DNA from: Planctomycetota bacterium
GTDB lineage: Bacteria > Planctomycetota > Phycisphaerae > Phycisphaerales > SM1A02
Length of the DNA: 64,000 nt
Reading direction: 5' to 3'
Assembly: GCA_016872835.1 (NCBI GenBank)
Contig: VGYX01000004.1
Location: forward strand, 1-64,000
Below are positions 1 to 64,000 of this stretch, one piece after another. The notes under the pieces were generated by a model that saw only the letters and a program-made list of their open reading frames with translations, was not told the origin of the DNA and ran no database searches. The position numbers and the translations under genes are program-made. The number at the start of each line of letters is the position of its first letter. Positions within the stretch are counted from its first letter, which is position 1.

Positions 1-24
1 CAAGGATGGAAAGATGCGGTTCAT
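1..24 (-). CDS. Possible start of a fifth cassette gene (partial)
   Basis: An ATG reads leftward from 24 and stays open to the window edge (8 codons). It begins 36 nt inside the cassette that would start at the GTT core at 58-60, a normal leader length for a cassette gene. No Shine-Dalgarno sequence is seen. Too little is present to say what it encodes, and the call rests on position only. Confidence 0.25.
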
Positions 25-53
25 CGGAGGGGCATTGGTTGGCGTGTGGGGGA

Positions 54-146
54 ACAGAACGTCAGGTTCTGCTGCGGGGCGACCGGCGGGTGCCGAGCCC
101 CGTTACAATCTTGCGGTCGCCCCGCCAGTAGCAACCGTCGTTAGAA
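54..146 (-). other. attC site of the Mrr cassette (degenerate outer box)
   Basis: On the minus strand this reads TTCTAAC at 146-140, then an imperfect inverted repeat (the arm around 64-81 pairs with the arm around 115-136), then GTTCTGT at 60-54. The TTCTAAC box is the exact complement of the GTTAGAA that opens the same cassette at 1081-1075. The outer box keeps GTT but is otherwise off consensus. Confidence 0.6.
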
Positions 147-149
147 CGC

Positions 150-1064
150 CTATTCCTCAGAGAAGAAGTCGGTATCAACTCGCTTCAGCTCGAATGTCGA
201 CTTGGTGCTCACGCCAAGGTTGTGATCGATCATGTACTCTGCGAGTTGCTTCCCATCGATCAGCACGACCCGGGGATCGATGCGGGTCACGTAGTCGACG
301 GCCTCAGCTGAAAACGCACTGGTCGTGATGAAGACGCCCTTGCGCGCACGTTTGCCCGAAAGCGCGCCGACGAACTTCTGGATGTCCGGCCGACCGACCG
401 TGTTGTCCCACCGTTTGGCCTGGACGTAGATGACGTCTAGGCCCAACCGATCTTCGCTGATTATCCCGTCGATGCCTTCGTCACCAGATGCGCCGATGGC
501 CCTGCCGGCCTCTGCCCGGTTCCTGCCGTAGCCCATCTTCAACAAGAGGTCTACAACCAAGCTCTCGAAGAAGGTCGGCGGAGCCTGCTTGACCCGGTTC
601 AGCACATCAGCAGCGAGATCAGCTCGAATGCGCGAGTACGCCAGTTCCAGAACCTCTTCCGGCGTTTCAGTCGCCTTTGCTGGTTCGCTAGCTCCAGCGC
701 CAGCACCCGAGGAGTCACCGCTCCCATCGCGAAAGGTCTTGAACTCCGGGTACTGCTCTAGGATCTCGATCGTGAGTCTCTCAGGCTTCGTCGCTAGGAG
801 TTCCTTCCCACGAGGTGTAATCGCGAAGTGCGCCCGGCGCGGGGACGTAATGAGTGCAGCTTGCTGGAGGTAAGACTTCGCCCAAGCAACGCGGTTGTCG
901 AAGCGCGCCTGACGACCGCTCGGAAGCAGCTCCGCTCGATCCTCGGGTGTCAGCCCGAACTGCGTGGCAATGCGCTCTCGCGTCTCCGCCAGCGAATGCA
1001 CTTCTCCGTCGCTAGCCGCTTGCAGAACGGGAAGTAGGAACGATTGGAAGTCTGGAACAGGCAT
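150..1064 (-). CDS. Mrr-like restriction endonuclease (cassette gene)
   Basis: This 304-residue protein is built like Mrr-type, modification-dependent (type IV) restriction enzymes. Residues 1 to about 110 form an N-terminal winged-helix domain resembling Mrr_N. A linker of about 25 Gly/Ala/Ser/Glu-rich residues follows. The C-terminal PD-(D/E)xK-type nuclease domain shows a helix containing FFESLVVDLL, a GDEGIDG turn carrying the catalytic Asp, and VIYVQAKRW carrying the Q-x-K motif. Such enzymes cleave DNA with foreign methylation. The start lies 16 nt inside the cassette boundary and has no clear ribosome binding site, as is common for cassette genes. No methyltransferase partner is present, which fits a type IV enzyme. 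The family call is firm; the substrate is unknown. Confidence 0.85.
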   Translation of the reverse strand: MPVPDFQSFLLPVLQAASDGEVHSLAETRERIATQFGLTPEDRAELLPSGRQARFDNRVAWAKSYLQQAALITSPRRAHFAITPRGKELLATKPERLTIEILEQYPEFKTFRDGSGDSSGAGAGASEPAKATETPEEVLELAYSRIRADLAADVLNRVKQAPPTFFESLVVDLLLKMGYGRNRAEAGRAIGASGDEGIDGIISEDRLGLDVIYVQAKRWDNTVGRPDIQKFVGALSGKRARKGVFITTSAFSAEAVDYVTRIDPRVVLIDGKQLAEYMIDHNLGVSTKSTFELKRVDTDFFSEE

Positions 1065-1074
1065 TTGGAGGTCG

Positions 1075-1156
1075 TTCTAACGCCAGGCATCAGGCGCGGC
1101 TGGAAGCGGGAGCGCAGCGGACGCTGTAAGCCGTCGCCTGCATGCCATAGTTAGGC
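1075..1156 (-). other. attC site of the SDR cassette
   Basis: Read on the minus strand: GCCTAAC at 1156-1150, an inverted repeat with arms GGCATGCAGGCGACGGC and GCCGCGCCTGATGCC, then GTTAGAA at 1081-1075. The arms differ by unpaired bases, as in attC hairpins. At 82 bp it is the shortest clean attC here. Confidence 0.85.
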
Positions 1157-1169
1157 GAACCTGGGGTGG

Positions 1170-1925
1170 TCATAGATTGCCTTTGTACTGCACCCCATCG
1201 ACCGCCAGCGTAATACCCGAGATCCAAGAAGCGCGACTCGACGAGAGAAAGACCACCGCGGCTGCGACTTCTTCCGCGGTGCCCAGCCGCCCGAAGGGAA
1301 TGCTACTGCGTATGGCCTCATACCTCTGCGGATTGAGTTGTTTGGCCCGATCCCATGTGCCTCCTGGGAACTCAATCGAGCCGGGCGCCACGCAGTTGAC
1401 TCTGATGCCTTTTGGTGCCAGAGAATTCGCCAACGTCTTGGCGTGACTGATTAAGGCGGCCTTCGCGGCGGCATACGCAGGAGGCCACCCCGCTTCCATG
1501 CCTGACCGCGAGGAGATATGGACGATCGCACCCCCGCCTCGCTCTTCCATCCATGGCACCACTTGCCAACTCGCGCGGACGCTGGCCATGACGTCGACCG
1601 CAAAACTGGTGGCCCACCCCGCCTCATCGTCGCTCGTTCCGAAGCCCGAGGAGTTATTGATGAGCACATCGATCCGACCGAGGGCACTCTTGGCACTGTC
1701 TAAAAACCTATTGAGCGCCACACCATCGGAGACATCGCAGACCTGTGCATACGCTTGGACGCCCTGTGACGCTAGCTCGGAGCGCGTCTTTTCCAAGGCT
1801 TCTTTGCCCCGGGCACAAATGGCGAGGTTGGCGCCCTCACGCGCAAACTCGAGCGCAGTCGCTCTACCAATACCACGGCTGGCGCCAGTGACAACGACTC
1901 CTTTGCCTTGCAATCCCAGATCCAT
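1170..1925 (-). CDS. SDR-family oxidoreductase (cassette gene)
   Basis: This 251-residue protein is a classical short-chain dehydrogenase/reductase. It has the nucleotide-binding motif TGASRGIG at residues about 12 to 19, the NNSSG motif that replaces NNAG, the catalytic Ser in IVHISSRSG, and YAAAKAAL, which supplies the Tyr-x-x-x-Lys pair. The C-terminal AVDGV segment is typical of FabG-like members. The ATG at 1925 is preceded by GGAGA at a good distance and begins 36 nt inside the cassette. Longer upstream starts would run into the attC site and are not credible. The substrate cannot be told. Its cassette context suggests an adaptive rather than housekeeping role, but that is inference. 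Confidence 0.88.
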   Translation of the reverse strand: MDLGLQGKGVVVTGASRGIGRATALEFAREGANLAICARGKEALEKTRSELASQGVQAYAQVCDVSDGVALNRFLDSAKSALGRIDVLINNSSGFGTSDDEAGWATSFAVDVMASVRASWQVVPWMEERGGGAIVHISSRSGMEAGWPPAYAAAKAALISHAKTLANSLAPKGIRVNCVAPGSIEFPGGTWDRAKQLNPQRYEAIRSSIPFGRLGTAEEVAAAVVFLSSSRASWISGITLAVDGVQYKGNL

Positions 1926-1954
1926 ATGTTCTCCGATGGTAGTTGAGTACGTTC

Positions 1955-2080
1955 GCCTAACGTTCGAGCTAAGCGGGCGACGACGGCAGGACGCCAGGCC
2001 CGACGGGCGCAAGATACACCACTGCGCTCGGCGGGCCTGGTGGCCTGCCGTTGGCGCTCCGCTTGAGCGAGGGGTTAGGC
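1955..2080 (-). other. attC site of the GNAT cassette
   Basis: 126 bp. The minus strand opens with GCCTAAC (2080-2074) and closes with GTTAGGC (1961-1955). Long arms pair with bulges: CGGCAGGCCACCAGGCCCG against CGGGCCTGGCGTCCTGCCG, extended outward by CTCAAGCGG against CCGCTTAG. The bulged, non-identical arms are the hallmark of an attC hairpin. Confidence 0.9.
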
Positions 2081-2596
2081 ATCACTCGGGGCAGCCGGAG
2101 TGTCGAGTACGAGTTGATAGAAGCTCAGGTCCAGCCAGCGCCCGAACTTGTACCCAGCCTGCTTGATGGTTCCAGCGAGGCTGAAGCCCAGCGACTCGTG
2201 CAGCGCAATGCTGCCAGCGTTGGCCGCCTCGATTCCGCCCACCAGGAGGTGGTAGTCCTGGGCCCGTGCTGCGGCGATGATCTCCTTCATCAATGCGCGA
2301 CCCAGTCCTTGGCGTCGGTGGTCTTTGTGAACGTAGACCGAGTGCTCTACGGTGTACTTGTACGCGGGCCACGCCCGGAAGGTTCCGAAGCTTACGAACC
2401 CCAGAAGCATGCCGTCAGGTCCTTCGACGCCAATCACCGGGAAGCGATTCGCCTCCTTGGTCTTGAACCACGCGACCATCGAGTCAGGTGGGCGGGGCTT
2501 GTAGTCGAACAAGGCCGTAGAGGTGACGATCGCGTCGTTGAGGATCTCCAGGATCTGCCCCGCGTGACGCTCATAGGTACAGGAGAGTGTCTTCAT
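2075..2596 (-). CDS. GNAT acetyltransferase, phosphinothricin-acetyltransferase-like (cassette gene)
   Basis: This 173-residue N-acetyltransferase has a pat/bar-like layout. The N-terminus reads through ILNDAIVTSTALFDY, the region that in PAT enzymes reads ILNxAIxxSTA. The acetyl-CoA-binding motif A is HRRQGLGRALM near residue 95. A late ANAGSIALHESLGF segment is typical of the family. Related enzymes acetylate phosphinothricin, methionine sulfoximine or other amino-bearing toxins. The stop codon TAA is formed by the GCCTAAC box of its own attC, so the gene runs into the recombination site. No strong ribosome binding site is seen. The real substrate is unknown. Confidence 0.88.
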   Translation of the reverse strand: MKTLSCTYERHAGQILEILNDAIVTSTALFDYKPRPPDSMVAWFKTKEANRFPVIGVEGPDGMLLGFVSFGTFRAWPAYKYTVEHSVYVHKDHRRQGLGRALMKEIIAAARAQDYHLLVGGIEAANAGSIALHESLGFSLAGTIKQAGYKFGRWLDLSFYQLVLDTPAAPSDA

Positions 2597-2627
2597 CTTC
2601 GACCGCCCCCAGGGCGAGTTGTGTGAT

Positions 2628-2750
2628 GCCTAACGACCAAGCTCAGCGACGGCCTCGGGGGCGGCGGTGGAGCGCACGGTGCGCTCACGAACTCCCGCGA
2701 CGCTCGAACGCACGGCGGAGAGGCCGTTCGCTGCAGCGCTCTGGTTAGGC
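2628..2750 (-). other. attC site of the first cassette
   Basis: 123 bp. The minus strand opens with GCCTAAC (2750-2744) and closes with GTTAGGC (2634-2628). The arms GCTGCAGCGAACGGCC and GGCCGTCGCTGAGC pair with two unpaired extra bases on one side, the feature by which IntI proteins choose the bottom strand. Confidence 0.9.
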
Positions 2751-3035
2751 GGCATGGTCTGAATCGGACTTGGCCTGACCTGAACGAGTGAAGCAGAAAG
2801 TCCCGCCTGCGCCCGAAATCAAGGCAAAGAACAGCGCATACTTCGTGGCTGCGGGTGTTGCGGGCTGCATTTGTCCGAATGGCGAAGCCCCGCCAAACGG
2901 CGTGGACTGGGTCATCCTCTGCATCGCGTTTACGTTTGAGGCGTTCGTCTGGTATCGCTCGAACGCGACGAAGAGGCAAATCGCACAGACGACGAAACAT
3001 GCGATGCCGATTGGTTTGAGGTTTTGTGGTTTCAT
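2745..3035 (-). CDS. Small two-TM protein (first cassette gene)
   Basis: This 96-residue protein resembles nothing I recognise. It has a hydrophobic segment at residues about 8 to 24 (IGIACFVVCAICLFVAF). A polar middle rich in Met, Gln, Thr and Gly follows, then a second hydrophobic segment at about 66 to 82 and a charged tail. It is the cassette nearest the integrase, so it is probably the last one inserted and the best expressed. The start is only about 20 nt from the insertion point and there is no ribosome binding site. The stop TAA is made by the attC box. Its base composition is visibly less GC-rich than the chromosomal genes on the right. Confidence 0.65.
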   Translation of the reverse strand: MKPQNLKPIGIACFVVCAICLFVAFERYQTNASNVNAMQRMTQSTPFGGASPFGQMQPATPAATKYALFFALISGAGGTFCFTRSGQAKSDSDHAA

Positions 3036-3048
3036 AAATCGTAGTACC

Positions 3049-3117
3049 GCCTAACAGTTGAATCTGCGGTTTTCGCGATAACCGCCCCCTTTGGGAATGA
3101 TATCGGTTCGTGAGAAC
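3049..3117 (-). promoter_or_regulatory. attI insertion core and intI upstream region
   Basis: GCCTAAC at 3049-3055 (GTTAGGC on the minus strand) is the junction between attI and the first cassette. Next to it, 3066-3085 is a short palindrome, GCGGTT with an 8-nt loop and AACCGC. Further right, 3106-3117 is GTTC-N4-GAAC. These two dyads lie between attI and the integrase start and are candidates for integrase- or repressor-binding sites. I could not define a clean promoter by eye. Confidence 0.6.
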
Positions 3118-3331
3118 AGGGGGCGGGGCGCACGTTCTCTGCCGCAGTGACTTCGGACTTCCGCGACTCACCGTGAACCGCAGCCCGCTCTCCCCGGGAG
3201 ACTCCGCATCAGGCATTCGCACCCCGCGCCCCAGTTCGCGCCAATGCCGGCTTCCGTTCCCCGCCGAAATCTATGCGAACTTTCGCCTGACTCTGTCTGG
3301 CTGGGTGCCTCGCGCGGTACGGTCGCGCCGC

Positions 3332-4369
3332 ATGTCTCTGCGCGACGACTTTGTTGCCGTTGTTCGCCGAAAGCACTACTCGCTCCGCACCGAGCGCACC
3401 TACTGGGCGTGGATCATGGCCTTCCTGCGATTTCATCGCACCGCAAGCGGCTGGCGGCACCCGTGTTCGATGGGTGCTGCCGAGATCGAGAGCTTTCTCT
3501 CACACTTGGCCGTGAACCGGAGGGTTGCCGCCTCCACGCAGAACCAGGCGCTGAATGCTCTGGTCTTTCTGTACAAGCAGGTGCTCGAGACCGATCCGGG
3601 CTCGTTCCATGCGGTCCGCGCGAAGCCATCGCGGCGTATGCCGACCGTCCTGAGCCGCCGCGAGGTCCACGCCGTGCTTGCCGCGGTGCCGGCACCGATC
3701 CGGACGATCGCCGAGCTCATGTATGGCGCTGGACTTCGCGTGGGCGAGGCGTGCGCGGTGCGCGTGATGGACATCGACCTTGACCGCCTGCAACTGACCG
3801 TGCGACGCGGCAAGGGGGACAAGGACCGCATCACCCCGTTGCCCGAGCGTCATGTCGAACCGTTGCGCTCGCGCATCGAGGACCGACGTCGCCTGCACGC
3901 AGCGGACCTTGCGGCGGGGGAGGGCTGGGTGGAGCTGCCGTTCGCCTTTGAGCGCAAGGCACCAAGGGCTGCGTGGACCTTGGCCTGGCAGTACCTGTTC
4001 CACGCGGATGGCTTGAGCATCGATCCCGTCTCGGGTAGGCGCGGACGATGGCATGTGCACGAGTCGACCGTACAGAAGGCGATCTCTCACGCCGCTGTTG
4101 CCGCGGGCGTGGACCGCCGTGTCACCAGCCATGTACTGCGCCACAGCTTCGCCACCCATCTGCTGGAGGACGGCTACGACATCCGCACGATCCAGACGCT
4201 GCTCGGACACTCGCACCTGGAGACCACCATGATCTACACGCATGTCGTCGAGCAGGCATCCCGCGGGGTGCTGCGCGTACGCAGCCCGCTCGACGCGCCG
4301 GCGCGCGATCGGTGGTCAGCCCGCCCGCTGCCCGAAGGCAGCTGCCGCGGGCTCAGCCTTCCGGATTGA
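3332..4369 (+). CDS. intI: Integron integrase IntI
   Basis: This 345-residue tyrosine recombinase inserts and excises cassettes at attI and attC sites. The N-terminal SAM-like DNA-binding domain contains HYSLRTERTYWAWI (about 15 to 28). The catalytic residues are visible: Arg136 (GAGLRVGEA), Lys near 161, His267 and Arg270 (SHVLRH), His293 (LLGH) and Tyr302 (MIYTHV). The stretch at about 185 to 245, with LHAADLAAGEGWVELP and WQYLF, is the extra domain found only in integron integrases. An open frame extends upstream to 3110, but the family has no such extension, so the ATG at 3332 is chosen. It diverges from the cassette array and overlaps the end of the next gene by 17 bp. Confidence 0.93.
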   Translation: MSLRDDFVAVVRRKHYSLRTERTYWAWIMAFLRFHRTASGWRHPCSMGAAEIESFLSHLAVNRRVAASTQNQALNALVFLYKQVLETDPGSFHAVRAKPSRRMPTVLSRREVHAVLAAVPAPIRTIAELMYGAGLRVGEACAVRVMDIDLDRLQLTVRRGKGDKDRITPLPERHVEPLRSRIEDRRRLHAADLAAGEGWVELPFAFERKAPRAAWTLAWQYLFHADGLSIDPVSGRRGRWHVHESTVQKAISHAAVAAGVDRRVTSHVLRHSFATHLLEDGYDIRTIQTLLGHSHLETTMIYTHVVEQASRGVLRVRSPLDAPARDRWSARPLPEGSCRGLSLPD

Positions 4370-4742
4370 GGGAGGAGTGGTGCTCCACGATCTTCCAGTC
4401 CTGCCCCGTCCACTGGTAGACGAAGGTGTATCGAGCCTGCACGGTGACGCGCTTGCCGTCCGTGCCGTCGATCTTGAAGCTGTAGAGGCCGGAGTTCACC
4501 GCGGTGCCGCCGATGACCCGCGTGTGCCCCTCCACCACCTTGCCGATGGGGTGCTTGGGCAGGAAGGCGCCCTTGAAGTACGCGTGGATCTTCCCGTGGC
4601 CCTTCTTGACGTCGCCCTTGAGGGTCGACAGCAGGATCGCGTCGTCCGCGTACAGGTCCGTCACGCGCTTGGGATTGCAACTCTTGAGGGCCGCGAACCA
4701 ACGGTCCAGCTGTTCCGCGACCTGCTGAGTGATCGTGCTCAT
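4353..4742 (-). CDS. SnoaL/NTF2-like protein of the SgcJ/EcaC type
   Basis: This 129-residue protein has the cone-shaped NTF2-like fold signature of the SgcJ/EcaC and CaMKII-association-domain group. An N-terminal helix with LDRWFAALKS is followed by VTDLYADDAILLST, a GHGKIHAYFKGAF middle, and a final strand pair YTFVYQWTGQDWKIVEHHSS. Members bind small ligands or form multimers; few have a proven reaction. The start is supported by GAGGAAAG upstream. It ends tail to tail with intI, overlapping by 17 bp, which marks the right boundary of the integron. Confidence 0.8.
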   Translation of the reverse strand: MSTITQQVAEQLDRWFAALKSCNPKRVTDLYADDAILLSTLKGDVKKGHGKIHAYFKGAFLPKHPIGKVVEGHTRVIGGTAVNSGLYSFKIDGTDGKRVTVQARYTFVYQWTGQDWKIVEHHSSLNPEG

Positions 4743-4955
4743 CGTCTTTCCTCGCTTCCAATCCGGCGGGTGCGGTGGCCTCGCCGAACACCGGCTCGGG
4801 TCGCACGACGCCCGGGCACCGAGAGCCCGAGACGAGTAAGGATGCTACCGCACCATGGATCGGCCGTGCACTGCGCGCACGGCACGCCGATCAGTTTACC
4901 GGACGGCAGGCAGCGCATGGCGCCACGCGCGTGCGATCCGCATGCGACCAGATCC

Positions 4956-6158
4956 TCAATCGCCGAGCAGCAGCCGGAGAAACTCGCGATCCTCGAAACT
5001 CCGGCCACCCGCGAGCGGCCCGAAGCGCACCGCGGTGAGGCCAGCGTCGGGCAGCACATAGAGCCGCTGTTTCCCCATGCCGGCGGCCATCACGCCAACC
5101 CGCTCGCCCGGTTCCGCGCCCTTGGTCCGGGCGCGCTCACGCAGGACCTGGGCCATCCGCTTGCGCAGCGCCCCACCCTTCTCCTCCAGCCGGTCCGCCG
5201 CGATTTCGGACTCGAGGGTCTCCTCGGGATCGGCACCGCCGTCGCGCAGGATCCACCAAGTGAGGCCGTACGCGGGGTTGGGGCCGTGGGGGTTCATGAG
5301 CTCCGCGAGCGTTGCCTCGCCGACGATCCGCGTCCCGCCGTGCGTGCCGTGGTTTCGGACCATCTCGCCGAAGACCGCCCACCCCTCGGCACTGAGCCTG
5401 CAGCCGCCGGGCAGATTCGCGTTTCCCGCCTCGTCGCGCAGGAACATCGGGGTGATGCCGAGCGGCACGAACACCTTGCGGACGAGGTAGGCGACGACAT
5501 CGGCGTCGCCGGTCTTGGCCGCCGCGAGCTTGCGCTTCATGAGCTCGCCGAAGACGTAGAAGCTGCTCGGGCCGTAGATGAATCGCTTGCCAGGGTCGGC
5601 AAGCAGCTGCGCATCGACCGATGCCTCGGCGCGGTCGGTGATGCCGGCGGCACGCGCATTGCGTGGGTTGTCGATCTTCGATCCAAGCGACTCGAGCCCG
5701 CTGGCGAGCGAGAGCAGCTGGCGCACGGTGACCTTCGACTTCCTTGGGTCCGACTTCCACTCGGTGATCGTGTCGCTCACGAGCTCATCGAACGAAAGCA
5801 GACCGTCGTCGACGGCGAGCGCCGCGGCGATGCCGCTGAAGCTCTTGGTGCCGCTGGCGAGGAGGTGGGGCGTGCTCACCGAATACCCGTCGATCGCGTC
5901 GCGGAATACGGTGGCCCCGTCGCGGACCACCAGCATCACCTCGCCACCCACGGACCGGGAGTAGTCCGCTGCCGATCGACAGCGTGCAAGCAAGTCCGCA
6001 TCCACCGACGGGGCAGCGACAGGTGGCGCATCAGCGTCACTGGACGAGATGTGCGGAGCGGCTGTGCCGGGTCGGGATGGGTCTGGCGGCGCTCCGTCAC
6101 AGCTCACAAGGGAGATCGCCGCTGCGATGCATGGGCGCAGGCGTGGACAGGAACGCAT
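4956..6158 (-). CDS. Beta-lactamase-fold serine hydrolase, lipoprotein
   Basis: This 400-residue protein belongs to the class C beta-lactamase/esterase family (penicillin-binding-protein fold). The N-terminus is a short signal with the lipobox LVSC near residue 20, so it is probably lipid-anchored outside the cytoplasm. A Pro/Ala/Ser-rich tether follows. The nucleophile motif is SGTKSF (S-x-x-K) near residue 103 and the second motif is YGPSSF (Y-x-S). The C-terminal third keeps the family pattern YGLTWWIL. Substrates of such proteins range from peptides to esters, and antibiotic hydrolysis should not be assumed. It is a single gene, separated by about 210 bp from the SnoaL-like gene and divergent from the photolyase gene. 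Confidence 0.85.
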   Translation of the reverse strand: MRSCPRLRPCIAAAISLVSCDGAPPDPSRPGTAAPHISSSDADAPPVAAPSVDADLLARCRSAADYSRSVGGEVMLVVRDGATVFRDAIDGYSVSTPHLLASGTKSFSGIAAALAVDDGLLSFDELVSDTITEWKSDPRKSKVTVRQLLSLASGLESLGSKIDNPRNARAAGITDRAEASVDAQLLADPGKRFIYGPSSFYVFGELMKRKLAAAKTGDADVVAYLVRKVFVPLGITPMFLRDEAGNANLPGGCRLSAEGWAVFGEMVRNHGTHGGTRIVGEATLAELMNPHGPNPAYGLTWWILRDGGADPEETLESEIAADRLEEKGGALRKRMAQVLRERARTKGAEPGERVGVMAAGMGKQRLYVLPDAGLTAVRFGPLAGGRSFEDREFLRLLLGD

Positions 6159-6323
6159 GGGTGGGCAACGATCACCGATTTCCCATCATTCGTCAATCTC
6201 CGCCGAATTCGGCGAATCGTCGCGTGCGACGGTCGACAGCACGCTGGTCGGCCCCCTTTACTTCGCCTGCCCCATTCGCCACGGCGGCCAGCGATGGGAG
6301 CCACCACTCCGCACCGAGTTCCC

Positions 6324-7871
6324 ATGCACATCGTTTGGCTGAAGCGTGACCTTCGTCTGGATGACCACGGCCCTTTCGCCGAGGCTGCACGACGCTCGGC
6401 GCTTGGAGAGAGCATGTTGGCCATCTATGTGTACGAGCCAAGCGTCTGGCAGGCCGCCGATGCGGATGTCTCGCATCTGGCATTTGTGGATGAGGCGCTG
6501 GATGAACTGGAGCAGGCCTTGGGTTCGATTGGGGGACGGCTGGTGCGTCGGGTCGGTGAGGTCACGGAGGTGCTTGCGGACTTGCATGCGAAACTGCCGA
6601 TCACATCGCTGCTTGCGCATGCGGAGACCGGCAACGCGATCACCTTTGCACGCGACCGTGCCGTGGCGCGGTGGTGTCGCGCACATGGCGTGGTGTTTCG
6701 CGAGTGGGCACAGAATGGCGTGACGCGTCCCAATCCTGGTCGGGATGGATGGGCGACGCGTTGGGAGGCGTTCATGCGAAGCGAGCGACACCCCACGCCC
6801 GCCCAGCTGCGATCGCCTCCGCCTGCCGCTGTCCCGAATTCACAGCCCGGCATCTCACAGTCGCTTGGTCTTGGAGTGGATCCGCGTGCCCGCCTGCGAC
6901 AACAAGGTGGGAGCGCTCAGGCGGCAGTCTGTCTTGACAGCTTTCTGCGTGTGCGCGGTCGTGACTATCAGCGCACCATGGGCTCCCCGGTCGAGGCAGG
7001 GGAGACCTGTTCTCGTCTCTCGCCACACCTTGCATGGGGCACGATCGGTGTGCGACGCGCTTGGCAGGGGGCACAACGACGTCTGGGACAACTCGTGCCC
7101 ACAGGCGAGGCGAACATGAGCGACGAGGATGTGCGCGCATGGCGAGGTTCCGTTCGCAGTTTCATCTCGCGCCTGTCATGGCATTGTCATTTCATGCAGA
7201 AGCTCGAGGATGAGCCGGAGATCGAGACACGCTGCATGCTTCGATGTGCCGAGGATCTGCGAGTGGGGATGGACCCGCGGGTTCTCGCCGAGCGACGGGC
7301 GGCGTGGCAGACCGGGCGTACGGGCTATCCCATGGTCGATGCCTGCATGCGTGCCCTCACGGCCACCGGCTGGATCAACTTTCGCATGCGCGCCATGCTG
7401 GTGAGTTTCGCAAGCCACCATCTGTGGCTCGATTGGCGTTCGTTCGCGCCGTGGCTCGGGCGACAATTTCTCGACTACGAGCCGGGCATCCACTACTCGC
7501 AGATCCAGATGCAGTCCGGCACCACAGGCATCAACACGCTGCGCATCTATTCACCACGCAAGCAGGTGGAGGATCACGATCCCACCGGGGTCTTCATCCG
7601 CAAGTGGGTCCCTGAACTTGCACGCGTGCCTGATGAGTACCTCGCGGATCCGGCGGAGATGCCGGCGCTGCTCCAGCAGATGGTCGGTTGTCGGGTGGGG
7701 GGTGCCGACGGATCGGGTGATGCATATCCCGCCCCTGTGGTCGATCACAAGACCGCCTACCGGCACGCGCAGGAACGGCTGTTTTCGCTTCGGGCCACGC
7801 CGCAGGCGCGCGTGGAGTCCAAGGCGGTCTATCAGAAGCATGGAAGCCGCAGGCGCGCACGGCGGCGATGA
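6324..7871 (+). CDS. Cryptochrome/photolyase-family protein
   Basis: This 515-residue flavoprotein is expected to repair UV photoproducts with light or to act as a light sensor. The start VWLKRDLRLDDHGP is the canonical opening of the alpha/beta antenna domain. The C-terminal FAD-binding helical domain shows RLSPHLAWGTIGVR, the TGYPMVDACMRAL motif, GWINFRMRAMLVSF, and WLGRQFLDYEPGIHYSQIQMQ with the later TGINTLRIYSP. It belongs to the group usually annotated only as cryptochrome/deoxyribodipyrimidine photolyase family. The ATG at 6324 is where homology begins; the long open frame upstream is an artefact over the opposite-strand genes. It is convergent with the CRY-DASH gene, 6 bp away. Confidence 0.9.
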   Translation: MHIVWLKRDLRLDDHGPFAEAARRSALGESMLAIYVYEPSVWQAADADVSHLAFVDEALDELEQALGSIGGRLVRRVGEVTEVLADLHAKLPITSLLAHAETGNAITFARDRAVARWCRAHGVVFREWAQNGVTRPNPGRDGWATRWEAFMRSERHPTPAQLRSPPPAAVPNSQPGISQSLGLGVDPRARLRQQGGSAQAAVCLDSFLRVRGRDYQRTMGSPVEAGETCSRLSPHLAWGTIGVRRAWQGAQRRLGQLVPTGEANMSDEDVRAWRGSVRSFISRLSWHCHFMQKLEDEPEIETRCMLRCAEDLRVGMDPRVLAERRAAWQTGRTGYPMVDACMRALTATGWINFRMRAMLVSFASHHLWLDWRSFAPWLGRQFLDYEPGIHYSQIQMQSGTTGINTLRIYSPRKQVEDHDPTGVFIRKWVPELARVPDEYLADPAEMPALLQQMVGCRVGGADGSGDAYPAPVVDHKTAYRHAQERLFSLRATPQARVESKAVYQKHGSRRRARRR

Positions 7872-7877
7872 GAGACT

Positions 7878-9314
7878 TCACGGTGTCGAGGCGGCTGTGG
7901 GACTCGTCCCCCAGAGCCTGCGATAGGCACCGTCACCGTCGTAGCGATCCGCCTGGGCCTGCACATGGAAGGTGCGATTGCGCGGGTCATTGCCTACGCC
8001 GGCGACGTATTGCCAGTTGCCCCAGTTCGGACCCACATCGAAGTCGATCAACTGGCTCTCGAACCATGCGGCCCCCCAGCGCCAGTCGATGCCCGCGGTC
8101 TTGGCCAGCCAGCTCGCGACATTCTGTCGAGCCCGATTCGAAAGCTGGCCCGTGGTCCGAAGTTCACGCATGCTTGCGTCGATGAATGGTTCTCCGGTGG
8201 TGCCTGCGCACCAATCATGGAACGCCGCCTGATCCTGTGAGCCGCATGGCGTGCGTCCGAGCACGCCACTGGCCTTGAAGGCTCGGCCTCGCCATCTGCG
8301 CACCCAGAAGTGGAAATAGTCACGCCACAGCAGCTCAAAGAACAGCCAGTAGGTGCTGTCATTGGCGGTTCGCTCCACTTCGTAGCGGCGGATCTCCGCG
8401 GCCACCTCGCGCGGCGAGATGGCACCCGTTGACAGCCATGGAGACAGGCGTGAGGAGAAGTCGTTTCCAAGAAGTCCGTCACGGGTCTCCTTGTAGCGGG
8501 CGATGCAGTCGGTCTGCCAGAACCATCGCGCGATGCGTGCAAGCCCATGCGAGCGGCCACCGTGACACGTGAAGGTCTCACGCGGATCCACTGCCTGCGC
8601 GGCGGCGCGAGCCTCCGCGAACACGCCATCGGCAAGCGTGGCGTGGGTGCGCTCCGCCGCCATGGTCCGCAAGGCTGCGGGCATCTCCGCCAAGGAGGGT
8701 CGTTGAAGGGGCTCACGAATGCGGCACTTCTTCTCCACGAGACGACGAAAGTTCGAGAACACATCCGGGAGCGCGTCGATCGAGAAAGGCAGGTCGTTGG
8801 CGGCGAGCATCGTGGTCTCGTCGTGGACGTGGAGGGTGCCACCGCTCGCTGCGAGACCGTGTGCAACGGCGACGTTCTCCCGCCGTTCATCAAAGGCGGG
8901 ACATGGAGCGGTATGCACCTGTCGCACGCCCAATGCGTTCGCGAGAGCGGGAATGCAGGCCCCTGGGTCACCTCGCAGGACATAGAGCGCACTGCCAGCC
9001 TGTTCCCATGCTGAGCCAAGCTCGTCGATGGCCTGCAGCCAGTGGCCCAGACGCCGCGGGCTCGTTCGGGTGACGCCGGGAACGATGTTCAGACGAGCCG
9101 CTCGGGCGTGACTTGCCGTGCGATCCGGCGGGCGGGTTCCCGCGCCGTCCTGTGGAGGTCGAGCGAGGATCGCCGGCTCGTAAGGGTGCTCCGGGAGGAC
9201 GACGACCCCCACGACGGCCCCCGAAGAGGCTTCGGCGGCCGCGGTCAGTGCGGCGTTGTCAGCCAGACGAAGATCGCTCCGATGCCAGAGCAGCGTCGGT
9301 GGCATTGACATCAC
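7878..9314 (-). CDS. DASH-type cryptochrome
   Basis: This protein of about 478 residues has the features of CRY-DASH. WHRSDLRLADNAAL opens the antenna domain, followed by a DVFSNFRRLVEK segment typical of DASH members. The FAD domain contains ARYKETRDGLLG, SSRLSPWLSTGAISPR, and ELLWRDYFHFW. The end has RELRTTGQLSNRARQNVASWL, IDFDVGPNWGNWQYVAGVGNDP and RNRTFHVQAQADRYD, all DASH hallmarks. DASH proteins repair cyclobutane dimers mainly in single-stranded DNA and bind FAD and methenyl-THF. Start candidates are GTG 9314 (sharing GTGA with the upstream stop) and the ATGs at 9311 and 9305. The GTG overlap suggests translational coupling with the small gene before it. Confidence 0.92.
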   Translation of the reverse strand: MMSMPPTLLWHRSDLRLADNAALTAAAEASSGAVVGVVVLPEHPYEPAILARPPQDGAGTRPPDRTASHARAARLNIVPGVTRTSPRRLGHWLQAIDELGSAWEQAGSALYVLRGDPGACIPALANALGVRQVHTAPCPAFDERRENVAVAHGLAASGGTLHVHDETTMLAANDLPFSIDALPDVFSNFRRLVEKKCRIREPLQRPSLAEMPAALRTMAAERTHATLADGVFAEARAAAQAVDPRETFTCHGGRSHGLARIARWFWQTDCIARYKETRDGLLGNDFSSRLSPWLSTGAISPREVAAEIRRYEVERTANDSTYWLFFELLWRDYFHFWVRRWRGRAFKASGVLGRTPCGSQDQAAFHDWCAGTTGEPFIDASMRELRTTGQLSNRARQNVASWLAKTAGIDWRWGAAWFESQLIDFDVGPNWGNWQYVAGVGNDPRNRTFHVQAQADRYDGDGAYRRLWGTSPTAASTP

Positions 9315-9595
9315 AGTTCACCAAGCGCGGGAACGAGAAGTCTTGCCAGCCGATGAGGTCGGGGAAGAATCTCGATCCGGGCCAGTGAGCCGACCGCAAC
9401 CATCACGCGGATCTCGTTCGCTTTGAGGAAGCGAAGCAGACGAAGCGGGGCCCCGAGCGGGACGCGGCCTGTCATTCCACGGAGTGACCACGCCGTCGAC
9501 AGGCTGGCCAGCGAGAGTGTCACGCCATCGTCGTTGGCTTCAAGAGAGACCGGACGGCCATCCAGCGTTCCCGCCAGCCGCCCGGCCAGAGTCAT
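9311..9595 (-). CDS. Small protein coupled to CRY-DASH, unknown function
   Basis: This 94-residue basic protein has no motif I recognise. It opens with MTLAGRLAGTLDGRPVSLEAND, reads as short beta strands rich in Leu, Val and Ala, and ends with an Arg-rich helix (ILPRPHRLARLLVPALGEL). There is no signal peptide or membrane segment. Its ATG overlaps the stop of the gene before it (ATGA at 9595-9592), and its stop overlaps the CRY-DASH GTG. The three genes therefore form a tightly coupled string. Co-translation suggests a role linked to the photoreceptor or its chromophore, but this is inference. Confidence 0.6.
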   Translation of the reverse strand: MTLAGRLAGTLDGRPVSLEANDDGVTLSLASLSTAWSLRGMTGRVPLGAPLRLLRFLKANEIRVMVAVGSLARIEILPRPHRLARLLVPALGEL

Positions 9596-9801
9596 TTTGG
9601 GCTGTTGCCCGTGTCGCGCGTACGAATCTTGATGGCCCCGTGAAGAATCCATTCGGCATGCTCGGCGGAGGCGCCGGTGCCACTGGGGATCTTCACATGC
9701 ATGTTGTCAAATTCGTAGGTGATCTCCGCACGACGTCCGGTCAGGTTGTCGTAGAGACCGATCAGCAGGTCGGGCCAGGTCTGTGGGTGCTTGTCTGCCA
9801 T
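9592..9801 (-). CDS. Small protein heading the CRY-DASH operon, unknown function
   Basis: This 69-residue soluble protein starts MADKHPQTWPDLLIGLYDNL and continues with a two-strand segment (RRAEITYEFDNMHVKIP) and IKIRTRD. I do not recognise the family. The ATG at 9801 is preceded by AAGGAG at about 6 nt, which is better than the in-frame upstream ATGs (9877 and 9939). It is the first gene of a three-gene coupled string ending in CRY-DASH. Confidence 0.6.
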   Translation of the reverse strand: MADKHPQTWPDLLIGLYDNLTGRRAEITYEFDNMHVKIPSGTGASAEHAEWILHGAIKIRTRDTGNSPK

Positions 9802-10184
9802 GGTTCGCTCCTTGGTTTGCAGGAAGTGCATCGTTGAGATCGATGCGGGGCCCGTCGCGGATTCAAAAACAAGGCGCATGGCGGCGATACGGGCCTGTTT
9901 GGACGGGTCCAGACGCTCGGCGGAAGTTCCGGAGGCCATGTCGTCGGGGTCGGTGCGGTGGGGCGGCTTGGGGGTTTCGGATGGCCCTGAAGCCGCTCAC
10001 GCATGTGCTGCCTGCGCGCATGAGACCCAAGCCGGGCCGATCGGCGCCTCCAACGCAAGCCCGACCCTCATGCGCAGGTTGAACTGCCTGACCGCGCACA
10101 TGATGATCGTCGAGGGGGCGGTGTCACGCGATCGGGTGCTCCTAGACTGCATGAGCGATCGGAGAGGATCGATCGCGCAGTCCC
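9802..10184. other. Divergent intergenic region of the photolyase cluster
   Basis: 383 bp separate the start of the CRY-DASH string (minus) and the DUF2256 gene (plus). It should hold both promoters. I see no clear -35/-10 pair, riboswitch or tRNA. An open frame on the minus strand reaches 9939 in phase with the 69-residue gene, but it lacks a ribosome binding site. Confidence 0.4.
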
Positions 10185-10385
10185 ATGCCCCCGATCCAGC
10201 GACGCAAAGTTCCGCCACCCAAGACATGCGTGTCATGCCATCGCCCATTCACATGGCGCAAGAAGTGGGAGCGTGACTGGGAGCAGGTGCTGTACTGCTC
10301 CGACGCCTGTCGGCGAATCGGTCGGCGTGAAGCGTCCCCCGTGCCGGTCGTCCGATCCTCGAACCGCGATCGAAGGTCACCATGA
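10185..10385 (+). CDS. DUF2256 zinc-ribbon-like small protein
   Basis: This 66-residue protein matches the DUF2256 pattern, small proteins with one pair of Cys motifs around a conserved FTWRKKW core. Here that is [19 protein letters not shown], then YCSDACRR. The four Cys probably bind one zinc. In other bacteria these proteins very often sit beside photolyase/cryptochrome genes, and so does this one. Function is not established. The next gene starts inside its stop codon (ATGATG overlapping TGA at 10383-10385), so the two are probably co-translated. Confidence 0.85.
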
Positions 10386-11866
10386 TGCAGATCTCTCCCG
10401 ACCAGCGCGCCATCGTCGCCGTGACCGGTGCCACGGGTTATGTGGGAGGTCGACTTGTGCCGCGGCTGCTGGATGCGGGCTACCGCGTTCGCTGCCTGGT
10501 GCGTGAGCCACGCAAGCTGGCGGAGCGCCCATGGCGCACCCATCCTGACGTGACGGTGGAGTGCGTGGATCTGGTGAATGGACCACTGCTGACGGAGTTG
10601 CTGCGTGGCTGTTCTGCCGCGTACTACCTGGTGCACTCCATGGAGAGCAGCGGCAAGGCGTACGCCGAACACGACCGTGCGCTCGCCGGCACCTTCGGCA
10701 AGGCGGCCGCGACGGCTGGCGTGGGTCGCCTGATCTATCTCGGTGGGCTTGGCGAACTTGGCGCGGGCCTGAGCGAGCATCTCTCCTCGCGTCGCGAAGT
10801 GGAGCGGGTGCTGGCCGAAAGTGGCGTGCCGCTGACGGTGTTCCGTGCGGCCATGATCATCGGTTCGGGATCTGCGTCGTTCGAGATCCTGCGGTATCTG
10901 GTCGAGCGCCTGCCCGTCATGGTCACGCCAGCCTGGGTGCGCACGGAATCACAGCCTGTCGCGATCACCGACGTGCTGCATTGGCTGGTGCGATGTCTTG
11001 CGGTGCCGCAGACCTCGGGAGCCACCCTTGAGATCGGCGGACCCGATGTGCTGCCCTACCGCGAGCTGATGCAGGTGATGGCGCAGGAACTGGGGTTGCC
11101 GCCGCGGGTCATCATGCCGCTGCCGGTCCTGACGCCGCGACTCAGTTCGGGATGGATCAGTCTTGTCACACCCGTGTCCTATCGCATCGCGCGGCCGCTG
11201 GCCGAGGGACTGCGCAATCGCGTGGTGGTGACGAACGACCTGGCGCAGCGGCTCATGCCGCACGCGGCGCTTGGCGTGCGTGACTCCATTCATCGCGCGC
11301 TTGAGCGGGTACGAAGCAACGATGTGAACACGCGGTGGTCCGCAGCTGGCGCAGTGCAGGGTGACCCCAAGTGGGCTGGCGGCACCATGTTCACCGATCA
11401 GAGATCCATCGAGATCAGCGCGTCGGCGGCCGCGGTGTTCCGCGCCGTGTGCCGGATCGGTGGCGGCCACGGCTGGTATGCAGGCGACATTCTCTGGCGC
11501 ATCCGTGGCTGGATGGACACACTGGTGGGTGGACCTGGGCTGCGACGTGGTCGTCGTGACACCGAGCGCGTGGAGTTTGGCGAGGCGCTCGACTTCTGGC
11601 GCGTGATCGGCGTGGAGCATGACCGATCGTTGTCGTTGCTGGCGGAGATGAAATTGCCAGGCATCGCCAAGTTGAACTTCGAGATGGCGTCTGGAACGAA
11701 TGGAACGACCACGCTGACCATGATGGCTCGCTTCTGGCCACGCGGCCTGCTCGGCATCCTCTACTGGTACAGCGTGCTTCCGCTGCACAACATCGTGTTC
11801 GGTGGCATGCTGCGAGGCATCAAGCGCGCCGCGGAGTCCGGGCAGGGGCTTGTGATCGCGAAGTGA
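10382..11866 (+). CDS. NAD(P)-binding SDR protein fused to DUF2867
   Basis: This 494-residue fusion has an atypical SDR domain (residues about 10 to 320) with [10 protein letters not shown] as nucleotide-binding loop. The helix-strand order follows NAD-dependent epimerases, but the classical Tyr-x-x-x-Lys is not evident, and YLVHSM and AAMIIGSGS replace the usual active-site context. The C-terminal 150 residues are a DUF2867 domain, a START-like fold ([20 protein letters not shown] to the hydrophobic [19 protein letters not shown] end). This fusion is a frequent neighbour of photolyase genes. It is coupled to the DUF2256 gene. Substrate unknown; a lipid or polyketide-like ligand is possible for the START-like part. 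Confidence 0.88.
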
Positions 11867-11924
11867 TCCCGGACCTGGCATGCTTCGGCCTTCCGACATT
11901 TTCCGCGGCTAGGCTTCATGCTTG

Positions 11925-13238
11925 ATGCAGTCTGCGCGACCCGACGAGGTTCAGGAACGCGTGCGAACCAGCCCCACCGGCAAGGTGTTCGTGCGCCTTG
12001 CCGGCGCGGTTGATGCCGAGCGGGCCGTCGCGCCTGCCGTGGCAGTCTTCGATCGTGAGGGTCCGGTCGCGATCGACGCTCCGGAAGCGATCGGTGCCAC
12101 GGCTGGCGAGGTGATCGACCTTTCCTCGCATGTGGCGATGCCGCCACTGGTGAACGCGCATGCGCACCTGGATCTCACCGGCATCGACCCGATTCCCTTT
12201 GACGGCACCTTCGCGAACTGGGCAGGCGAGGTCCGCGCGCGTCGTGCCACCGAGCCCGAAGGCATCGCTGCGGCCGTGCGCGAGGGCGTGCGCAGGTCCG
12301 TCGCGGGCGGGACCGGATTCATCGGGGACATCGCGGGTGGACTCGGCATCGCGGCGCTGGAGGCGCTGCGTGATTCTGCGCCCGCGGCTGGATTGCAGGG
12401 CGTCAGCTACGTGGAGGTCTTCGGCATCGGAAAGGCTTCGTCGCGCGGCGTGGAGTTCCTGAAGGGTCTGCAGGCGCAGGTCGCGCATGAGCGCGGGGGC
12501 ATCCGTCTGGGCGTGAGTCCGCATGCGCCCTATTCCTGCGATGACACGGTCTATGCCGCCGCTGCCGAACTTGAGCTTCCGATCGCGACGCACCTTGCGG
12601 AAACGCTCGACGAGGATCGCTTCGTTCGCGATGGATCGGGGCCCTTCGCGGATCTTCTGAAATCGGTCGGCGCGTGGACGCCTGCCTTGACGGGCTGGGG
12701 CAGGGGGCCGGTGGAGCGCATTCAGCCGTTGCTTCAGGGACGCGGAGCTGCGCTGGTGCACCTGAATTACCTGAACGAGGCCGGTCTTCAGATGCTCGTG
12801 CGGGAGATCAGCGCAGCGCGCCCGAGCGTGCCGGTGTACTGCCCGCGCGCGAGCGACTTCTTCCGTCATCCGGCGCCGGGGCATGCCCCGCACCGCTACC
12901 GCGAGCTGCTTGCGGCGGGCGTGCCCGTGGCGCTGGGCACCGACAGCGCGCTTGTCATGGGTTCGGCGCCCACGCTCTCCGTGCTCGATGAGATGCGTTT
13001 CCTGTGGAAGCGTGATCGGACCGATCCCATGACACTCGTAGCGATGGCGACGGTGCATGGGGCACGAGCGCTGGGAGTGCACGCGTCGGCCGTGCGCTTG
13101 CCATGCCGCAGCGCGCGGGGAGCCGCGGCAGTGATCTGTGCCTCGGTGCGCGGCGATCGCTCTACGTCCGGCACGCTTCAGTGCCTGCTTGAGTCGTCAG
13201 AGCCCACGCAGTGGCTGTGGCGACCGGTCCGCTCATGA
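11925..13238 (+). CDS. Amidohydrolase of the ATZ/TRZ - aminodeoxyfutalosine deaminase type
   Basis: This 437-residue metal-dependent hydrolase has a small beta sandwich at each end and a TIM barrel between. The metal ligands are visible: NAHAHLD (first His pair), SPHAPYS (third His), THLAET (fourth His) and LGTDSA (Asp). The YVEVFGIG strand and the LNYL segment fit deaminases such as MqnF/aminodeoxyfutalosine deaminase or other ATZ/TRZ hydrolases. The purine-like substrate is therefore a guess. The ATG at 11925 is preferred to the TTG one codon earlier. The C-terminal 40 residues look less conserved than usual. No other futalosine-pathway gene is in the window. Confidence 0.82.
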   Translation: MQSARPDEVQERVRTSPTGKVFVRLAGAVDAERAVAPAVAVFDREGPVAIDAPEAIGATAGEVIDLSSHVAMPPLVNAHAHLDLTGIDPIPFDGTFANWAGEVRARRATEPEGIAAAVREGVRRSVAGGTGFIGDIAGGLGIAALEALRDSAPAAGLQGVSYVEVFGIGKASSRGVEFLKGLQAQVAHERGGIRLGVSPHAPYSCDDTVYAAAAELELPIATHLAETLDEDRFVRDGSGPFADLLKSVGAWTPALTGWGRGPVERIQPLLQGRGAALVHLNYLNEAGLQMLVREISAARPSVPVYCPRASDFFRHPAPGHAPHRYRELLAAGVPVALGTDSALVMGSAPTLSVLDEMRFLWKRDRTDPMTLVAMATVHGARALGVHASAVRLPCRSARGAAAVICASVRGDRSTSGTLQCLLESSEPTQWLWRPVRS

Positions 13239-13255
13239 TTTGCCGATCTCGTCGC

Positions 13256-14344
13256 TCAGGCGTCGAAGTCAAGCAGCAGCACGGCGATGTCGCCGTTGTC
13301 GACCGATCCACTGCCATCGAGATCGGACCGGCAGGTGCCCGAGCAGTCGCCGAAGTGCAGCAACAGCACGGCAAGGTCGCCGCCGTCGATGCGACCATTC
13401 ACATCCAGATCCGCGGCCCGCGGATCGGGCACCGCGAGCGCGGCGGCGTAGAAGCCCCAGCCCGTCTGCACGGCGAGCCCCTGCAGCGTTTGCAGCGCGT
13501 CATGGTCGACGTTCGGAATGGTCGTGAAGGTGTGCGGCACGCCGAGCCCGATCAGATGCTGGTGGTAGTCGGCGTTGCCCGGCAGCATGGCGTCGACTTC
13601 GCCGCAGCCGATGCGCAGCACGGTGCCGAGTCGCGCGTGCGCGTCGGGCTGGGCCGTCACGATCGTCCAAGGGTGCTCCGCCAGATATTGGTCGGGATCG
13701 CTGCCCCAGACTTTTTGGTAGAGCGCCGCGCGAGTCGCAGGGGGCACGTCCGTTCCGAGCGGTGATTGCATGAAGTCGAGTTGCATGGGCCCTGCGCCAA
13801 GCATCGAGATGCCGCCGAACAGGTCAGTGCGACGCAGGCCCAGACGCGCGCTGCCCGCTCCGCCCATGCTGAAACCCTCGACGATTCGACCACGCCGCGC
13901 GTCGATCGTTCGGAAGGTGGCGTCGACATGCGGGATCAGGTCGTCGGTGACCACGGACTCCATCGGCACCGTGCCGTCCTTCGAGTTGCACCACATGCTC
14001 GCGCCCATGCCGTTGGGGAAGACCAGCAGCATCGGCGGAATCTTGCCCTGACTCATCGCGCTCGAAAACCAGTTGCGCGTGGCGGAGATGCCGGCGGTCG
14101 GGCTTCCCGAGCCATGCAACCAATACAGCACCGGGAAGCGCGCGGTCGGATTCGCGGTGTACTCAGGCGGCAGGTAGATGTGGAAGCTCACCGTCGCGTT
14201 GGCGGCAGGGCTGAAGAAGGTTCGGTACTGCAGACCCGGCGCGGTCACCTGGGGCGTGGTCCACTGCGCGAACGTGCTGGCGGAAATCGCCAGCGCGAGC
14301 AGGGCGGTCAAGCAGCGGGAAGGGATGCGCAGGATGGGGGTCAT
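13256..14344 (-). CDS. Secreted alpha/beta-hydrolase esterase with GC-type dockerin-like tail
   Basis: This 362-residue exported enzyme has a signal peptide (residues 1 to about 27, LTALLALAISASTFAQ). An esterase-D/feruloyl-esterase-like domain follows, with VSFHIYLPPEY, the oxyanion region PVLYWLHGSG, the nucleophile elbow EGFSMGGAGS, and a catalytic His in PNVDHDAL. The last 55 residues are two calcium-loop repeats, DLDVNGRIDGGDLAVLLLHFG and SDLDGSGSVDNGDIAVLLL, with a Cys pair between them. This is the dockerin-like domain known from planctomycetes. It probably tethers the enzyme to an extracellular partner. The ATG at 14344 has GGGAG upstream. Likely substrates are esterified plant polysaccharides or other extracellular esters. 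Confidence 0.85.
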   Translation of the reverse strand: MTPILRIPSRCLTALLALAISASTFAQWTTPQVTAPGLQYRTFFSPAANATVSFHIYLPPEYTANPTARFPVLYWLHGSGSPTAGISATRNWFSSAMSQGKIPPMLLVFPNGMGASMWCNSKDGTVPMESVVTDDLIPHVDATFRTIDARRGRIVEGFSMGGAGSARLGLRRTDLFGGISMLGAGPMQLDFMQSPLGTDVPPATRAALYQKVWGSDPDQYLAEHPWTIVTAQPDAHARLGTVLRIGCGEVDAMLPGNADYHQHLIGLGVPHTFTTIPNVDHDALQTLQGLAVQTGWGFYAAALAVPDPRAADLDVNGRIDGGDLAVLLLHFGDCSGTCRSDLDGSGSVDNGDIAVLLLDFDA

Positions 14345-14447
14345 GGTCGATCTCCCGTCTTCAACTTCCGAGTGGCGCCGCACGCCGGAAACGTGCGTCG
14401 ATGGCGGACAAATGCAAGGAACACCCGAAAATTTCCGACAATTCCAC

Positions 14448-14810
14448 TCAGTTTGTGGACGATTCGGCCGCTGCGCCATCGAGGGGACTCCGCACCGGGT
14501 CACCGGCCGGGGCGAATGGCGGCACCACGCACTCGACCACCACCACGCGGCCCTTGGCGCGCTCGATGCGCTCGCAGGCGTTGGCAAGCTCGAGTTCGGC
14601 CGCCACCTGCGCATCGCTCGTCATGATTCGAACGTAGGCGGGCAGCGGGGTGACTCGTGGCTTGCTGGCCGTGTACAGGGCGACGGTCACGCCTACCAAG
14701 ATCGCGACCACGCTCCCTCCGCGCCACGCACGTCGACGCCGGCAGGCTTGATCAAAGGCGGAGAGTCCGCAGGCGAGCGCCTGCTGCTGACGGGGCGTGA
14801 GCGTGTTCAT
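14448..14810 (-). CDS. Single-TM protein coupled to the sigma factor, possible anti-sigma-like
   Basis: This 120-residue protein has a short cytoplasmic N-terminus (MNTLTPRQQQALACGLSAFD), an Arg-rich stop and one membrane helix (GGSVVAILVGVTVALYTAS, about residues 30 to 48). The outer part is about 70 residues. Its ATG overlaps the sigma gene stop (ATGA, 14810-14807), the usual arrangement for an ECF sigma factor and its membrane regulator. No zinc-binding anti-sigma motif is seen, so the anti-sigma role is only inferred. Confidence 0.6.
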   Translation of the reverse strand: MNTLTPRQQQALACGLSAFDQACRRRRAWRGGSVVAILVGVTVALYTASKPRVTPLPAYVRIMTSDAQVAAELELANACERIERAKGRVVVVECVVPPFAPAGDPVRSPLDGAAAESSTN

Positions 14811-15320
14811 CGGTTCATCCTCTGGGCGCGTGCCCGTTCCGCGGCTCTTCGCAGCTTGCTGTCCACCGCCGCGCGACCGACACCCAGCCATGCCGCGAGC
14901 CGCGCGGTGGTGGCATCGGTGCGCACCTTCAGTTCGAACAGGAATCGATCCTCGGCCGAAAGGCCTTCGATGTCGGCCGCGTCCCGGCGAATCTGCTCCA
15001 GCAGTTCGTGATCCCGCAGGAAGGCCACGGCCTCGGCGCGGATGACGGGCCACGCGGATCCAGGCTTCCTGCGTGGCGTCCTCCGCAAGATCGCGACGCT
15101 GCCCAAGACGTCGCGCGGCCTCGGATTCCACGAATGCGCATCGCGCCATGAACAGGCGCTCGTAGGCGGCCCGGTCGCCGCGCGCCATGCGGGTGGTGCA
15201 TCGATCCACCGCGGCATCGCTCAGAGGCAGCCCGTCAACGACCGAACCCGCCGAGGCGGGCTGGTCGTCGTTCGGTCCTCTCGCAGGACGGGCGGGCATC
15301 GTTTCGGGCAGGGCGCTCAT
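14807..15320 (-). pseudogene. ECF sigma-70-like factor interrupted by a frameshift
   Basis: The first frame (15320 to about 15040) encodes sigma region 2: MARGDRAAYERLFMARC, then DLAEDATQEAWIRVARH. The matching C-terminal part (about 15035 to 14807) is in another frame and encodes region 4: LSAEDRFLFELKVRTDATT, LAAWLGVGRAAVDSKLRRA. Joined with one base corrected in the CCGCGCCGAGGCC stretch near 15030-15041, they give a continuous short sigma factor of about 170 residues. The region 2-4 linker is short. The coupled downstream gene suggests the locus was functional until recently. The break may be real, a sequencing error, or less likely a programmed frameshift. Confidence 0.7.
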
Positions 15321-15337
15321 GACCGATGCGCAAGGCG

Positions 15338-16312
15338 TCAGGTTCCGGGCGCTGGCTTCGACTCACGCACGCCGCTCGAGGCCGGCAGCGCACGCACGGC
15401 TGCGCGGACGGCGTCGAGATCGTCCTCGGAGCCGTGCACGAACAGCATGCCCGTCTCGCGGTGCAGGCGCATCTCGAACTGCGACGAGCGCTCGGCACTG
15501 GCCAGGCCCGCGTCAATGCGCTGGATCAGCGCGTCCTGCGAGGCCTCGATCGCGGTGCGGTCGCCTTCGCCTTCTGGGGCAGGCAGGCGGAACATGGTCA
15601 CCGCCTCGGAAGCCTTGATGCTCACCGCGACCTTCGGCGCATCGGCCTGATCGGTGGTCAGCGTGATGGCGGTGGGGCGGCCGGCCTTCTCCCATGCCTT
15701 GGTGTCCACCCGCAGTTCGAACGACTTCGCGGGCTTGTCGCTCGTCGGCATGGCGATCACCCCAGCGGGTGTGGCGCCGGTCACCTTGAAGGCAGCGCCA
15801 TCCATGCGGCTCAGGGTCACGGTGGGGGCCTTCGCATCGACCGGGGCCGACAGCTCGATCGCGTCCGGGCTCACCTTCACCACGGTCTTCACGCGGCCCA
15901 CCACCTGCATGCTCTGGGCGCGACCGTCGGCAAGCACCACATGCACCGGCTTCTTCAACTCCAGGCCGGTCTTCATGCCCGGGTCCACGGTCACCTGCAC
16001 GGTGAACGATGCGCCGGGCGCGATCACGTCGGTCGGCGTGCCCGTGATGGTGGTGCAGCCGCAGCCGCCCTTCAGCGAGGCGATCGTGATCGGCGCATCG
16101 CCGGCGTTGGTGATGGTGAGCGGTGCGGTCTTCGGCTGACCGGCGATCATCTCGCCCAGATCAAGCGTGGCGGGGCTGAACGTGAGGGAAGCGCTGGGCG
16201 CGGCGGCCGCGGGCGTGGCGGCGGGCGTGGTGTCGGCGTTCAGGGCCGCGGCGGCGAACGAGGCGAGGCCGGCGATCGCAAGGCAGGAGAGGATCCGGGT
16301 GGCAGGCTGCAT
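15338..16312 (-). CDS. DUF1573 exported protein
   Basis: This 324-residue protein has a signal peptide (MQPATRILSCLAIAG to AAALNA) and a low-complexity Ala/Pro stretch. It then has an Ig-like DUF1573 domain with the diagnostic FSPATLDLGEMIAGQPK and the CGC motif in SLKGGCGCTTI. The middle holds a second Ig-like part (VVGRVKTVVKVSPDAIEL), and the C-terminal 90 residues include a strand-helix segment (MRLHRETGMLFVHGSEDD). DUF1573 proteins are abundant in planctomycetes and Bacteroidetes and are thought to be periplasmic or cell-surface proteins. The ATG at 16312 has GGAG 7 nt upstream. It lies 17 bp before the broken sigma gene. Confidence 0.85.
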   Translation of the reverse strand: MQPATRILSCLAIAGLASFAAAALNADTTPAATPAAAAPSASLTFSPATLDLGEMIAGQPKTAPLTITNAGDAPITIASLKGGCGCTTITGTPTDVIAPGASFTVQVTVDPGMKTGLELKKPVHVVLADGRAQSMQVVGRVKTVVKVSPDAIELSAPVDAKAPTVTLSRMDGAAFKVTGATPAGVIAMPTSDKPAKSFELRVDTKAWEKAGRPTAITLTTDQADAPKVAVSIKASEAVTMFRLPAPEGEGDRTAIEASQDALIQRIDAGLASAERSSQFEMRLHRETGMLFVHGSEDDLDAVRAAVRALPASSGVRESKPAPGT

Positions 16313-16476
16313 GAGGTGTCTCCGGTGGCGGGTGCTTGGGGCGGGCTGGGGCACATGCCGAGCCTCCCATGCCAAAACGGAGCCGCGGGGCTGGGTTCGT
16401 CGGGCAATCTGGAAATTTTCGACCGGCGGACCATCGGGCGGTGCTGTCGCCGCGTGGCGTGTTCACCACGCGTCGC

Positions 16477-16968
16477 TCACCCATCCCACCCAGGCAACCT
16501 GCTCGCCTGCTTCACCCATGCGGTGAACTGCTTCTCGTTCAGCGGTTCGGCCTCCGAGATGTGGAAGTAACGCGCCTTCGGATCCTTCGACTCGACCGGC
16601 GGCAGTGGCTTCAGCGCGACGCCGTTGAAGAAAGCGATCTTGATGTACTTGGTGAAGCAGTGCACGCCCAGGAACCAGCCGCGGCCGGGCACGCCGTAGA
16701 GCGGCGAGTTCCACTTCACGGCCTTGTGCACCCCCGGCACCGAGCGGGTGATGATCGCGTCGATCCGCGAACCGACCTCGCGCTTCCAGTCGAGCATGGC
16801 GGCGATGGAGGTCTGCACGGGCGCCTCGCCCTCGGCCTTGGCGATCTGCGGATTGCCGCCCGAGAGCAGGCGGGGCGCGCGGACTGGCGGGGCCGCGGTG
16901 CGGGTGAAGCGCGTGGAACGGGAGGGTGACTTCTTCATGAGATCGTTCGTGAATGCATGCGGAGTCAT
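16477..16968 (-). CDS. DUF1801 (YdhG-like) protein
   Basis: This 163-residue protein has a DUF1801 domain of roughly 110 residues: a helix IAAMLDWKREVGSRIDAIITR, then VHKAVKWNSPLYGV, a strand WFLGVHCFTKYIKIAFF, and a Pro-rich tail ending FTAWVKQASRLPGW. The fold resembles the frataxin-like YdhG family; function is not established. The N-terminal 45 residues are basic and low in conservation. The start may be 16968 or the ATG at 16938. Confidence 0.8.
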   Translation of the reverse strand: MTPHAFTNDLMKKSPSRSTRFTRTAAPPVRAPRLLSGGNPQIAKAEGEAPVQTSIAAMLDWKREVGSRIDAIITRSVPGVHKAVKWNSPLYGVPGRGWFLGVHCFTKYIKIAFFNGVALKPLPPVESKDPKARYFHISEAEPLNEKQFTAWVKQASRLPGWDG

Positions 16969-17080
16969 TCGTTGGAGGCGGGTCTTGCTGTACGAATGTA
17001 CGAGACCGCCATTCGGTCATTCCCTCCGAGTTCGGTCACTCACGGAGTAACATGACAAGGGAACGCCATTGGAGATCTCG

Positions 17081-17434
17081 ATGACCAACCGCACCATCAC
17101 CACCAATGACCTTCTCTTCGTCGGTTTCAACGGCCGCGTGATCGCGCTTGACCGCGCGGATGGCTCGGTGGTCTGGAAGTGGAAGCCGAGCCAGAAGGGC
17201 ATGGGAAACGGCCTGGTCACCATGCTTCCGGATGGCGATCGCCTGTTCGCCACCATCATGGGCTACACATGGGCGCTTGATCCGGTGGATGGGCGAGAGC
17301 TCTGGTACCAGCCGCTGAAGGGCGAGGGGCAGGGCATTCCCACGCTGGCCACCATGTCGGCGGCCGCGGATGCGTCGCGGCTGGCTGCCGCGGCCGCAGC
17401 TTTAAGCGCGGCGCACGTGGCCGTGCATCATTGA
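17081..17434 (+). CDS. Short PQQ-like beta-propeller repeat protein
   Basis: This 117-residue protein contains about two propeller blades: LLFVGFNGRVIALDRADGS followed by VVWKWKP, then LFATIMGYTWALDPVDGRE and LWYQPL. The repeats A-L-D-x-x-D-G-x-x-x-W are those of PQQ-type propellers. A full propeller has six to eight blades, so it either oligomerises or is a cut-down member. An Ala-rich tail ends HVAVHH. The ATG at 17081 has GGAG 6 nt upstream. No signal peptide, so probably cytoplasmic. Confidence 0.75.
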   Translation: MTNRTITTNDLLFVGFNGRVIALDRADGSVVWKWKPSQKGMGNGLVTMLPDGDRLFATIMGYTWALDPVDGRELWYQPLKGEGQGIPTLATMSAAADASRLAAAAAALSAAHVAVHH

Positions 17435-17516
17435 CGGTCGCAGGCGGCAGGCGTGGCGCGCCGATGACGCGTTCGAATCCGCACGGTCGCCACGTGTCGA
17501 CCTACGATCGCTGCGC

Positions 17517-18644
17517 GTGATCGATCCGACCTTTCATGTCGTGAAAGTGCCGGGCCCCGTGGAGGCCGCGGGCCATGCCTATGGCAAGGCGTGCGCGCAT
17601 CTGTTCGAGCCGGAGCGTCTGGATCGCTATCTCGACGTCATGCTTCCACTGAAGCGCTCCACGCGCGAGGCGATCGCGGTGCACGCCGAGGCGTGGGCGC
17701 GGCGGCTGCCCGAGCATCACCAGCATCAGATCGAGGCGATGGCGGAGGGTGCGGGCGTGTCCGCCGCGAGCGTGCGGCAATTCCTGCACGCCGACATCGC
17801 GCCGCCGGCCGAGGCGCGAGGCGAAGACCCGCGTTCACTGGTGTCGGGCGACGGACCGATGTGCTCGGGCGTGGTGGTGGAGCGCGCCGGGTCACCGTGG
17901 GTCGCTCGCAACTGCGACTGGTACGAGGCCACGCTGCAGCGGGGCACGGCTGCGGTCTTCCATGCGGTGCCGGGACGCATTCCGTGCGTGGCGGTGGGCC
18001 TGATGGGCGACATCGATGCCGACACCGGCATGAACGCCGAGGGACTCTGGCTGCATATGCACACGTTGCAGGCGGCCGACGATCTTCGGCCTGGCGTGTC
18101 GTGCATCTCGTGGCTGTTCTGGATGCGCGAGGCGCTGGAGACCTGCGCAAACCTGGACGACGTGCAGCGCTTCATCGAACGCACCGACCGCGACCGGGGG
18201 GTGCTTCTGTTCGCAGCCGACGGTCGCAGCGGCGAGAGTGCGGTGTTCGAGTGCTCGCGCGCGGGGCATCGGCGCATCGATCCGTGGCAGGTGGGGCCGC
18301 ACCGGGCGTTGCTGGCCACCAATCACCCGCATCACAAGCATCCATCGGCGCAGGAGGCGCTTGAGCGCGGGTGTCGTGCCGATGCGGCGGGCAACGGCAC
18401 CATCAGCCGATGGTGCAGGCTGCACGCGCTGCTTGCGGGCGCTCCGGCGGATCATCTGCCCGACGATCTGGTCGAGATCCTGTCCGACGATCGTGTGGAG
18501 ATGCGCGCGGGCCGGGGCAGTTCGCACCTGCGGACGATCTATTCCGCGATCGCGGATCCTCGCGGGCGTGCGGTGTGGTTCGCGTCGGGTGCCTGTCCGG
18601 CGGCGAGCGAAGGTTCGTGGCGGCGTGTGGCGCTGCCGTGGTGA
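17517..18644 (+). CDS. C45-family autoproteolytic acyltransferase/hydrolase
   Basis: This 375-residue Ntn hydrolase resembles isopenicillin-N acyltransferase. The pattern CSGVVVERAGSPWVARNCDWY (near residue 119) has the Cys that becomes the N-terminal nucleophile after self-cleavage, followed by the conserved N-x-D pair. Downstream are GLMGDIDADTGMNAEGL and ATNHPHH, typical of the family. Members hydrolyse or transfer acyl groups on amides; the bacterial substrates are mostly unknown. The start is a GTG at 17517, just before VIDPTFHVVKVPGPVEAAG. No signal peptide. Confidence 0.85.
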   Translation: MIDPTFHVVKVPGPVEAAGHAYGKACAHLFEPERLDRYLDVMLPLKRSTREAIAVHAEAWARRLPEHHQHQIEAMAEGAGVSAASVRQFLHADIAPPAEARGEDPRSLVSGDGPMCSGVVVERAGSPWVARNCDWYEATLQRGTAAVFHAVPGRIPCVAVGLMGDIDADTGMNAEGLWLHMHTLQAADDLRPGVSCISWLFWMREALETCANLDDVQRFIERTDRDRGVLLFAADGRSGESAVFECSRAGHRRIDPWQVGPHRALLATNHPHHKHPSAQEALERGCRADAAGNGTISRWCRLHALLAGAPADHLPDDLVEILSDDRVEMRAGRGSSHLRTIYSAIADPRGRAVWFASGACPAASEGSWRRVALPW

Positions 18645-18659
18645 ACTGGCGGCTGTTCG

Positions 18660-18950
18660 TCAGCGCTGCACGCGCGGCTCGGCGGAAAAGTCGGCGGGCC
18701 TGCGCGTGAAGTGCGCGGGCGGTGCGGCGGGCTCGCGCTGGAAGAGCCTGGGCGCCTGCGCGCCCTGCATGCGGATCAACGCATCGAGGCGTTGGATCTG
18801 CCCGTGGTGCCCGGGCACGTGCGCCTGGTGCGCTGATGGCGGCGCATTTGCTGGGACACGACGCGATCGTGCCACGCAGCGTGACCACACTGCCACGGAC
18901 CTCCATACCGACCTCGGGTGCATCGACAGGAATGTCGCAGGCGACCCCAC
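18660..18950 (-). pseudogene. Frame-broken BON-domain remnant
   Basis: The 306 bp between the C45 gene and galM carry two coding-like pieces on the minus strand. The first frame (to about 18830) reads EVGMEVRGSVVTLRGTIAS, the central BON-domain pattern. The second frame, from about 18830 to 18660, reads AHQAHVPGHHGQIQRLDAL, which fits the end of a BON domain (V-P-G ... V ... L). It continues another 40 residues with strongly GC-rich third positions. No intact start is seen. A small BON gene damaged by a frameshift is the best reading. Confidence 0.4.
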
Positions 18951-19865
18951 TCAGGCGGTCGTGACCGACAACGTGAAATTGGCGTGAAGCGCCGCACCCG
19001 CGCGGACGATCGGTGCGTGGCCCTCCGTGAGGGCGCTGGTCGCGGCGATCATCGGCTCCACGCAGGCCACGCCAGAGCCAGTGGCGGCGGGCGAATAGAG
19101 CTGCAGGAACGGGTACTCGCGGCCGATGTCCACGCGCACGTGTCTGCTCGACAGGTGCACCGTGGCGGTGCCACGACCCGCATCCGCGCGCTCGAAGAGC
19201 GCGTCATCGCCGTGGCAGCAGGGCACATCACCCGCGGCGAGATTCGGCGAGGGTGCAGCGTCCGCTTCCGGCAGGCCGCGCCCATCGAGTGTGACGGGTC
19301 GTCGCGCAGGCAGCGAGATTCGGCTGCCTGCGATCGACGGGATCACGATGTACGGGTGCCAGCCGAAGGCAGCGGGCACATCGCAGCCGCCGTCGGCCTC
19401 GATGCGGGTGGAGATGTCCAGACACGCGGCGTCACCCTCGTCGCGCAGTTGCCAGAGCACGCGAAGCGTGTGCGGGAAAGGCCATGCACGCATGAGTTCC
19501 TCGTGCTCGCGCCAGTCGATGCGAGCCTCGAGACCAGACTGTCCGTGACGGCCCAGATGCCAGGTCCTCCAGCGAAGCAGCAGGCCATGCATGGGCAGGC
19601 CGTTTCCGTCTCGCTTCAGATGTGCCACGCCGGAGAGATCCACGGTGCGGCCCGCGATCTCGAAGCGATCGGCTCGGAGGCGGTTCGCCCATGGATAGAG
19701 CAGCGGAATGCCGCCCGTGCGCGCGCTTGCGAGAAAGGTCTCCAGGGGTGCAGGCAGCGCAAGTACGTCCGTGCCGTCGACTAGCCAGTTCGTGGCCACG
19801 CAGCCACCGCGTGGCTCGATCGCCAGCTTGCTGCGCGCGGTCGAAAGCCCGATCGGCTCGCTCAT
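18951..19865 (-). CDS. Aldose 1-epimerase (galactose mutarotase family)
   Basis: This 304-residue protein has the beta-sandwich mutarotase signature: FLASARTGGIPLLYPWANRL, the active-site His in PMHGLLLRW, AFGWHPYIVIP with a second His, and a C-terminal CVEPMIAATSA carrying the catalytic Glu. It interconverts alpha and beta anomers of aldoses. The ATG at 19865 overlaps the stop of the serine hydrolase gene upstream (ATGA). It is short for GalM and resembles the YeaD-like/aldose-epimerase group. The role may be general sugar use alongside the pullulanase two genes upstream. Confidence 0.88.
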   Translation of the reverse strand: MSEPIGLSTARSKLAIEPRGGCVATNWLVDGTDVLALPAPLETFLASARTGGIPLLYPWANRLRADRFEIAGRTVDLSGVAHLKRDGNGLPMHGLLLRWRTWHLGRHGQSGLEARIDWREHEELMRAWPFPHTLRVLWQLRDEGDAACLDISTRIEADGGCDVPAAFGWHPYIVIPSIAGSRISLPARRPVTLDGRGLPEADAAPSPNLAAGDVPCCHGDDALFERADAGRGTATVHLSSRHVRVDIGREYPFLQLYSPAATGSGVACVEPMIAATSALTEGHAPIVRAGAALHANFTLSVTTA

Positions 19866-21202
19866 GGTGTGGAGGCCTTGGCGGGTGCATCGGCCTGCTG
19901 GCCAAGCACCCAGATGGCGCGCTGCACAAGCGGCATGAAGGCCTGCTCGTCGAGCGCCTGCGATGCGTCGTTCCAGGTGGCCACCACCGCGAACCATGCG
20001 CCATCCGCGCGCTTCAGCAGGAAGGTCAGGTTCAGCACGCCCGGCTCTGAGCCGCCCTTGAAACCGCTCCACGGGAACTGGCTCTCCGAGATCGCCAGAC
20101 CCGGATTGATCGAGAGCGCGCCTCGCAGCAGGCCCGCGGTGCCCTGCGGAGGTTCCGTGCTTGTGCGCAGCCAGTCCATGGCACGGGCCAGATCCGCGGC
20201 GCTGGCGAACCACTCGATCGAGTCGATCCGCGCAGGGGTGGCGAAGGCTCCAGCGTCGATCGAGTCCTCGGACAGCGGCACCGCCGCGAGTCGCGCCTTC
20301 AGGAAGTCACGGCGGCCGGCCTCGTCGAGCGCCGCGTAGGCGGCACCGGCCTTGCCCGCATCGACGAACTTCAGCCGGAACATCTCCGCGGTGCTCAGGA
20401 GGGGGCGCGTGCGTGCGGGATCGCGCATGCCCATCGGGGCGAGCATGGATTCCACGTGTTCACGGCCCAGCGTACGCATCAGCAGATCGGTCGCGGTGTT
20501 GTCGCTCCGCGAGATCATCAGGTTCGCGGCGGTGTCCAGCGTGACCGTCGCCCCATCGGGCCAGTCCTGCAGGATGCCGGAGGGCAGCGAGCGCGAGGCC
20601 GCGTCGATCGTGATGGTGTCGGAGAGCTTTCGGGTGCCCTGCGTGGTGTCACGAACGAGCGCGCCGAGCACATACAGCTTGAAGGCGCTTCCGATGGCGA
20701 GCGAACGATCGGGATCCAGCGTGACGACGGGCGTTGGCTCAGCCTCGCCCAGTCTCCACACGCCGAACGAGACATCGCCATCGAGCTTCTTCAACGCCAT
20801 GACCGCCTCGTCAAGGCTCTTGAGCATCGGCGCCGGCGCGCCGAAGAACAGGGTGCTCACGGCGTGCGGCGCCGCGGACTCCAGGCCGATCGTCATGGGA
20901 ATCACGAACCCGCGGGCGGTGATCATGTCGAAGGTGCCGAAATTCGGTCCCTTGCTCGAGGTCTGCTGCACCGCCTGCACGGCGCCGCACTTCGTGAAGA
21001 ACTGCGTGCCGATGGCCTTGAGTTGCGCGTCGCTCACCTTCGACGAGAAGCTGGCGTGGAAGAGCTCTGCTGGCCATGCGGGCGCCTCGGCCACGATGCC
21101 GGCGGCCTCGTTGGCGCGTCCCTGCAGCGTGTCCTGCGCCCAAGCAGGCGTGCACGCGAGCAGGATGAGCAGACAGGTGGCGATCCGGAGCAATCGCTGC
21201 AT
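19862..21202 (-). CDS. Exported serine hydrolase, class A beta-lactamase-like
   Basis: This 446-residue protein has a signal peptide (LLILLACTPAWAQD). About 120 residues of an N-terminal domain related to Cpe/NTF2-like accessory domains come next. The C-terminal serine beta-lactamase-fold domain carries S-x-x-K as GSAFKLY, S-D-N as SRSDNTA and K-G-G as FKGGSEPG. All three motifs of class A enzymes are present. The N-terminal extra domain and the loose spacing make a peptidase or esterase as likely as a beta-lactamase. It is co-transcribed with galM. Confidence 0.82.
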   Translation of the reverse strand: MQRLLRIATCLLILLACTPAWAQDTLQGRANEAAGIVAEAPAWPAELFHASFSSKVSDAQLKAIGTQFFTKCGAVQAVQQTSSKGPNFGTFDMITARGFVIPMTIGLESAAPHAVSTLFFGAPAPMLKSLDEAVMALKKLDGDVSFGVWRLGEAEPTPVVTLDPDRSLAIGSAFKLYVLGALVRDTTQGTRKLSDTITIDAASRSLPSGILQDWPDGATVTLDTAANLMISRSDNTATDLLMRTLGREHVESMLAPMGMRDPARTRPLLSTAEMFRLKFVDAGKAGAAYAALDEAGRRDFLKARLAAVPLSEDSIDAGAFATPARIDSIEWFASAADLARAMDWLRTSTEPPQGTAGLLRGALSINPGLAISESQFPWSGFKGGSEPGVLNLTFLLKRADGAWFAVVATWNDASQALDEQAFMPLVQRAIWVLGQQADAPAKASTP

Positions 21203-21231
21203 GGCGGCAGGCTACTTCCCGTTCCGAGGCG

Positions 21232-23772
21232 TCAGCGGCGACGCGCGACAAGCATGGAGTAGGGAGGCATCTCGATCGCGTTTCGCGCGGTGCCCAGCGG
21301 CTTCACGCCCGCCTGCTGTGCGTTCACGACGATCTCCCAGTCGCCACCTGGCATGGCCAACTGCTGGGAATTCGGCTCGCCGTTGTAGGCCACCAGAATC
21401 ATGTTCCAGGGATCGTCGGTGACCGTGCCGTCGAGGGTGAAGGCGATCGGCCCCGCGCCGTCGACGAATCGAACCGCTCGGCGGACCTCCTCGTCGTCAT
21501 CCATGCGGAATGCTGGATGCGCGCGACGCAGAGCCACGAGTCCACGCACGTACTCGTGCACATCGGCGTAAGCGGCCTTGCGATCCCAGTCGAAGCGGTT
21601 CACTGGATCGCCCGCGTCGTAGCTGTTGTGGTTGCCGCCCTTGGTACGCGCGAAGTCAGAGCCGCCGTGCAGGAACGCGACGCCCTGACTGGTCAGCACC
21701 ATGCCGAGTGCCAGCTTCTGCATGGCGCGGCGGGTCGCGTCGCTCGCCTGCGGCTGCGCCTTCACGAGCTTGTCCCACAGCGTCAGGTTGTCGTGCGCGC
21801 TCACATAGGCCACGCTTTCGATCGGTTCGCGCGCGAAGTCGTCGATCGCGCCCGACACGCCGCGCTGGATCGCCGCGCGATCGCCGCCGGGGCCCGTGGC
21901 GAATCCCGTCGACGTTCCGTCCAGGTCGCCGCGGATGGCGTTTCGCAGGTGATCGTTGAACACCGCGAAGCGCAGGCCCTTCTGCGCGCCCTTGCCGAAT
22001 CGGATCGGGCCGCCGCCAGTCCAGGGTTCGCCGTAGAGGGTCAGATCGCCGCGGATCGGCAGCAGCCGCTCGCACACGGCCTTCACCGTCTCGGGCGTGT
22101 GCGTGCCGACCAGGTCGAAGCGGAAGCCATCCACGCGATAGTCGCGGGTCCAGTGCTCCAGACTGTCCAGGATGTACTTGCGCATCATCGGGCGCTCGTC
22201 AGCCATGCAGTTGCCAACGCCTGCGTCGTTCAGCAGCGACCCGTCCGGTGCGGTGCGATGGAAGTAGAAGGGCACCGTCTGGTCGAAGGGCGACGATTCG
22301 CCGGTGCTGCTGGTGTGGTTGTAGACCACGTCCAGGATCACGCGGATCCCGGCCTGATGCAGCGACTGGATCGTCTCGCGCAATTCACGAACAGGCTGCA
22401 GCGGATCGCCCTTGCGCGAGGCGTAGTTGCTCTCGGGCACGTTGAAGAGCGCGGTCCAGTAGCCCCAGTTGTATTCGTCGGGCCTTGCGGTGAAGTCGTG
22501 GATCGGCAGCAGATGCACGGCCGTCACGCCGAGATCCTTCAGATGCGCGACGCCGGATCGCGATGGGGTGCCTGCGCCAGATTGCGCGATGCCCAGGTAG
22601 GTGCCGCGAAGGTCGGGTGGGCACGCGGGGTCCGCGATCGAGTAGTCCCGAACGTGGATCTCGTAGATCACCTCGTCGGAGGGGCTCGCGAGCGTCGGCA
22701 CTGGGGTGGACTTCCAGTCCGCAGGTTCCTCGCGGGCGAGGTCCGCGACCACGGAGTACGCGCTGTCCGCGGTGGCAGCCACGCAATGGATGTCCGGCAC
22801 CTCGCGATCCTTTCCGTAGCTGCGGAAGCGGTAGCGATAGCGCGTCCCGTGCTGGTCGCCATCCACCGAGGCGCTCCAGAGTCCGCGTGCGCCGCGCGTC
22901 AGCGGCACGACCCTCGGAGGGGCCTTCAGGTCCGCTCCGAAGAGCAGCAGATCCACCGAGTCGGCCACGGGACTCCACGTGGTGAAAGTGGTCGACGCGG
23001 GGGTGCACAAGGCGCCCAGCTTCGCGTCGAGTGGCGTGAACGACGGGTGATCCAGCACGCCGCGGGCGAAGACCGGGGCGGGATTCAGGCCCGGAACGCG
23101 AAGTTCCAGCGCCGCGACATCGGCTTCCTTCACCGTGCCCGAGAGCTTGATCGTGTACACGCCGCCTTCGCCGGGCCCGTCGATCTTCGCACAGCGTGGG
23201 GCGCTCTTGGCGTCACCCCGCACGGTGAACGCGACACCCTTGCGCTGCGTCGGCGACAGCGGCTGCGTGGTGGCGAGCGTGACGCGATCCGACGCGTCCA
23301 GGAACGCGCCGCGCACGCGCGGCTTCAGGTCGATCGCCGATGGATCGCGATGCACCGTCGCGTCACCCGACAGCAGCCAGATTTCCTGCACGGGGTCCCT
23401 GGCGAAGGAGACGCCGCGATCGCCATCGACATCCTTGGCTTCCCAGTTGCCGCGTCGCACCAGAAAGCCCGCACCGTCGGGACGATTCGCGAAGGGCACC
23501 ACGGCGTAGCGGCCGAAGGCGTCGGTGCCGGAGAACGCGAACGATCCACCCTCGCCGCCCGATGGCCACGCCCAGAGATTCCATCCGTCGTAATCACCGC
23601 CGGCGCGGCGGTAGTGCACGATCATCAGCGCAGCGGCGCCGGGGTTGGCCTTGCGCGCCGCCGGAATGGCGCTCGGGAAGTCCGCCGCTCTCGCCTGCGA
23701 GGCCGGGCATGCGATGCACGCAAGAGCCACGAGCAAGGCGAGCGTTCCGAGCCGACGCGTGATGGTCCGCAT
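21232..23772 (-). CDS. pulA: Type I pullulanase (GH13), exported
   Basis: This 846-residue debranching enzyme has a signal peptide (LGTLALLVALACIACPASQARA). It then has a CBM41-like starch-binding domain (MIVHYRRAGGDYDGWNLWAW), an intermediate domain, a CBM48-like domain (TTWSPVADSVDLLLF) and the GH13_14 catalytic barrel. Key residues are visible: YNWGYWTALFNVPE, DVVYNHT, the nucleophile Asp in DGFRFDLVG, the acid Glu in LYGEPWTGG, and AHDNLTLWD. It cuts alpha-1,6 branches in pullulan and starch, probably outside or in the periplasm. The ATG at 23772 is chosen because the signal peptide starts there. Divergent from the phosphatase gene, with 57 bp between starts. Confidence 0.93.
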   Translation of the reverse strand: MRTITRRLGTLALLVALACIACPASQARAADFPSAIPAARKANPGAAALMIVHYRRAGGDYDGWNLWAWPSGGEGGSFAFSGTDAFGRYAVVPFANRPDGAGFLVRRGNWEAKDVDGDRGVSFARDPVQEIWLLSGDATVHRDPSAIDLKPRVRGAFLDASDRVTLATTQPLSPTQRKGVAFTVRGDAKSAPRCAKIDGPGEGGVYTIKLSGTVKEADVAALELRVPGLNPAPVFARGVLDHPSFTPLDAKLGALCTPASTTFTTWSPVADSVDLLLFGADLKAPPRVVPLTRGARGLWSASVDGDQHGTRYRYRFRSYGKDREVPDIHCVAATADSAYSVVADLAREEPADWKSTPVPTLASPSDEVIYEIHVRDYSIADPACPPDLRGTYLGIAQSGAGTPSRSGVAHLKDLGVTAVHLLPIHDFTARPDEYNWGYWTALFNVPESNYASRKGDPLQPVRELRETIQSLHQAGIRVILDVVYNHTSSTGESSPFDQTVPFYFHRTAPDGSLLNDAGVGNCMADERPMMRKYILDSLEHWTRDYRVDGFRFDLVGTHTPETVKAVCERLLPIRGDLTLYGEPWTGGGPIRFGKGAQKGLRFAVFNDHLRNAIRGDLDGTSTGFATGPGGDRAAIQRGVSGAIDDFAREPIESVAYVSAHDNLTLWDKLVKAQPQASDATRRAMQKLALGMVLTSQGVAFLHGGSDFARTKGGNHNSYDAGDPVNRFDWDRKAAYADVHEYVRGLVALRRAHPAFRMDDDEEVRRAVRFVDGAGPIAFTLDGTVTDDPWNMILVAYNGEPNSQQLAMPGGDWEIVVNAQQAGVKPLGTARNAIEMPPYSMLVARRR

Positions 23773-23829
23773 GGTTCCGGAGCCTAGCGCGCGCCGCAGG
23801 AGTGCTCCTCTGGCTAGCCTGCGAATCGC

Positions 23830-24660
23830 ATGGAACCTCACGCCATCGTCTCCGGTCAGCCCGCCGAGATCGCCTCGCGTCTTGCCTGCCTGCTTGAGGT
23901 GGCCGCGCGCGCCTCGGCGCTGACGCGGCGCTACTTTCAGTCCGCCGAGGTGCGCGTGGAGCGCAAGTCGGACGAAAGCCCCGTGACGCAGGCCGATCGC
24001 GAGGCCGAGCGACTGATCCGCGAGACCGTGTCCGCCACGTTCCCGGGGGACGGCTTCATCGGCGAGGAGGAGGGCACCTCGCCTGACACGAGCGGCTTCC
24101 GTTGGGTGATCGATCCGATCGACGGAACCGTGAGTTTCGCCGCGGGCGTGCCGCTGTACGGCTCGCTCATCGGCATCGAGCGCACGCTGCCCGACGGCTC
24201 GCGACGCGTGGTGGCGGGGGTGGCCTCGATGCCGGCGCTTCGCGAGCGCGTGTGGGCCGTCGAGGGCGGCGGCGCATGGTGGGAGCGCGAGGGCCAGCCG
24301 ACGGTGCCGGCGCGCGTGTGCGAACCGATGCCGCTCTCCGAATCGATCGTGTGCACCACGGGCAGCGAGTACTACCGCCGCACGAGTCGCATGCACGTGC
24401 TGAAGCGGCTCGAGGAGACCTGCGGCCGGATGCGCGGCTGGAGCGACTGCTACGCGCTGGTGCTGCTCGCGACGGGTCGCTGTCAGGTGGCGCTCGACCC
24501 CATGATGAATCCGTGGGACTGCGGCCCGTTCCCCGTGATCATCGCCGAGGCGGGAGGCGTCTTCACCAGCTGGAGGGGCGAGCCGGGCATTCACGGTGGC
24601 GACTCGATCGCGTGTCATCCGGCCATGCACGCCGGCATGCTGCGGTTGCTCGCAAGTTGA
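23830..24660 (+). CDS. Inositol-monophosphatase-family phosphatase, likely histidinol-phosphatase
   Basis: This 276-residue Mg-dependent phosphatase has all metal-site motifs: SPVTQADREAE, GEEEG, WVIDPIDGTVSF and WDCGPFPVIIAEAGG. The SPVTQAD and EEEG pattern and the order match HisN-type histidinol-phosphatases, which finish the histidine pathway. Inositol-1-phosphatase or a nucleotide phosphatase is also possible. The protein is soluble and a typical length. It ends tail to tail with the type III PKS gene (19 bp apart). Confidence 0.85.
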   Translation: MEPHAIVSGQPAEIASRLACLLEVAARASALTRRYFQSAEVRVERKSDESPVTQADREAERLIRETVSATFPGDGFIGEEEGTSPDTSGFRWVIDPIDGTVSFAAGVPLYGSLIGIERTLPDGSRRVVAGVASMPALRERVWAVEGGGAWWEREGQPTVPARVCEPMPLSESIVCTTGSEYYRRTSRMHVLKRLEETCGRMRGWSDCYALVLLATGRCQVALDPMMNPWDCGPFPVIIAEAGGVFTSWRGEPGIHGGDSIACHPAMHAGMLRLLAS

Positions 24661-24679
24661 TCACGCGCCGCGTGGTGGG

Positions 24680-25750
24680 TCACGTGACCAGGAGCGATTC
24701 ACCGGCGAGACCGGGTCCGAAGGCCATGCCGACCCACGGTCGCGGCACATGATCGCGCTCAAGTCGATCGAGGATGAACAGCAGCGTGGCACTCGACATG
24801 TTGCCGAAGCTTCGAAGCACGTCGCGGCTGTGGGCGCCCGCTCTCTCCGGAAGTTGCATCGAGGCCAGCACCGCCTCGATCACGCGCGGTCCGCCGGGAT
24901 GGATCGCCCATCCACCGACCTCGCTGGCGCGCAGGTCGTGGCGCGCAAGCATGGATCCGACCCACGGTCCCACGCGTGCCTGAAGAATCTCGGGCACGCG
25001 CGCACCCAGCGTCATCTCAAAGCCATGGTTGCCGATGGTCCACGCCATCTCGTCGCGCGTGTCCGGCATGATCGCGCTGTCGAATGCCTCCAACACGGGC
25101 GCGCCCACCTGCATGCCCACGACAGCCGCCGCGGCGCCATCCGAGAAGAGCGTGTTCGCGATCAGGCGGTCCAGACGATCGCCGTAGTGCAGGTGCACCG
25201 AGCAGATCTCCACGCAGCAGACGAGCACACGGGCCTGTGGATCCGCGCAGGCGAGTGCCGCCGCCACCGCCAGCGCGTTCACCGCGGCATGGCAGCCCAT
25301 GAAGCCCACGTTCACGCGACGCGCGTTCGCGGGCAACGACAGATCCTCGATCAGCCATTGATCGGGACCGGGTGCCTGAAATCCCGTGCAACTCGCGGTG
25401 ACCACGTGCGTGATCTGTGCAGGGCTTGTTGCAGAGCGTGCCAGTGCCATCTCGGCCGCCCGCGCCGCCAGCGGCCGCGCCGCGCGCGCGAATCGCTCCA
25501 TCCGATCCAAGGTCGTCGGCCCGCGGCCTGCGGGGTCGCTTGGATAGAAGGTGGGTGCATCGGAGTGATCGGCCGTGTCGCAGTGACGTGACTCGATGCC
25601 ACTTCGACGGGCCAGTCGTTCCGTGATGGCGCGATCAACGCCGGATGGCGCGATGCGATCCGCGATCGGAATCCAGTCCGTCTGAAGCATGACCCGATCC
25701 GGCACGGCGGTGCCAAGGCCCAGCAGAGACGCGCGCGTCAGGCTTGACAT
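24680..25750 (-). CDS. Type III polyketide synthase (chalcone-synthase-like)
   Basis: This 356-residue homodimeric ketosynthase has the Cys-His-Asn triad: Cys in TASCTGFQAPGPDQ, His in WAIHPGGPRVIEA, and Asn in SFGNMSSATLLF. The Cys context (TGF, not TGV) and the GFMGCHAAVNAL segment match bacterial alkylresorcinol/alkylpyrone synthases (SrsA, ArsB/C-like). It condenses a starter acyl-CoA with malonyl-CoA units without an acyl carrier. It is the last gene of a methyltransferase - flavoprotein - PKS string, suggesting a methylated, oxidised phenolic lipid. Its ATG lies 13 bp inside the end of the FAD gene. Confidence 0.92.
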   Translation of the reverse strand: MSSLTRASLLGLGTAVPDRVMLQTDWIPIADRIAPSGVDRAITERLARRSGIESRHCDTADHSDAPTFYPSDPAGRGPTTLDRMERFARAARPLAARAAEMALARSATSPAQITHVVTASCTGFQAPGPDQWLIEDLSLPANARRVNVGFMGCHAAVNALAVAAALACADPQARVLVCCVEICSVHLHYGDRLDRLIANTLFSDGAAAAVVGMQVGAPVLEAFDSAIMPDTRDEMAWTIGNHGFEMTLGARVPEILQARVGPWVGSMLARHDLRASEVGGWAIHPGGPRVIEAVLASMQLPERAGAHSRDVLRSFGNMSSATLLFILDRLERDHVPRPWVGMAFGPGLAGESLLVT

Positions 25751-26895
25751 GCGTTCATCTCCGTGGCGCGCGTGCCGCCGAACTTCGCGGCCAGGGCGGC
25801 AGCCAGACTCGGCCAGCGTTCCGCAAGATGCAACGCCGCGTGAACCAGTGGCGGGCTGCGCAGCGCCCGGGCGGTCCAGCCGCAGCGCGTGCGGGCCTGA
25901 CCGACGAGTTCCTGCACGCGCGCACGCCACGCATGCGGCGACGCATCGCCACGCAAGACCGCCGCGGCGTGTTCGCCCGCCGCGAGCCCCGTCGCCAGCG
26001 CCCAGCCCATGCCTTCGCCGGTGAATGGCTCCACGTATCCGCCCGCATCGCCCGCGACCAGGATGTCGGCGGTCTGCAACGTGCGTCGATTTCGCCACAG
26101 ATGCGGCGTGCCATGCCAGTCGGCGGATTCGATGGCGGACACGTCGCGCACCATCGTGCCAAGCATGCTTCGCAGGAGCGGAGCGGGGCCGCCCTGTTCC
26201 CGAATCGACTCGGGGCGGACCGCCGCGGCGACATCCACCTGTCTATCGGGCAGGCGAACCAATCCAACGTAGCCGCATCCGTTCACATGCATGCGTATCT
26301 CGCCGTCCGCCACGTCCAGCGCGTGCGCAGGCACGATGGCGCCCACGCCCATGCGGCTCGCGCGTCGCACCCGCCAGGCGAATCGTGAGTCCTCGGCAAG
26401 CGCGCCGCCGCGCAGTCCATCGGCGACCACGCGGATGCGGGCGTGGATCATGCGCTCGCCGCCCGGGCCTCGGATCGTCGCGTGGCCGTCATCCTGCACC
26501 GTCGCCACGAACGGCCATGCAAGTCGTGCGCCGGCCCGTGCCGCCAGGTGAAGCAGGCCGGCATCCAGCGTGGAGCGCGAGAGGACCAACGTTCCTTCGC
26601 GTCGCACATGGACCGAACTTGATCCGATCGAAAGGCGCACGCCGCGGACTTCGACCGAGCCCTGAAGCACCTCGGCCGCGCCCGCCCGATGCAGCACCTG
26701 CTGACCGAATGGTGCCAGACAGCATCCGCACACCTTTTCCCGGGGATGGGCGACTCGGTCCACCACCAAGGTGTCCAATCCTGCTCGGGCCGAGGCGAGC
26801 GCCGCCATCGCGCCGGCGGGGCCGCCTCCGACCACCAGCACATCGACCTGACTCGGTAACGAACGCGCGTTCGAGATGGCAGAAAGGGGCGTCAT
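25738..26895 (-). CDS. FAD-dependent oxidoreductase (geranylgeranyl-reductase-like)
   Basis: This 385-residue flavoprotein has the ADP-binding motif VDVLVVGGGPAGAMAALASARAGLDTL at its start, the KVCGCCLAP segment near residue 60 that in this family lies close to FAD, and the second FAD contact ILVAGDAGGYVEPFTGEGMGWAL. The group-2 hydroxylase/geranylgeranyl-reductase family includes partners of type III PKS genes that hydroxylate phenolic lipids to quinones. That is the likely role here. The ATG at 26895 overlaps the methyltransferase stop (ATGA). Confidence 0.87.
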   Translation of the reverse strand: MTPLSAISNARSLPSQVDVLVVGGGPAGAMAALASARAGLDTLVVDRVAHPREKVCGCCLAPFGQQVLHRAGAAEVLQGSVEVRGVRLSIGSSSVHVRREGTLVLSRSTLDAGLLHLAARAGARLAWPFVATVQDDGHATIRGPGGERMIHARIRVVADGLRGGALAEDSRFAWRVRRASRMGVGAIVPAHALDVADGEIRMHVNGCGYVGLVRLPDRQVDVAAAVRPESIREQGGPAPLLRSMLGTMVRDVSAIESADWHGTPHLWRNRRTLQTADILVAGDAGGYVEPFTGEGMGWALATGLAAGEHAAAVLRGDASPHAWRARVQELVGQARTRCGWTARALRSPPLVHAALHLAERWPSLAAALAAKFGGTRATEMNACQA

Positions 26896-27677
26896 CCCGA
26901 AGCGCTCCCCGGGCGACTCCACCACAAGCGCCAACGAACGGCGTCCATCAGCTCGACCGAAGCCGCAGGCATCTCGGCGCGCGCCGCCATCGCGCGAATC
27001 TCGGCGGGGTCATGCGCGGCGCGCACGCTCGCCATCGCGTCGTGATGCACGACCGGACTTCGCGTCACCAATCTGGAACCAAGCCACACCAGCGCGAGCG
27101 CACGTCGTGTGCGGCGAAGATCGGTCACGCCCACCGCAAGCCGCGCCGCGCCACGCATGGCACGAAGGACCTTCACCACGTCCTCCGGGTCCAGATGATG
27201 CAGGAACAGGCTGTTGAGCACCACATCGGCGTGTGGAAGCGGTTCTCGAAGCGCGTCGATCACCGCGCCGTCGCAGCGCATGCCGGCGGCGCGCGATCTG
27301 GCGATCGACTGGTCAAGCGCCTGCCGGCTTCGATCGCTCAGGATCCAGTGCAGCGTGAGACCCGCACGCCGCGCGAGCGCATCGAGGCGCCGAGGCAGAT
27401 CTCCGCCGCCGCTGGCGACATCCAGCACCTGAAGGGGCCTGTCCACACGCGCGGCCAGTTCGCGAAGCGGGTGCCAGACCAGTCGATGCGCACGGGAGAT
27501 CGCGTTCAGTCGCGCCAGCCCCGCGAGCGCGTGGGCGTGCACATCCGCCGCGATCGCAGGATCGTCCATCCACTCGGCGACCCTGTGGCGCGCCAGCGTC
27601 ACGGCATCCGACTCCCGAACTTCACAGGCACGCGCATGGCGCTCAGGCGCCCCGATCGCGGTAGCTCGGCGGGGCAC
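26892..27677 (-). CDS. SAM-dependent methyltransferase
   Basis: This protein of about 261 residues has class I methyltransferase motifs. Motif I is LQVLDVASGGGDLPRRL, followed by LHWILSDRS for the adenine side. Motif post-I is ADVVLNSLFLHHLDPEDVVKVL, then a helix-strand ending WWSRPGS. It is probably O- or C-methylating the polyketide product of the neighbouring PKS. The start is uncertain: a GTG at 27677 gives a 35-bp overlap with the NAD kinase gene, and an in-frame GTG about 75 bp later is also possible. The MTase-FAD-PKS order resembles known phenolic-lipid clusters. Confidence 0.82.
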   Translation of the reverse strand: MPRRATAIGAPERHARACEVRESDAVTLARHRVAEWMDDPAIAADVHAHALAGLARLNAISRAHRLVWHPLRELAARVDRPLQVLDVASGGGDLPRRLDALARRAGLTLHWILSDRSRQALDQSIARSRAAGMRCDGAVIDALREPLPHADVVLNSLFLHHLDPEDVVKVLRAMRGAARLAVGVTDLRRTRRALALVWLGSRLVTRSPVVHHDAMASVRAAHDPAEIRAMAARAEMPAASVELMDAVRWRLWWSRPGSASG

Positions 27678-28493
27678 CCCAGCGCATCTTCTCGACGAGC
27701 GTGTCCCAGTAGCTCCGGTCGGGATTGCCGATGAAGCGCGCGTCGGTGTGATGACGGCCCACCAGCACGCGGTCGCCCTTGCCGATCGGCACGATCGCCT
27801 GACCGTCGAGCACGAGCGAGGTGCCCTCGTTCGTGCGCACCGCCTCGATCAGGATCTCCACGTGGCTGGGCGCCACGATCGGGCGGAAGGCCAAACTGTG
27901 CGCGCAGTTCGGCGTCACGATGATCGCCTCGACGTCAGGCTGCACGATCGGTCCGCCCGCGCTCACGTTGTAGGCGGTGCTGCCGATCGGCGTGGCCACG
28001 ATCACGCCGTCGCCGACCAGATCGGGGCCCGGCCGACCGCCCAGCGTGAGTTTCAGCTCGATCATGCGAAAGGGAGCGCCCGCGGTGACCGCCGCCTCGT
28101 TGATCGCGAGCCCCTCGTGCACCAGATCGCCGCGCGCGTTGCGCACGATCGCGTCGATCGCCATGCGCGCACGCACCACCGGGTCCTGCCCGAAGATCAT
28201 CTCCGCGTGCGTGTGCAGTCCTTCCAGGTCGAACTCGGCCAGGAAGCCCAGCCGCCCGAAGTTCACGCCGACCAGGGGCACACCCCGGTCGATCAGCCGC
28301 CGACACTGCGCGATCAGCGTGCCATCGCCGCCCAGCACGACCACGCGATCGAACACGGTGCGCGTGGGAATCGGCTTCTGGTCCGCGTCGAGCTCCTCCA
28401 CGATGCGACCGTGCCTGCCCACGATGCGGCGCACCTCGTCGAGCGCCTCCGGCACGCCCTTTCGACTTCGATCCGCCACCAGAAGCACGTCGG

Positions 28494-28497
<4 letters not shown>
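27643..28497 (-). CDS. nadK: NAD kinase
   Basis: This 284-residue enzyme phosphorylates NAD to NADP. The GGDGT motif (VVLGGDGTLIAQCRR) and the strongly conserved NFGRLGFL and TPIGSTAYNVSAGGPIVQPD are present. The C-terminal half keeps the HSLAFRPIV loop and VLDGQ, which bind NAD and metal. The protein is a little short, mainly at the N-terminus, but complete. The ATG at 28497 overlaps the ABC ATPase stop (ATGA). It is co-transcribed with the downstream methyltransferase and flavoprotein genes, so it may set NADPH supply for that pathway, though NAD kinase is needed by every cell. Confidence 0.93.
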
Positions 28498-29441
<944 letters not shown>

Positions 29442-29464
29442 GGCCCACCTGAAGGGTACGCCAT

Positions 29465-31978
29465 TCAGGGCGATGGCCGCACGAAGCCCAGTTCCTCGCA
29501 GGGCAGGGGCAGGATGAACCGCACCATGACCGCGCCGTCGCTGGTCGGCTCCCGCCCATCCACGCGCAGCGGAGCTGGCAGGGCGGTGCCCTCGAGGAAT
29601 CCCGTCACCACGACGCAGGGTCGGGTGAACCATGTCGAGAGGTCGAGCTCGCGCCCCAGCAGTCGGCGCACGCGCACCACGCCCTGCGAGAGCGCGGCCT
29701 GGTTCCGGCGGTACGCGGGCGGCTCCAGCATGTCGTAGAGGCTCAGCATTTCCAGCCGCCGCATCCACGCGTCGGATCCGAAGGCGCCCGTCACGTTTCC
29801 GCCGAGCGTCCCGCCCACATCCGACTCCAGCGGATCCTGATAGGTGCGCTTGACCTCCACGATCATCGATCCTTCGCCCTTGCCGCTCACGGGCAGCGGA
29901 CCTTTCGGGTAGAGCGCCTTGCCCAGATCCAACGCCTCGCCGCTCCACGCGCTCAGGGTCACCATGCGTGCGGGCCGCGGCGGAAGTCCCGAGGGATCGA
30001 TCAGCGGACTGGAACCGGTGGTCCACGATCGCGGCGGGTAGAGCCACGGGGTCACGTGCAGGATCTGCACGTTGCGAAGAGGTCCGGGCAGCCCGTGTCG
30101 GATCACCCCACGCAGACCAACCTTCGGATTGGTCCCTGTCTGCACGATCGTCTCCACGGGACTCCCCTCGTCGACCCACGCGACGCGGCCCCACGCAGTA
30201 GGTGCAGGCGCCAGCGACCACGCCTGCATCTCGGTGGCGGTGGCGCGCGAGGGAGCCAGCACCTCGCCTGGTCGATCCACGTCACGCGAGGCCTGTGCCG
30301 TGTCGGGGAATCGACTCGTGCTGCCGTCGGGCGGAGGACTCCAGTCCAGCAGCAGGCTGTCACGCTGCGCGATCTCGCCCAAGGTCACGGGCGTGGTCCC
30401 GAATCCACCCAATGCCACGCTCAGCCACGCGTTCACGCGCAGTCGACGGACCTTCGCCCCCTCGCCGTCATCCGCCGTCGCAAGGATGAAGTCCGCCACC
30501 GACAGATGACGCACCTGAATCGTCGAGCCGCCGAACGCCAGCCCAAGCGCCCACGCGACGGGCGCCGCAAGCAGCGCGATCACGGCGAAGACCGGCCATG
30601 CCCTCGCCAGACGGTGTCGTCGCTTCAGGAACAGCCAACTCCCCGGCACGGCCAGCACCCAATACGCCACAAAGAACGCGAGCACCGACAGCACCCCGCC
30701 CGTGGCCTGTCCGGTCTGGCCGATCTGCTCGAGCACCAGATCACCATCGCCCGCCACGAACGTGCGCGTCCCGGTGCGTCCCAGCAGTTGCGGTGGCTGG
30801 GCGGCCTGCCATGTGGTGTAGTTGCCCAATGTCGGGCTGTCGGCGCGCCGGCCCAAGATTCGATTCCAGAACACGTCCGCCTGCGGCAGACCATCGGCCG
30901 CGAGCGCGCGTGCGTGAAGCGCGGCCACGTCGAGCCCGACAAGCGTGATGCGTCCGTGTCCCCACACTCTCTCCGCCACCAGCGCCGCATCCGGAATCTC
31001 CTTCAAGGTCAAGGTATCCGGCAGCAACACCAGCGGCTTCCATCCACGATCGAGCGCCTTCGCGTCGAACACCGTGAGCGTGGTGGTCACGTGCGCCTTG
31101 CGAAGCTCGCGATTCTTCGACAACACAGGAAGCAGCGCCTCGATGTCCACGGCTTCCGCCCGCGCCGTACCTCGCGTTGGAAGCGCCTCGGACAGGGCGT
31201 GGCTGCCACCGCCACGAAGCGACCACAGGTCGCCCGCCTCGGGGATCACGATCACGAGATGGCCGCCGCGATCCACCCACTCCAGGATTGCGCGCGCACG
31301 CTCCGGATCCAGCGTGCCGGGGCTCGGGCCTGCCCAGACCAGCGTGCCGGCGGTGGCGAGGCCCTCCCAGCGATCCGGTAAATCCGCCACGCGGGTGCCC
31401 GGCATCACGCGCGTCGCTTCCTGCATCGAGGGCACGTCGGGGCCGTCGAACTGCGCATCCAGGGTCTCCAGACCCAGGCGGCCGTCGCCGACGATCGCGA
31501 TCAGTCCTTGCACCATCGAGAGAGGCTCCGAAGGGCGCGCGGCGTCGCCGGGCTTGAAGCGCGTCTGGATCAGCTCGCGCGCCCGAGCACCGTTGCGTGC
31601 CTCGAACACTCGGACAGTGAAGGTGTCGGTGGCCAGGCTTTGCGGAGTCGCGGAAGGCGGCAGCCGCGCGTAGAGCCATCGCCGCGTCGTCTGGCCGGGT
31701 GTCAGCGTGACCGTTCGTGCGTGCGAAACCAGGTCGCCGTCGGCGTTCGGCAGATCCCACTGCACCACGCACTCGATCGGTTCCGTCAGGTTCGAGCGCA
31801 GGTTCACGCACATGCCGGTGACGTCGCCGGGACGGAACGCGCGCAACGCGCCGAACTGCTCCAGTGTCACCACCACCTCGTCCGATGCGCGGGCGGGCCG
31901 CACCATCATGGCGCTCAGCAGGAGCGCCACCAGCACCCCGACGAGGCGATGCACCGAGATGGACGCCCTCGCGCTCAC
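29465..31978 (-). CDS. Large exported/membrane protein with the ABC ATPase, unknown
   Basis: This 837-residue protein has a signal peptide (HRLVGVLVALLLSAMMVRPARA). A long extracytoplasmic region of about 400 residues follows, with a Rossmann-like segment resembling the GldG/glutamine-amidotransferase-like IVIPEAGDLWSL and WVDRGGHLVIVIP. Two membrane helices (LAFFVAYWVLAVPGSWLFL and AVIALLAAPVAWALGLAF) come next, then a further 300-residue outer domain. I do not recognise a named family, but the architecture recalls GldG-type accessory subunits of ABC exporters and planctomycete DUF4350-type proteins. The GTG at 31978 overlaps the M20 gene stop (GTGA), so it is coupled both upstream and downstream. 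Confidence 0.8.
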   Translation of the reverse strand: MSARASISVHRLVGVLVALLLSAMMVRPARASDEVVVTLEQFGALRAFRPGDVTGMCVNLRSNLTEPIECVVQWDLPNADGDLVSHARTVTLTPGQTTRRWLYARLPPSATPQSLATDTFTVRVFEARNGARARELIQTRFKPGDAARPSEPLSMVQGLIAIVGDGRLGLETLDAQFDGPDVPSMQEATRVMPGTRVADLPDRWEGLATAGTLVWAGPSPGTLDPERARAILEWVDRGGHLVIVIPEAGDLWSLRGGGSHALSEALPTRGTARAEAVDIEALLPVLSKNRELRKAHVTTTLTVFDAKALDRGWKPLVLLPDTLTLKEIPDAALVAERVWGHGRITLVGLDVAALHARALAADGLPQADVFWNRILGRRADSPTLGNYTTWQAAQPPQLLGRTGTRTFVAGDGDLVLEQIGQTGQATGGVLSVLAFFVAYWVLAVPGSWLFLKRRHRLARAWPVFAVIALLAAPVAWALGLAFGGSTIQVRHLSVADFILATADDGEGAKVRRLRVNAWLSVALGGFGTTPVTLGEIAQRDSLLLDWSPPPDGSTSRFPDTAQASRDVDRPGEVLAPSRATATEMQAWSLAPAPTAWGRVAWVDEGSPVETIVQTGTNPKVGLRGVIRHGLPGPLRNVQILHVTPWLYPPRSWTTGSSPLIDPSGLPPRPARMVTLSAWSGEALDLGKALYPKGPLPVSGKGEGSMIVEVKRTYQDPLESDVGGTLGGNVTGAFGSDAWMRRLEMLSLYDMLEPPAYRRNQAALSQGVVRVRRLLGRELDLSTWFTRPCVVVTGFLEGTALPAPLRVDGREPTSDGAVMVRFILPLPCEELGFVRPSP

Positions 31979-33375
31979 GGTCGCAGGTCGGCGATCGCCT
32001 TCAGGATCGCGGCATGGCTTCGGGTGCCACGGTGCAGGCATGTCAGTTCGAACTTCTCGTTCGGGCTGTGCACGCGGTCATCGTCGAGGCCGAAGCCGAC
32101 CAGCAGGCTCTCGAGTCCAAGGATCCTCTGGATCGAGCCCACGGCCGGAATGCTGCCGCCTGAGCCGATGTGTACGGGCCCCCGGCCGTACACCTTCTCG
32201 AGCGCGCGTTCTGTCGCCGAGAGGTAGGGGCTCTCGTCCGCCACGCGGATCGGCGGGTTGCGGCCGAAGGACTCGATCTTCAGGTGGAAGCCCACGGGCA
32301 CGCGCGCGTGCAGGTGCGCACAGAGTCGCTCGTAGGTCCGCTCGGGATCCATGTCCGCCACGAGCCTGCAGGAGATCTTCGCGCTGGCCTGACTCGCGAT
32401 CACCGTCTTGGCGCCGGCGCCGATGTAGCCGCCCTTGATGCCGTTGCAATCGCAGGTGGGGCGGCACCAGGTGCGCTCCATCGCGCCGAAGCCCGGCTCG
32501 CCGAATCCGCTCTTCAGGCCTGCGGCGCCGAGGAATTCCGCCTCGTCAAAGCCCAGTCCCGCCCACTGCGCCTTCGTGCGCTCGGGCAGCGGTCGCACTT
32601 CGTCGTAGAAGCCCTCGATCGCCACGCGGCCATCGGCGTGGTGCAGGCTCGCCACCATGCATGCGAGCGCGTTGATCGGGTTCACGATCGCGCCGCCGTA
32701 CAGCCCCGAGTGCAGATCATGCGAGGGCCCGCTCAGCGTCGCTTCGATGTAGACAAGTCCGCGCAGCATGGTCGTGATCGCCGGCGTGTTCACGTCCCAC
32801 ATGCCCGTGTCGCTCACGATCGCCACGTCCGCGTCAAGTTCCTTGCGGTGCGACTCTATGAACGGCTCCAGACTTGGACTGCCGCTCTCCTCCTCGCCCT
32901 CCAGCAAGACCGTGACGGGGCAGGGGGGCGAGCCCGTGCAGGCATGCCACGCGCGGAGCGCCTCGATGAACGTCATCACCTGTCCCTTGTCGTCCACCGC
33001 GCCGCGGGCCACGATGCGCTTGCCGCGCGGGCCGTCGACCACCACGGGCTCAAAGGGCGGGCTTTCCCACAGTTCCAGTGGATCGGGAGGCTGCACGTCG
33101 TAGTGGCCGTAGAACAGCACGCGCGGGGCCGTCACGCCCTTCGGGCCCGGGTGCTTGGCAAGCACCATCGGGTGACCCGGCGTGTCCACCACGCGCGCAT
33201 CGAAGCCAAGCGCCCGCAATTGTTCCGCCGACCATGCCGCGCCGCGCCGGACCTCAGGCGCGTGCTTCGGATCCGTCGAGATGGTTGGAATGCGAAGGAA
33301 ATCCTTCAGACGCTCGATCGCACCGGGATGGTCTGCATCGGCACGTGCGAGCACGCTTTCGAGGTCGGCTGCCAT
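31975..33375 (-). CDS. M20-family dipeptidase
   Basis: This 466-residue metallopeptidase is a cytosolic-nonspecific-dipeptidase-like member of M20. Metal-site motifs are visible: FYGHYDVQPPDPLELW, ARGAVDDKGQVMTFIEA, LLEGEEESGSPSLEPF and AIVSDTG. The lid domain contains GPSHDLHSGLYGG, and a late His is in DDDRVHSPNEKFEL. It hydrolyses dipeptides or N-acyl amino acids with two zinc ions. The ATG at 33375 opens the longest operon in the window, and its stop overlaps the next start. Confidence 0.92.
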   Translation of the reverse strand: MAADLESVLARADADHPGAIERLKDFLRIPTISTDPKHAPEVRRGAAWSAEQLRALGFDARVVDTPGHPMVLAKHPGPKGVTAPRVLFYGHYDVQPPDPLELWESPPFEPVVVDGPRGKRIVARGAVDDKGQVMTFIEALRAWHACTGSPPCPVTVLLEGEEESGSPSLEPFIESHRKELDADVAIVSDTGMWDVNTPAITTMLRGLVYIEATLSGPSHDLHSGLYGGAIVNPINALACMVASLHHADGRVAIEGFYDEVRPLPERTKAQWAGLGFDEAEFLGAAGLKSGFGEPGFGAMERTWCRPTCDCNGIKGGYIGAGAKTVIASQASAKISCRLVADMDPERTYERLCAHLHARVPVGFHLKIESFGRNPPIRVADESPYLSATERALEKVYGRGPVHIGSGGSIPAVGSIQRILGLESLLVGFGLDDDRVHSPNEKFELTCLHRGTRSHAAILKAIADLRP

Positions 33376-33409
33376 GGAGCCGACAGGCTATCGCGGGCTC
33401 GCCACAGGC

Positions 33410-33715
33410 TCAGGGCAGCAGCGAAGCGCCCGCGTGCAGCAGAAACGCGGCCACAAGAACGGCGGTGAAGACGGTCAGCAGCCAGCGTTCAAAGGCCAGC
33501 GTGCGGTACCACGCTCCGAAGGCCTCGGCACCCGGCGCCTCGGTGAAGTCCACGAGTCCCTCCATCTCCGCGTAACTGCGGGGCGGGCGCTCCTGAAAGT
33601 CGCATCCGCATGCCTCGCAGGCCGAGGGGGCGCGAGACTCCATCTGCGCCTGGCCGCACTGCATGCAGCGTCGGCAGAGGTGCCGTCGTTCAATGGTGCT
33701 GGTACGGAGACGCAT
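33410..33715 (-). CDS. Zinc-ribbon plus single TM protein
   Basis: This 101-residue protein has two Cys pairs (C-x-x-C at CRRC/CMQCG and CEACGC) spaced by 12 residues, which form a zinc ribbon. It ends in one membrane helix (WLLTVFTAVLVAAFLLHAGASLL). Between them lies an Asp/Glu-rich segment with AEMEGLVDF. Function unknown; such proteins are common in planctomycetes. Its start (33715) diverges from the next gene by 50 bp. Confidence 0.6.
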   Translation of the reverse strand: MRLRTSTIERRHLCRRCMQCGQAQMESRAPSACEACGCDFQERPPRSYAEMEGLVDFTEAPGAEAFGAWYRTLAFERWLLTVFTAVLVAAFLLHAGASLLP

Positions 33716-33766
33716 GCACGACTACCGTAGCACCAGACTGCGACGATTCCAGCGCAGTCACGAAGA

Positions 33767-34327
33767 ATGCCGCATGAACCCGCAAACATCCTTGCGCCGT
33801 GGAGCGCGCATCTGGCCAAGGCCTCCGGTCTTCCCGTCGTTCTGGGGTCCTCGCCTCCACCCGAGGCGCTGCGCAGCGCCCGCGTGCAGCGCGACAGCGT
33901 GGATCTGCGTCTCTGGCTCGAGGCCTGCCGAGCCGCGCCCTCCCCGGATGTGCTGCCCGCGGGCGACGGTCCCCTGGTCGTCTGGGACCAGAGCGTGGCG
34001 ATCGAGGTGTGGACCGAGGAGGAGCTCTCCGGCATGCACGCGCTGGCTCGCTTGGCCCGGCGCATGGACTCTGCGCACGCCCGGGCACGGCTTCGCGCGG
34101 CGGTGCGCTGGCACATCGAGCACACCCAGCCCGACAACGGCACGAATCGACCATGGGCGGCGCATGCGTTCCTGATCGAGGGTTCGCCCGAGGCGCACGC
34201 CTACGCGGGCACGCTGCTTCACAACGCGCTGGCCCTCACGGGTCAGCCGACACCGCTCTCCGCATGGATCCTGATGGATGCGGCGGCGGAGCTCGCATGG
34301 GCCGCTGGTCCGGCGCGCGCGAGTTAG
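33767..34327 (+). CDS. Hypothetical soluble protein
   Basis: This 186-residue protein has no recognised motif. It is rich in Ala and Trp and largely helical, with EVWTEEELSGMHALARLARRM and RAAVRWHIEHTQPDNGTNRP, and ends in a helix TPLSAWILMDAAAELAW. No signal peptide or membrane segment. The gene stops 32 bp before the membrane protein start and runs in the same direction. Confidence 0.6.
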   Translation: MPHEPANILAPWSAHLAKASGLPVVLGSSPPPEALRSARVQRDSVDLRLWLEACRAAPSPDVLPAGDGPLVVWDQSVAIEVWTEEELSGMHALARLARRMDSAHARARLRAAVRWHIEHTQPDNGTNRPWAAHAFLIEGSPEAHAYAGTLLHNALALTGQPTPLSAWILMDAAAELAWAAGPARAS

Positions 34328-34358
34328 GATGCGACCCCTGACCCAGGAGGCTCCGCTG

Positions 34359-35756
34359 ATGGCAGATCGCGTGGTGGTGGATCGAATCGATTTCCGTGAG
34401 ACCCTCGTGTTTCCGCGCGTCATCGCCTCCGCGGTCTCGGCGCTGCAGTTTCCGCGCCTCCTGCTCGCCACCTTCAGCCTGCTCTGTCTGGTCGTGCTTG
34501 GGCGCGGCTACGACGCGGTGCGCGGCCCCTCCATCCAGCCCGCGGGCCTGCTGGCGCCGGCGCGCACGGCGCTCGACATGGGCATGGGAAGCGAAGTGGC
34601 GCGTCGGATCGCGCGCGAGACGTTGCCCGCGGAACTGCGTCCGGAGGGCGTGGACGGGCTGGGCGGGCGTGTCGACATCGAGGAAGTCCGCGCGGTCCTG
34701 CTGGATCGCCGTGGCGAGGTCGAAGGCACGGAACTGGAGCTGATTCGACGCGGTCTCGACCGACTCGAGCCCTACCGCGGCAAGGGCGCTTTCGACGCAC
34801 TCTCCACGGCGGTCGGTCTGCGCTTCGACGCGCTCGTGGCGGCCACGCTCACGCTGGACTTCCGCGGCGCCGCGGGCTGCCTGGGCGATCTCTTCATCGA
34901 CATCCCAACCGCGCTCTGGCGCGAGGACCGCGTCTTCACGATCTTCTACGCGATCGCCGGTGGCATGGTGTTCGGCTTCCTCGGAGCCGCGATCTGCCGC
35001 ATGGCCGCCGTGCACTTGGCGCGGCGCGGCGAGCTCGCGCCGGTCGACGCCATCGACTTCGTGCGCGCGCGGTCGCTGAATCATGCGCTCGTGCCGCTTT
35101 GGCCCGGGATTTCGCTGGTCGTGCTGCTGCCCGTCGCCTTGGTGATCGGCCTCATGGGACGCGTGCCCGGTCTCGACGTGATCGCAGGCGCGGCCTACGG
35201 CCTCGTGCTGTTCTTCGCCACCATCGCCGCGATCGTGCTGCTGCCGTGGCTTGTCGCCATGCCGCTGGCGGTGGCGGCGGCCGCATGCGAAGGTTGCGAT
35301 GGCCTCGAGGCGGCGCAGCGTTGTGGCGCGCTCGTGTTCCGTCGGCCCATGCACACGCTGCTCTACGCCACCTGCGCGCTTCTTGGCACGTGTCTGCTCG
35401 CGTTCACCGTGGATCTCGTCAGCACCGCCGCCATCTCGATCGCATCGGGCGTCACGGGTCTTTCGGCCGGCGAGGGCGCGATGGCCGCGACGGGCGGCGC
35501 ACGCCTGCTTGCGCCTGACGCCAACGCGCCCACGGTGTTCGTCGGCGGATCTTTCACGGCGTCCATGCAGGCGGTGTCGATCGGCTTTGCGCGGCTGTGG
35601 CAGGGCATCCTGCAGACGCTTGCGGCCGGCGCGGTCTTCTCGGCGATCTGCACCACCGCCACGGCGGCGTACCTGGCGCTTCGACGCACCTGCGACGATC
35701 AGCCCTTCGAGGATCTGTGGGATCCGGGCGCTCCGGCTGGCGTCCGAAACGACTGA
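34359..35756 (+). CDS. Multi-pass membrane protein
   Basis: This 465-residue protein has about six hydrophobic segments. The first, LLLATFSLLCLVVLG, follows a 20-residue cytoplasmic start. A loop of roughly 150 residues comes next, then AIAGGMVFGFLGAAIC, GISLVVLLPVALVIGLMG, VLFFATIAAIVLLPWLVAMPLAV, YATCALLGTCLLAF and a final segment before the tail. No transporter motif is recognised. The ATG at 34359 has GGAGG 8 nt upstream. It is convergent with the S1-domain gene, only 1 bp apart. Confidence 0.75.
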   Translation: MADRVVVDRIDFRETLVFPRVIASAVSALQFPRLLLATFSLLCLVVLGRGYDAVRGPSIQPAGLLAPARTALDMGMGSEVARRIARETLPAELRPEGVDGLGGRVDIEEVRAVLLDRRGEVEGTELELIRRGLDRLEPYRGKGAFDALSTAVGLRFDALVAATLTLDFRGAAGCLGDLFIDIPTALWREDRVFTIFYAIAGGMVFGFLGAAICRMAAVHLARRGELAPVDAIDFVRARSLNHALVPLWPGISLVVLLPVALVIGLMGRVPGLDVIAGAAYGLVLFFATIAAIVLLPWLVAMPLAVAAAACEGCDGLEAAQRCGALVFRRPMHTLLYATCALLGTCLLAFTVDLVSTAAISIASGVTGLSAGEGAMAATGGARLLAPDANAPTVFVGGSFTASMQAVSIGFARLWQGILQTLAAGAVFSAICTTATAAYLALRRTCDDQPFEDLWDPGAPAGVRND

Positions 35757-35757
35757 A

Positions 35758-37029
35758 TCAGGCCAGGCCGCCCTTGAGGGGCCGGTTCGACGCGAACTTC
35801 GCGCGCAGACGGGCCATCGCGGCGTCGTCCTCGCGCTGCGGCTTGGCGGCCGCGGCTTCCTTCGCACTCATCGGCCTGTCCGCAAGCGCCTTGATCGAGA
35901 GGCTCAGGCGACGACGCGCGGGATCCACGCTCAGCACCTTCGCTGTCACGATCTGGTCGACCTTCAGCGCACGATCCACGCTTGGGATCCGGTCATGGCT
36001 GACTTCGCTGATGTGCACCAAGCCCTCGACGCCCGGCGCGACCTCCACGAAGGCTCCGAACTCCGCCAGCTTCGTCACCCGTCCCGACACGGTCTCGCCC
36101 GCGGCGATCGCCTCGAGCTTCCCCGCCATCGGATCCTGCATCACTTCCTTGCGGCTCAGCGAGATCTTCGGCGGCTTCTGCGCAAGATCCACGCGCAGCA
36201 CCTTCACCTTCACCACGTCGCCCACCTTCACCACCTCGGAGGGGTCCTTGATGCGCTCGTGCGCCAGGTCGCTCACGTGGATCAGGCCGTCCACGCCACC
36301 CAGGTCGGCGAAGGCACCGAAGCTCTGCACGCTGGAGATCGTCGCGTCGCGGATCTGGCCGGGGCTCAGCTCCGCCAGCGTCTTGTCCCGCATTTTCCCG
36401 CGTTCGTGGCCCAGTGCCGCCTTGCGGCTCAGCACCATGCGGCCCTTCTCCTTGCGGAGCTCGATGATCATGCACGGGAACTTCTCGCCCAGGAAGACGC
36501 TGATGTCCTCCACGTGGCGGATGTCCGCCTGGCCCGCCGGCATGAAGGCGCGGTGATGTGCGACCTCCATGTCCAGACCGCCCTTGTTCATGCCGACGCA
36601 GCGTGCCTCCACGATCTGTCCGACCTGAAGGTGCTCCCACGGCGCCTTTGTGCTGGCGCCAGGAAGAGCCAGGATCAGCAGGCCCTCGAACGCGTCGAGG
36701 CGCTCGATCACGAACTCGACCTGCGCACCCGGCTCGGGCGGGGTCTCGAACTGCCGAAGCGGACAGACGCCCTGGCTCTTCGGTCCGAACTCCACCATCA
36801 CGTCCTCGCCCTGCACGCGCACCACGGTGCCCACGCGGGTCGAGGCCCGAGCGGTCTTCAGGCGAGATGCCGGAACCTTCGACGTGGGCAGGTTCAGCAG
36901 TTCGCCCTCGCTCAAGCCGCCAAGCGCCGCCTGCAATTCGCCCTCCAGCGCTGCGTCGAAGCCTCCAACCGAGGAGGGCGGGGGGGTCGGGCGTTCCGGC
37001 GCCGGATTCGTCTGCGATGGTTCGGACAT
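35758..37029 (-). CDS. S1 RNA-binding-domain protein (ribosomal protein S1-like)
   Basis: This 423-residue protein contains four S1 domains. The first, around residues 65 to 130, has VGTVVRVQGEDVMVEFG. The second is at about 135 to 205. The third is at about 220 to 290, with IRDATISSVQSFGAFADLG and GLIHVSDLAHERI. The fourth is at about 310 to 380, with VSGRVTKLAEFGAFVEVAPG and GLVHISEVSHDRI. E. coli S1 has six domains, so this is a shortened S1 or an S1-like translation factor. The acidic N-terminus lacks homology. Alternative ATG at 37038. Divergent from pilM. Confidence 0.9.
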   Translation of the reverse strand: MSEPSQTNPAPERPTPPPSSVGGFDAALEGELQAALGGLSEGELLNLPTSKVPASRLKTARASTRVGTVVRVQGEDVMVEFGPKSQGVCPLRQFETPPEPGAQVEFVIERLDAFEGLLILALPGASTKAPWEHLQVGQIVEARCVGMNKGGLDMEVAHHRAFMPAGQADIRHVEDISVFLGEKFPCMIIELRKEKGRMVLSRKAALGHERGKMRDKTLAELSPGQIRDATISSVQSFGAFADLGGVDGLIHVSDLAHERIKDPSEVVKVGDVVKVKVLRVDLAQKPPKISLSRKEVMQDPMAGKLEAIAAGETVSGRVTKLAEFGAFVEVAPGVEGLVHISEVSHDRIPSVDRALKVDQIVTAKVLSVDPARRRLSLSIKALADRPMSAKEAAAAKPQREDDAAMARLRAKFASNRPLKGGLA

Positions 37030-37132
37030 GACGATCATCGAGGCTAACCGTTTCATGGCGGCTTGTGGGTGAATGCCGCAACCCGACCCCGGGGGGCCCC
37101 GAATGCTCCAACGGACTTTCCCCGTCCATGGG

Positions 37133-37138
37133 TATATT
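37133..37138 (+). promoter_or_regulatory. Candidate -10 element upstream of pilM
   Basis: TATATT sits about 65 nt before the pilM ATG inside an otherwise very GC-rich 174-bp divergent region. A matching -35 is not obvious. Weak evidence, reported because it is the only AT-rich hexamer there. Confidence 0.35.
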
Positions 37139-37203
37139 CCCCGACCCCGGGACTCGACCCCGTCCGCACCCTCCACGACGCCGAGCGTCCAGACCCACAC
37201 CGC

Positions 37204-39315
37204 ATGCCGAAAAGCCAATCCGCATGGGGCATCGAGATCGGTGCCTTCGCCATCAAGGCCATCCGTCTCGAGCGCGATGGCGACGAGGTGCTCGTCCGGG
37301 ACTTCGCCTTCATTCCGCACGCCAAGCCGCTCACGTCTCCGGAGTCCGATCCCACCGAGATCACCCGACTCACGCTGCAGCAGTTCATCGCGTCGAAGAA
37401 TCTCGAGGACCATCCGACGGTCATCTCGGTGCCCGGGCATGTCGGCCTCGCGCGCTTTGCCAAGTTGCCGCCCGTGGATCCCAAGAAGATCCCAGACATC
37501 GTGAAGTTCGAGGCTGCGCAGCAGATCCCGTTTCCGATGGAGGAGGTGGAGTGGGACTACCAGACCTTCTCCAGCGACGACAATCCGGAAGTCGAGGTCG
37601 GCATCTTCGCGATCACCAAGGACAAGATCGCGGAACGACTCGGCCTGTACGCGGAATTCGGCATTCGCCCGGAAATCGTGACGCTTGGACCGCTGGCGGC
37701 CTTCAACGCCCTGTCCTTCGACCTGACGCTCAACGAGCAGTCCAAGCCCGTCGTGGCGCTGGACATCGGCACGCAGTCCAGTGACGTCGTGATCGCCTAC
37801 GGCGGCCGGTGCTGGGTCCGCACCTTCCCGTTGGGGGGCACGCACTTCACCGACGCGTTGGCCGAGTCCTTCCGCATCAAGTACGGCAAGGCCGACAAGC
37901 TGAAGGCCGAGAGCGCCAGCAGCAAGTACGCGCGCCAGATGATGCAGGCGATGAAGCCGGTGTTCAACGATCTGGTGACCGACGTGCAGCGCTCGATCGG
38001 CCACTACCAGATGTCGCACCCCGAGAGCCCGATCCAGCAGGTGCTTGGCCTTGGAAGCACGTTCCGCATTCCCGGTCTGCGCAAGTTCCTCAGCCAGCAG
38101 CTCAACATCGAGGTGCAGCGTCTCGACGAGTTCAAGCGCATCCGCGTGGAAGGTCGTGAGGCGGCGGATTTCGCGGCCAACAGCGTGAATTTCGTCACCG
38201 CCTATGGACTGGCCCTGCAGGGCATCGGACTCGCGCGCATCAGCGTGAATCTGGCGCCGCTTCGCGGCATTCGTGAGAAAGTGTGGGCCGCCAAGAACAA
38301 GTGGTTCATCGCGGCAGCGTGCGTCTCGGTGGCGGCCTCGGCCGGCCTCTTCCTCCGCCCCGCGCTGGACTCGCAGGCCCTGAAGTCGGGCGAGGACGCG
38401 GTTCGCAAGGCGGAACGCGTGGTGCAGCAGGGCAAAGGCCTCAAGAGCCAGTTGGACCAGGCCAATGGCATGGGGCAGACCGGCGCGACCGTCACGAACA
38501 CCATGCGTCTGGCCGGTCAGCGCGATGTATGGCCTCAGATCGTGCGCGACGCCTTTGCCATGAGCCTCAGCGCCAAGCCGGGCACCGAGCTTTTGGCCGA
38601 GAGCCCTGTGGCCATCGCGGCGATCGAGCCCTCCAAGATCCGCCTGATCGCCATCGAGGATCTTTCGGGCGCCTACCTCTTCGGTGAGGAGGACAAGAGC
38701 CGCTCGATCGACGTGACCGTGAAGGTGGCCTTCGCGAACATGGACCGCACGGCCGCGACGTTCCTCAATGAAACCGCGGGCAAGTGGCTGCGCGAAAATC
38801 TCGATCGTCCGGGCGTGCCCTACACGATCGACGTGAACACCATCAAATTGAAGACCGATGAGAACCCGATCTCGACCGGCACGGCCACGGCGACGGAGCC
38901 GGACGCGAGTGCCGCGGCATCCTCGGAATCCACCGGTGCGTCGACCCCTCCGCCCACGCAGACGGCGGCGTCGGGCGGCGCTCCGGCCGGCGATTCGCAG
39001 GGCTCACGATCGCGTCGGCGCCGTCAGGGGGAGGGGTTCGGATCCGAGTCCGGTTCCGGTCTCTCCAAGGGCATAGGCTCATCGGGCTCCGACCCGCTTC
39101 CGACCGAAGTTGAAGAGAGCACCGCCACCACCACGCCTGCCGCGCAGAGCCGCGAGGAAGAGAAGCAGTCCACCGACCTTGAGCAGGTCGCGCCACTCGA
39201 CCTGCAGGGCTCGGTGTTTGGTCCCAAGGCCACGGTCTACCGCGGCGAGATCACGTTCCGCGTGCGTCTGCGTGACGGCGCGGCCAAGCCCGCCGAAGGA
39301 GCCTCCAACCCATGA
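37204..39315 (+). CDS. pilM: PilM fused to a PilN-like membrane part
   Basis: This 703-residue protein is about twice the usual PilM length. Residues 1 to about 355 are the actin-like PilM fold: WGIEIGAFAIKAIRLERDG, ALDIGTQSSDVVIAYGG (phosphate loop) and LGLGSTFRIPGLRKFLSQ. A membrane helix (KWFIAAACVSVAASAGLFL, about 365 to 383) and a periplasmic part follow. That layout matches PilN fused to PilM; the tail (about 560 to 650) is Thr/Ser/Ala/Glu-rich. PilM-N form the inner-membrane platform of type IV pili or type II secretion. It is followed by two genes that overlap or touch it. The ATG at 37204 is where the ASKHA fold begins. Confidence 0.88.
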   Translation: MPKSQSAWGIEIGAFAIKAIRLERDGDEVLVRDFAFIPHAKPLTSPESDPTEITRLTLQQFIASKNLEDHPTVISVPGHVGLARFAKLPPVDPKKIPDIVKFEAAQQIPFPMEEVEWDYQTFSSDDNPEVEVGIFAITKDKIAERLGLYAEFGIRPEIVTLGPLAAFNALSFDLTLNEQSKPVVALDIGTQSSDVVIAYGGRCWVRTFPLGGTHFTDALAESFRIKYGKADKLKAESASSKYARQMMQAMKPVFNDLVTDVQRSIGHYQMSHPESPIQQVLGLGSTFRIPGLRKFLSQQLNIEVQRLDEFKRIRVEGREAADFAANSVNFVTAYGLALQGIGLARISVNLAPLRGIREKVWAAKNKWFIAAACVSVAASAGLFLRPALDSQALKSGEDAVRKAERVVQQGKGLKSQLDQANGMGQTGATVTNTMRLAGQRDVWPQIVRDAFAMSLSAKPGTELLAESPVAIAAIEPSKIRLIAIEDLSGAYLFGEEDKSRSIDVTVKVAFANMDRTAATFLNETAGKWLRENLDRPGVPYTIDVNTIKLKTDENPISTGTATATEPDASAAASSESTGASTPPPTQTAASGGAPAGDSQGSRSRRRRQGEGFGSESGSGLSKGIGSSGSDPLPTEVEESTATTTPAAQSREEEKQSTDLEQVAPLDLQGSVFGPKATVYRGEITFRVRLRDGAAKPAEGASNP

Positions 39316-40697
39316 GCGCCAAACTGGATCTTGCCGCCCTGAAGAACATCGACTTCAGCAAGGTCGCTGCGGTTCTCAAGCGCCGCTGGATCATGATGAT
39401 CTGTGGTGTGGTGGTGGTGGCTGCGCCTGTCGTAGCGTTCTTCGTGCAGCAGTCGCTGGACGAGGAGAACGCCAAGGTCGTGAAGACGCGCGTCGGTCTG
39501 TACGACTCAGTGGGGGGCCTTCGGAAGGGCTCGGTGACGATTCGGATGCCCGACGGAACCTCCAAGGAGGAGTCGACGGCCCTGAACGATGCGGTGATCA
39601 CGAAGATCCGCCAGCACAACGAGGAGCTTGGCAAGCGCTCCGAAGAGGTTTACGCGGCCGCCGTGAAGCGCAACCAGTCGGCGCACGCCATGATTTCCGG
39701 GCTGGACGCGTACCTTCCCGCGCCGCAGCGCGCGGACGAGGCAACGCGAGACATCCTGCTGCAGAAGTGGGAGCAGCTCGTGGAGCCTGCGCGCGCGAAG
39801 TTGCTCGACGATCCATCGCTGCAGGGCCCCGTGCCCTCGTCGGAGGCGTTGGAGCGCGTTCGCGGAGCCGAGATCCAGTTCTGTTCGGCCAATCGTGTGG
39901 CCTCACGCGCTGAACTGCCCCCCGGCGAGATGCCCAAGTTGCTGGATGCGCTGCGCGAGGCCCGCGTGGGCGCAGCCGTGGATCACGCGGGACGCCTGGA
40001 TTTCTACATGGATCCCGACGCGATTCGCTGGCTTGCGCGTCCGTCCAGCGGGAAGGCCGACGCACCCGCCGCCGTCGACGAGATTCTCGTGGGCATGTAT
40101 CGCGCGCAGTGGGACCTCTGGTTGATGTCCGACCTGCTGAAGGCGTTCCGCGGCGTCAACGCCAAGCAGCCCGGGGGACCGATGAAGTCCCCGCTCAAGC
40201 GTGTCGTGGCGGTTGAATTCGACTCGCTCGGACTTCCGAAACCGACCACGGGCGGCGCCGCGGATGGCACCGAAGCGGCCAGCGGCGGTGAGGGCGAGGC
40301 GATCGATCCGAAGAAGGAGGCCGCGCCGGATTACAAGGCGGGGGGCCTCACGGGCTTGGTCTCCAACCACCTGTTCGACGTGCGAAGCACCGTGGTCGAC
40401 GTAGTGATCGAGACGGCCGCGATTCCGGCGCTCGTGAACGAGTTGGCGCGCTGCAATTTCATCACCGTGGCCGATGTCCGGCTCAAGCCGGCGGACTCGT
40501 TCGAAGCGCTTCGGCGCGGCTATGCCTACGGAGGCCAGCCGTGCAGTGACCTCCGCCTCACGCTGCAGTCCGTGTGGCTGCGCGACTGGACCACCGAGCG
40601 CATGCCGGTGGCCCTTCTCAAGACCATCAAGTCGGCCGGCAAGCCGAAGCCGGAGGCGCCCGCCGACGGGGCCCCCGCGGCGCCGGCGGGCGCGTGA
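39312..40697 (+). CDS. Single-TM assembly protein, PilO-like by position
   Basis: This 461-residue protein has one membrane helix near the start (WIMMICGVVVVAAPVVAFFV, about 28 to 47) and a long outer part. Its short acidic N-terminal tail and the position right after PilM/N fit PilO, but there is no convincing sequence similarity. The C-terminal half carries a strand-rich domain (VVDVVIETAAIPALVNELARC) like the ferredoxin-like fold of PilO. The ATG overlaps the pilM stop (ATGA). Confidence 0.6.
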   Translation: MSAKLDLAALKNIDFSKVAAVLKRRWIMMICGVVVVAAPVVAFFVQQSLDEENAKVVKTRVGLYDSVGGLRKGSVTIRMPDGTSKEESTALNDAVITKIRQHNEELGKRSEEVYAAAVKRNQSAHAMISGLDAYLPAPQRADEATRDILLQKWEQLVEPARAKLLDDPSLQGPVPSSEALERVRGAEIQFCSANRVASRAELPPGEMPKLLDALREARVGAAVDHAGRLDFYMDPDAIRWLARPSSGKADAPAAVDEILVGMYRAQWDLWLMSDLLKAFRGVNAKQPGGPMKSPLKRVVAVEFDSLGLPKPTTGGAADGTEAASGGEGEAIDPKKEAAPDYKAGGLTGLVSNHLFDVRSTVVDVVIETAAIPALVNELARCNFITVADVRLKPADSFEALRRGYAYGGQPCSDLRLTLQSVWLRDWTTERMPVALLKTIKSAGKPKPEAPADGAPAAPAGA

Positions 40698-40713
40698 AAG
40701 CAGGAATCTCCCC

Positions 40714-42576
40714 ATGAAGGGCATCAGCATCATCGAGCGTCACTTCGAGAAGGCGGTCCTCGCCCTGATCGCCTTGGGCCTCGGTGGGTATGCGCTGGTC
40801 GACGTGTCCGGCATGCTGCAGTCCAAGCCGAAGATGGGAGGCCGGGAGGTCGAACTCAGCGAGATGTCCAAGCAGCTCGTGCAGGTGAGCGACGAGGTTG
40901 GAGGTCTCCAGCTCGGCACCGAGGTCACGATCGAGATCCCATCGGGAGTCTCGACCGAGAGCGCCGCTGCGGGGTTCGACAAGCCTGCGGTCTCAGGCGA
41001 TCCGATCGTTCGCACCACGCCGCCTCTGGCGACCGCACTCTTTGCCAAGGCGAACCGCCCGATTCCGATGTACTTCGAACCATCGTTGGGACCGGTGAAG
41101 ATGGCGAGTCCCGTGCTGCAGCGCGACAACGCGGTGCAACTTGCCGAGGACGACACCGGCAAGGCGATCGCGGCGTTCCTCGATCAGCGCCCGGAGGGCT
41201 GGTCGAAGGGCGATCGCAACGTGATCTGGACCACTCCAACGGCCGAGATCGACCTGGCTGCGATCCGAGCCGAGTTCGAGCGATCCGGTTCGCAGGGCGG
41301 CTCGCCGCGTGAGCGCCTGCCGGTGCACTGGTGGCAGCAGCGCAACCGCGAAATCATCGTGCTCGATGTGCGCTTCGAGCGCCAAGAGCGCAAGGAAGAT
41401 GGCAGCTGGAGCGAGGCCACGCTCGTGCAAGGCCTCCCCGGAATGGCGAGTTTTCGGGGCCAGAAGTTCGCCAGCGTTGGCGCGGTGGTCGATGCACTGA
41501 AGAGGGCTCCTGACGCCAGCGAACAGATTGTGCGTCCCGCCCTTCCGCCCATGACTGCGGGTGGCGCCGCGGCGCCCGCCGCAGCGGGTGCGGCTCCGAC
41601 GGCACCGGCCAACCGCAAGTTGGCTGATGCGCAAAAGAGTCTTGAGGATGCGAAGAAGGCGTTGGAGCAGAAGGAAGCCGACCTTGAGAAGGCCGGCGGT
41701 CCCTACGACGGAGCGCCCAAGGGCGGCCGGGGCAGCGGTTCATCTGGCTCGTCCGGAGGCGGTGGCAAGGGTGGCGCGGGTGGCGGCGCGGGACGCCCCA
41801 CCGACGATGGAGACCCGGCCACGCTTCGCAAGCGCCGCATGCTCACGCTCGAGGTCGACAAGCTGAAGACTGAAGTCGCCGATCTCACCAAGAAGGTCGA
41901 CGAGCTCGTGAAGGCGGATGCCGCGGCGGCAAAGGGTGCCGAGGCCAGCGCCTCGTCGGATCGCGTGATGGTCTGGGCGAATGACTTCCAGGTTCGACCG
42001 GGCGCGGAGTATCGGTACCGCTGTCAGGTCGAGTTCGTGAACCCGTTCCTTGGCCGCCGCAATGAACTGCAACCGTCACAGCAGAAGCTCGATGCCGCAA
42101 GCGGAATCCGCACGGCTCCCAGCGAGTGGGTAACGGTGCGCGTTCGAAGTCCACGCGAGTTCTTTGCGCTCGAGGCGATGACGGGGGAGGGGGCGTCCGG
42201 GCTCGGGATGGGGCGCTTCGAGCTGTTCAAATTGGACGGTGGTTCGTGGCGGATCGCGCGTGACATGATCGAGTTCGGGGATCGCGTTGGCGGTCCAACC
42301 GAAGCGGGCGAGAAGGGCACCGCCAAGGTGGACTTCACGACCGATTGGTTTGTCGTCGGCGTCTACCGCGACCTCGCCACCGAAGCGAGTTCTGCTCGCG
42401 CCGGCGATCGTCCGATGCTTGTCGTGCTCGCAAGCGCGCGAGATCCGAACCGGATCATCGTGCGTCGGCCCGCCACGGACGCCGCCAGTCCCTCCAGGAG
42501 CTATCTGGGCGATCAGGCTGGGGACACCCCCGCGAGCCCACAGGCCTCCGCAAGTGGGTCGGGCAAGGGCGGTTGA
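40714..42576 (+). CDS. Single-TM protein with coiled coil and Gly-rich linker
   Basis: This 620-residue protein has one membrane helix (AVLALIALGLGGYALVDV, about 13 to 30). About 260 residues follow with a WWQQRNREIIVLDVRFERQ strand, then an Ala-rich linker and a coiled coil (LADAQKSLEDAKKALEQKEA). A Gly/Ser linker, a second coil (LEVDKLKTEVADLTKKVDEL) and a 200-residue C-terminal domain complete it. It is third in the pilM operon, probably a periplasmic scaffold component. I do not recognise the family. Confidence 0.65.
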   Translation: MKGISIIERHFEKAVLALIALGLGGYALVDVSGMLQSKPKMGGREVELSEMSKQLVQVSDEVGGLQLGTEVTIEIPSGVSTESAAAGFDKPAVSGDPIVRTTPPLATALFAKANRPIPMYFEPSLGPVKMASPVLQRDNAVQLAEDDTGKAIAAFLDQRPEGWSKGDRNVIWTTPTAEIDLAAIRAEFERSGSQGGSPRERLPVHWWQQRNREIIVLDVRFERQERKEDGSWSEATLVQGLPGMASFRGQKFASVGAVVDALKRAPDASEQIVRPALPPMTAGGAAAPAAAGAAPTAPANRKLADAQKSLEDAKKALEQKEADLEKAGGPYDGAPKGGRGSGSSGSSGGGGKGGAGGGAGRPTDDGDPATLRKRRMLTLEVDKLKTEVADLTKKVDELVKADAAAAKGAEASASSDRVMVWANDFQVRPGAEYRYRCQVEFVNPFLGRRNELQPSQQKLDAASGIRTAPSEWVTVRVRSPREFFALEAMTGEGASGLGMGRFELFKLDGGSWRIARDMIEFGDRVGGPTEAGEKGTAKVDFTTDWFVVGVYRDLATEASSARAGDRPMLVVLASARDPNRIIVRRPATDAASPSRSYLGDQAGDTPASPQASASGSGKGG

Positions 42577-42639
42577 GTTCCAGCGCGGCCACGGGTTGAA
42601 ATACCCGTAAATCGGGCCAAATTCGGGCTTCCCAACCCC

Positions 42640-42667
42640 TTGACAGCCCCTTGGGCTTCGTTAAACT
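42640..42667 (+). promoter_or_regulatory. Probable 23S-5S rRNA promoter
   Basis: A perfect -35 box TTGACA (42640-42645), a 16-nt spacer and a -10 TAAACT (42662-42667). This is the best sigma-70-type promoter in the window and lies about 300 nt before the 23S gene. Confidence 0.65.
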
Positions 42668-42969
42668 GCTCGGCCCGGCGTCGTGCCCATTGGGCATTTC
42701 GTCATGGGCGGAGAAATCCGTGGTTCTGTGACAAGTGCATGAGACTCGATGGTTGATAGGTCGCGCAGACGCGCGGGCTGGGCCCGCATCACGTGTGCGC
42801 GATTCGATGGCAAGCACCGATCGAGAATTTGCTTGAGATGCTGCCTGCAGCACACGTCGCCTAGGCGCGTGCGGCAGGTCGCTGGTCCAATTGAGCAAGA
42901 GGGGCCAGCGTGGGCGTCGATCAGAGATCGCCGGTCAGATGAAAGTCTGTCCGACGGCATCCGGTCGAC
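42668..42969 (+). other. rRNA leader without 16S or tRNA
   Basis: About 300 nt of transcribed leader. I see no 16S fragment, no tRNA cloverleaf and no open frame. The last 20 nt form the 5' arm of the stem that closes around 23S. Confidence 0.6.
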
Positions 42970-45740
<2,771 letters not shown>

Positions 45741-45968
45741 GTCGACCGGATTCCGTCACCCGACCAGGGTTTCTGGCCGGTGACCGGATCCACGAACATG
45801 ACCCCCCAAATACGGGTGGTGCCGGTTGTCGAAGGACTCCGGCGCCGCCCACACGCATCTGAAGCATCTCGATCGCGCCCAAGCGCGGTGGTGCTTGCCC
45901 CCGGACTCGTCCGGCAACCATCCAGTCTCAGCAAATCCCGTTCGTGCGCGAAAGCGCCCGGACGGATT
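45741..45968 (+). other. 23S-5S spacer
   Basis: About 230 bp with no tRNA and no plausible gene. The first bases complete the 23S processing stem; the rest looks unstructured by eye. Confidence 0.6.
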
Positions 45969-46076
45969 TGTCGGTGAATTTACGCAGGGGGAAATACCTG
46001 ATCCCATCCCGAACTCAGAAGTCAAGACCCTGCGGCCGATGATACTGCTCTGCGGGAAAGTAGGTGATCGCCGACT
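45969..46076 (+). rRNA. rrf: 5S ribosomal RNA
   Basis: Contains the 5S core CCTGATCCCATCCCGAACTC and AGAAGTCAAG, the loop E/helix IV segment around CCGATGATACTGC, and a closing stem in which GTCGGTGA (45970-45977) pairs with TCGCCGAC (46068-46075). About 108 nt. The ends are by eye. Confidence 0.93.
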
Positions 46077-46080
46077 TTGA

Positions 46081-46122
46081 CGGGCCCCGAAGGCCACAAA
46101 CCTTCGGGGCCCGGCTCTTTTT
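46081..46122 (+). terminator. Intrinsic terminator of the rRNA operon
   Basis: A 13-bp GC-rich stem, CGGGCCCCGAAGG with CCTTCGGGGCCCG, a 7-nt loop, then CTCTTTTTT. A textbook rho-independent terminator right after 5S. Confidence 0.92.
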
Positions 46123-46194
46123 TACGTTGTTTGGAAGGTCTGCGCGGGCCTGTTCCGGGTGTCAACAACATCGTCGGGGAGCATGCCCCTGGCC

Positions 46195-46223
46195 TTGCAC
46201 GAATCGTTATCATGATTTGAGAT
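46195..46223 (+). promoter_or_regulatory. Candidate promoter of the first RRM gene
   Basis: TTGCAC, a 17-nt spacer, then TGAGAT. About 90 nt before the start codon and just after the rRNA terminator. A moderate match only. Confidence 0.35.
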
Positions 46224-46312
46224 TCAGTTTGTCGTGATTGCGGCCTTTCTGGGTCCAGCGGTCGGATGCGCGTGCGTCCGTCCGGGACATAGCCGGTGAA
46301 GGAGCCTGTCCG

Positions 46313-46939
46313 ATGCCGATGTTCAAGATCTTCGTGGGCAATCTCGATTCGAAGGTGACACTCGAGATGCTGAAGCCGATGTTCGAGGCGTTCGGCGAGC
46401 TCGACGAGGTCATCTTGGCGAAGGATGAGGATGGCAAAAGTCGCGGCTTTGCCATCGTTCTCTACAAGGATGCGATGAAGGGACAGCTGGCGATCGAGAC
46501 GCTGACGGGTCGGAAGATCCTTGGTCGCGAGATCGTGATCAACGAGGCGTTGAAGAAGGGCAAGAAGAAGCCGGTCGCCGACGACGCGAGCAAGCCGCGC
46601 GGGCCGTTTGGTCCCAAGTTCCGCGCGGGCCCGGGCGGTGCAGGCCCTCGAGTCGGTCTCGGTGGGCGTGCGGGCGGCGCGGGATTCTCAAGAGGGGTTC
46701 GTGGTGGCGCTCCCGGCGATCGTCGCGGGCCTGGTCCGGGAGGTGCTGGCGGGCCCGGATCTGGTGGCTTCAGTCGCAATCCCCGTCGAGGCTCTGGTGG
46801 TTCGCGGCTAGGCGGAACCGGAGGAGCCCCGGGATCTGGTGGTCGTCCGCCTGCAGGGCCGGGTGGGCCCGGTTCAACGGGGCGTCCGCCTCCGGGGGGG
46901 CCGCCTCAGCCTCCAAAGCCCGGTCCAGACGAGGATTGA
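46313..46939 (+). CDS. RRM-domain RNA-binding protein with Gly/Pro-rich tail
   Basis: This 208-residue protein has one RNA recognition motif (residues 3 to about 80). RNP2 is KIFVGNLD and RNP1 is SRGFAIVLY. A basic linker and a 110-residue tail of GG, GPGG, FSR and PPGG repeats follow. Bacterial RRM proteins of this kind bind single-stranded RNA and are often cold- or stress-induced. GAAGGAG precedes the ATG at 46313. The Gly/Arg/Pro tail may drive RNA binding or phase separation; that is inference. Confidence 0.92.
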   Translation: MPMFKIFVGNLDSKVTLEMLKPMFEAFGELDEVILAKDEDGKSRGFAIVLYKDAMKGQLAIETLTGRKILGREIVINEALKKGKKKPVADDASKPRGPFGPKFRAGPGGAGPRVGLGGRAGGAGFSRGVRGGAPGDRRGPGPGGAGGPGSGGFSRNPRRGSGGSRLGGTGGAPGSGGRPPAGPGGPGSTGRPPPGGPPQPPKPGPDED

Positions 46940-46985
46940 GGCTTTTCCGGAATTTCCGTGGCACCTCGGGCGGGGGGTCGACTTT

Positions 46986-46994
46986 TGCTATGAT
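46986..46994 (+). promoter_or_regulatory. Candidate extended -10 promoter of the second RRM gene
   Basis: TGCTATGAT is an extended -10 (TG-n-TATGAT). No -35 is evident in the GC-rich sequence before it. About 100 nt of leader to the ATG. Confidence 0.5.
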
Positions 46995-47092
46995 TCAGAC
47001 CGGCTCAGGTTCGGGACTGGCGTTCAGATCCGTTCTTGCGTCACGTACGCGGCCACGATGGCCTGCACTGTTACTGAAGGACGGATCGGCAC

Positions 47093-47458
47093 ATGTCATT
47101 TCGGATCTATGTCGGCAACTTGAACTTTCGCACCACGGACGACGGCCTGCGCGCCGCGTTCGAGGCGTTCGGCCCTGTCACCGAGGTCTACATCGGTACG
47201 GACCGTGAAACCGGCCGCTCGCGCGGCTTCGGCTTCGTCACCATGGGCGAGAAGCCCCACGGCGAGGCGGCGATTGCGGCTCTCAACGGCAGCCAGCTCG
47301 ATGGCCGCGCCATCGTGGTGAACGAGGCGCAGCCCCGTCCGCCCAAGACCGGCGGCTTCGGCGGCGGTGGTGGCGGTGGTGGCGGCTTCCGTGGCGGTCG
47401 TGGCGGCGGCGGCGGGGGTTTCCGCGGCGGTCGTGGCGGCGGCGGCTACGGCGACTGA
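47093..47458 (+). CDS. RRM-domain RNA-binding protein with Gly-rich tail
   Basis: This 121-residue protein has one RRM: RNP2 is RIYVGNLNF and RNP1 is SRGFGFVTM. A 40-residue tail of Gly runs with FRGGRGG repeats follows. It is the short form typical of cyanobacterial and planctomycete RNA-binding proteins, often cold-regulated. It is related to the gene just upstream but has its own promoter and terminator, so a duplication is likely. AAGGA lies upstream of the ATG. Confidence 0.93.
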   Translation: MSFRIYVGNLNFRTTDDGLRAAFEAFGPVTEVYIGTDRETGRSRGFGFVTMGEKPHGEAAIAALNGSQLDGRAIVVNEAQPRPPKTGGFGGGGGGGGGFRGGRGGGGGGFRGGRGGGGYGD

Positions 47459-47483
47459 GCCACGCACCATCGTGAAGGATTTC

Positions 47484-47524
47484 CATGAACCCCTCCGCAT
47501 CACGCGGGGGGGTTCATGCGTTTT
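47484..47524 (+). terminator. Intrinsic terminator after the second RRM gene
   Basis: CATGAACCCC pairs with GGGGTTCATG, with an inner CCGC/GCGG stem. TTTT follows after two bases. It ends the RRM transcript before the ATPase gene. Confidence 0.85.
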
Positions 47525-47562
47525 CCCGCGTGAGGCGGACCTTGCCCGATAGGATCTGAGTC

Positions 47563-49380
47563 ATGGCTTTCCTGGAGGCCCGAGGTGGCGCCAAGGAGCA
47601 GCGAATCGAACTGGCCGGCCGGCCGGTCGACATCGGAAGGCTGCCCGAAAGTGCCCTGTTCATCGACGAAGATGGCGTCTCGCGGCGTCACTGCGTCGTG
47701 GAGCCGTCGACCGACGGGGGATGGAGGGTACGGGACCTCGGTAGCCGCAACGGCACCCGAGTGAACGGCAACAAGATCACGGAGCATGCCCTTCAGAACG
47801 GGGACAGTGTTCGAGTCGGTCGCGTGGAGATCCGGTTCATCGATCCCCAGCAGGCGGTGGCCCATCCCGGCCCGCGCGCTCCGGAGCCGCCGGGCGCGGT
47901 GCCGCTGGCCGACGACATCCTGGATCCGATTCCGGTCGGCCGGGATCCGGTGAGGCCGCAGGCACCCAAGGCTCCCAAGGTCGCGCTGCCCGGACAGGAC
48001 CGGAAGGAGCGCGGCAACTTCGGCACCAACATGAACACGATGGACGTCGATCTGAACGCCGTCGTGGCTGGCGGGAGCGCGGAGGACGCCGAGGACCGGC
48101 TGCAGCGCATCTGCGACGAATCGCCCGTGCGCGCGTTCGAGGCCAAGGACATCTCGCTGGTCGACATGCGTGGGCAGGTCGTCCATCAGGCCGCCTCGAT
48201 GGGTGGCGAGCGCATCGACGACGCACGCGAGAGCGTTCGCATCTTCCGACTTCTCCTGCTGACCGCGCTGCGCACACGCGCCAGCGACGTGCATGTCGAG
48301 CCGCGCGTCGATGGAGGCGCCATCCGTCTTCGCGTGGACGGCCTGATGGTGCTCGCGGCCGAGATCCCCGCGGACCTGCTCCGTCGGCTGCTCGGCATGA
48401 TCAAGGTGCTGTGCCAGATCGACACCAGTCTGAAGGCCCAGGTCCAGGATGGTCACTTCAGCGCGACCATGAAGGGCCGGCGTGTGGATTTCCGCGTGAG
48501 CCTGACGCCGGTGATGCACGGGCAGAAGCTTGTACTTCGCGTGCTCGACACGGCCAACGCCCCCACGCGACTGCACGAGCTGGGCGTGCTGCCGTGGATG
48601 TACGAGAAGCTTCGTGTGATGGCCAGCCGCGACAGTGGCATGGTGCTCGCCTGCGGTCCGACGGGCAGCGGCAAGACCACCACCCTCTACGCGTGTCTGC
48701 GCGAGATCGACGTGAACACGCGTAACGCGATCACGATCGAGGATCCGGTCGAGTACTACCTCGAGGGCTGCACGCAGATCCCGATCGACCACAAGCAGGG
48801 CAACACCTTCGCCACGATCCTGCGCAGCGTGCTGCGGCAGGACCCCGACGTGATCTTCGTGGGCGAGATCCGCGACATCGAGACGGCGCAGGTCGCGATG
48901 CAGGCCGCGATGACCGGCCACCTGGTGTACAGCACGGTCCACTCGAAGGACACGATCGGCGCGATCTTCCGTCTGCTGGACCTCGGGGTGGAGCCCTATC
49001 TCGTGGCCAACGCGCTGAACCTGATCATCGCGCAGCGCCTCTGCCGATCGCTGTGCGAGCGCTGCCGACGCGTGGCGCGGCCCACCTCGGCGCAGATCAT
49101 GCGCATGGGCAAGATCGGCGAGGGGCTCGGCGCCGTGCACGTGCCTGCGGGCTGCCCGGCCTGCCTGCAGACGGGCTACTTCGGTCGTCGTGCGCTGCTG
49201 GAACTGCTCGAGTGCACGGAGCCTCTGCGCGACGTGATCCTGAAGCGACCCACCATCGGCGACATCCGGACGGTGCTCAACCAGGGCCATTTCGTCACGC
49301 TTCAGCAGTTCGGCTTTCAGCTGGTCGCGCAGGGCGCCACCAGCCTTGAGGAAGTCGACCGCGTGGCCGCGGGAGACTGA
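47563..49380 (+). CDS. FHA domain fused to a GspE/PilB-type secretion ATPase
   Basis: This 605-residue protein has an N-terminal FHA phosphopeptide-binding domain (residues 10 to 95), with IGRLPES, the SRRHC motif and DLGSRNGTRVNG. A linker of about 60 residues precedes the N1D-like region and GspE/PilB ATPase. Walker A is ACGPTGSGKTTTLYA, the Asp box and TIEDPVEYYL follow, Walker B is DPDVIFVGEIRD, and the His box is GHLVYSTVHS. The tetra-Cys metal site is present (CRSLCERC, then CPAC). It powers type II secretion or type IV pilus assembly. The FHA part implies control by Ser/Thr protein kinases, which planctomycetes have in large numbers. It heads a four-gene string. Confidence 0.93.
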   Translation: MAFLEARGGAKEQRIELAGRPVDIGRLPESALFIDEDGVSRRHCVVEPSTDGGWRVRDLGSRNGTRVNGNKITEHALQNGDSVRVGRVEIRFIDPQQAVAHPGPRAPEPPGAVPLADDILDPIPVGRDPVRPQAPKAPKVALPGQDRKERGNFGTNMNTMDVDLNAVVAGGSAEDAEDRLQRICDESPVRAFEAKDISLVDMRGQVVHQAASMGGERIDDARESVRIFRLLLLTALRTRASDVHVEPRVDGGAIRLRVDGLMVLAAEIPADLLRRLLGMIKVLCQIDTSLKAQVQDGHFSATMKGRRVDFRVSLTPVMHGQKLVLRVLDTANAPTRLHELGVLPWMYEKLRVMASRDSGMVLACGPTGSGKTTTLYACLREIDVNTRNAITIEDPVEYYLEGCTQIPIDHKQGNTFATILRSVLRQDPDVIFVGEIRDIETAQVAMQAAMTGHLVYSTVHSKDTIGAIFRLLDLGVEPYLVANALNLIIAQRLCRSLCERCRRVARPTSAQIMRMGKIGEGLGAVHVPAGCPACLQTGYFGRRALLELLECTEPLRDVILKRPTIGDIRTVLNQGHFVTLQQFGFQLVAQGATSLEEVDRVAAGD

Positions 49381-49383
49381 CCC

Positions 49384-49863
49384 ATGGACCCCTTCGAGGC
49401 GCTTGGGCTGCCGCGCTCCTGGCGGCTGCCGGCGGAGCAGATTCGATCGGCGCAGCGACGTGTCTGCGCCGCCTCGCACCCGGATCGATTTCACGATCCG
49501 GCGCAGCGCGCCGACGCGCAGGCTCGCGTGGCGCTCGCCAACCAGGCGGCCGCCACGCTGCTGGAGCCGCTTGGCTGTGCGGAATCGCTGCTGGCGGCCC
49601 TTGCGCCGCAGCCGAATCCGGCGGAGCCGCGCCCAAGTCCGCTGTTTCTGGCGGAGATGATCGAGTTGCGCGAGCGGCTCGACGCTGGCGAGGCCGCGTC
49701 GGTCGCGTCGGCCCTTGCGGCGCTTGAGCAGGCCGCGCAGGCGGACGCCGAGGCGGGTTTCGAGCGGCTTCTGGCGGGGGACTCGGGCGCCTGGAACGCG
49801 GCGGCGGCGGCGACGGGCAGGCTTCGTGCGGTGCTGCGTGCCCGTGGCGAGGGTCGTACATGA
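49384..49863 (+). CDS. HscB-like J-domain co-chaperone
   Basis: This 159-residue protein has a J domain with the invariant HPD in AASHPDRFHDP, preceded by the usual helix and followed by LANQAAATLLEPL. The C-terminal half is the HscB-type helical domain (LFLAEMIELRERLDAGE). HscB helps the Hsp70 HscA hand over Fe-S clusters from IscU. No isc genes are nearby. It starts 3 bp after the ATPase gene and overlaps the next start. Confidence 0.85.
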   Translation: MDPFEALGLPRSWRLPAEQIRSAQRRVCAASHPDRFHDPAQRADAQARVALANQAAATLLEPLGCAESLLAALAPQPNPAEPRPSPLFLAEMIELRERLDAGEAASVASALAALEQAAQADAEAGFERLLAGDSGAWNAAAAATGRLRAVLRARGEGRT

Positions 49864-51104
49864 GCGAGGTGGTCGGATGGTCGCTGCTGCCGCTCGTGCC
49901 GCCACTGCTCGTGGCGAGCGCGTTCTGCAGCTGCGCCGAGACGACGGTCTTCGGCCTGACAGGCGCGGACCGGGACTGGCTGCGGGCGCACCGACCAGCC
50001 ACCGCCGACCGTGTGGAGGAGCTTCTGCGCGAGCCGCGCGCGCTGCTGGTGAGCGTGCTGCTTGGCAACAACATCGTGAACACGCTGTACTTCGCGGTCT
50101 CGACCACGATCGCGCTGTCGCTGCAGGAGGGCATCCTGACGGAACTGCTCGTGGGCGCCGGCACGCTGGTGACGCTGGTGCTGTTGGGCGAGACGCTTCC
50201 GAAGCTCGCGGGCAACGCCGCGCGACGCTCGATCGTCCCGTGGGTCGCCGGGCCGCTGCTCATGCTGCATCGCGGGCTCGGACCGGTGCGCGATGCGCTG
50301 GATCGATTCATCCTGGTTCCGCTGGCCAGACTGGGCGGTCGTCCGGCCAGCCGCACCGTCCAGGATCGGGAACTCGCGGAACTTCTGGCGCTGAGTCAGC
50401 GGCGGGGTGTGCTGGCCGAGGAGGAGGGATGCGCGATTCGCCGCGTGACGCGCCTGCGTGGTCGGCGCGTGCGAGAGGTCATGACACCGCGCGTGGACAT
50501 CGCGTGGGTCACGCTGGGCGCGACGATCGATGAGGTGCGCCTGGAAGTCCGTCGTACCGGTCGGCGCCGTCTGGTCGTCGCGGATCCGGATCTCGACGAG
50601 GTGAAGGGCTTTCTCGATGTGCGCGCTTATCTGCTCGATGCTCGAGGAGCCCGAGCGCCTCTGGAGGATCATGTCGCGCCGGCCGCATTCATTCCCGAGG
50701 TGGCCTCGGTGGACCAGTTGCTCCGGTGGTTCGCCACATCGGGCAAGCGCGTGGCCGTCGTGGTGGACGAGTTCGGCGGCACGGCCGGCGTGGTGACCCT
50801 GCGTGACGCGGTAGGCGAGGTCGCCGGTCAGCCGGCCGACCTGACGGGCGACGGATGGATCGCGATTGGTCCTGGTGTCTGGGAGAGTGCCGGCGATGTG
50901 GATCTGCATCTCGCGTTCGAGCAGTTGGGGCTCGCGGAACCTTCCTCGGAGGCCGACACCGTCGCGGGCGCCATCATGGAGCGGCTGGGACGCGTGGCTC
51001 GGCCCGGTGACTGCGTGACGCTGGGCGACGCGACGATCGAGGTGCTGCAGGCGACCGGTGCGCGCGTGGATCGCGTACGTTGGCGGATCGGAGGCGCGTC
51101 GTGA
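49860..51104 (+). CDS. CNNM/HlyC-CorC-type membrane protein 1
   Basis: This 414-residue protein has an N-terminal CNNM membrane domain of four hydrophobic segments. The first, PPLLVASAFCSCAETTVF, contains the S-x-x-E pattern; LLGNNIVNTLYF and the GETLPKLAGN ion-pathway motif follow. A cytosolic CBS pair includes VREVMTPRVDIAWV and VVVDEFGGTAGVVTL. A C-terminal transporter-associated domain completes it. Such proteins export Mg/Co or act in Na-driven transport. The ATG overlaps the HscB stop (ATGA). Confidence 0.9.
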   Translation: MSEVVGWSLLPLVPPLLVASAFCSCAETTVFGLTGADRDWLRAHRPATADRVEELLREPRALLVSVLLGNNIVNTLYFAVSTTIALSLQEGILTELLVGAGTLVTLVLLGETLPKLAGNAARRSIVPWVAGPLLMLHRGLGPVRDALDRFILVPLARLGGRPASRTVQDRELAELLALSQRRGVLAEEEGCAIRRVTRLRGRRVREVMTPRVDIAWVTLGATIDEVRLEVRRTGRRRLVVADPDLDEVKGFLDVRAYLLDARGARAPLEDHVAPAAFIPEVASVDQLLRWFATSGKRVAVVVDEFGGTAGVVTLRDAVGEVAGQPADLTGDGWIAIGPGVWESAGDVDLHLAFEQLGLAEPSSEADTVAGAIMERLGRVARPGDCVTLGDATIEVLQATGARVDRVRWRIGGAS

Positions 51105-52075
51105 CCTTGGCCATGGCGATGCCCTGGCTGGTACTGCTGGTCGCGAGCCTGTGCGCGTCCGCGTTCTGCAGTGGCGTGGAGACCGGCGCGTACAGCCTCA
51201 ACCGACTGCGTCTGGCGATCCGTGCGGAGCGGGGGGAGCCTCGTGCGCGCATGCTGCAGGCCGAGTTGCAGCGCCCCAACCGTTGGCTCGCGACGCTGCT
51301 GATCGGCAACACTGCGGTGGGTCAGCTCGCGTCGATCGCGATCGGCCGCATGCTGGATGGATTCGGCCTGTCCGTCATCGCGCTCATGGTGCTGAATGCG
51401 CTGGTGCTGCTGCCGTTGCTGGTGATCTTCGGCGAGGCGCTGCCAAAGGAGCTGTTCCGCATCCACGCCGATCGGTGGACGGTCGCGCTGGCGCCGGTCG
51501 CGCGCGTCGCGCGTTGGATCCTGTCGGCCACCGGGCTCGTCTGGCTGCTTGAATGGATAGGCGAGGGACTGGTGCGGCGACTGGGGCTGGCGCCCGGCGA
51601 ACTGGTCGATGGCCGTCAGCGCGTGGTTGAACTGCTGCGCGAGAGCGCGGGCGCGGTCGACGAGCGGCAGGTGGCCATGGCGGGGCGTGTGCTTGAGCTG
51701 TCGCGTCGCAAGGCCGCGGATCTCATGCGTCCGTGGAAGCGCGTCGCCGCCCTCCCGATGCACGCGCTGCCCGAGGTGGTCCGTGAAGTGCTCCGTGCAC
51801 GACCGCATGGCACGTACCCGGTGGTGGACGAGACGGGCGCCTGCGCGGGGTTCGCATCCGCCGTGGCGGTGCTAGCGGTCGGCGAGGAGAATCTGAAGGA
51901 GGTCACCCGGCCGCCGGTCGTCATCAACCCGGACATGTCCGCGATGGAGGTGCTGCGGCGTCTTCGGGAGTCGGGGACGGCCCTGGCGGTCGTGCAGGTG
52001 GATGGCCGCCCGGCGGGAATTGTCGGACTCCGAGACCTGCTGGAACCTGTCGTTGGCCGGCTTCCTGGGTGGTAA
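51101..52075 (+). CDS. CNNM-type membrane protein 2 (paralogue, shorter)
   Basis: This 324-residue protein has the same CNNM domain as the gene before: SAFCSGVETGAYSLNR, LLIGNTAVGQLASI and FGEALPKELFR. A CBS pair follows (RKAADLMRPWKRVAAL and PAGIVGLRDLLEPVV), but the transporter-associated domain is lacking. It begins with GTG sharing GTGA with the upstream stop. Tandem long/short CNNM pairs probably form a heteromer; this is an inference. Confidence 0.9.
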   Translation: MTLAMAMPWLVLLVASLCASAFCSGVETGAYSLNRLRLAIRAERGEPRARMLQAELQRPNRWLATLLIGNTAVGQLASIAIGRMLDGFGLSVIALMVLNALVLLPLLVIFGEALPKELFRIHADRWTVALAPVARVARWILSATGLVWLLEWIGEGLVRRLGLAPGELVDGRQRVVELLRESAGAVDERQVAMAGRVLELSRRKAADLMRPWKRVAALPMHALPEVVREVLRARPHGTYPVVDETGACAGFASAVAVLAVGEENLKEVTRPPVVINPDMSAMEVLRRLRESGTALAVVQVDGRPAGIVGLRDLLEPVVGRLPGW

Positions 52076-52078
52076 TCG

Positions 52079-52107
52079 TTGGACTTCCCTCGCCGGGCTG
52101 TCAGAAT
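52079..52107 (+). promoter_or_regulatory. Candidate promoter of the secreted protein gene
   Basis: TTGGAC, a 17-nt spacer, CAGAAT. About 60 nt before the ATG at 52171. Moderate match. Confidence 0.4.
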
Positions 52108-52170
52108 TTCCGAGGGGCACGTCACACGCCGCCCCGGCACACCACGTAGGAACTCTGAAGGAGACTCGAC

Positions 52171-52599
52171 ATGACGACACCCGCCCGAATTGGAATCGCC
52201 TTGGTCGTCGGCCTGGCCGGTGCCGCGCATGCGGACGGGGCCAATCCGCAGCGCGAGGCCTACATGCAGTCCGCGGACCAGCTCGACGCGCTGGTGGTGC
52301 GGGCCCGTGACGGACGGATGGATCCCGAACGCCTTCGGCGCGAGCGTCGTCGCCTTGAGTCCAAGCTTGATCGAGCGCTCTCGGACATGCCGGTCGAGTT
52401 GAAGCCCGGCGACCTTCGCGAGGTGAGTCAGGCCCGGGCCGAGATGAACCAGTCGATCATCCGCAGTCAGGAGTACGAGTTCTTCGGACCGGACGACCGG
52501 CCGGAGTGGGGCTGGTATCCGAGTCGCCGCGTTCCCAGCACGGGCAGCACGCTGACCGTGGAGAACGATGGCGGAACTTCCTACAACGCCCTGCGCTGA
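52171..52599 (+). CDS. Secreted hypothetical protein
   Basis: This 142-residue protein has a signal peptide (RIGIALVVGLAGAAHA, cut near residue 22). The mature part is a helical, Arg/Glu-rich segment (LVVRARDGRMDPERLRRERRRLE) and a tail with WGWYPSRRVPSTGS. No family recognised. GAAGGAG lies upstream of the ATG. Confidence 0.7.
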   Translation: MTTPARIGIALVVGLAGAAHADGANPQREAYMQSADQLDALVVRARDGRMDPERLRRERRRLESKLDRALSDMPVELKPGDLREVSQARAEMNQSIIRSQEYEFFGPDDRPEWGWYPSRRVPSTGSTLTVENDGGTSYNALR

Positions 52600-52637
52600 G
52601 CAAGCTTGGAGGGCTTCGCGGGCACCTTGAATTGGGT

Positions 52638-52643
52638 TATACT
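52638..52643 (+). promoter_or_regulatory. -10 element of the tRNA-Ile gene
   Basis: TATACT sits 12 nt before the mature tRNA, the expected distance for a short leader. The -35 is not clear. Confidence 0.5.
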
Positions 52644-52655
52644 CTTCGACCCTGC

Positions 52656-52729
52656 GCGCCAGTAGCTCAGCTGGCTAGAGCACGCCCCTGATAAGGGCGA
52701 GGTCGAAGGTTCGAGTCCTTTCTGGCGCA
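52656..52729 (+). tRNA. tRNA-Ile (anticodon GAT)
   Basis: Full cloverleaf of 74 nt: acceptor GCGCCAG with CTGGCGC, D arm GCTC/GAGC with loop AGCTGGCTA, anticodon arm CGCCC/GGGCG with loop CTGATAA (anticodon GAT), T arm GAAGG/CCTTT with loop TTCGAGT, and discriminator A. No CCA is encoded. It stands alone, away from the rRNA operon where tRNA-Ile usually lies. Confidence 0.96.
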
Positions 52730-52733
52730 TGCG

Positions 52734-52760
52734 ACGGCCGTCCCTCTGGGGCGGCCGTTT
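52734..52760 (+). terminator. Weak terminator after tRNA-Ile
   Basis: ACGGCCG pairs with CGGCCGT around a 11-nt loop, followed by only three T. Plausible but short on U. Confidence 0.5.
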
Positions 52761-52874
52761 CCATTCGGGCGACAGTTCGTCACGCCCTCCATGCGGACGC
52801 AGGGGCATGAGCGCGCTATCCTTCCGGCCCGTTGCGGCCGCAGGTAGCCGCGAATGAACCCCACGAGGAACGCC

Positions 52875-53843
52875 ATGCGTCGAGCCAAGATCAGCGTCAT
52901 CGGAGCCGGAAACGTCGGAGCCACCTGCGCCCACTGGGCCGCCGCCAAGGAGCTGGGCGACATCGTGCTGCTGGACATTCCCGAGCGGGAAGGCGTGGCC
53001 AAGGGCAAGGCGCTGGACCTGATGCAGTGCGGCCCCATCGAGGAGTTCGACAGCAAGGTCACCGGCACAAGCGACTACAAGGACATCGCTGACAGCGACG
53101 TGGTGGTGATCACCGCGGGCCTGCCGCGCAAGCCGGGCATGAGCCGCGACGACCTGATCACGACCAACGTGAAGATCGTGCGCTCGGTCAGCGAAAACGT
53201 GGCAAAGTACGCCCCGGGCGCGGTGGTGATCGTGGTGAGCAACCCGCTCGACGCGATGGTCTACACCGCGTGGAAGGTGACGGGCTTCCCGACCAGCCGC
53301 ATCCTCGGCCAAGCTGGCGCCCTCGACGTGGCGCGTTTCCGCACCTTCCTGGCGATGGAGCTTGGCTGCAGCGTCGAGGACATCCAGGCGCTCCTGCTCG
53401 GAGGCCACGGCGATGACATGGTGCCGCTGCCGCGTTTCACCAGTGTGCACGGCATCCCGATCAACCAGCTGCTGTCGAAGGAAGTGATCGACCGTTGCGT
53501 GCAGCGTGCCAAGGTGGGCGGCGGCGAGATCGTGCAGCTCATGGGCACCAGCGCCTACTACGCGCCGGCCAGCGGCACGATCCAGATGGTGGAAGCCATC
53601 GTGAAGGACAAGAAGCGCATCCTGCCGTGCGCGGCCTACTGCGAGAACGAGTACGGCGTGGCGCCCGGCCAGAAGGGCCAGGGCTACTTCGTCGGCGTGC
53701 CGTGCGTGCTGGGCTCGGCTGGCATGGAGAAGGTCGTGCAGGTGCAGTTCGAGGGCGACGAGAAGAAGCTGATGGACGAGTCCATCAGCCACGTCAAGGA
53801 CCTTGTGGGCACCGTCCGAAAGATCTTCCCCGATCTGGCCTGA
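52875..53843 (+). CDS. mdh: Malate dehydrogenase (LDH-like class)
   Basis: This 322-residue NAD-dependent enzyme interconverts malate and oxaloacetate in the TCA cycle. The dinucleotide motif is ISVIGAGNVGATCAHW with Asp in LLDIPE, which favours NAD. The substrate-binding loop is GLPRKPGMSRDDL; Arg in the loop (RKPGMSR) fixes the malate specificity over lactate. The catalytic His lies in LLGGHGDDMVPL. Length and motifs match the bacterial MDH type 3 group. The ATG at 52875 has GAGGAA upstream; an in-frame ATG at 52854 is possible. Confidence 0.95.
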   Translation: MRRAKISVIGAGNVGATCAHWAAAKELGDIVLLDIPEREGVAKGKALDLMQCGPIEEFDSKVTGTSDYKDIADSDVVVITAGLPRKPGMSRDDLITTNVKIVRSVSENVAKYAPGAVVIVVSNPLDAMVYTAWKVTGFPTSRILGQAGALDVARFRTFLAMELGCSVEDIQALLLGGHGDDMVPLPRFTSVHGIPINQLLSKEVIDRCVQRAKVGGGEIVQLMGTSAYYAPASGTIQMVEAIVKDKKRILPCAAYCENEYGVAPGQKGQGYFVGVPCVLGSAGMEKVVQVQFEGDEKKLMDESISHVKDLVGTVRKIFPDLA

Positions 53844-53862
53844 CCCACCGGATCAAGGAAGA

Positions 53863-53903
53863 GCGAAGGCGGCCTTGCCTGCCGGCGGCCGTTTTCGCGT
53901 TTT
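53863..53903 (+). terminator. Intrinsic terminator after mdh
   Basis: GCGAAGGCGGCC pairs with GGCCGTTTTCGC through two G-U pairs over a 12-nt loop, then GTTTT. It separates mdh from the next gene. Confidence 0.75.
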
Positions 53904-53912
53904 GGGGGGCGC

Positions 53913-54743
53913 GTGGCCGAAGAAGAGGGAATGCGCAGGACCGCGCCGCTCTTCCAGATCGATCCCGGCTGGCTCTTCACCATCGCCGGCCTGGCGGTCA
54001 TGGTCTCGGCGGCGCTTCTGCCGGCGGAACTCGATCTGCACGATCTACGCCAGCAGCGCGCGGCCATCGCCGCAAGGGAGTCGTGGAATCGCGAGCGCCT
54101 CGAGGCCTATGACCGGTTTCTGGGCGAGTTGGATCGCCGGGATCCCGCGTTGCTCCGGCGTCTGGCCGCAAGCCAGTTGAACCTGATGCCCAAGGGTGAG
54201 CAGCCGCTGCTGATGGCCACCAGCATCGAGCACACCGTGAGCGACTGGATCGAGGCCACGGTGCCCACGATGGAGTTCCAGCCCCAGCCGGCGCCCGACA
54301 CGCTGTTGGCTCGGCTGGCCGAGGGACAGCGCCGCCTGTGGCTGATGGCTGGAGGCGCCATGAGCGTCTTCCTGGGTCTGGTGCTTGGCTTCGGCGTGTC
54401 GCCGCGGCCGCAGTTGGAGCGCTTCGAACCGCTGCCGTTTCCGCTGACGCCCGTTGATGCCGCGGCGCTGGAAGAGCCTTGGGCGTCCGAGTCCGAAGTG
54501 GAGACCGTTGTGACGGTCGAAGGGACCGAGGAGCTTGCGGCCGAGGCGATCGATGTTGAGGACCCTCTGGCCACGGCCGAGGCCGTGCTCCATGAGTCCT
54601 TCGATTGGCCGGAGCCGGAACAGGCCTTTGAGCCGGCAGAAGCGGACTCGGTCGCGCTGCACGACGGCATGCCGGAGACGGCACTCGCCGATGCACTGGC
54701 GGAGGCCGAAGAGGCCTGGATGCGTGATCACGGCTCGGACTGA
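53913..54743 (+). CDS. Two-TM hypothetical protein with acidic tail
   Basis: This 276-residue protein has two membrane helices: LFTIAGLAVMVSAALLPAELDL (about 20 to 41) and LWLMAGGAMSVFLGLVLGFGV (about 142 to 162). A helical loop of about 100 residues lies between them. The last 110 residues are strongly acidic (EEPWASESEVETVVTVEGTEE). It resembles FtsL/septation-type topology but no motif supports that. Runs with dprA. Confidence 0.65.
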   Translation: MAEEEGMRRTAPLFQIDPGWLFTIAGLAVMVSAALLPAELDLHDLRQQRAAIAARESWNRERLEAYDRFLGELDRRDPALLRRLAASQLNLMPKGEQPLLMATSIEHTVSDWIEATVPTMEFQPQPAPDTLLARLAEGQRRLWLMAGGAMSVFLGLVLGFGVSPRPQLERFEPLPFPLTPVDAAALEEPWASESEVETVVTVEGTEELAAEAIDVEDPLATAEAVLHESFDWPEPEQAFEPAEADSVALHDGMPETALADALAEAEEAWMRDHGSD

Positions 54744-54805
54744 TCGAACGCACGAAAAAAGGCATGTGTCGGCCGGATCGCGCTCGCCGCGATCTAGGTT
54801 GCGGC

Positions 54806-55909
54806 ATGCCCAGGGCACCCGATGACATCCCGATCGCGCATCTGGCCCTTGCGCTCTCGGCGGGGCCCGTGGAGGGTCGAAGCCTGCTTGAGGCGTTCGA
54901 CGGCGATGCGCAGGCCGTAGGGACCGCCTCGCAGCAGGAGCTCGCGGCGGTGCTGGGGCAGGGGGCAGCGCTGCGCGTGCATGCGGCGTTGCAGGCCGCG
55001 CAGCCGGATCAGGAGCTTGATCGCATGCGCAAGCACGGGCTCTCCTGCATCCTTCCAACGGATCCGGACTGGCCGGCACTGCTCGCCGCCACCGAGGGCG
55101 CGCCCTTGGCGCTCTGGGTCCGCGGTGCGCTTCTGCCGGAGGATCGATTCTCGGTGGCGATCGTCGGCAGCAGGGCGTGCACGGCGTACGGACTGGAGCA
55201 GGCGGATCGCTTTGGAGGATGGCTGGCGCAGCAGGGCTTCACCATCGCGTCGGGTGGCGCGCGCGGGATCGACGCGGCCGCGCATCGCGCCGCAATGCGG
55301 CACGGAGGTCGGACGATCGCCGTGCTCGCTGGAGGCCTTGGTGTTCCCTATCCGCCGGAGCATGCACCGCTGTTCGACGCGATCGTGGACGCTGGCGGAT
55401 GCGTCTGCAGCGAGATGCCCACGCTGTATCCAAGCGCGCCCGGACTCTTTCCGCGCCGCAACCGGATCATCAGCGGTCTCTCGCTTGGCACGTTGCTGAT
55501 CGAGGCGCGCATGCGATCGGGCGCACTGATCACCGGGCGCATCGCGGCTGAAGAGCATGGACGCGAAGTCATGGCGGTTCCCGGCAGGGTCGATGCGCCC
55601 GCGAGCGCCGGATGCCACCGCGCCATCCGCGAGGGCTGGGCCGCGCTGGTGGATTCGATGGAGGCGGTATCCACGCAACTTCGCTGCACCCCCATGCTGG
55701 TCGCGGCGAGCGTTCGGCAGGCGGTCGCGGCAGCTCCTGCGCCCTCGGGCAGGGCCGCTGAGGTGCTTCAGGCGATCCGCGCGCTGGGGCGACTGGACGT
55801 GGATGCCGTCGCCTCGCGATGTGACATGGGAGCGGCGGAGGTGCTGGCCGCGATCACGATGCTGGAGTTGTCGGGGGTGCGGATCCGGGACGCGGTGGCC
55901 GCCCCGTGA
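54806..55909 (+). CDS. dprA: DNA-processing protein DprA
   Basis: This 367-residue protein protects incoming single-stranded DNA and loads RecA during natural transformation. The Rossmann-type core is complete: VAIVGSRACTAYGLEQADRF, IASGGARGIDAAAHRAAM, AVLAGGLGVPYPPEHAPLF, FPRRNRIISGLS, and TLLIEARMRSGALITGR. A winged-helix C-terminal domain (LGRLDVDAVASRCDMGAAEVLAAI) is present. The organism may be naturally competent, but DprA alone does not prove it. Confidence 0.94.
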   Translation: MPRAPDDIPIAHLALALSAGPVEGRSLLEAFDGDAQAVGTASQQELAAVLGQGAALRVHAALQAAQPDQELDRMRKHGLSCILPTDPDWPALLAATEGAPLALWVRGALLPEDRFSVAIVGSRACTAYGLEQADRFGGWLAQQGFTIASGGARGIDAAAHRAAMRHGGRTIAVLAGGLGVPYPPEHAPLFDAIVDAGGCVCSEMPTLYPSAPGLFPRRNRIISGLSLGTLLIEARMRSGALITGRIAAEEHGREVMAVPGRVDAPASAGCHRAIREGWAALVDSMEAVSTQLRCTPMLVAASVRQAVAAAPAPSGRAAEVLQAIRALGRLDVDAVASRCDMGAAEVLAAITMLELSGVRIRDAVAAP

Positions 55910-55913
55910 ACCG

Positions 55914-56738
55914 TCAGTTCCAGCCGAGGGCGTAGAACAGCGCGCTGAAGATCAGGTCGGCGATGACGACCATGACGACGGTCTGCACCACGGTGTCGGT
56001 GGTGGCGCGGCCCACGCCGGCGGCTCCGCCGGTCACGCGCAGGCCGTTGTGGCAGGCGATCAGGCCCAGAATCGTGCCGAAGACGCCAGCCTTGAAGAGT
56101 CCCGTGAAGAAGTCGCTCACCTTCAGCTGGTCGATGGTGTTGTTCTTGTAGAGCTCGTAGGGAATCTCCAGGAAGAACACGCCCGTCACGCCACCCATGA
56201 TCACGCTGGTCAGGTCGCCGATCACGGCCAGAAGCACCAGACTCATCGTGGTCGCGAGCACGCGCGGCACCACGAGGAAGCGCACTGGGTCGAGCGCCAT
56301 GCTCTCGAGCGCCTCGATCTCCTCGCCGACGACCATCGTGCCGATCTCGGCGGCGATGCTGGCGCCCGCGAATCCGGTGAGCACGATCGCGGCGACAAGC
56401 GGTCCGAGTTCGCGGAACACCGCCACGGCGATCAGGTTCGCCACCTTGTCGGTCTGCCCGAATTCAGCGAGGCTGGGCGAGGTCTGGAGCGCCAGGATGA
56501 TGCCGATGCAGCCCGAGACCAGCATCACGATCGAGATGCTTCGGACGCCCACACGCACGATCTGCGCCACCGCGGCGGGAAACCCGAATCGAACCTGCCT
56601 CAGGAGCACGGCGCGGTGCAGCCACTTCAGCACCAGACCGCCCAGCAGCGTGATCGCCCCGACCAGTTCCAGCGTGGACAGCACGCCGTTGATCCAGCGG
56701 TTCGCCGTGTTCCTGGATGCAACGATCAGTCGCGACAT
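55914..56738 (-). CDS. MlaE-type ABC permease
   Basis: This 274-residue membrane protein is a lipid-transport permease of the MlaE/YrbE family. Hallmarks are MLVSGCIGIILALQTSP, VFRELGPLVAAIVLTGFAGASIAAEIGTM, and EEIEALESMALDPVRFLVVPR. Normally it works with an MlaF ATPase and an MlaD substrate protein to move phospholipids. Here the partner genes are not in the window. A STAS protein lies just upstream, matching MlaB in E. coli. Confidence 0.93.
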   Translation of the reverse strand: MSRLIVASRNTANRWINGVLSTLELVGAITLLGGLVLKWLHRAVLLRQVRFGFPAAVAQIVRVGVRSISIVMLVSGCIGIILALQTSPSLAEFGQTDKVANLIAVAVFRELGPLVAAIVLTGFAGASIAAEIGTMVVGEEIEALESMALDPVRFLVVPRVLATTMSLVLLAVIGDLTSVIMGGVTGVFFLEIPYELYKNNTIDQLKVSDFFTGLFKAGVFGTILGLIACHNGLRVTGGAAGVGRATTDTVVQTVVMVVIADLIFSALFYALGWN

Positions 56739-56748
56739 CTCTCGCCGT

Positions 56749-57099
56749 TCAGCCCGCGATCGCCGCGTCTCGCGACTCGTGGATCGCGAACACGGTGTTC
56801 AGGCGGGCGATCTCAAGAATGCTTCGCACGCGCGGGGTGAGGGCGCACAGCGACAGGGCGATCTGCGCCTTGCGGCAGTTCTGCAGCGCCTCGACCAGGG
56901 TCGCCAGTCCCGAGCTGTCCATGTACGGGACGCCCGAAAGGTCCAGCACGACCTTGGCCGAGCCCGCCTTCAGGGCCTCGGCGATCGCCTTTCGCATGAT
57001 CGGGGAACGGGCCATGTCCACGTCACCCTTGGGCGAGAGCACGGTCGCGGAGCCCACGGATTCCTTCACGATGTCGAGTGTCGGGCCGCTCGGCTGCAT
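56749..57099 (-). CDS. STAS-domain protein
   Basis: This 116-residue protein is a single STAS domain, the fold of anti-sigma-factor antagonists such as SpoIIAA/RsbV. The phosphorylatable Ser is in GVPYMDSSGLATLVEAL. It sits between a serine-kinase-like HATPase gene (upstream) and the MlaE gene (downstream, 10 bp). So it may act as an anti-anti-sigma factor or as MlaB, the STAS subunit of MlaE transporters, or both. Confidence 0.92.
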   Translation of the reverse strand: MQPSGPTLDIVKESVGSATVLSPKGDVDMARSPIMRKAIAEALKAGSAKVVLDLSGVPYMDSSGLATLVEALQNCRKAQIALSLCALTPRVRSILEIARLNTVFAIHESRDAAIAG

Positions 57100-57144
57100 G
57101 GCGGCATGGTAATGGCGGGGAAGCAGGGCCGCCAGACGCGGCGT

Positions 57145-57594
57145 TCAGGCCACGCCTGCGGTCGTATGCGCGGGGCGCTTCTCAAGCACCACCCGCATGC
57201 CGCCTTCTGGTCTTGGCGCGTGCTCGAGGCGATCGACCAGCGATCGCATCAGGTGCATGCCAAGACCGCCAGGCCGGATCTCGTCAAGATCGCGCCCGCG
57301 AAACTGGTCCGGATCCACGGTGCGCGCGCGATCGACGATCTCCACGCGCAGGCCCGGGCCATCCGCAAGCTGCGACAGCCGGATCCAGATGCGTCCGTCG
57401 GGGCTGCCTGCATAGCCGTGTCGGATGATGTTGGTGAGCGCCTCGTCCATCGCCAGCACAAGGTGGCATGCGGAGATGTCGTCCAAGCCAGCGTCCTGCG
57501 CAAGCGCGTTCACCATCGAGCGCACGGGGGCGAGCAGTTCGGGACGGCTGAGGATCTGAACCTGGATCTCCGGTTCCGCGAGCGAGTCAGCCAC
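57145..57594 (-). CDS. RsbW/SpoIIAB-type ATP-binding regulator
   Basis: This 149-residue protein has the HATPase_c_2 fold of anti-sigma serine kinases. The N box is [16 protein letters not shown]. The G1 motif is [12 protein letters not shown] in place of the usual Asp-x-Gly, followed by the [17 protein letters not shown] lid. The start is a GTG (57594), inside the end of the lipoprotein gene by 8 bp. The substrate would be the STAS protein encoded next to it. Confidence 0.88.
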
Positions 57595-57949
57595 GGCGCG
57601 CCTCCTCGGGTTGGGGCGCCACGCCTTGTTGCGTGCACCAGGCCTTCCAGACGGCGATGGCGTGCTCGCGGCTGGCATGCGAGGCGGCCCAGTCGTAGCC
57701 GTTTGTGGTGCCTGCGAGTTGCAACAGGGTGCGCTGCGCCGTCCATCGCACCAGCGGATCGTCGCTGGCCAGCGAGGGGAGGATCGCCGGCACGTCACTG
57801 GCCTTGCCGCTGGTTCCAAGCTGGGTGAGTGCGGTGATGCGATCCTGCGACAGCGCACTCGAGGTCGACGGCGAATCGCACCCCGCCAGCAGGGCCGTCA
57901 CGGACGCGAGGATGGCTGCTGTCCGACGCATCATCTGCAGTTGTACCAT
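57587..57949 (-). CDS. Small lipoprotein with HEAT-like segment
   Basis: This 120-residue protein has a lipobox (TALLAGC, Cys near residue 25) and then a short HEAT-like segment ([32 protein letters not shown]). AGGAG lies 7 nt before the ATG at 57949. It is the first gene of a four-gene string (lipoprotein - HATPase - STAS - MlaE), which suggests an envelope sensor. Its start is 21 bp from the guaA start on the other strand. Confidence 0.7.
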
Positions 57950-57970
57950 CGGAATTCTCCTCTCTACACC

Positions 57971-59533
57971 ATGACACCTGCTCCCACGAACGTCGCTGAA
58001 ACCATCCTGGTGCTCGATTTTGGCAGCCAGTACGCCCAATTGATCGCCCGGCGCGTCCGGGAAGCGGGGGCCTTCAGCCTGCTGGTCTCGCCAAGCGACC
58101 CGATCGAGAAGCTGCGCGCAATGCGTCCGAAGGGAATCATCCTGAGCGGTGGGCCTGCAAGCGTGACCGATCGTGGCGCGCCGACATGCGACAAGGCGAT
58201 CTTCGAGTTGGGCGTGCCCGTGCTCGGCATCTGTTACGGCATGCAGCTTGGCTGCAGCTTGCTCGGCAGCAGCGTCGGTAAGGCGCCCGCGCGCGAGTAC
58301 GGTCGCACGCGGCTGGACGTGAAGAACGCGAGTGGTCTGATGAGGAACATCGCGAGCCCGACCACCGTGTGGATGAGTCACGGCGACCAGGTGAACGAGT
58401 TGTCGAAGGACTTCGAGATCCTGGCCAGCACGCCGAGCTGCCCGTATGCCGCGGTGAAGCACCGCGGCCGTGACTTCTGGGGGGTTCAGTTCCATCCCGA
58501 GGTCACGCATACACCGTGCGGCGAGGACATCCTGCGCAACTTCCTGCAGGAGGCGTGCCACTGCAAGGGCACGTGGGCCATGGCCGACTTCATGGAGAGC
58601 GAAGTCGAGCGCGTGCGCGCGCAGGTGGGCAAGGACCGGGTGATCTGCGGACTTTCGGGCGGTGTGGACAGCGCGGTGGCGGCGGCGCTGATCGCACGCG
58701 CGGTGCACAAGCAGCTCACCTGCATCTTCGTGGACAACGGCTTGCTGCGAAAGAACGAGCGCGAGCTGGTGGAGAGCGCCTTCCGCAACCACTTCGACGC
58801 GGAGCTGCGCGTGGTGGACGCAAGCGACGCGTTCCTGTCCGACCTCAAGGGCATCGAGGAACCGCAGGAGAAGCGCAAGCGCATCGGGCACCGCTTCATC
58901 GAGGTGTTCAAGGAAGCGGCCAAGGGCGTGGGCCCGGGCGTGAAGTTCCTGGCGCAGGGCACGCTGTATCCCGATCGCATCGAGAGCGGCCAGAGCCATG
59001 CGGGCACTGCCGCCAACATCAAGCTGCACCACAACGTGGGGGGCCTTCCGGAAGATCTTGGCTTCGAGCTGGTGGAGCCGTTGCGTGACCTGTTCAAGGA
59101 TGAGGTGCGCCGTCTGGGCGAGGTGCTCGGGCTTCCGCCGACGCTCGTGTGGCGTCATCCGTTCCCGGGGCCGGGTCTGGCGGTGCGCATCATCGGCGAG
59201 GTCACGCGTGAGCGGCTTGCGCTGCTGCGCGAGTGCGACCACATCCTGCTGGAGGAGATTCAGGCCGCCAACCTGTACCGCAGCACAAGCCAGGTCTTCG
59301 CCGTGCTGCTGCCGATCCGCAGCGTGGGCGTGATGGGTGACGGGCGGACCTACGACAGCGTGGTGGGTCTGCGTGCGGTGGAGACGACCGACTTCATGAC
59401 GGCGGACTTCTGCCGCCTGCCATGGGAGGTGCTGGCGCGCGTCTCGAGCCGCATCGTGAACGAGGTGCGTGGCGTGAGCCGCGTGGTCTACGACGTGACC
59501 ACCAAGCCGCCGGCCACCATCGAGTGGGAGTGA
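57971..59533 (+). CDS. guaA: GMP synthase (glutamine-hydrolysing)
   Basis: This 520-residue enzyme converts XMP to GMP with ATP and glutamine. The class I amidotransferase domain has the nucleophile Cys in GICYGMQLG and the His-Glu of FHPEVTH. The ATP pyrophosphatase domain has the PP-loop [12 protein letters not shown] and the following [15 protein letters not shown]. The C-terminal dimerisation domain has [11 protein letters not shown] and [12 protein letters not shown], and ends with PPATIEWE. Complete and of normal length. No Shine-Dalgarno sequence is seen before the ATG. Confidence 0.97.
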
Positions 59534-59592
59534 GGCGGCGGGGGTCGAAGGTTCGGTTTGGGTGCCATGTCTGGCGGCGCTACGCTCCCCGC

Positions 59593-60573
59593 ATGTACGA
59601 CGTGATCGGTGACGTGCATGGCCATGCGTCGGAGCTCGTGGAGCTTCTGGAGCAGCTGGGCTACCGCCGGAGTGCGGGCGTGCTTCGTCATCCGGATCGG
59701 ACCGCCATCTTCCTTGGCGACTGGATCGACCGAGGGCCAGAGATCCTGCAGACGCTCGAGGTCGTCCGCGAGATGGTCGATGGCGGTGCCGCGCAGGCGG
59801 TGCTCGGCAACCACGAGACGAACGCGCTCGCCTACGCGACGCCACGGAACGCGGCGCAGGTGCCGGTGGGGCCGCGTGACTGGTGTCGGCCGCGCGTGGG
59901 GAGCAACGTCTCCATCCATGCCGAGACGCTGCGGCAGGTGCCCGCGGGGGCATGGAGCCGATGGCTTGACTGGTTCCGCACCATCCCGTGGTGGCTCGAT
60001 CTTGGCGGCCTTCGCTGCGTGCACGCATGCTGGGACGTGGGTGCCATGCGCACGCTGGAGCGCGCCTTCGGGCCACGGTGGCAGGGTTCTCCTGAGGTGA
60101 TTCGTGCGGTGCACACGCGGGGCTCGCCCGAGGCCGAAGCATTCGAGGAGATCCTGAAGGGGCGCGAGGTGGACCTGCCGGAGGGGGTCACGCTGCCGGA
60201 TCCGGAGGGCCACGCCCGAACCGCGATTCGCGCGCGGTGGTTCGAGCCTGCCGAGGGGCGCACGTACGCCCAGTTCAGTCTGCCTGCACGCGAGGGGGTT
60301 CCGGACCGGCCGCTCCCATCGGATTTCGTCGCTTCGTGGCGTCATTACCCTGTCGATGCACCGCCGGTGATCGTCGGGCACTATTGGCTGCCACCCACGG
60401 AGCGGCCCGCGCCGCTTGCGGCGAACGTCGCGTGCGTGGACTACTCCGTGGCGCGAGGCGGGCGCCTCGCCGCGTATCGCTGGGATGGCGAGCGGGAATT
60501 GCGTTCGGATCGATTCGTGACGGTGCCCGCACGAGGTGTCGTGGAGCACCCTGCCGATAGCATCCGCACATGA
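59593..60573 (+). CDS. Metallophosphoesterase
   Basis: This 326-residue protein has the calcineurin-like core: DVIGDVHGHASEL, FLGDWIDRGPEIL, VLGNHETNAL, and IVGHYW for the late His. The order GDVHG, GDWIDRG, GNHE is that of PrpA-like protein phosphatases and bis(5'-nucleosyl)-tetraphosphatases, so it may remove phosphate from proteins or nucleotides. It overlaps the start of the aminotransferase gene (ATGATG). Confidence 0.88.
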   Translation: MYDVIGDVHGHASELVELLEQLGYRRSAGVLRHPDRTAIFLGDWIDRGPEILQTLEVVREMVDGGAAQAVLGNHETNALAYATPRNAAQVPVGPRDWCRPRVGSNVSIHAETLRQVPAGAWSRWLDWFRTIPWWLDLGGLRCVHACWDVGAMRTLERAFGPRWQGSPEVIRAVHTRGSPEAEAFEEILKGREVDLPEGVTLPDPEGHARTAIRARWFEPAEGRTYAQFSLPAREGVPDRPLPSDFVASWRHYPVDAPPVIVGHYWLPPTERPAPLAANVACVDYSVARGGRLAAYRWDGERELRSDRFVTVPARGVVEHPADSIRT

Positions 60574-62018
60574 TGCCCGCCACGGCCACCCGATCCGTCG
60601 TTCCTGACGCCACGATTCCGCCGGTCGCGCTGCGGCCGGACGCGATGCAGTCGATCGAGGCGCTGCTTGATTCCGCCGAAGCTGCCACGCGTGACCTGAC
60701 TGGCGCGCGCCCCGCGCGTGACGGGGGGAAGGAGACACTGCACGCATGGCTCGAGCGCGTGAAGGCGGTGCGCGGGCGCCTCGGCTATTTCCCGTACTTG
60801 GGAAGCGGGCGAGGTCGCGGGCCGCTGGTCGAGCTGCTCGACGGCAGCGTGAAGTGGGATCTGATCAACGGCATCGGCGTGCACATGTTCGGCCACGGCG
60901 ACCGTGAGGTGATGCGCGCCTCGCTGCAGGCCGCGCTGGGCGACACCGTGATGCAGGGCAACCTGCAGTACAACGCCGACAGCGTGGCCTTCGCCGAGTT
61001 CCTGGCCGCCGAGGCCGCGAAGCACAGCGCCATGAAGCACTGCTTCGTGACGAACTCGGGCTGCATGGCGAACGAGTCGGCGCTGAAGATCTGCATGCAG
61101 AAGCGAAACGGCGCGCCGCGCGTGCTGGCCTTCAGCGACTGCTTCATGGGCCGCAGCATCACCATGAGCCAGATCGGCGACGAACCCGGCTACCGCCACG
61201 GCGTGGCATTGAGCACGCTGGTCGACTATGTGCCGTTCTACGAGCCCGAGATGGGCGCGCGCAGCATCGAGATGAGCGTGTGGCACCTGAAGGAGGCGTT
61301 ACGTCGCTGGCCGGGCCAGCACGCGTGCTTCGTGTCCGAACTGGTGCAGGGCGAGGGCGGCTTCAAGACCGCGCCGCGCGAGTTCCATGTGGCGCTCATG
61401 CAGGCCTGTCGCGAGGCGGGCGTGCCGGTGTGGGACGACGAGGTGCAGACCTTCGGCCGCACCACAAGCATGTTCGCGTTCGAGGCGCTGGGCCTGGGCG
61501 AGTACATCGACGTGGTGACGGTGGGGAAGATGACGCAGGCGTGCGCGTGCCTCTATTCCGAGGCGTTCAATCCGAAGCCGGGACTGCTGGCGGGCACCTT
61601 CAGCGCGAGCGTTTCAAGCTTCCACACGGGCCTGAGCGTGCTTCGGCGCATGCAGTCGGGCGGGTACTACGGTCCGGAAGGCCGCATCGCCAAGCTGCAC
61701 GCCGCGTTCCGCACGCACGCGGAAGCGCTCGTGAACAAGCACCCTGAGTGGTTCCCGCCGGCAAAGCTGCCCTTCGGTCGTGAGAGCCGGCAGTTCGTGG
61801 GCGGCACCGGCGGCATGATGCGGCTGACGCCCTTCGGCGGCGACAAGGATCGCATCGGCCGCCTGCTGCAGAACCTGTTCGAGGACGGCGTGATCGCCTT
61901 CTACTGCGGCCATGGCCCGTACCACCTGCGGTTCCTGCCACCCATCGGCGTGATGCAGCCGGAGCACTTCGGCGAGGTGTTCGCGATCCTCGAGAAGAGC
62001 ATGGCCCGCACGGCCTGA
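60570..62018 (+). CDS. Class III aminotransferase, AstC-like by context
   Basis: This 482-residue PLP enzyme has the fold-type I class III signature. VPVWDDEVQTFGRTTSMFAFEAL supplies the PLP-contact Asp, and DVVTVGKMTQACACLYS contains the Schiff-base Lys. The N-terminal GIGVHMFGHGD and the FVTNSGCMANESALKI glycine loop are also present. It lies directly before astA and astD, so it probably transaminates succinylornithine in arginine breakdown. It is longer than typical AstC (about 405) and belongs to a different aminotransferase subgroup. Confidence 0.85.
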   Translation: MMPATATRSVVPDATIPPVALRPDAMQSIEALLDSAEAATRDLTGARPARDGGKETLHAWLERVKAVRGRLGYFPYLGSGRGRGPLVELLDGSVKWDLINGIGVHMFGHGDREVMRASLQAALGDTVMQGNLQYNADSVAFAEFLAAEAAKHSAMKHCFVTNSGCMANESALKICMQKRNGAPRVLAFSDCFMGRSITMSQIGDEPGYRHGVALSTLVDYVPFYEPEMGARSIEMSVWHLKEALRRWPGQHACFVSELVQGEGGFKTAPREFHVALMQACREAGVPVWDDEVQTFGRTTSMFAFEALGLGEYIDVVTVGKMTQACACLYSEAFNPKPGLLAGTFSASVSSFHTGLSVLRRMQSGGYYGPEGRIAKLHAAFRTHAEALVNKHPEWFPPAKLPFGRESRQFVGGTGGMMRLTPFGGDKDRIGRLLQNLFEDGVIAFYCGHGPYHLRFLPPIGVMQPEHFGEVFAILEKSMARTA

Positions 62019-62031
62019 AACGAGACCCCCC

Positions 62032-63087
62032 ATGTTCCTGATCCGACAGGCGCTGCCCGACGACCTCTCCACGCTGCTGAAGCTGGCGAAGATGGTTCAC
62101 TTCCTGAACCTGCCCGCCGATCGCGACCTGATCGCGGCGAAGATCGCGCGCAGTCGCCGCAGTTTCGCGGGGCAGGAGACGAACGAGCGCGAGCGCGAGT
62201 ACATGTTCGTGCTGGAGGACCACGACACGGGCAGCGTGGTGGGCACGAGCTGCGTGATCGGTCGCGTGGGCTGGCCGGGCTGGCCGCACGTCTTCCTGCA
62301 GGTGCGGCGCCGCGAGCACTGGAGCCGCGATCTGCAGCAGGGCGCGAGCCATGTGACGGTGGAATTCGGCACCGAGGAGACGGGGTTCAGCGAGGTGGGT
62401 GGCCTGATCCTGGCGCCCGGCTATCGGGGGCATCGCGAGCGCCTCGGCTCGCTGCTGTCGCTGGTGCGCTTCCACTACATGGGCCTGCATCGCAAGCGGT
62501 TCCTGAAGCACGTGCTCGCTGAACTCATGGGCCCGGTCACGCCGGACAGCCAAACGCTGCTGTGGGATTACCTTGGCCGCCGCTTCATCAACCTGAGCTA
62601 CGAGGAGGCCGATCTCTTCTGCCAGCACAGCAAGGAGTTCATGATCAGCCTGTGGCCACGCGGCGAGATTCACGCGAGCATTTTGCCGCCCGACGCGCGT
62701 GCGCTGATCGGCAAGGTGGGCGAGGAGACCGTGCCTGCGAAGGTGCTGCTGGAGCGGCAGGGGTTCAAGGAGACGGATCACGTGGATCCGTTCGACGGCG
62801 GACCGTATCTGGCCGCGAACGTGGACGAGATTCCGCTGGTGAAGGCCACGCGCGCGATGCGTCTGGCCGGCTTTACGTCGAGCGGACTGGGGCAGACGGC
62901 GTTCGTGAGCGCAAGTGGCAAGGAGCACGGCTTTCGCGCAGTGCGTTGCGCCTGCAGCGTGAAGGGCGCCGCGGTGCGGCTGCCGAAGGGCGTGGCCGAG
63001 ATGCTGGGTGCGGGTGTCGGCGATCGCGTGGGCGTGACCGTGCTGCCCGACGCCGAGCGGCCGAAGCGCAGGAAGCGTCGCGCGTGA
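62032..63087 (+). CDS. astA: Arginine N-succinyltransferase
   Basis: This 351-residue enzyme starts arginine breakdown by succinylating it with succinyl-CoA. Landmarks are FLIRQALPDDLSTLLKLAKM, EYMFVLEDHDTGSVVGTS, TEETGFSEVGGLILAPGYRG and FAELMGP-like LAELMGPVTPDSQT. The C-terminal third has YLAANVDEIPLVKATR. Length is normal. It ends in GTGA, shared with the astD start. Start at the ATG at 62032. Confidence 0.92.
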   Translation: MFLIRQALPDDLSTLLKLAKMVHFLNLPADRDLIAAKIARSRRSFAGQETNEREREYMFVLEDHDTGSVVGTSCVIGRVGWPGWPHVFLQVRRREHWSRDLQQGASHVTVEFGTEETGFSEVGGLILAPGYRGHRERLGSLLSLVRFHYMGLHRKRFLKHVLAELMGPVTPDSQTLLWDYLGRRFINLSYEEADLFCQHSKEFMISLWPRGEIHASILPPDARALIGKVGEETVPAKVLLERQGFKETDHVDPFDGGPYLAANVDEIPLVKATRAMRLAGFTSSGLGQTAFVSASGKEHGFRAVRCACSVKGAAVRLPKGVAEMLGAGVGDRVGVTVLPDAERPKRRKRRA

Positions 63088-64000
63088 GCGCCTTCGGGCC
63101 TGCGCGGGCGCCGAGCGACTTCATCGGCGGGTGCTGGGTGGGCGTTCCGGGTGACGCGGTGCAGAGCCGCGACCCGTCGGTGCCCGATCGCGTGATCTGG
63201 AGTGGAACACCGCAGGTCCAGCACGCGCATGACGCGGTCGCCGCCGCACGTGGGGCGTTCGTGGCGTGGCGGAGTCTTGGTTTCGACGCGCGCGCGGCGC
63301 TGCTGCGGCGCTTCGCGGAATCCTGCGGCAAGCATGCCGAGCGACTGGCGCAAACGATCACTGCCGAGATGGGCAAGACGCTGGCCGAAAGCCGTGCCGA
63401 GGCGAAGCTGCTGCAGGACAAGGTGGCGATCACGCTGGAGCCAGCGACGCTCGCACGGGTGAAGGGTTTCGAGGTGGATGCCGGGGCAGGCAAGCGTGGT
63501 GCGTGTGAATTCAGGCCACTCGGCGTGATGGCCGTGATCGGGCCGTTCAACTTCCCCGCGCACCTTCCCAATGGCCACTGGGTGCCGGCGCTGCTTCTGG
63601 GAAACACGGTCGTGTTCAAGCCCAGCGATCGCACGCCTGCGGTGGGGCAGGTGATCGCGGAGATCGCCGGGGAAGCGGGCTTCCCCGCCGGTGTCTTCAA
63701 TGTGGTGCAGGGCGGGTCGGAGATCGCTTCCGCGCTCGTCGCGCACGACGACATCGACGGCATCCTGTTCACGGGCTCGTTCCCGGTCGGTCGACGCATC
63801 GTGGAGGCGAATCTTGATCGCCCTGGTCGCATGATCGCTCTGGAGATGGGCGGCAGCAACGCCGCCATCGTGTGGAGCGACGCGGATCTGCGCCGCGCCG
63901 TGATCGAGTGCGTGCGTGGGGCCTACGTCACCACGGGCCAGCGATGCACGTGCACGCGGCGCATCATCGTGCATGAGTCGATCGTCGAGCGTTTCGTGAC
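63084..64000 (+). CDS. astD: Succinylglutamate-semialdehyde dehydrogenase (3' end cut by window)
   Basis: Begins with GTG at 63084, overlapping the astA stop, and stays open to the window end (305 codons). It is an aldehyde dehydrogenase with FNFPAHLPNGHWVPALLLGNTVVFKPSD (NAD site), LFTGSFPVGR, the general base Glu in LEMGGSNAAIVW and the catalytic Cys in TTGQRCTCTRR. The HLPNGH motif is typical of AstD. It oxidises succinylglutamate semialdehyde to succinylglutamate. Confidence 0.93.
   Translation, partial: MSAFGPARAPSDFIGGCWVGVPGDAVQSRDPSVPDRVIWSGTPQVQHAHDAVAAARGAFVAWRSLGFDARAALLRRFAESCGKHAERLAQTITAEMGKTLAESRAEAKLLQDKVAITLEPATLARVKGFEVDAGAGKRGACEFRPLGVMAVIGPFNFPAHLPNGHWVPALLLGNTVVFKPSDRTPAVGQVIAEIAGEAGFPAGVFNVVQGGSEIASALVAHDDIDGILFTGSFPVGRRIVEANLDRPGRMIALEMGGSNAAIVWSDADLRRAVIECVRGAYVTTGQRCTCTRRIIVHESIVERFV

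Follow-up and report, generated by a model that had tools for sequence, protein, structure and literature searches.

Genes and junctions of the string

The window (the whole stretch of DNA analysed, 64,000 nucleotides from a Planctomycetota bacterium) carries at 24680-33375 seven tightly packed genes, all on the minus strand. Open reading frame (ORF) and family profile scans gave the following features, of which the first is a converging neighbour:

23830..24660, plus strand: histidinol-phosphatase-like inositol monophosphatase (HisN); PF00459; TIGR02067 below cut-off
24680..25750, minus strand: type III polyketide synthase (PKS; HidC-like), 356 aa; Pfam Chal_sti_synt_N and Chal_sti_synt_C
25738..26895, minus strand: FAD-dependent oxidoreductase (HidB-like), 385 aa; FAD_binding_3; geranylgeranyl reductase superfamily TIGR02032 below cut-off
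26892..27602, minus strand: class I SAM-dependent methyltransferase (HidA-like), 236 aa from GTG 27602; Methyltransf_25; PRK06202 below cut-off
27643..28497, minus strand: NAD kinase, 284 aa; PF20143 and PF01513
28494..29441, minus strand: ABC transporter ATPase (DrrA/GldA-like), 315 aa; PF00005; TIGR01188 and TIGR03522 below cut-offs
29465..31978, minus strand: membrane protein with DUF4350, ~837 aa, start uncertain; PF14258
31975..33375, minus strand: M20-family dipeptidase, 466 aa; PF01546 and PF07687; PRK09104 and PRK08201 above cut-off

These ORF, Pfam and NCBIfam assignments bear out the parts list of the first-pass annotation, which had named the same seven functions on one strand, overlapping or nearly so. 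The ABC ATPase and NAD kinase genes meet in an ATGA overlap, as do the methyltransferase and FAD enzyme genes, and the FAD enzyme and PKS genes overlap by 13 nt. The dipeptidase and membrane protein genes share a GTGA overlap, provided that the uncertain GTG at 31978 is the start of the latter. Spacings of 23 nt (membrane protein to ABC ATPase) and 40 nt (NAD kinase to methyltransferase) separate the remaining pairs. From match coordinates in five genomes we had first read the methyltransferase ORF as overlapping the NAD kinase gene by 35 nt, which would have pointed to translational coupling. The aligned junctions of the five genomes ruled this out, because they share a methyltransferase start codon at 27602, 40 nt past the window's NAD kinase stop.

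The packing exceeds chance, because tens of genomes repeat the gene order of one or other half of the string. A scan of 24400-33900 gave no sigma-70-like promoter (chance expectation 0.5) and about as many terminator-like sites as chance predicts (2 against 2.2), which makes a single transcript for the string plausible; the gene spacing, too, makes co-transcription likely.

The methyltransferase, FAD enzyme and PKS trio

Of 80 relative loci, 60 have the methyltransferase, FAD enzyme and PKS genes in the order of the window (a filter passed 58 of them, and L040 and L081 escaped it through gene overlaps of a few nt); loci of Gimesia MAGs and two of Synechococcaceae are among the 60. Another eight of the 80 begin within the 1,300 nt that precede the PKS gene, too close for the order to be read, and 12 are arranged otherwise; six of those 12 are planctomycete, and the trio is therefore not universal even among near PKSs. 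In the window's family, the trio methyltransferase is present in 64 of 181 genomes. The three genes stand in order in 58 of these 64 carriers and the other six hit contig ends; in many of the loci the sequence covers just the start of the PKS gene. The first-pass annotation, which had taken the three as the set used for methylated phenolic lipids or alkylquinones, is thus supported in that they form one conserved set, for decorated alkylresorcinols.

The catalytic residues of the PKS are Cys153-His284-Asn317, and the same Cys, His and Asn are kept in 80 of 80 aligned PKS rows, the window's included (one short locus, L069, was left out). In the PKS tree, the window's PKS is joined to L040, and a starred set of 17 rows consists of it and other planctomycete or unnamed PKSs; two Synechococcaceae PKSs were included, which the tree does not place firmly. 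The trio is thus of the hierridin (hidABC-like) type: its genes are adjacent, on the same strand and in order, and the PKS has the Cys-His-Asn triad and falls in the planctomycete/cyanobacterial type III group of a tree built without HidC itself. The PKS is not a DpgA (3,5-dihydroxyphenylacetyl-CoA synthase) by NF042429, which it matches with 165.2 bits against an equivalog cut-off of at least 425 bits. The FAD enzyme has conserved stretches in 65 aligned rows (G.GpAG, KvCG.C and GDa.gYvEPFTGEG). Over best segments, the Gimesia and Synechococcaceae loci are 37-43% identical to the window in PKS and methyltransferase and 31-32% in the FAD enzyme; the two Synechococcaceae loci with the trio order give 43% (PKS), 32% (FAD enzyme) and 37-40% (methyltransferase). 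An in-frame TGA was flagged in many family methyltransferase matches; we rejected it as a real interruption, and in L187, the one match checked, it is the gene's own stop, past which the match extends.

The closest described system to the trio is the cyanobacterial hidABC (hierridin) cluster, together with its planctomycete counterpart. Costa et al. 2019, cited in Larsen et al. 2021, reportedly also described the hierridin cluster. The excerpted text of Larsen et al. 2021 (PMC8086630) gives hidABC in picocyanobacteria as hidA (methyltransferase), hidB (oxidoreductase) and hidC (type III PKS), the order seen in the window; we compared the two through the two Synechococcaceae loci rather than Cyanobium references. 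The window differs from hidABC in phylum and perhaps in methylation, which may be C- rather than O-. A methyltransferase-oxidoreductase-type III PKS operon is reported for 58 planctomycetes in the available portions of Milke et al. 2024 (PMC10896814), with the three genes, order and phylum of the window, whose copy differs in lying behind an NAD kinase string and in that its product is predicted. According to the same portions, six planctomycete PKSs were tested, and five of the six share a separate branch with HidC. The two trio-borne enzymes among them gave long-chain alkylresorcinols (C15 and C17 chains for Gimesia maris, C17 for Rhodopirellula baltica); two of the six, neither of them trio-borne, yielded no product. 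Co-expression of the Gimesia methyltransferase and FAD enzyme led to only a single, probably C-, methylation, and the role of the FAD enzyme is described there as still to be clarified (PMC10896814).

By analogy, the PKS of the window would take a long-chain acyl-CoA as starter and add three malonyl-CoA units; C2-C7 aldol condensation of the resulting tetraketide would then give a 5-alkylresorcinol. Hierridin B arises through ring hydroxylation and O-methylation, and enzymes of both kinds are present here: the ring may be oxidised by the FAD enzyme and receive a methyl group from the methyltransferase, on oxygen as in hierridin or on carbon as has been proposed for Gimesia. We infer the FAD step, because the Gimesia co-expression gave one methylation and left the role of this enzyme open. 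The first-pass annotation had called the product unpredictable from sequence. For the ring this was too pessimistic, because the trio-borne planctomycete PKSs in the portions of PMC10896814 used here made long-chain alkylresorcinols; for the decorations its caution stands. Pyrone products or a different starter may still apply, because the PKS shares just 40-43% identity with the rows of Gimesia and Synechococcaceae.

An alkylpyrone or a methylated alkylquinone, rather than a hierridin-like alkylresorcinol ether, is an unlikely product of the trio. It would suit the best solved-structure match of the PKS, PKS18 (1ted), which we take to be an alkylpyrone synthase. It would also suit the likeness in gene composition, judged by description alone, to SrsABC of Streptomyces, where a type III PKS, a methyltransferase and a flavoprotein, in a different gene order, serve methylated alkylresorcinols or alkylquinones. 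The methyltransferase, moreover, may act on carbon, as has been suggested for Gimesia (PMC10896814, in the portions used). Both gene order and family, however, fit the operon whose Gimesia maris and Rhodopirellula baltica PKSs gave alkylresorcinols, and the shared branch of most tested planctomycete PKSs with HidC likewise argues for the resorcinol.

The NAD kinase string and its junction with the trio

The dipeptidase, DUF4350 membrane protein, ABC ATPase and NAD kinase genes are a family-level string, older than and unrelated to the trio. Among 35 sampled family genomes, 30 have the ABC ATPase within 300 nt upstream of the NAD kinase, whereas just five have trio genes behind the NAD kinase; in 20 genomes of other families the ATPase is never directly upstream. 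A genome-wide search gave one PF20143 match, the NAD kinase of the string, which as the sole copy found is a general housekeeping enzyme. In NCBIfam the ATPase scores best with the GldA/DrrA kind, and the DUF4350 protein adjoins it. In contrast to GldA/DrrA systems, the string has no recognised permease gene, and the best 25 of 187 NCBIfam scores of the ATPase lie below cut-offs. The DUF4350 protein itself has about three hydrophobic segments by hydropathy.

Family scans and hydropathy recognised no ABC permease among the seven genes or the three upstream neighbours tested, and we therefore rejected export through this ATPase; a genome-wide search for a single permease family, ABC2_membrane_2, gave matches only on contigs other than this one. 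One upstream neighbour (34278-35756, plus strand, opposite to the string) has ~5 hydrophobic segments and no Pfam match. We also considered a link between ABC ATPases and the trio in other genera, where matches lie just downstream of the PKS gene (L224, L225, L232, L239, L241 and L242), and judged these incidental, because the one opened, L239, resembles a sugar-import ATPase in its ORF list.

It is conceivable, if distinctly improbable, that the trio has come under the promoter of the sole NAD kinase, the ATPase and the DUF4350 protein, so that lipid output would track NADPH capacity and envelope traffic, the latter two proteins acting as a permease-poor system for export or membrane insertion. 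We regard as very unlikely the pathway operon of seven genes proposed in the first-pass annotation, in which the flavoprotein would draw its NADPH from the NAD kinase and the lipid would leave through the ABC system. One strand, gaps no wider than 40 nt and the lack of a promoter-like site between genes speak for such an operon, as does the upkeep of the NAD kinase-trio arrangement in five genomes, with methyltransferases 51-65% identical to the window's. These five, however, all of one sub-clade in the same genus, are the only ones of 64 family carriers with the NAD kinase upstream of the trio, leaving 59 without a visible one (for two of these, no more than ~300 nt of upstream sequence is in view). 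The ATPase thus keeps company with the NAD kinase far beyond the trio, the kinase is the sole copy found and the string holds no recognised permease, so that NADPH supply and export gain no support as pathway roles; no dedicated part in making the lipid need be assumed for any of the first four genes. Two of the five linked genomes, G008 and G012, are near-identical. They gave no PKS match, and since both run into contig ends, PKS loss there is not established.

The string is thus two units, and an empty site is seen in a sister genome of the same genus (L120), where the HisN-like gene abuts the NAD kinase directly (NAD kinase match ending at 8793, HisN match at 8828-9652) and the trio is missing. 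On the tree, sister genome G001 has probably lost the trio, and the trio would have inserted behind the NAD kinase string in the ancestor of one sub-clade. That the trio is a decaying, functionless passenger is hardly credible: this probable loss could be so read, as could the fact that 11 of the genus's 16 genomes, not all of them complete, gave no close match to the methyltransferase, but reading frames and catalytic residues are intact and dN/dS against three relatives is well below 1 (~0.16-0.43, values that are rough because dS is ~1, near saturation).

We therefore consider it very probable that the locus is a composite, in which a hierridin-type alkylresorcinol operon was joined behind a family-level NAD kinase string in the ancestor of one sub-clade. 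The trio is a published kind of operon, and its position is what is unusual; no paper among the matches listed in the open-licence PMC literature describes a type III PKS operon with an NAD kinase. The single listed paper that matched on every point appears to concern a Pseudomonas genome. That this neighbourhood was seen in just one sub-clade agrees with the available portions of Milke et al. (PMC10896814), where trio-adjacent genes are conserved only among close relatives.

These results show that an alkylresorcinol operon of a published kind occurs in a planctomycete family in which 64 of 181 genomes have its methyltransferase. In this family a four-gene unit couples the NAD kinase with the ATPase and the DUF4350 protein. 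The relative with the empty site shows, moreover, that the tight packing seen here comes from the joining of two units and not from a single pathway.

The seven-gene string and its two units

The region 24680-33375 is occupied by seven minus-strand genes, and the list, order and coordinates given for them by the first-pass annotation proved correct.

21232-23730: pullulanase-type gene
23830-24660, plus strand: HisN-like gene (histidinol-phosphatase-like inositol monophosphatase)
24680-33375, minus strand: M20 dipeptidase, DUF4350 membrane protein, ABC ATPase, NAD kinase, methyltransferase, FAD oxidoreductase and type III polyketide synthase (PKS), in this order
27643-33375, minus strand: unit A, the first four of these genes; the last three are referred to as the trio

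Intergenic distances within the string range from -13 to +40 nt. We set the methyltransferase start at GTG 27602, because five genomes have a start codon at that place; with this start, a 35-nt overlap with the NAD kinase gene disappears and is thus only apparent. A consensus scan of the string region gave no promoter-like site, though planctomycete promoters may differ from the scanned consensus, and terminator-like sites were at chance level. Elsewhere in the window, G+C is 0.57-0.59 at 42001-46000 versus 0.66-0.67 on both flanks, and no listed ORF of at least 200 aa lies between 42577 and 46237.

We took the surroundings of the NAD kinase gene from 35 of the 37 genomes of the family sample. 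In 30 of the 35, an ABC ATPase gene lies on the same strand at most 300 nt upstream of the NAD kinase; G018, G027 and G028 have a gap of 1.0-2.9 kb, and in G024 and G029 no ABC ATPase was found near the NAD kinase. Dipeptidase, membrane protein and ABC ATPase precede the NAD kinase in order in 27/35, wider gaps (G028, G022) included; a contig end cuts unit A in G004, G010, G012 and G018. Trio genes follow the NAD kinase in 5/35. Among 24 genomes from other families of the same order, 20 were opened, and none had matches to the ABC ATPase, membrane protein or dipeptidase near the NAD kinase. Unit A is, therefore, a family-level string independent of the trio. The ATPase that accompanies the NAD kinase (family regions L120-L153) is one without a recognised permease.

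The trio and its relatives

The methyltransferase was found in 64 of 181 family genomes (E <= 1e-20), all of which we inspected, 30 as loci and 34 by region. Methyltransferase, FAD oxidoreductase and PKS follow in order on one strand in 58 of these carriers, a count that includes G031 through its second copy and many loci reaching just the PKS start; the other six (G008, G012, G197, G191, G159 and G119) end at a contig edge. The NAD kinase is directly upstream of the trio in 5/64 (the window's genome, G004, G010, G008 and G012), and could be hidden in two more loci, L193 and L197, which have ~300 nt of upstream sequence each. Since G008 and G012 are nearly identical in unit A, the five genomes represent at most four separate lineages. 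In G031 the methyltransferase occurs twice (L251:2596-3336 and 7803-8543), the copies being identical, ~5.2 kb apart, with identity extending 80 nt to the left and 349 nt to the right; this may reflect either a partial duplication of recent date or a fault in the assembly.

We also ran tblastn with all seven proteins against 80 loci that surround PKS relatives, the closest of which (74%) is from Planctomycetota isolate WB4_1_1411. The trio order on one strand was present in 60/80: 58 labelled by our filter, plus L040 and L081, passed over as their adjoining genes overlap by a few bases. The arrangement differs in 12 loci (five Bacteroidota/Balneolota, one Omnitrophota, six planctomycetes), and eight begin less than 1,300 nt ahead of the PKS, so that the order is not readable; two of these, L108 and L115, come from Bacteroidota/Balneolota, a group in which the loci that are not cut show another arrangement. 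Only one locus, L040 of the genus relative G010, had a NAD kinase match. Two Synechococcaceae loci (L061, L074) likewise have the trio order; the tree places their PKSs no more closely than in an otherwise mainly planctomycete fork of 39 rows (support 85), which would fit the between-phyla transfer proposed in print.

The other sub-clade of the genus carries a distant second type III PKS, 31-40% identical to that of the window (L159:5381-8468; L154-L158; L033, L034, L036), preceded in each of six genomes opened there by a FAD gene of its own. In one of them, G014, a menaquinone-biosynthesis family gene (PF02621) immediately follows; it had no match in the other five, and matches to it also lie within PKS loci of G026, G030 and G017, hinting at a possible link between type III PKS and menaquinone.

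Expected chemistry

All 80 aligned rows (80/80) have the Cys-His-Asn residues known from active type III PKSs. Cys183 is Cys in 64 rows, Ser in 15 and Pro in one, and its counterpart in PKS18, a residue lining the acyl tunnel of that enzyme, differs between the two deposited PKS18 sequences (Cys in 1ted, Phe in 1tee). The FAD protein groups with geranylgeranyl reductases and FAD monooxygenase/halogenase-type proteins, and keeps the stretches G.GpAG, KvCG.C and GDa.gYvEPFTGEG. In codon comparisons of the window with G004, G010 and G008 (the last without PKS), dN/dS was ~0.16-0.43 for the trio (dS ~1, near saturation) and ~0.12-0.17 for the ABC ATPase and NAD kinase; against G008 only, it was 0.18 for the dipeptidase and 0.44 for the membrane protein. 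By these ratios the trio genes appear constrained but faster-evolving.

By analogy with the expression work in PMC10896814, the core product would be a 5-alkylresorcinol made from C16/C18 acyl-CoA and three malonyl-CoA. There, the Gimesia methyltransferase and FAD enzyme, when co-expressed, introduced one methyl group, probably at a carbon, with the role of the FAD enzyme left open; the hierridin B ring is hydroxylated and twice O-methylated. The same source counts the operon in 58/131 planctomycete species, with neighbours conserved among close relatives only, and the locus studied here agrees with it in gene order, phylum and this restricted conservation; PMC8086630 lists 47 hierridin-like clusters in cyanobacteria. 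The trio is a further example of this published operon type. Among the matches listed, the open-licence literature held nothing linking a type III PKS operon to a NAD kinase.

Origin and meaning of the junction

In G001 (L120) the end of the NAD kinase match, at 8793, is followed at 8828 by the HisN-like gene on the opposite strand, with no trio between; in the window the trio occupies the interval between this same pair. A FastTree phylogeny built on three unit-A proteins from 35 genomes clusters G001 with G008 and G012 (support 0.977) within a six-genome clade (0.974), in which the window's genome groups weakly with G004 and G010 (0.687). The simplest history would be a single arrival of the trio in the ancestor of this clade and its later loss in G001; an independent arrival is a less simple, still conceivable course. 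In the other sub-clade, as seen in G014, seryl-tRNA synthetase comes next after the NAD kinase. The pullulanase-type gene adjoins the HisN-like gene in the window, G004 and G010, and is missing from the sequence taken from G001, which has no trio; what lies downstream of the NAD kinase may thus change as one block.

The first-pass annotation had suggested one pathway, in which the NAD kinase would supply NADPH and the ABC ATPase would provide export. The window's genome (2,385,313 bases, 46 contigs, 98.9% complete) has one NAD kinase copy, which thus serves the whole cell. As to export by the ABC ATPase, no permease was recognised among the seven genes, and a genome-wide search for one permease family gave matches on other contigs. 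Both proteins may still act as helpers, because the shared position has outlasted the divergence of the methyltransferase to 51-65% identity; to explain the adjacency, a link of the NAD kinase or the ABC ATPase to the lipid pathway is not needed.
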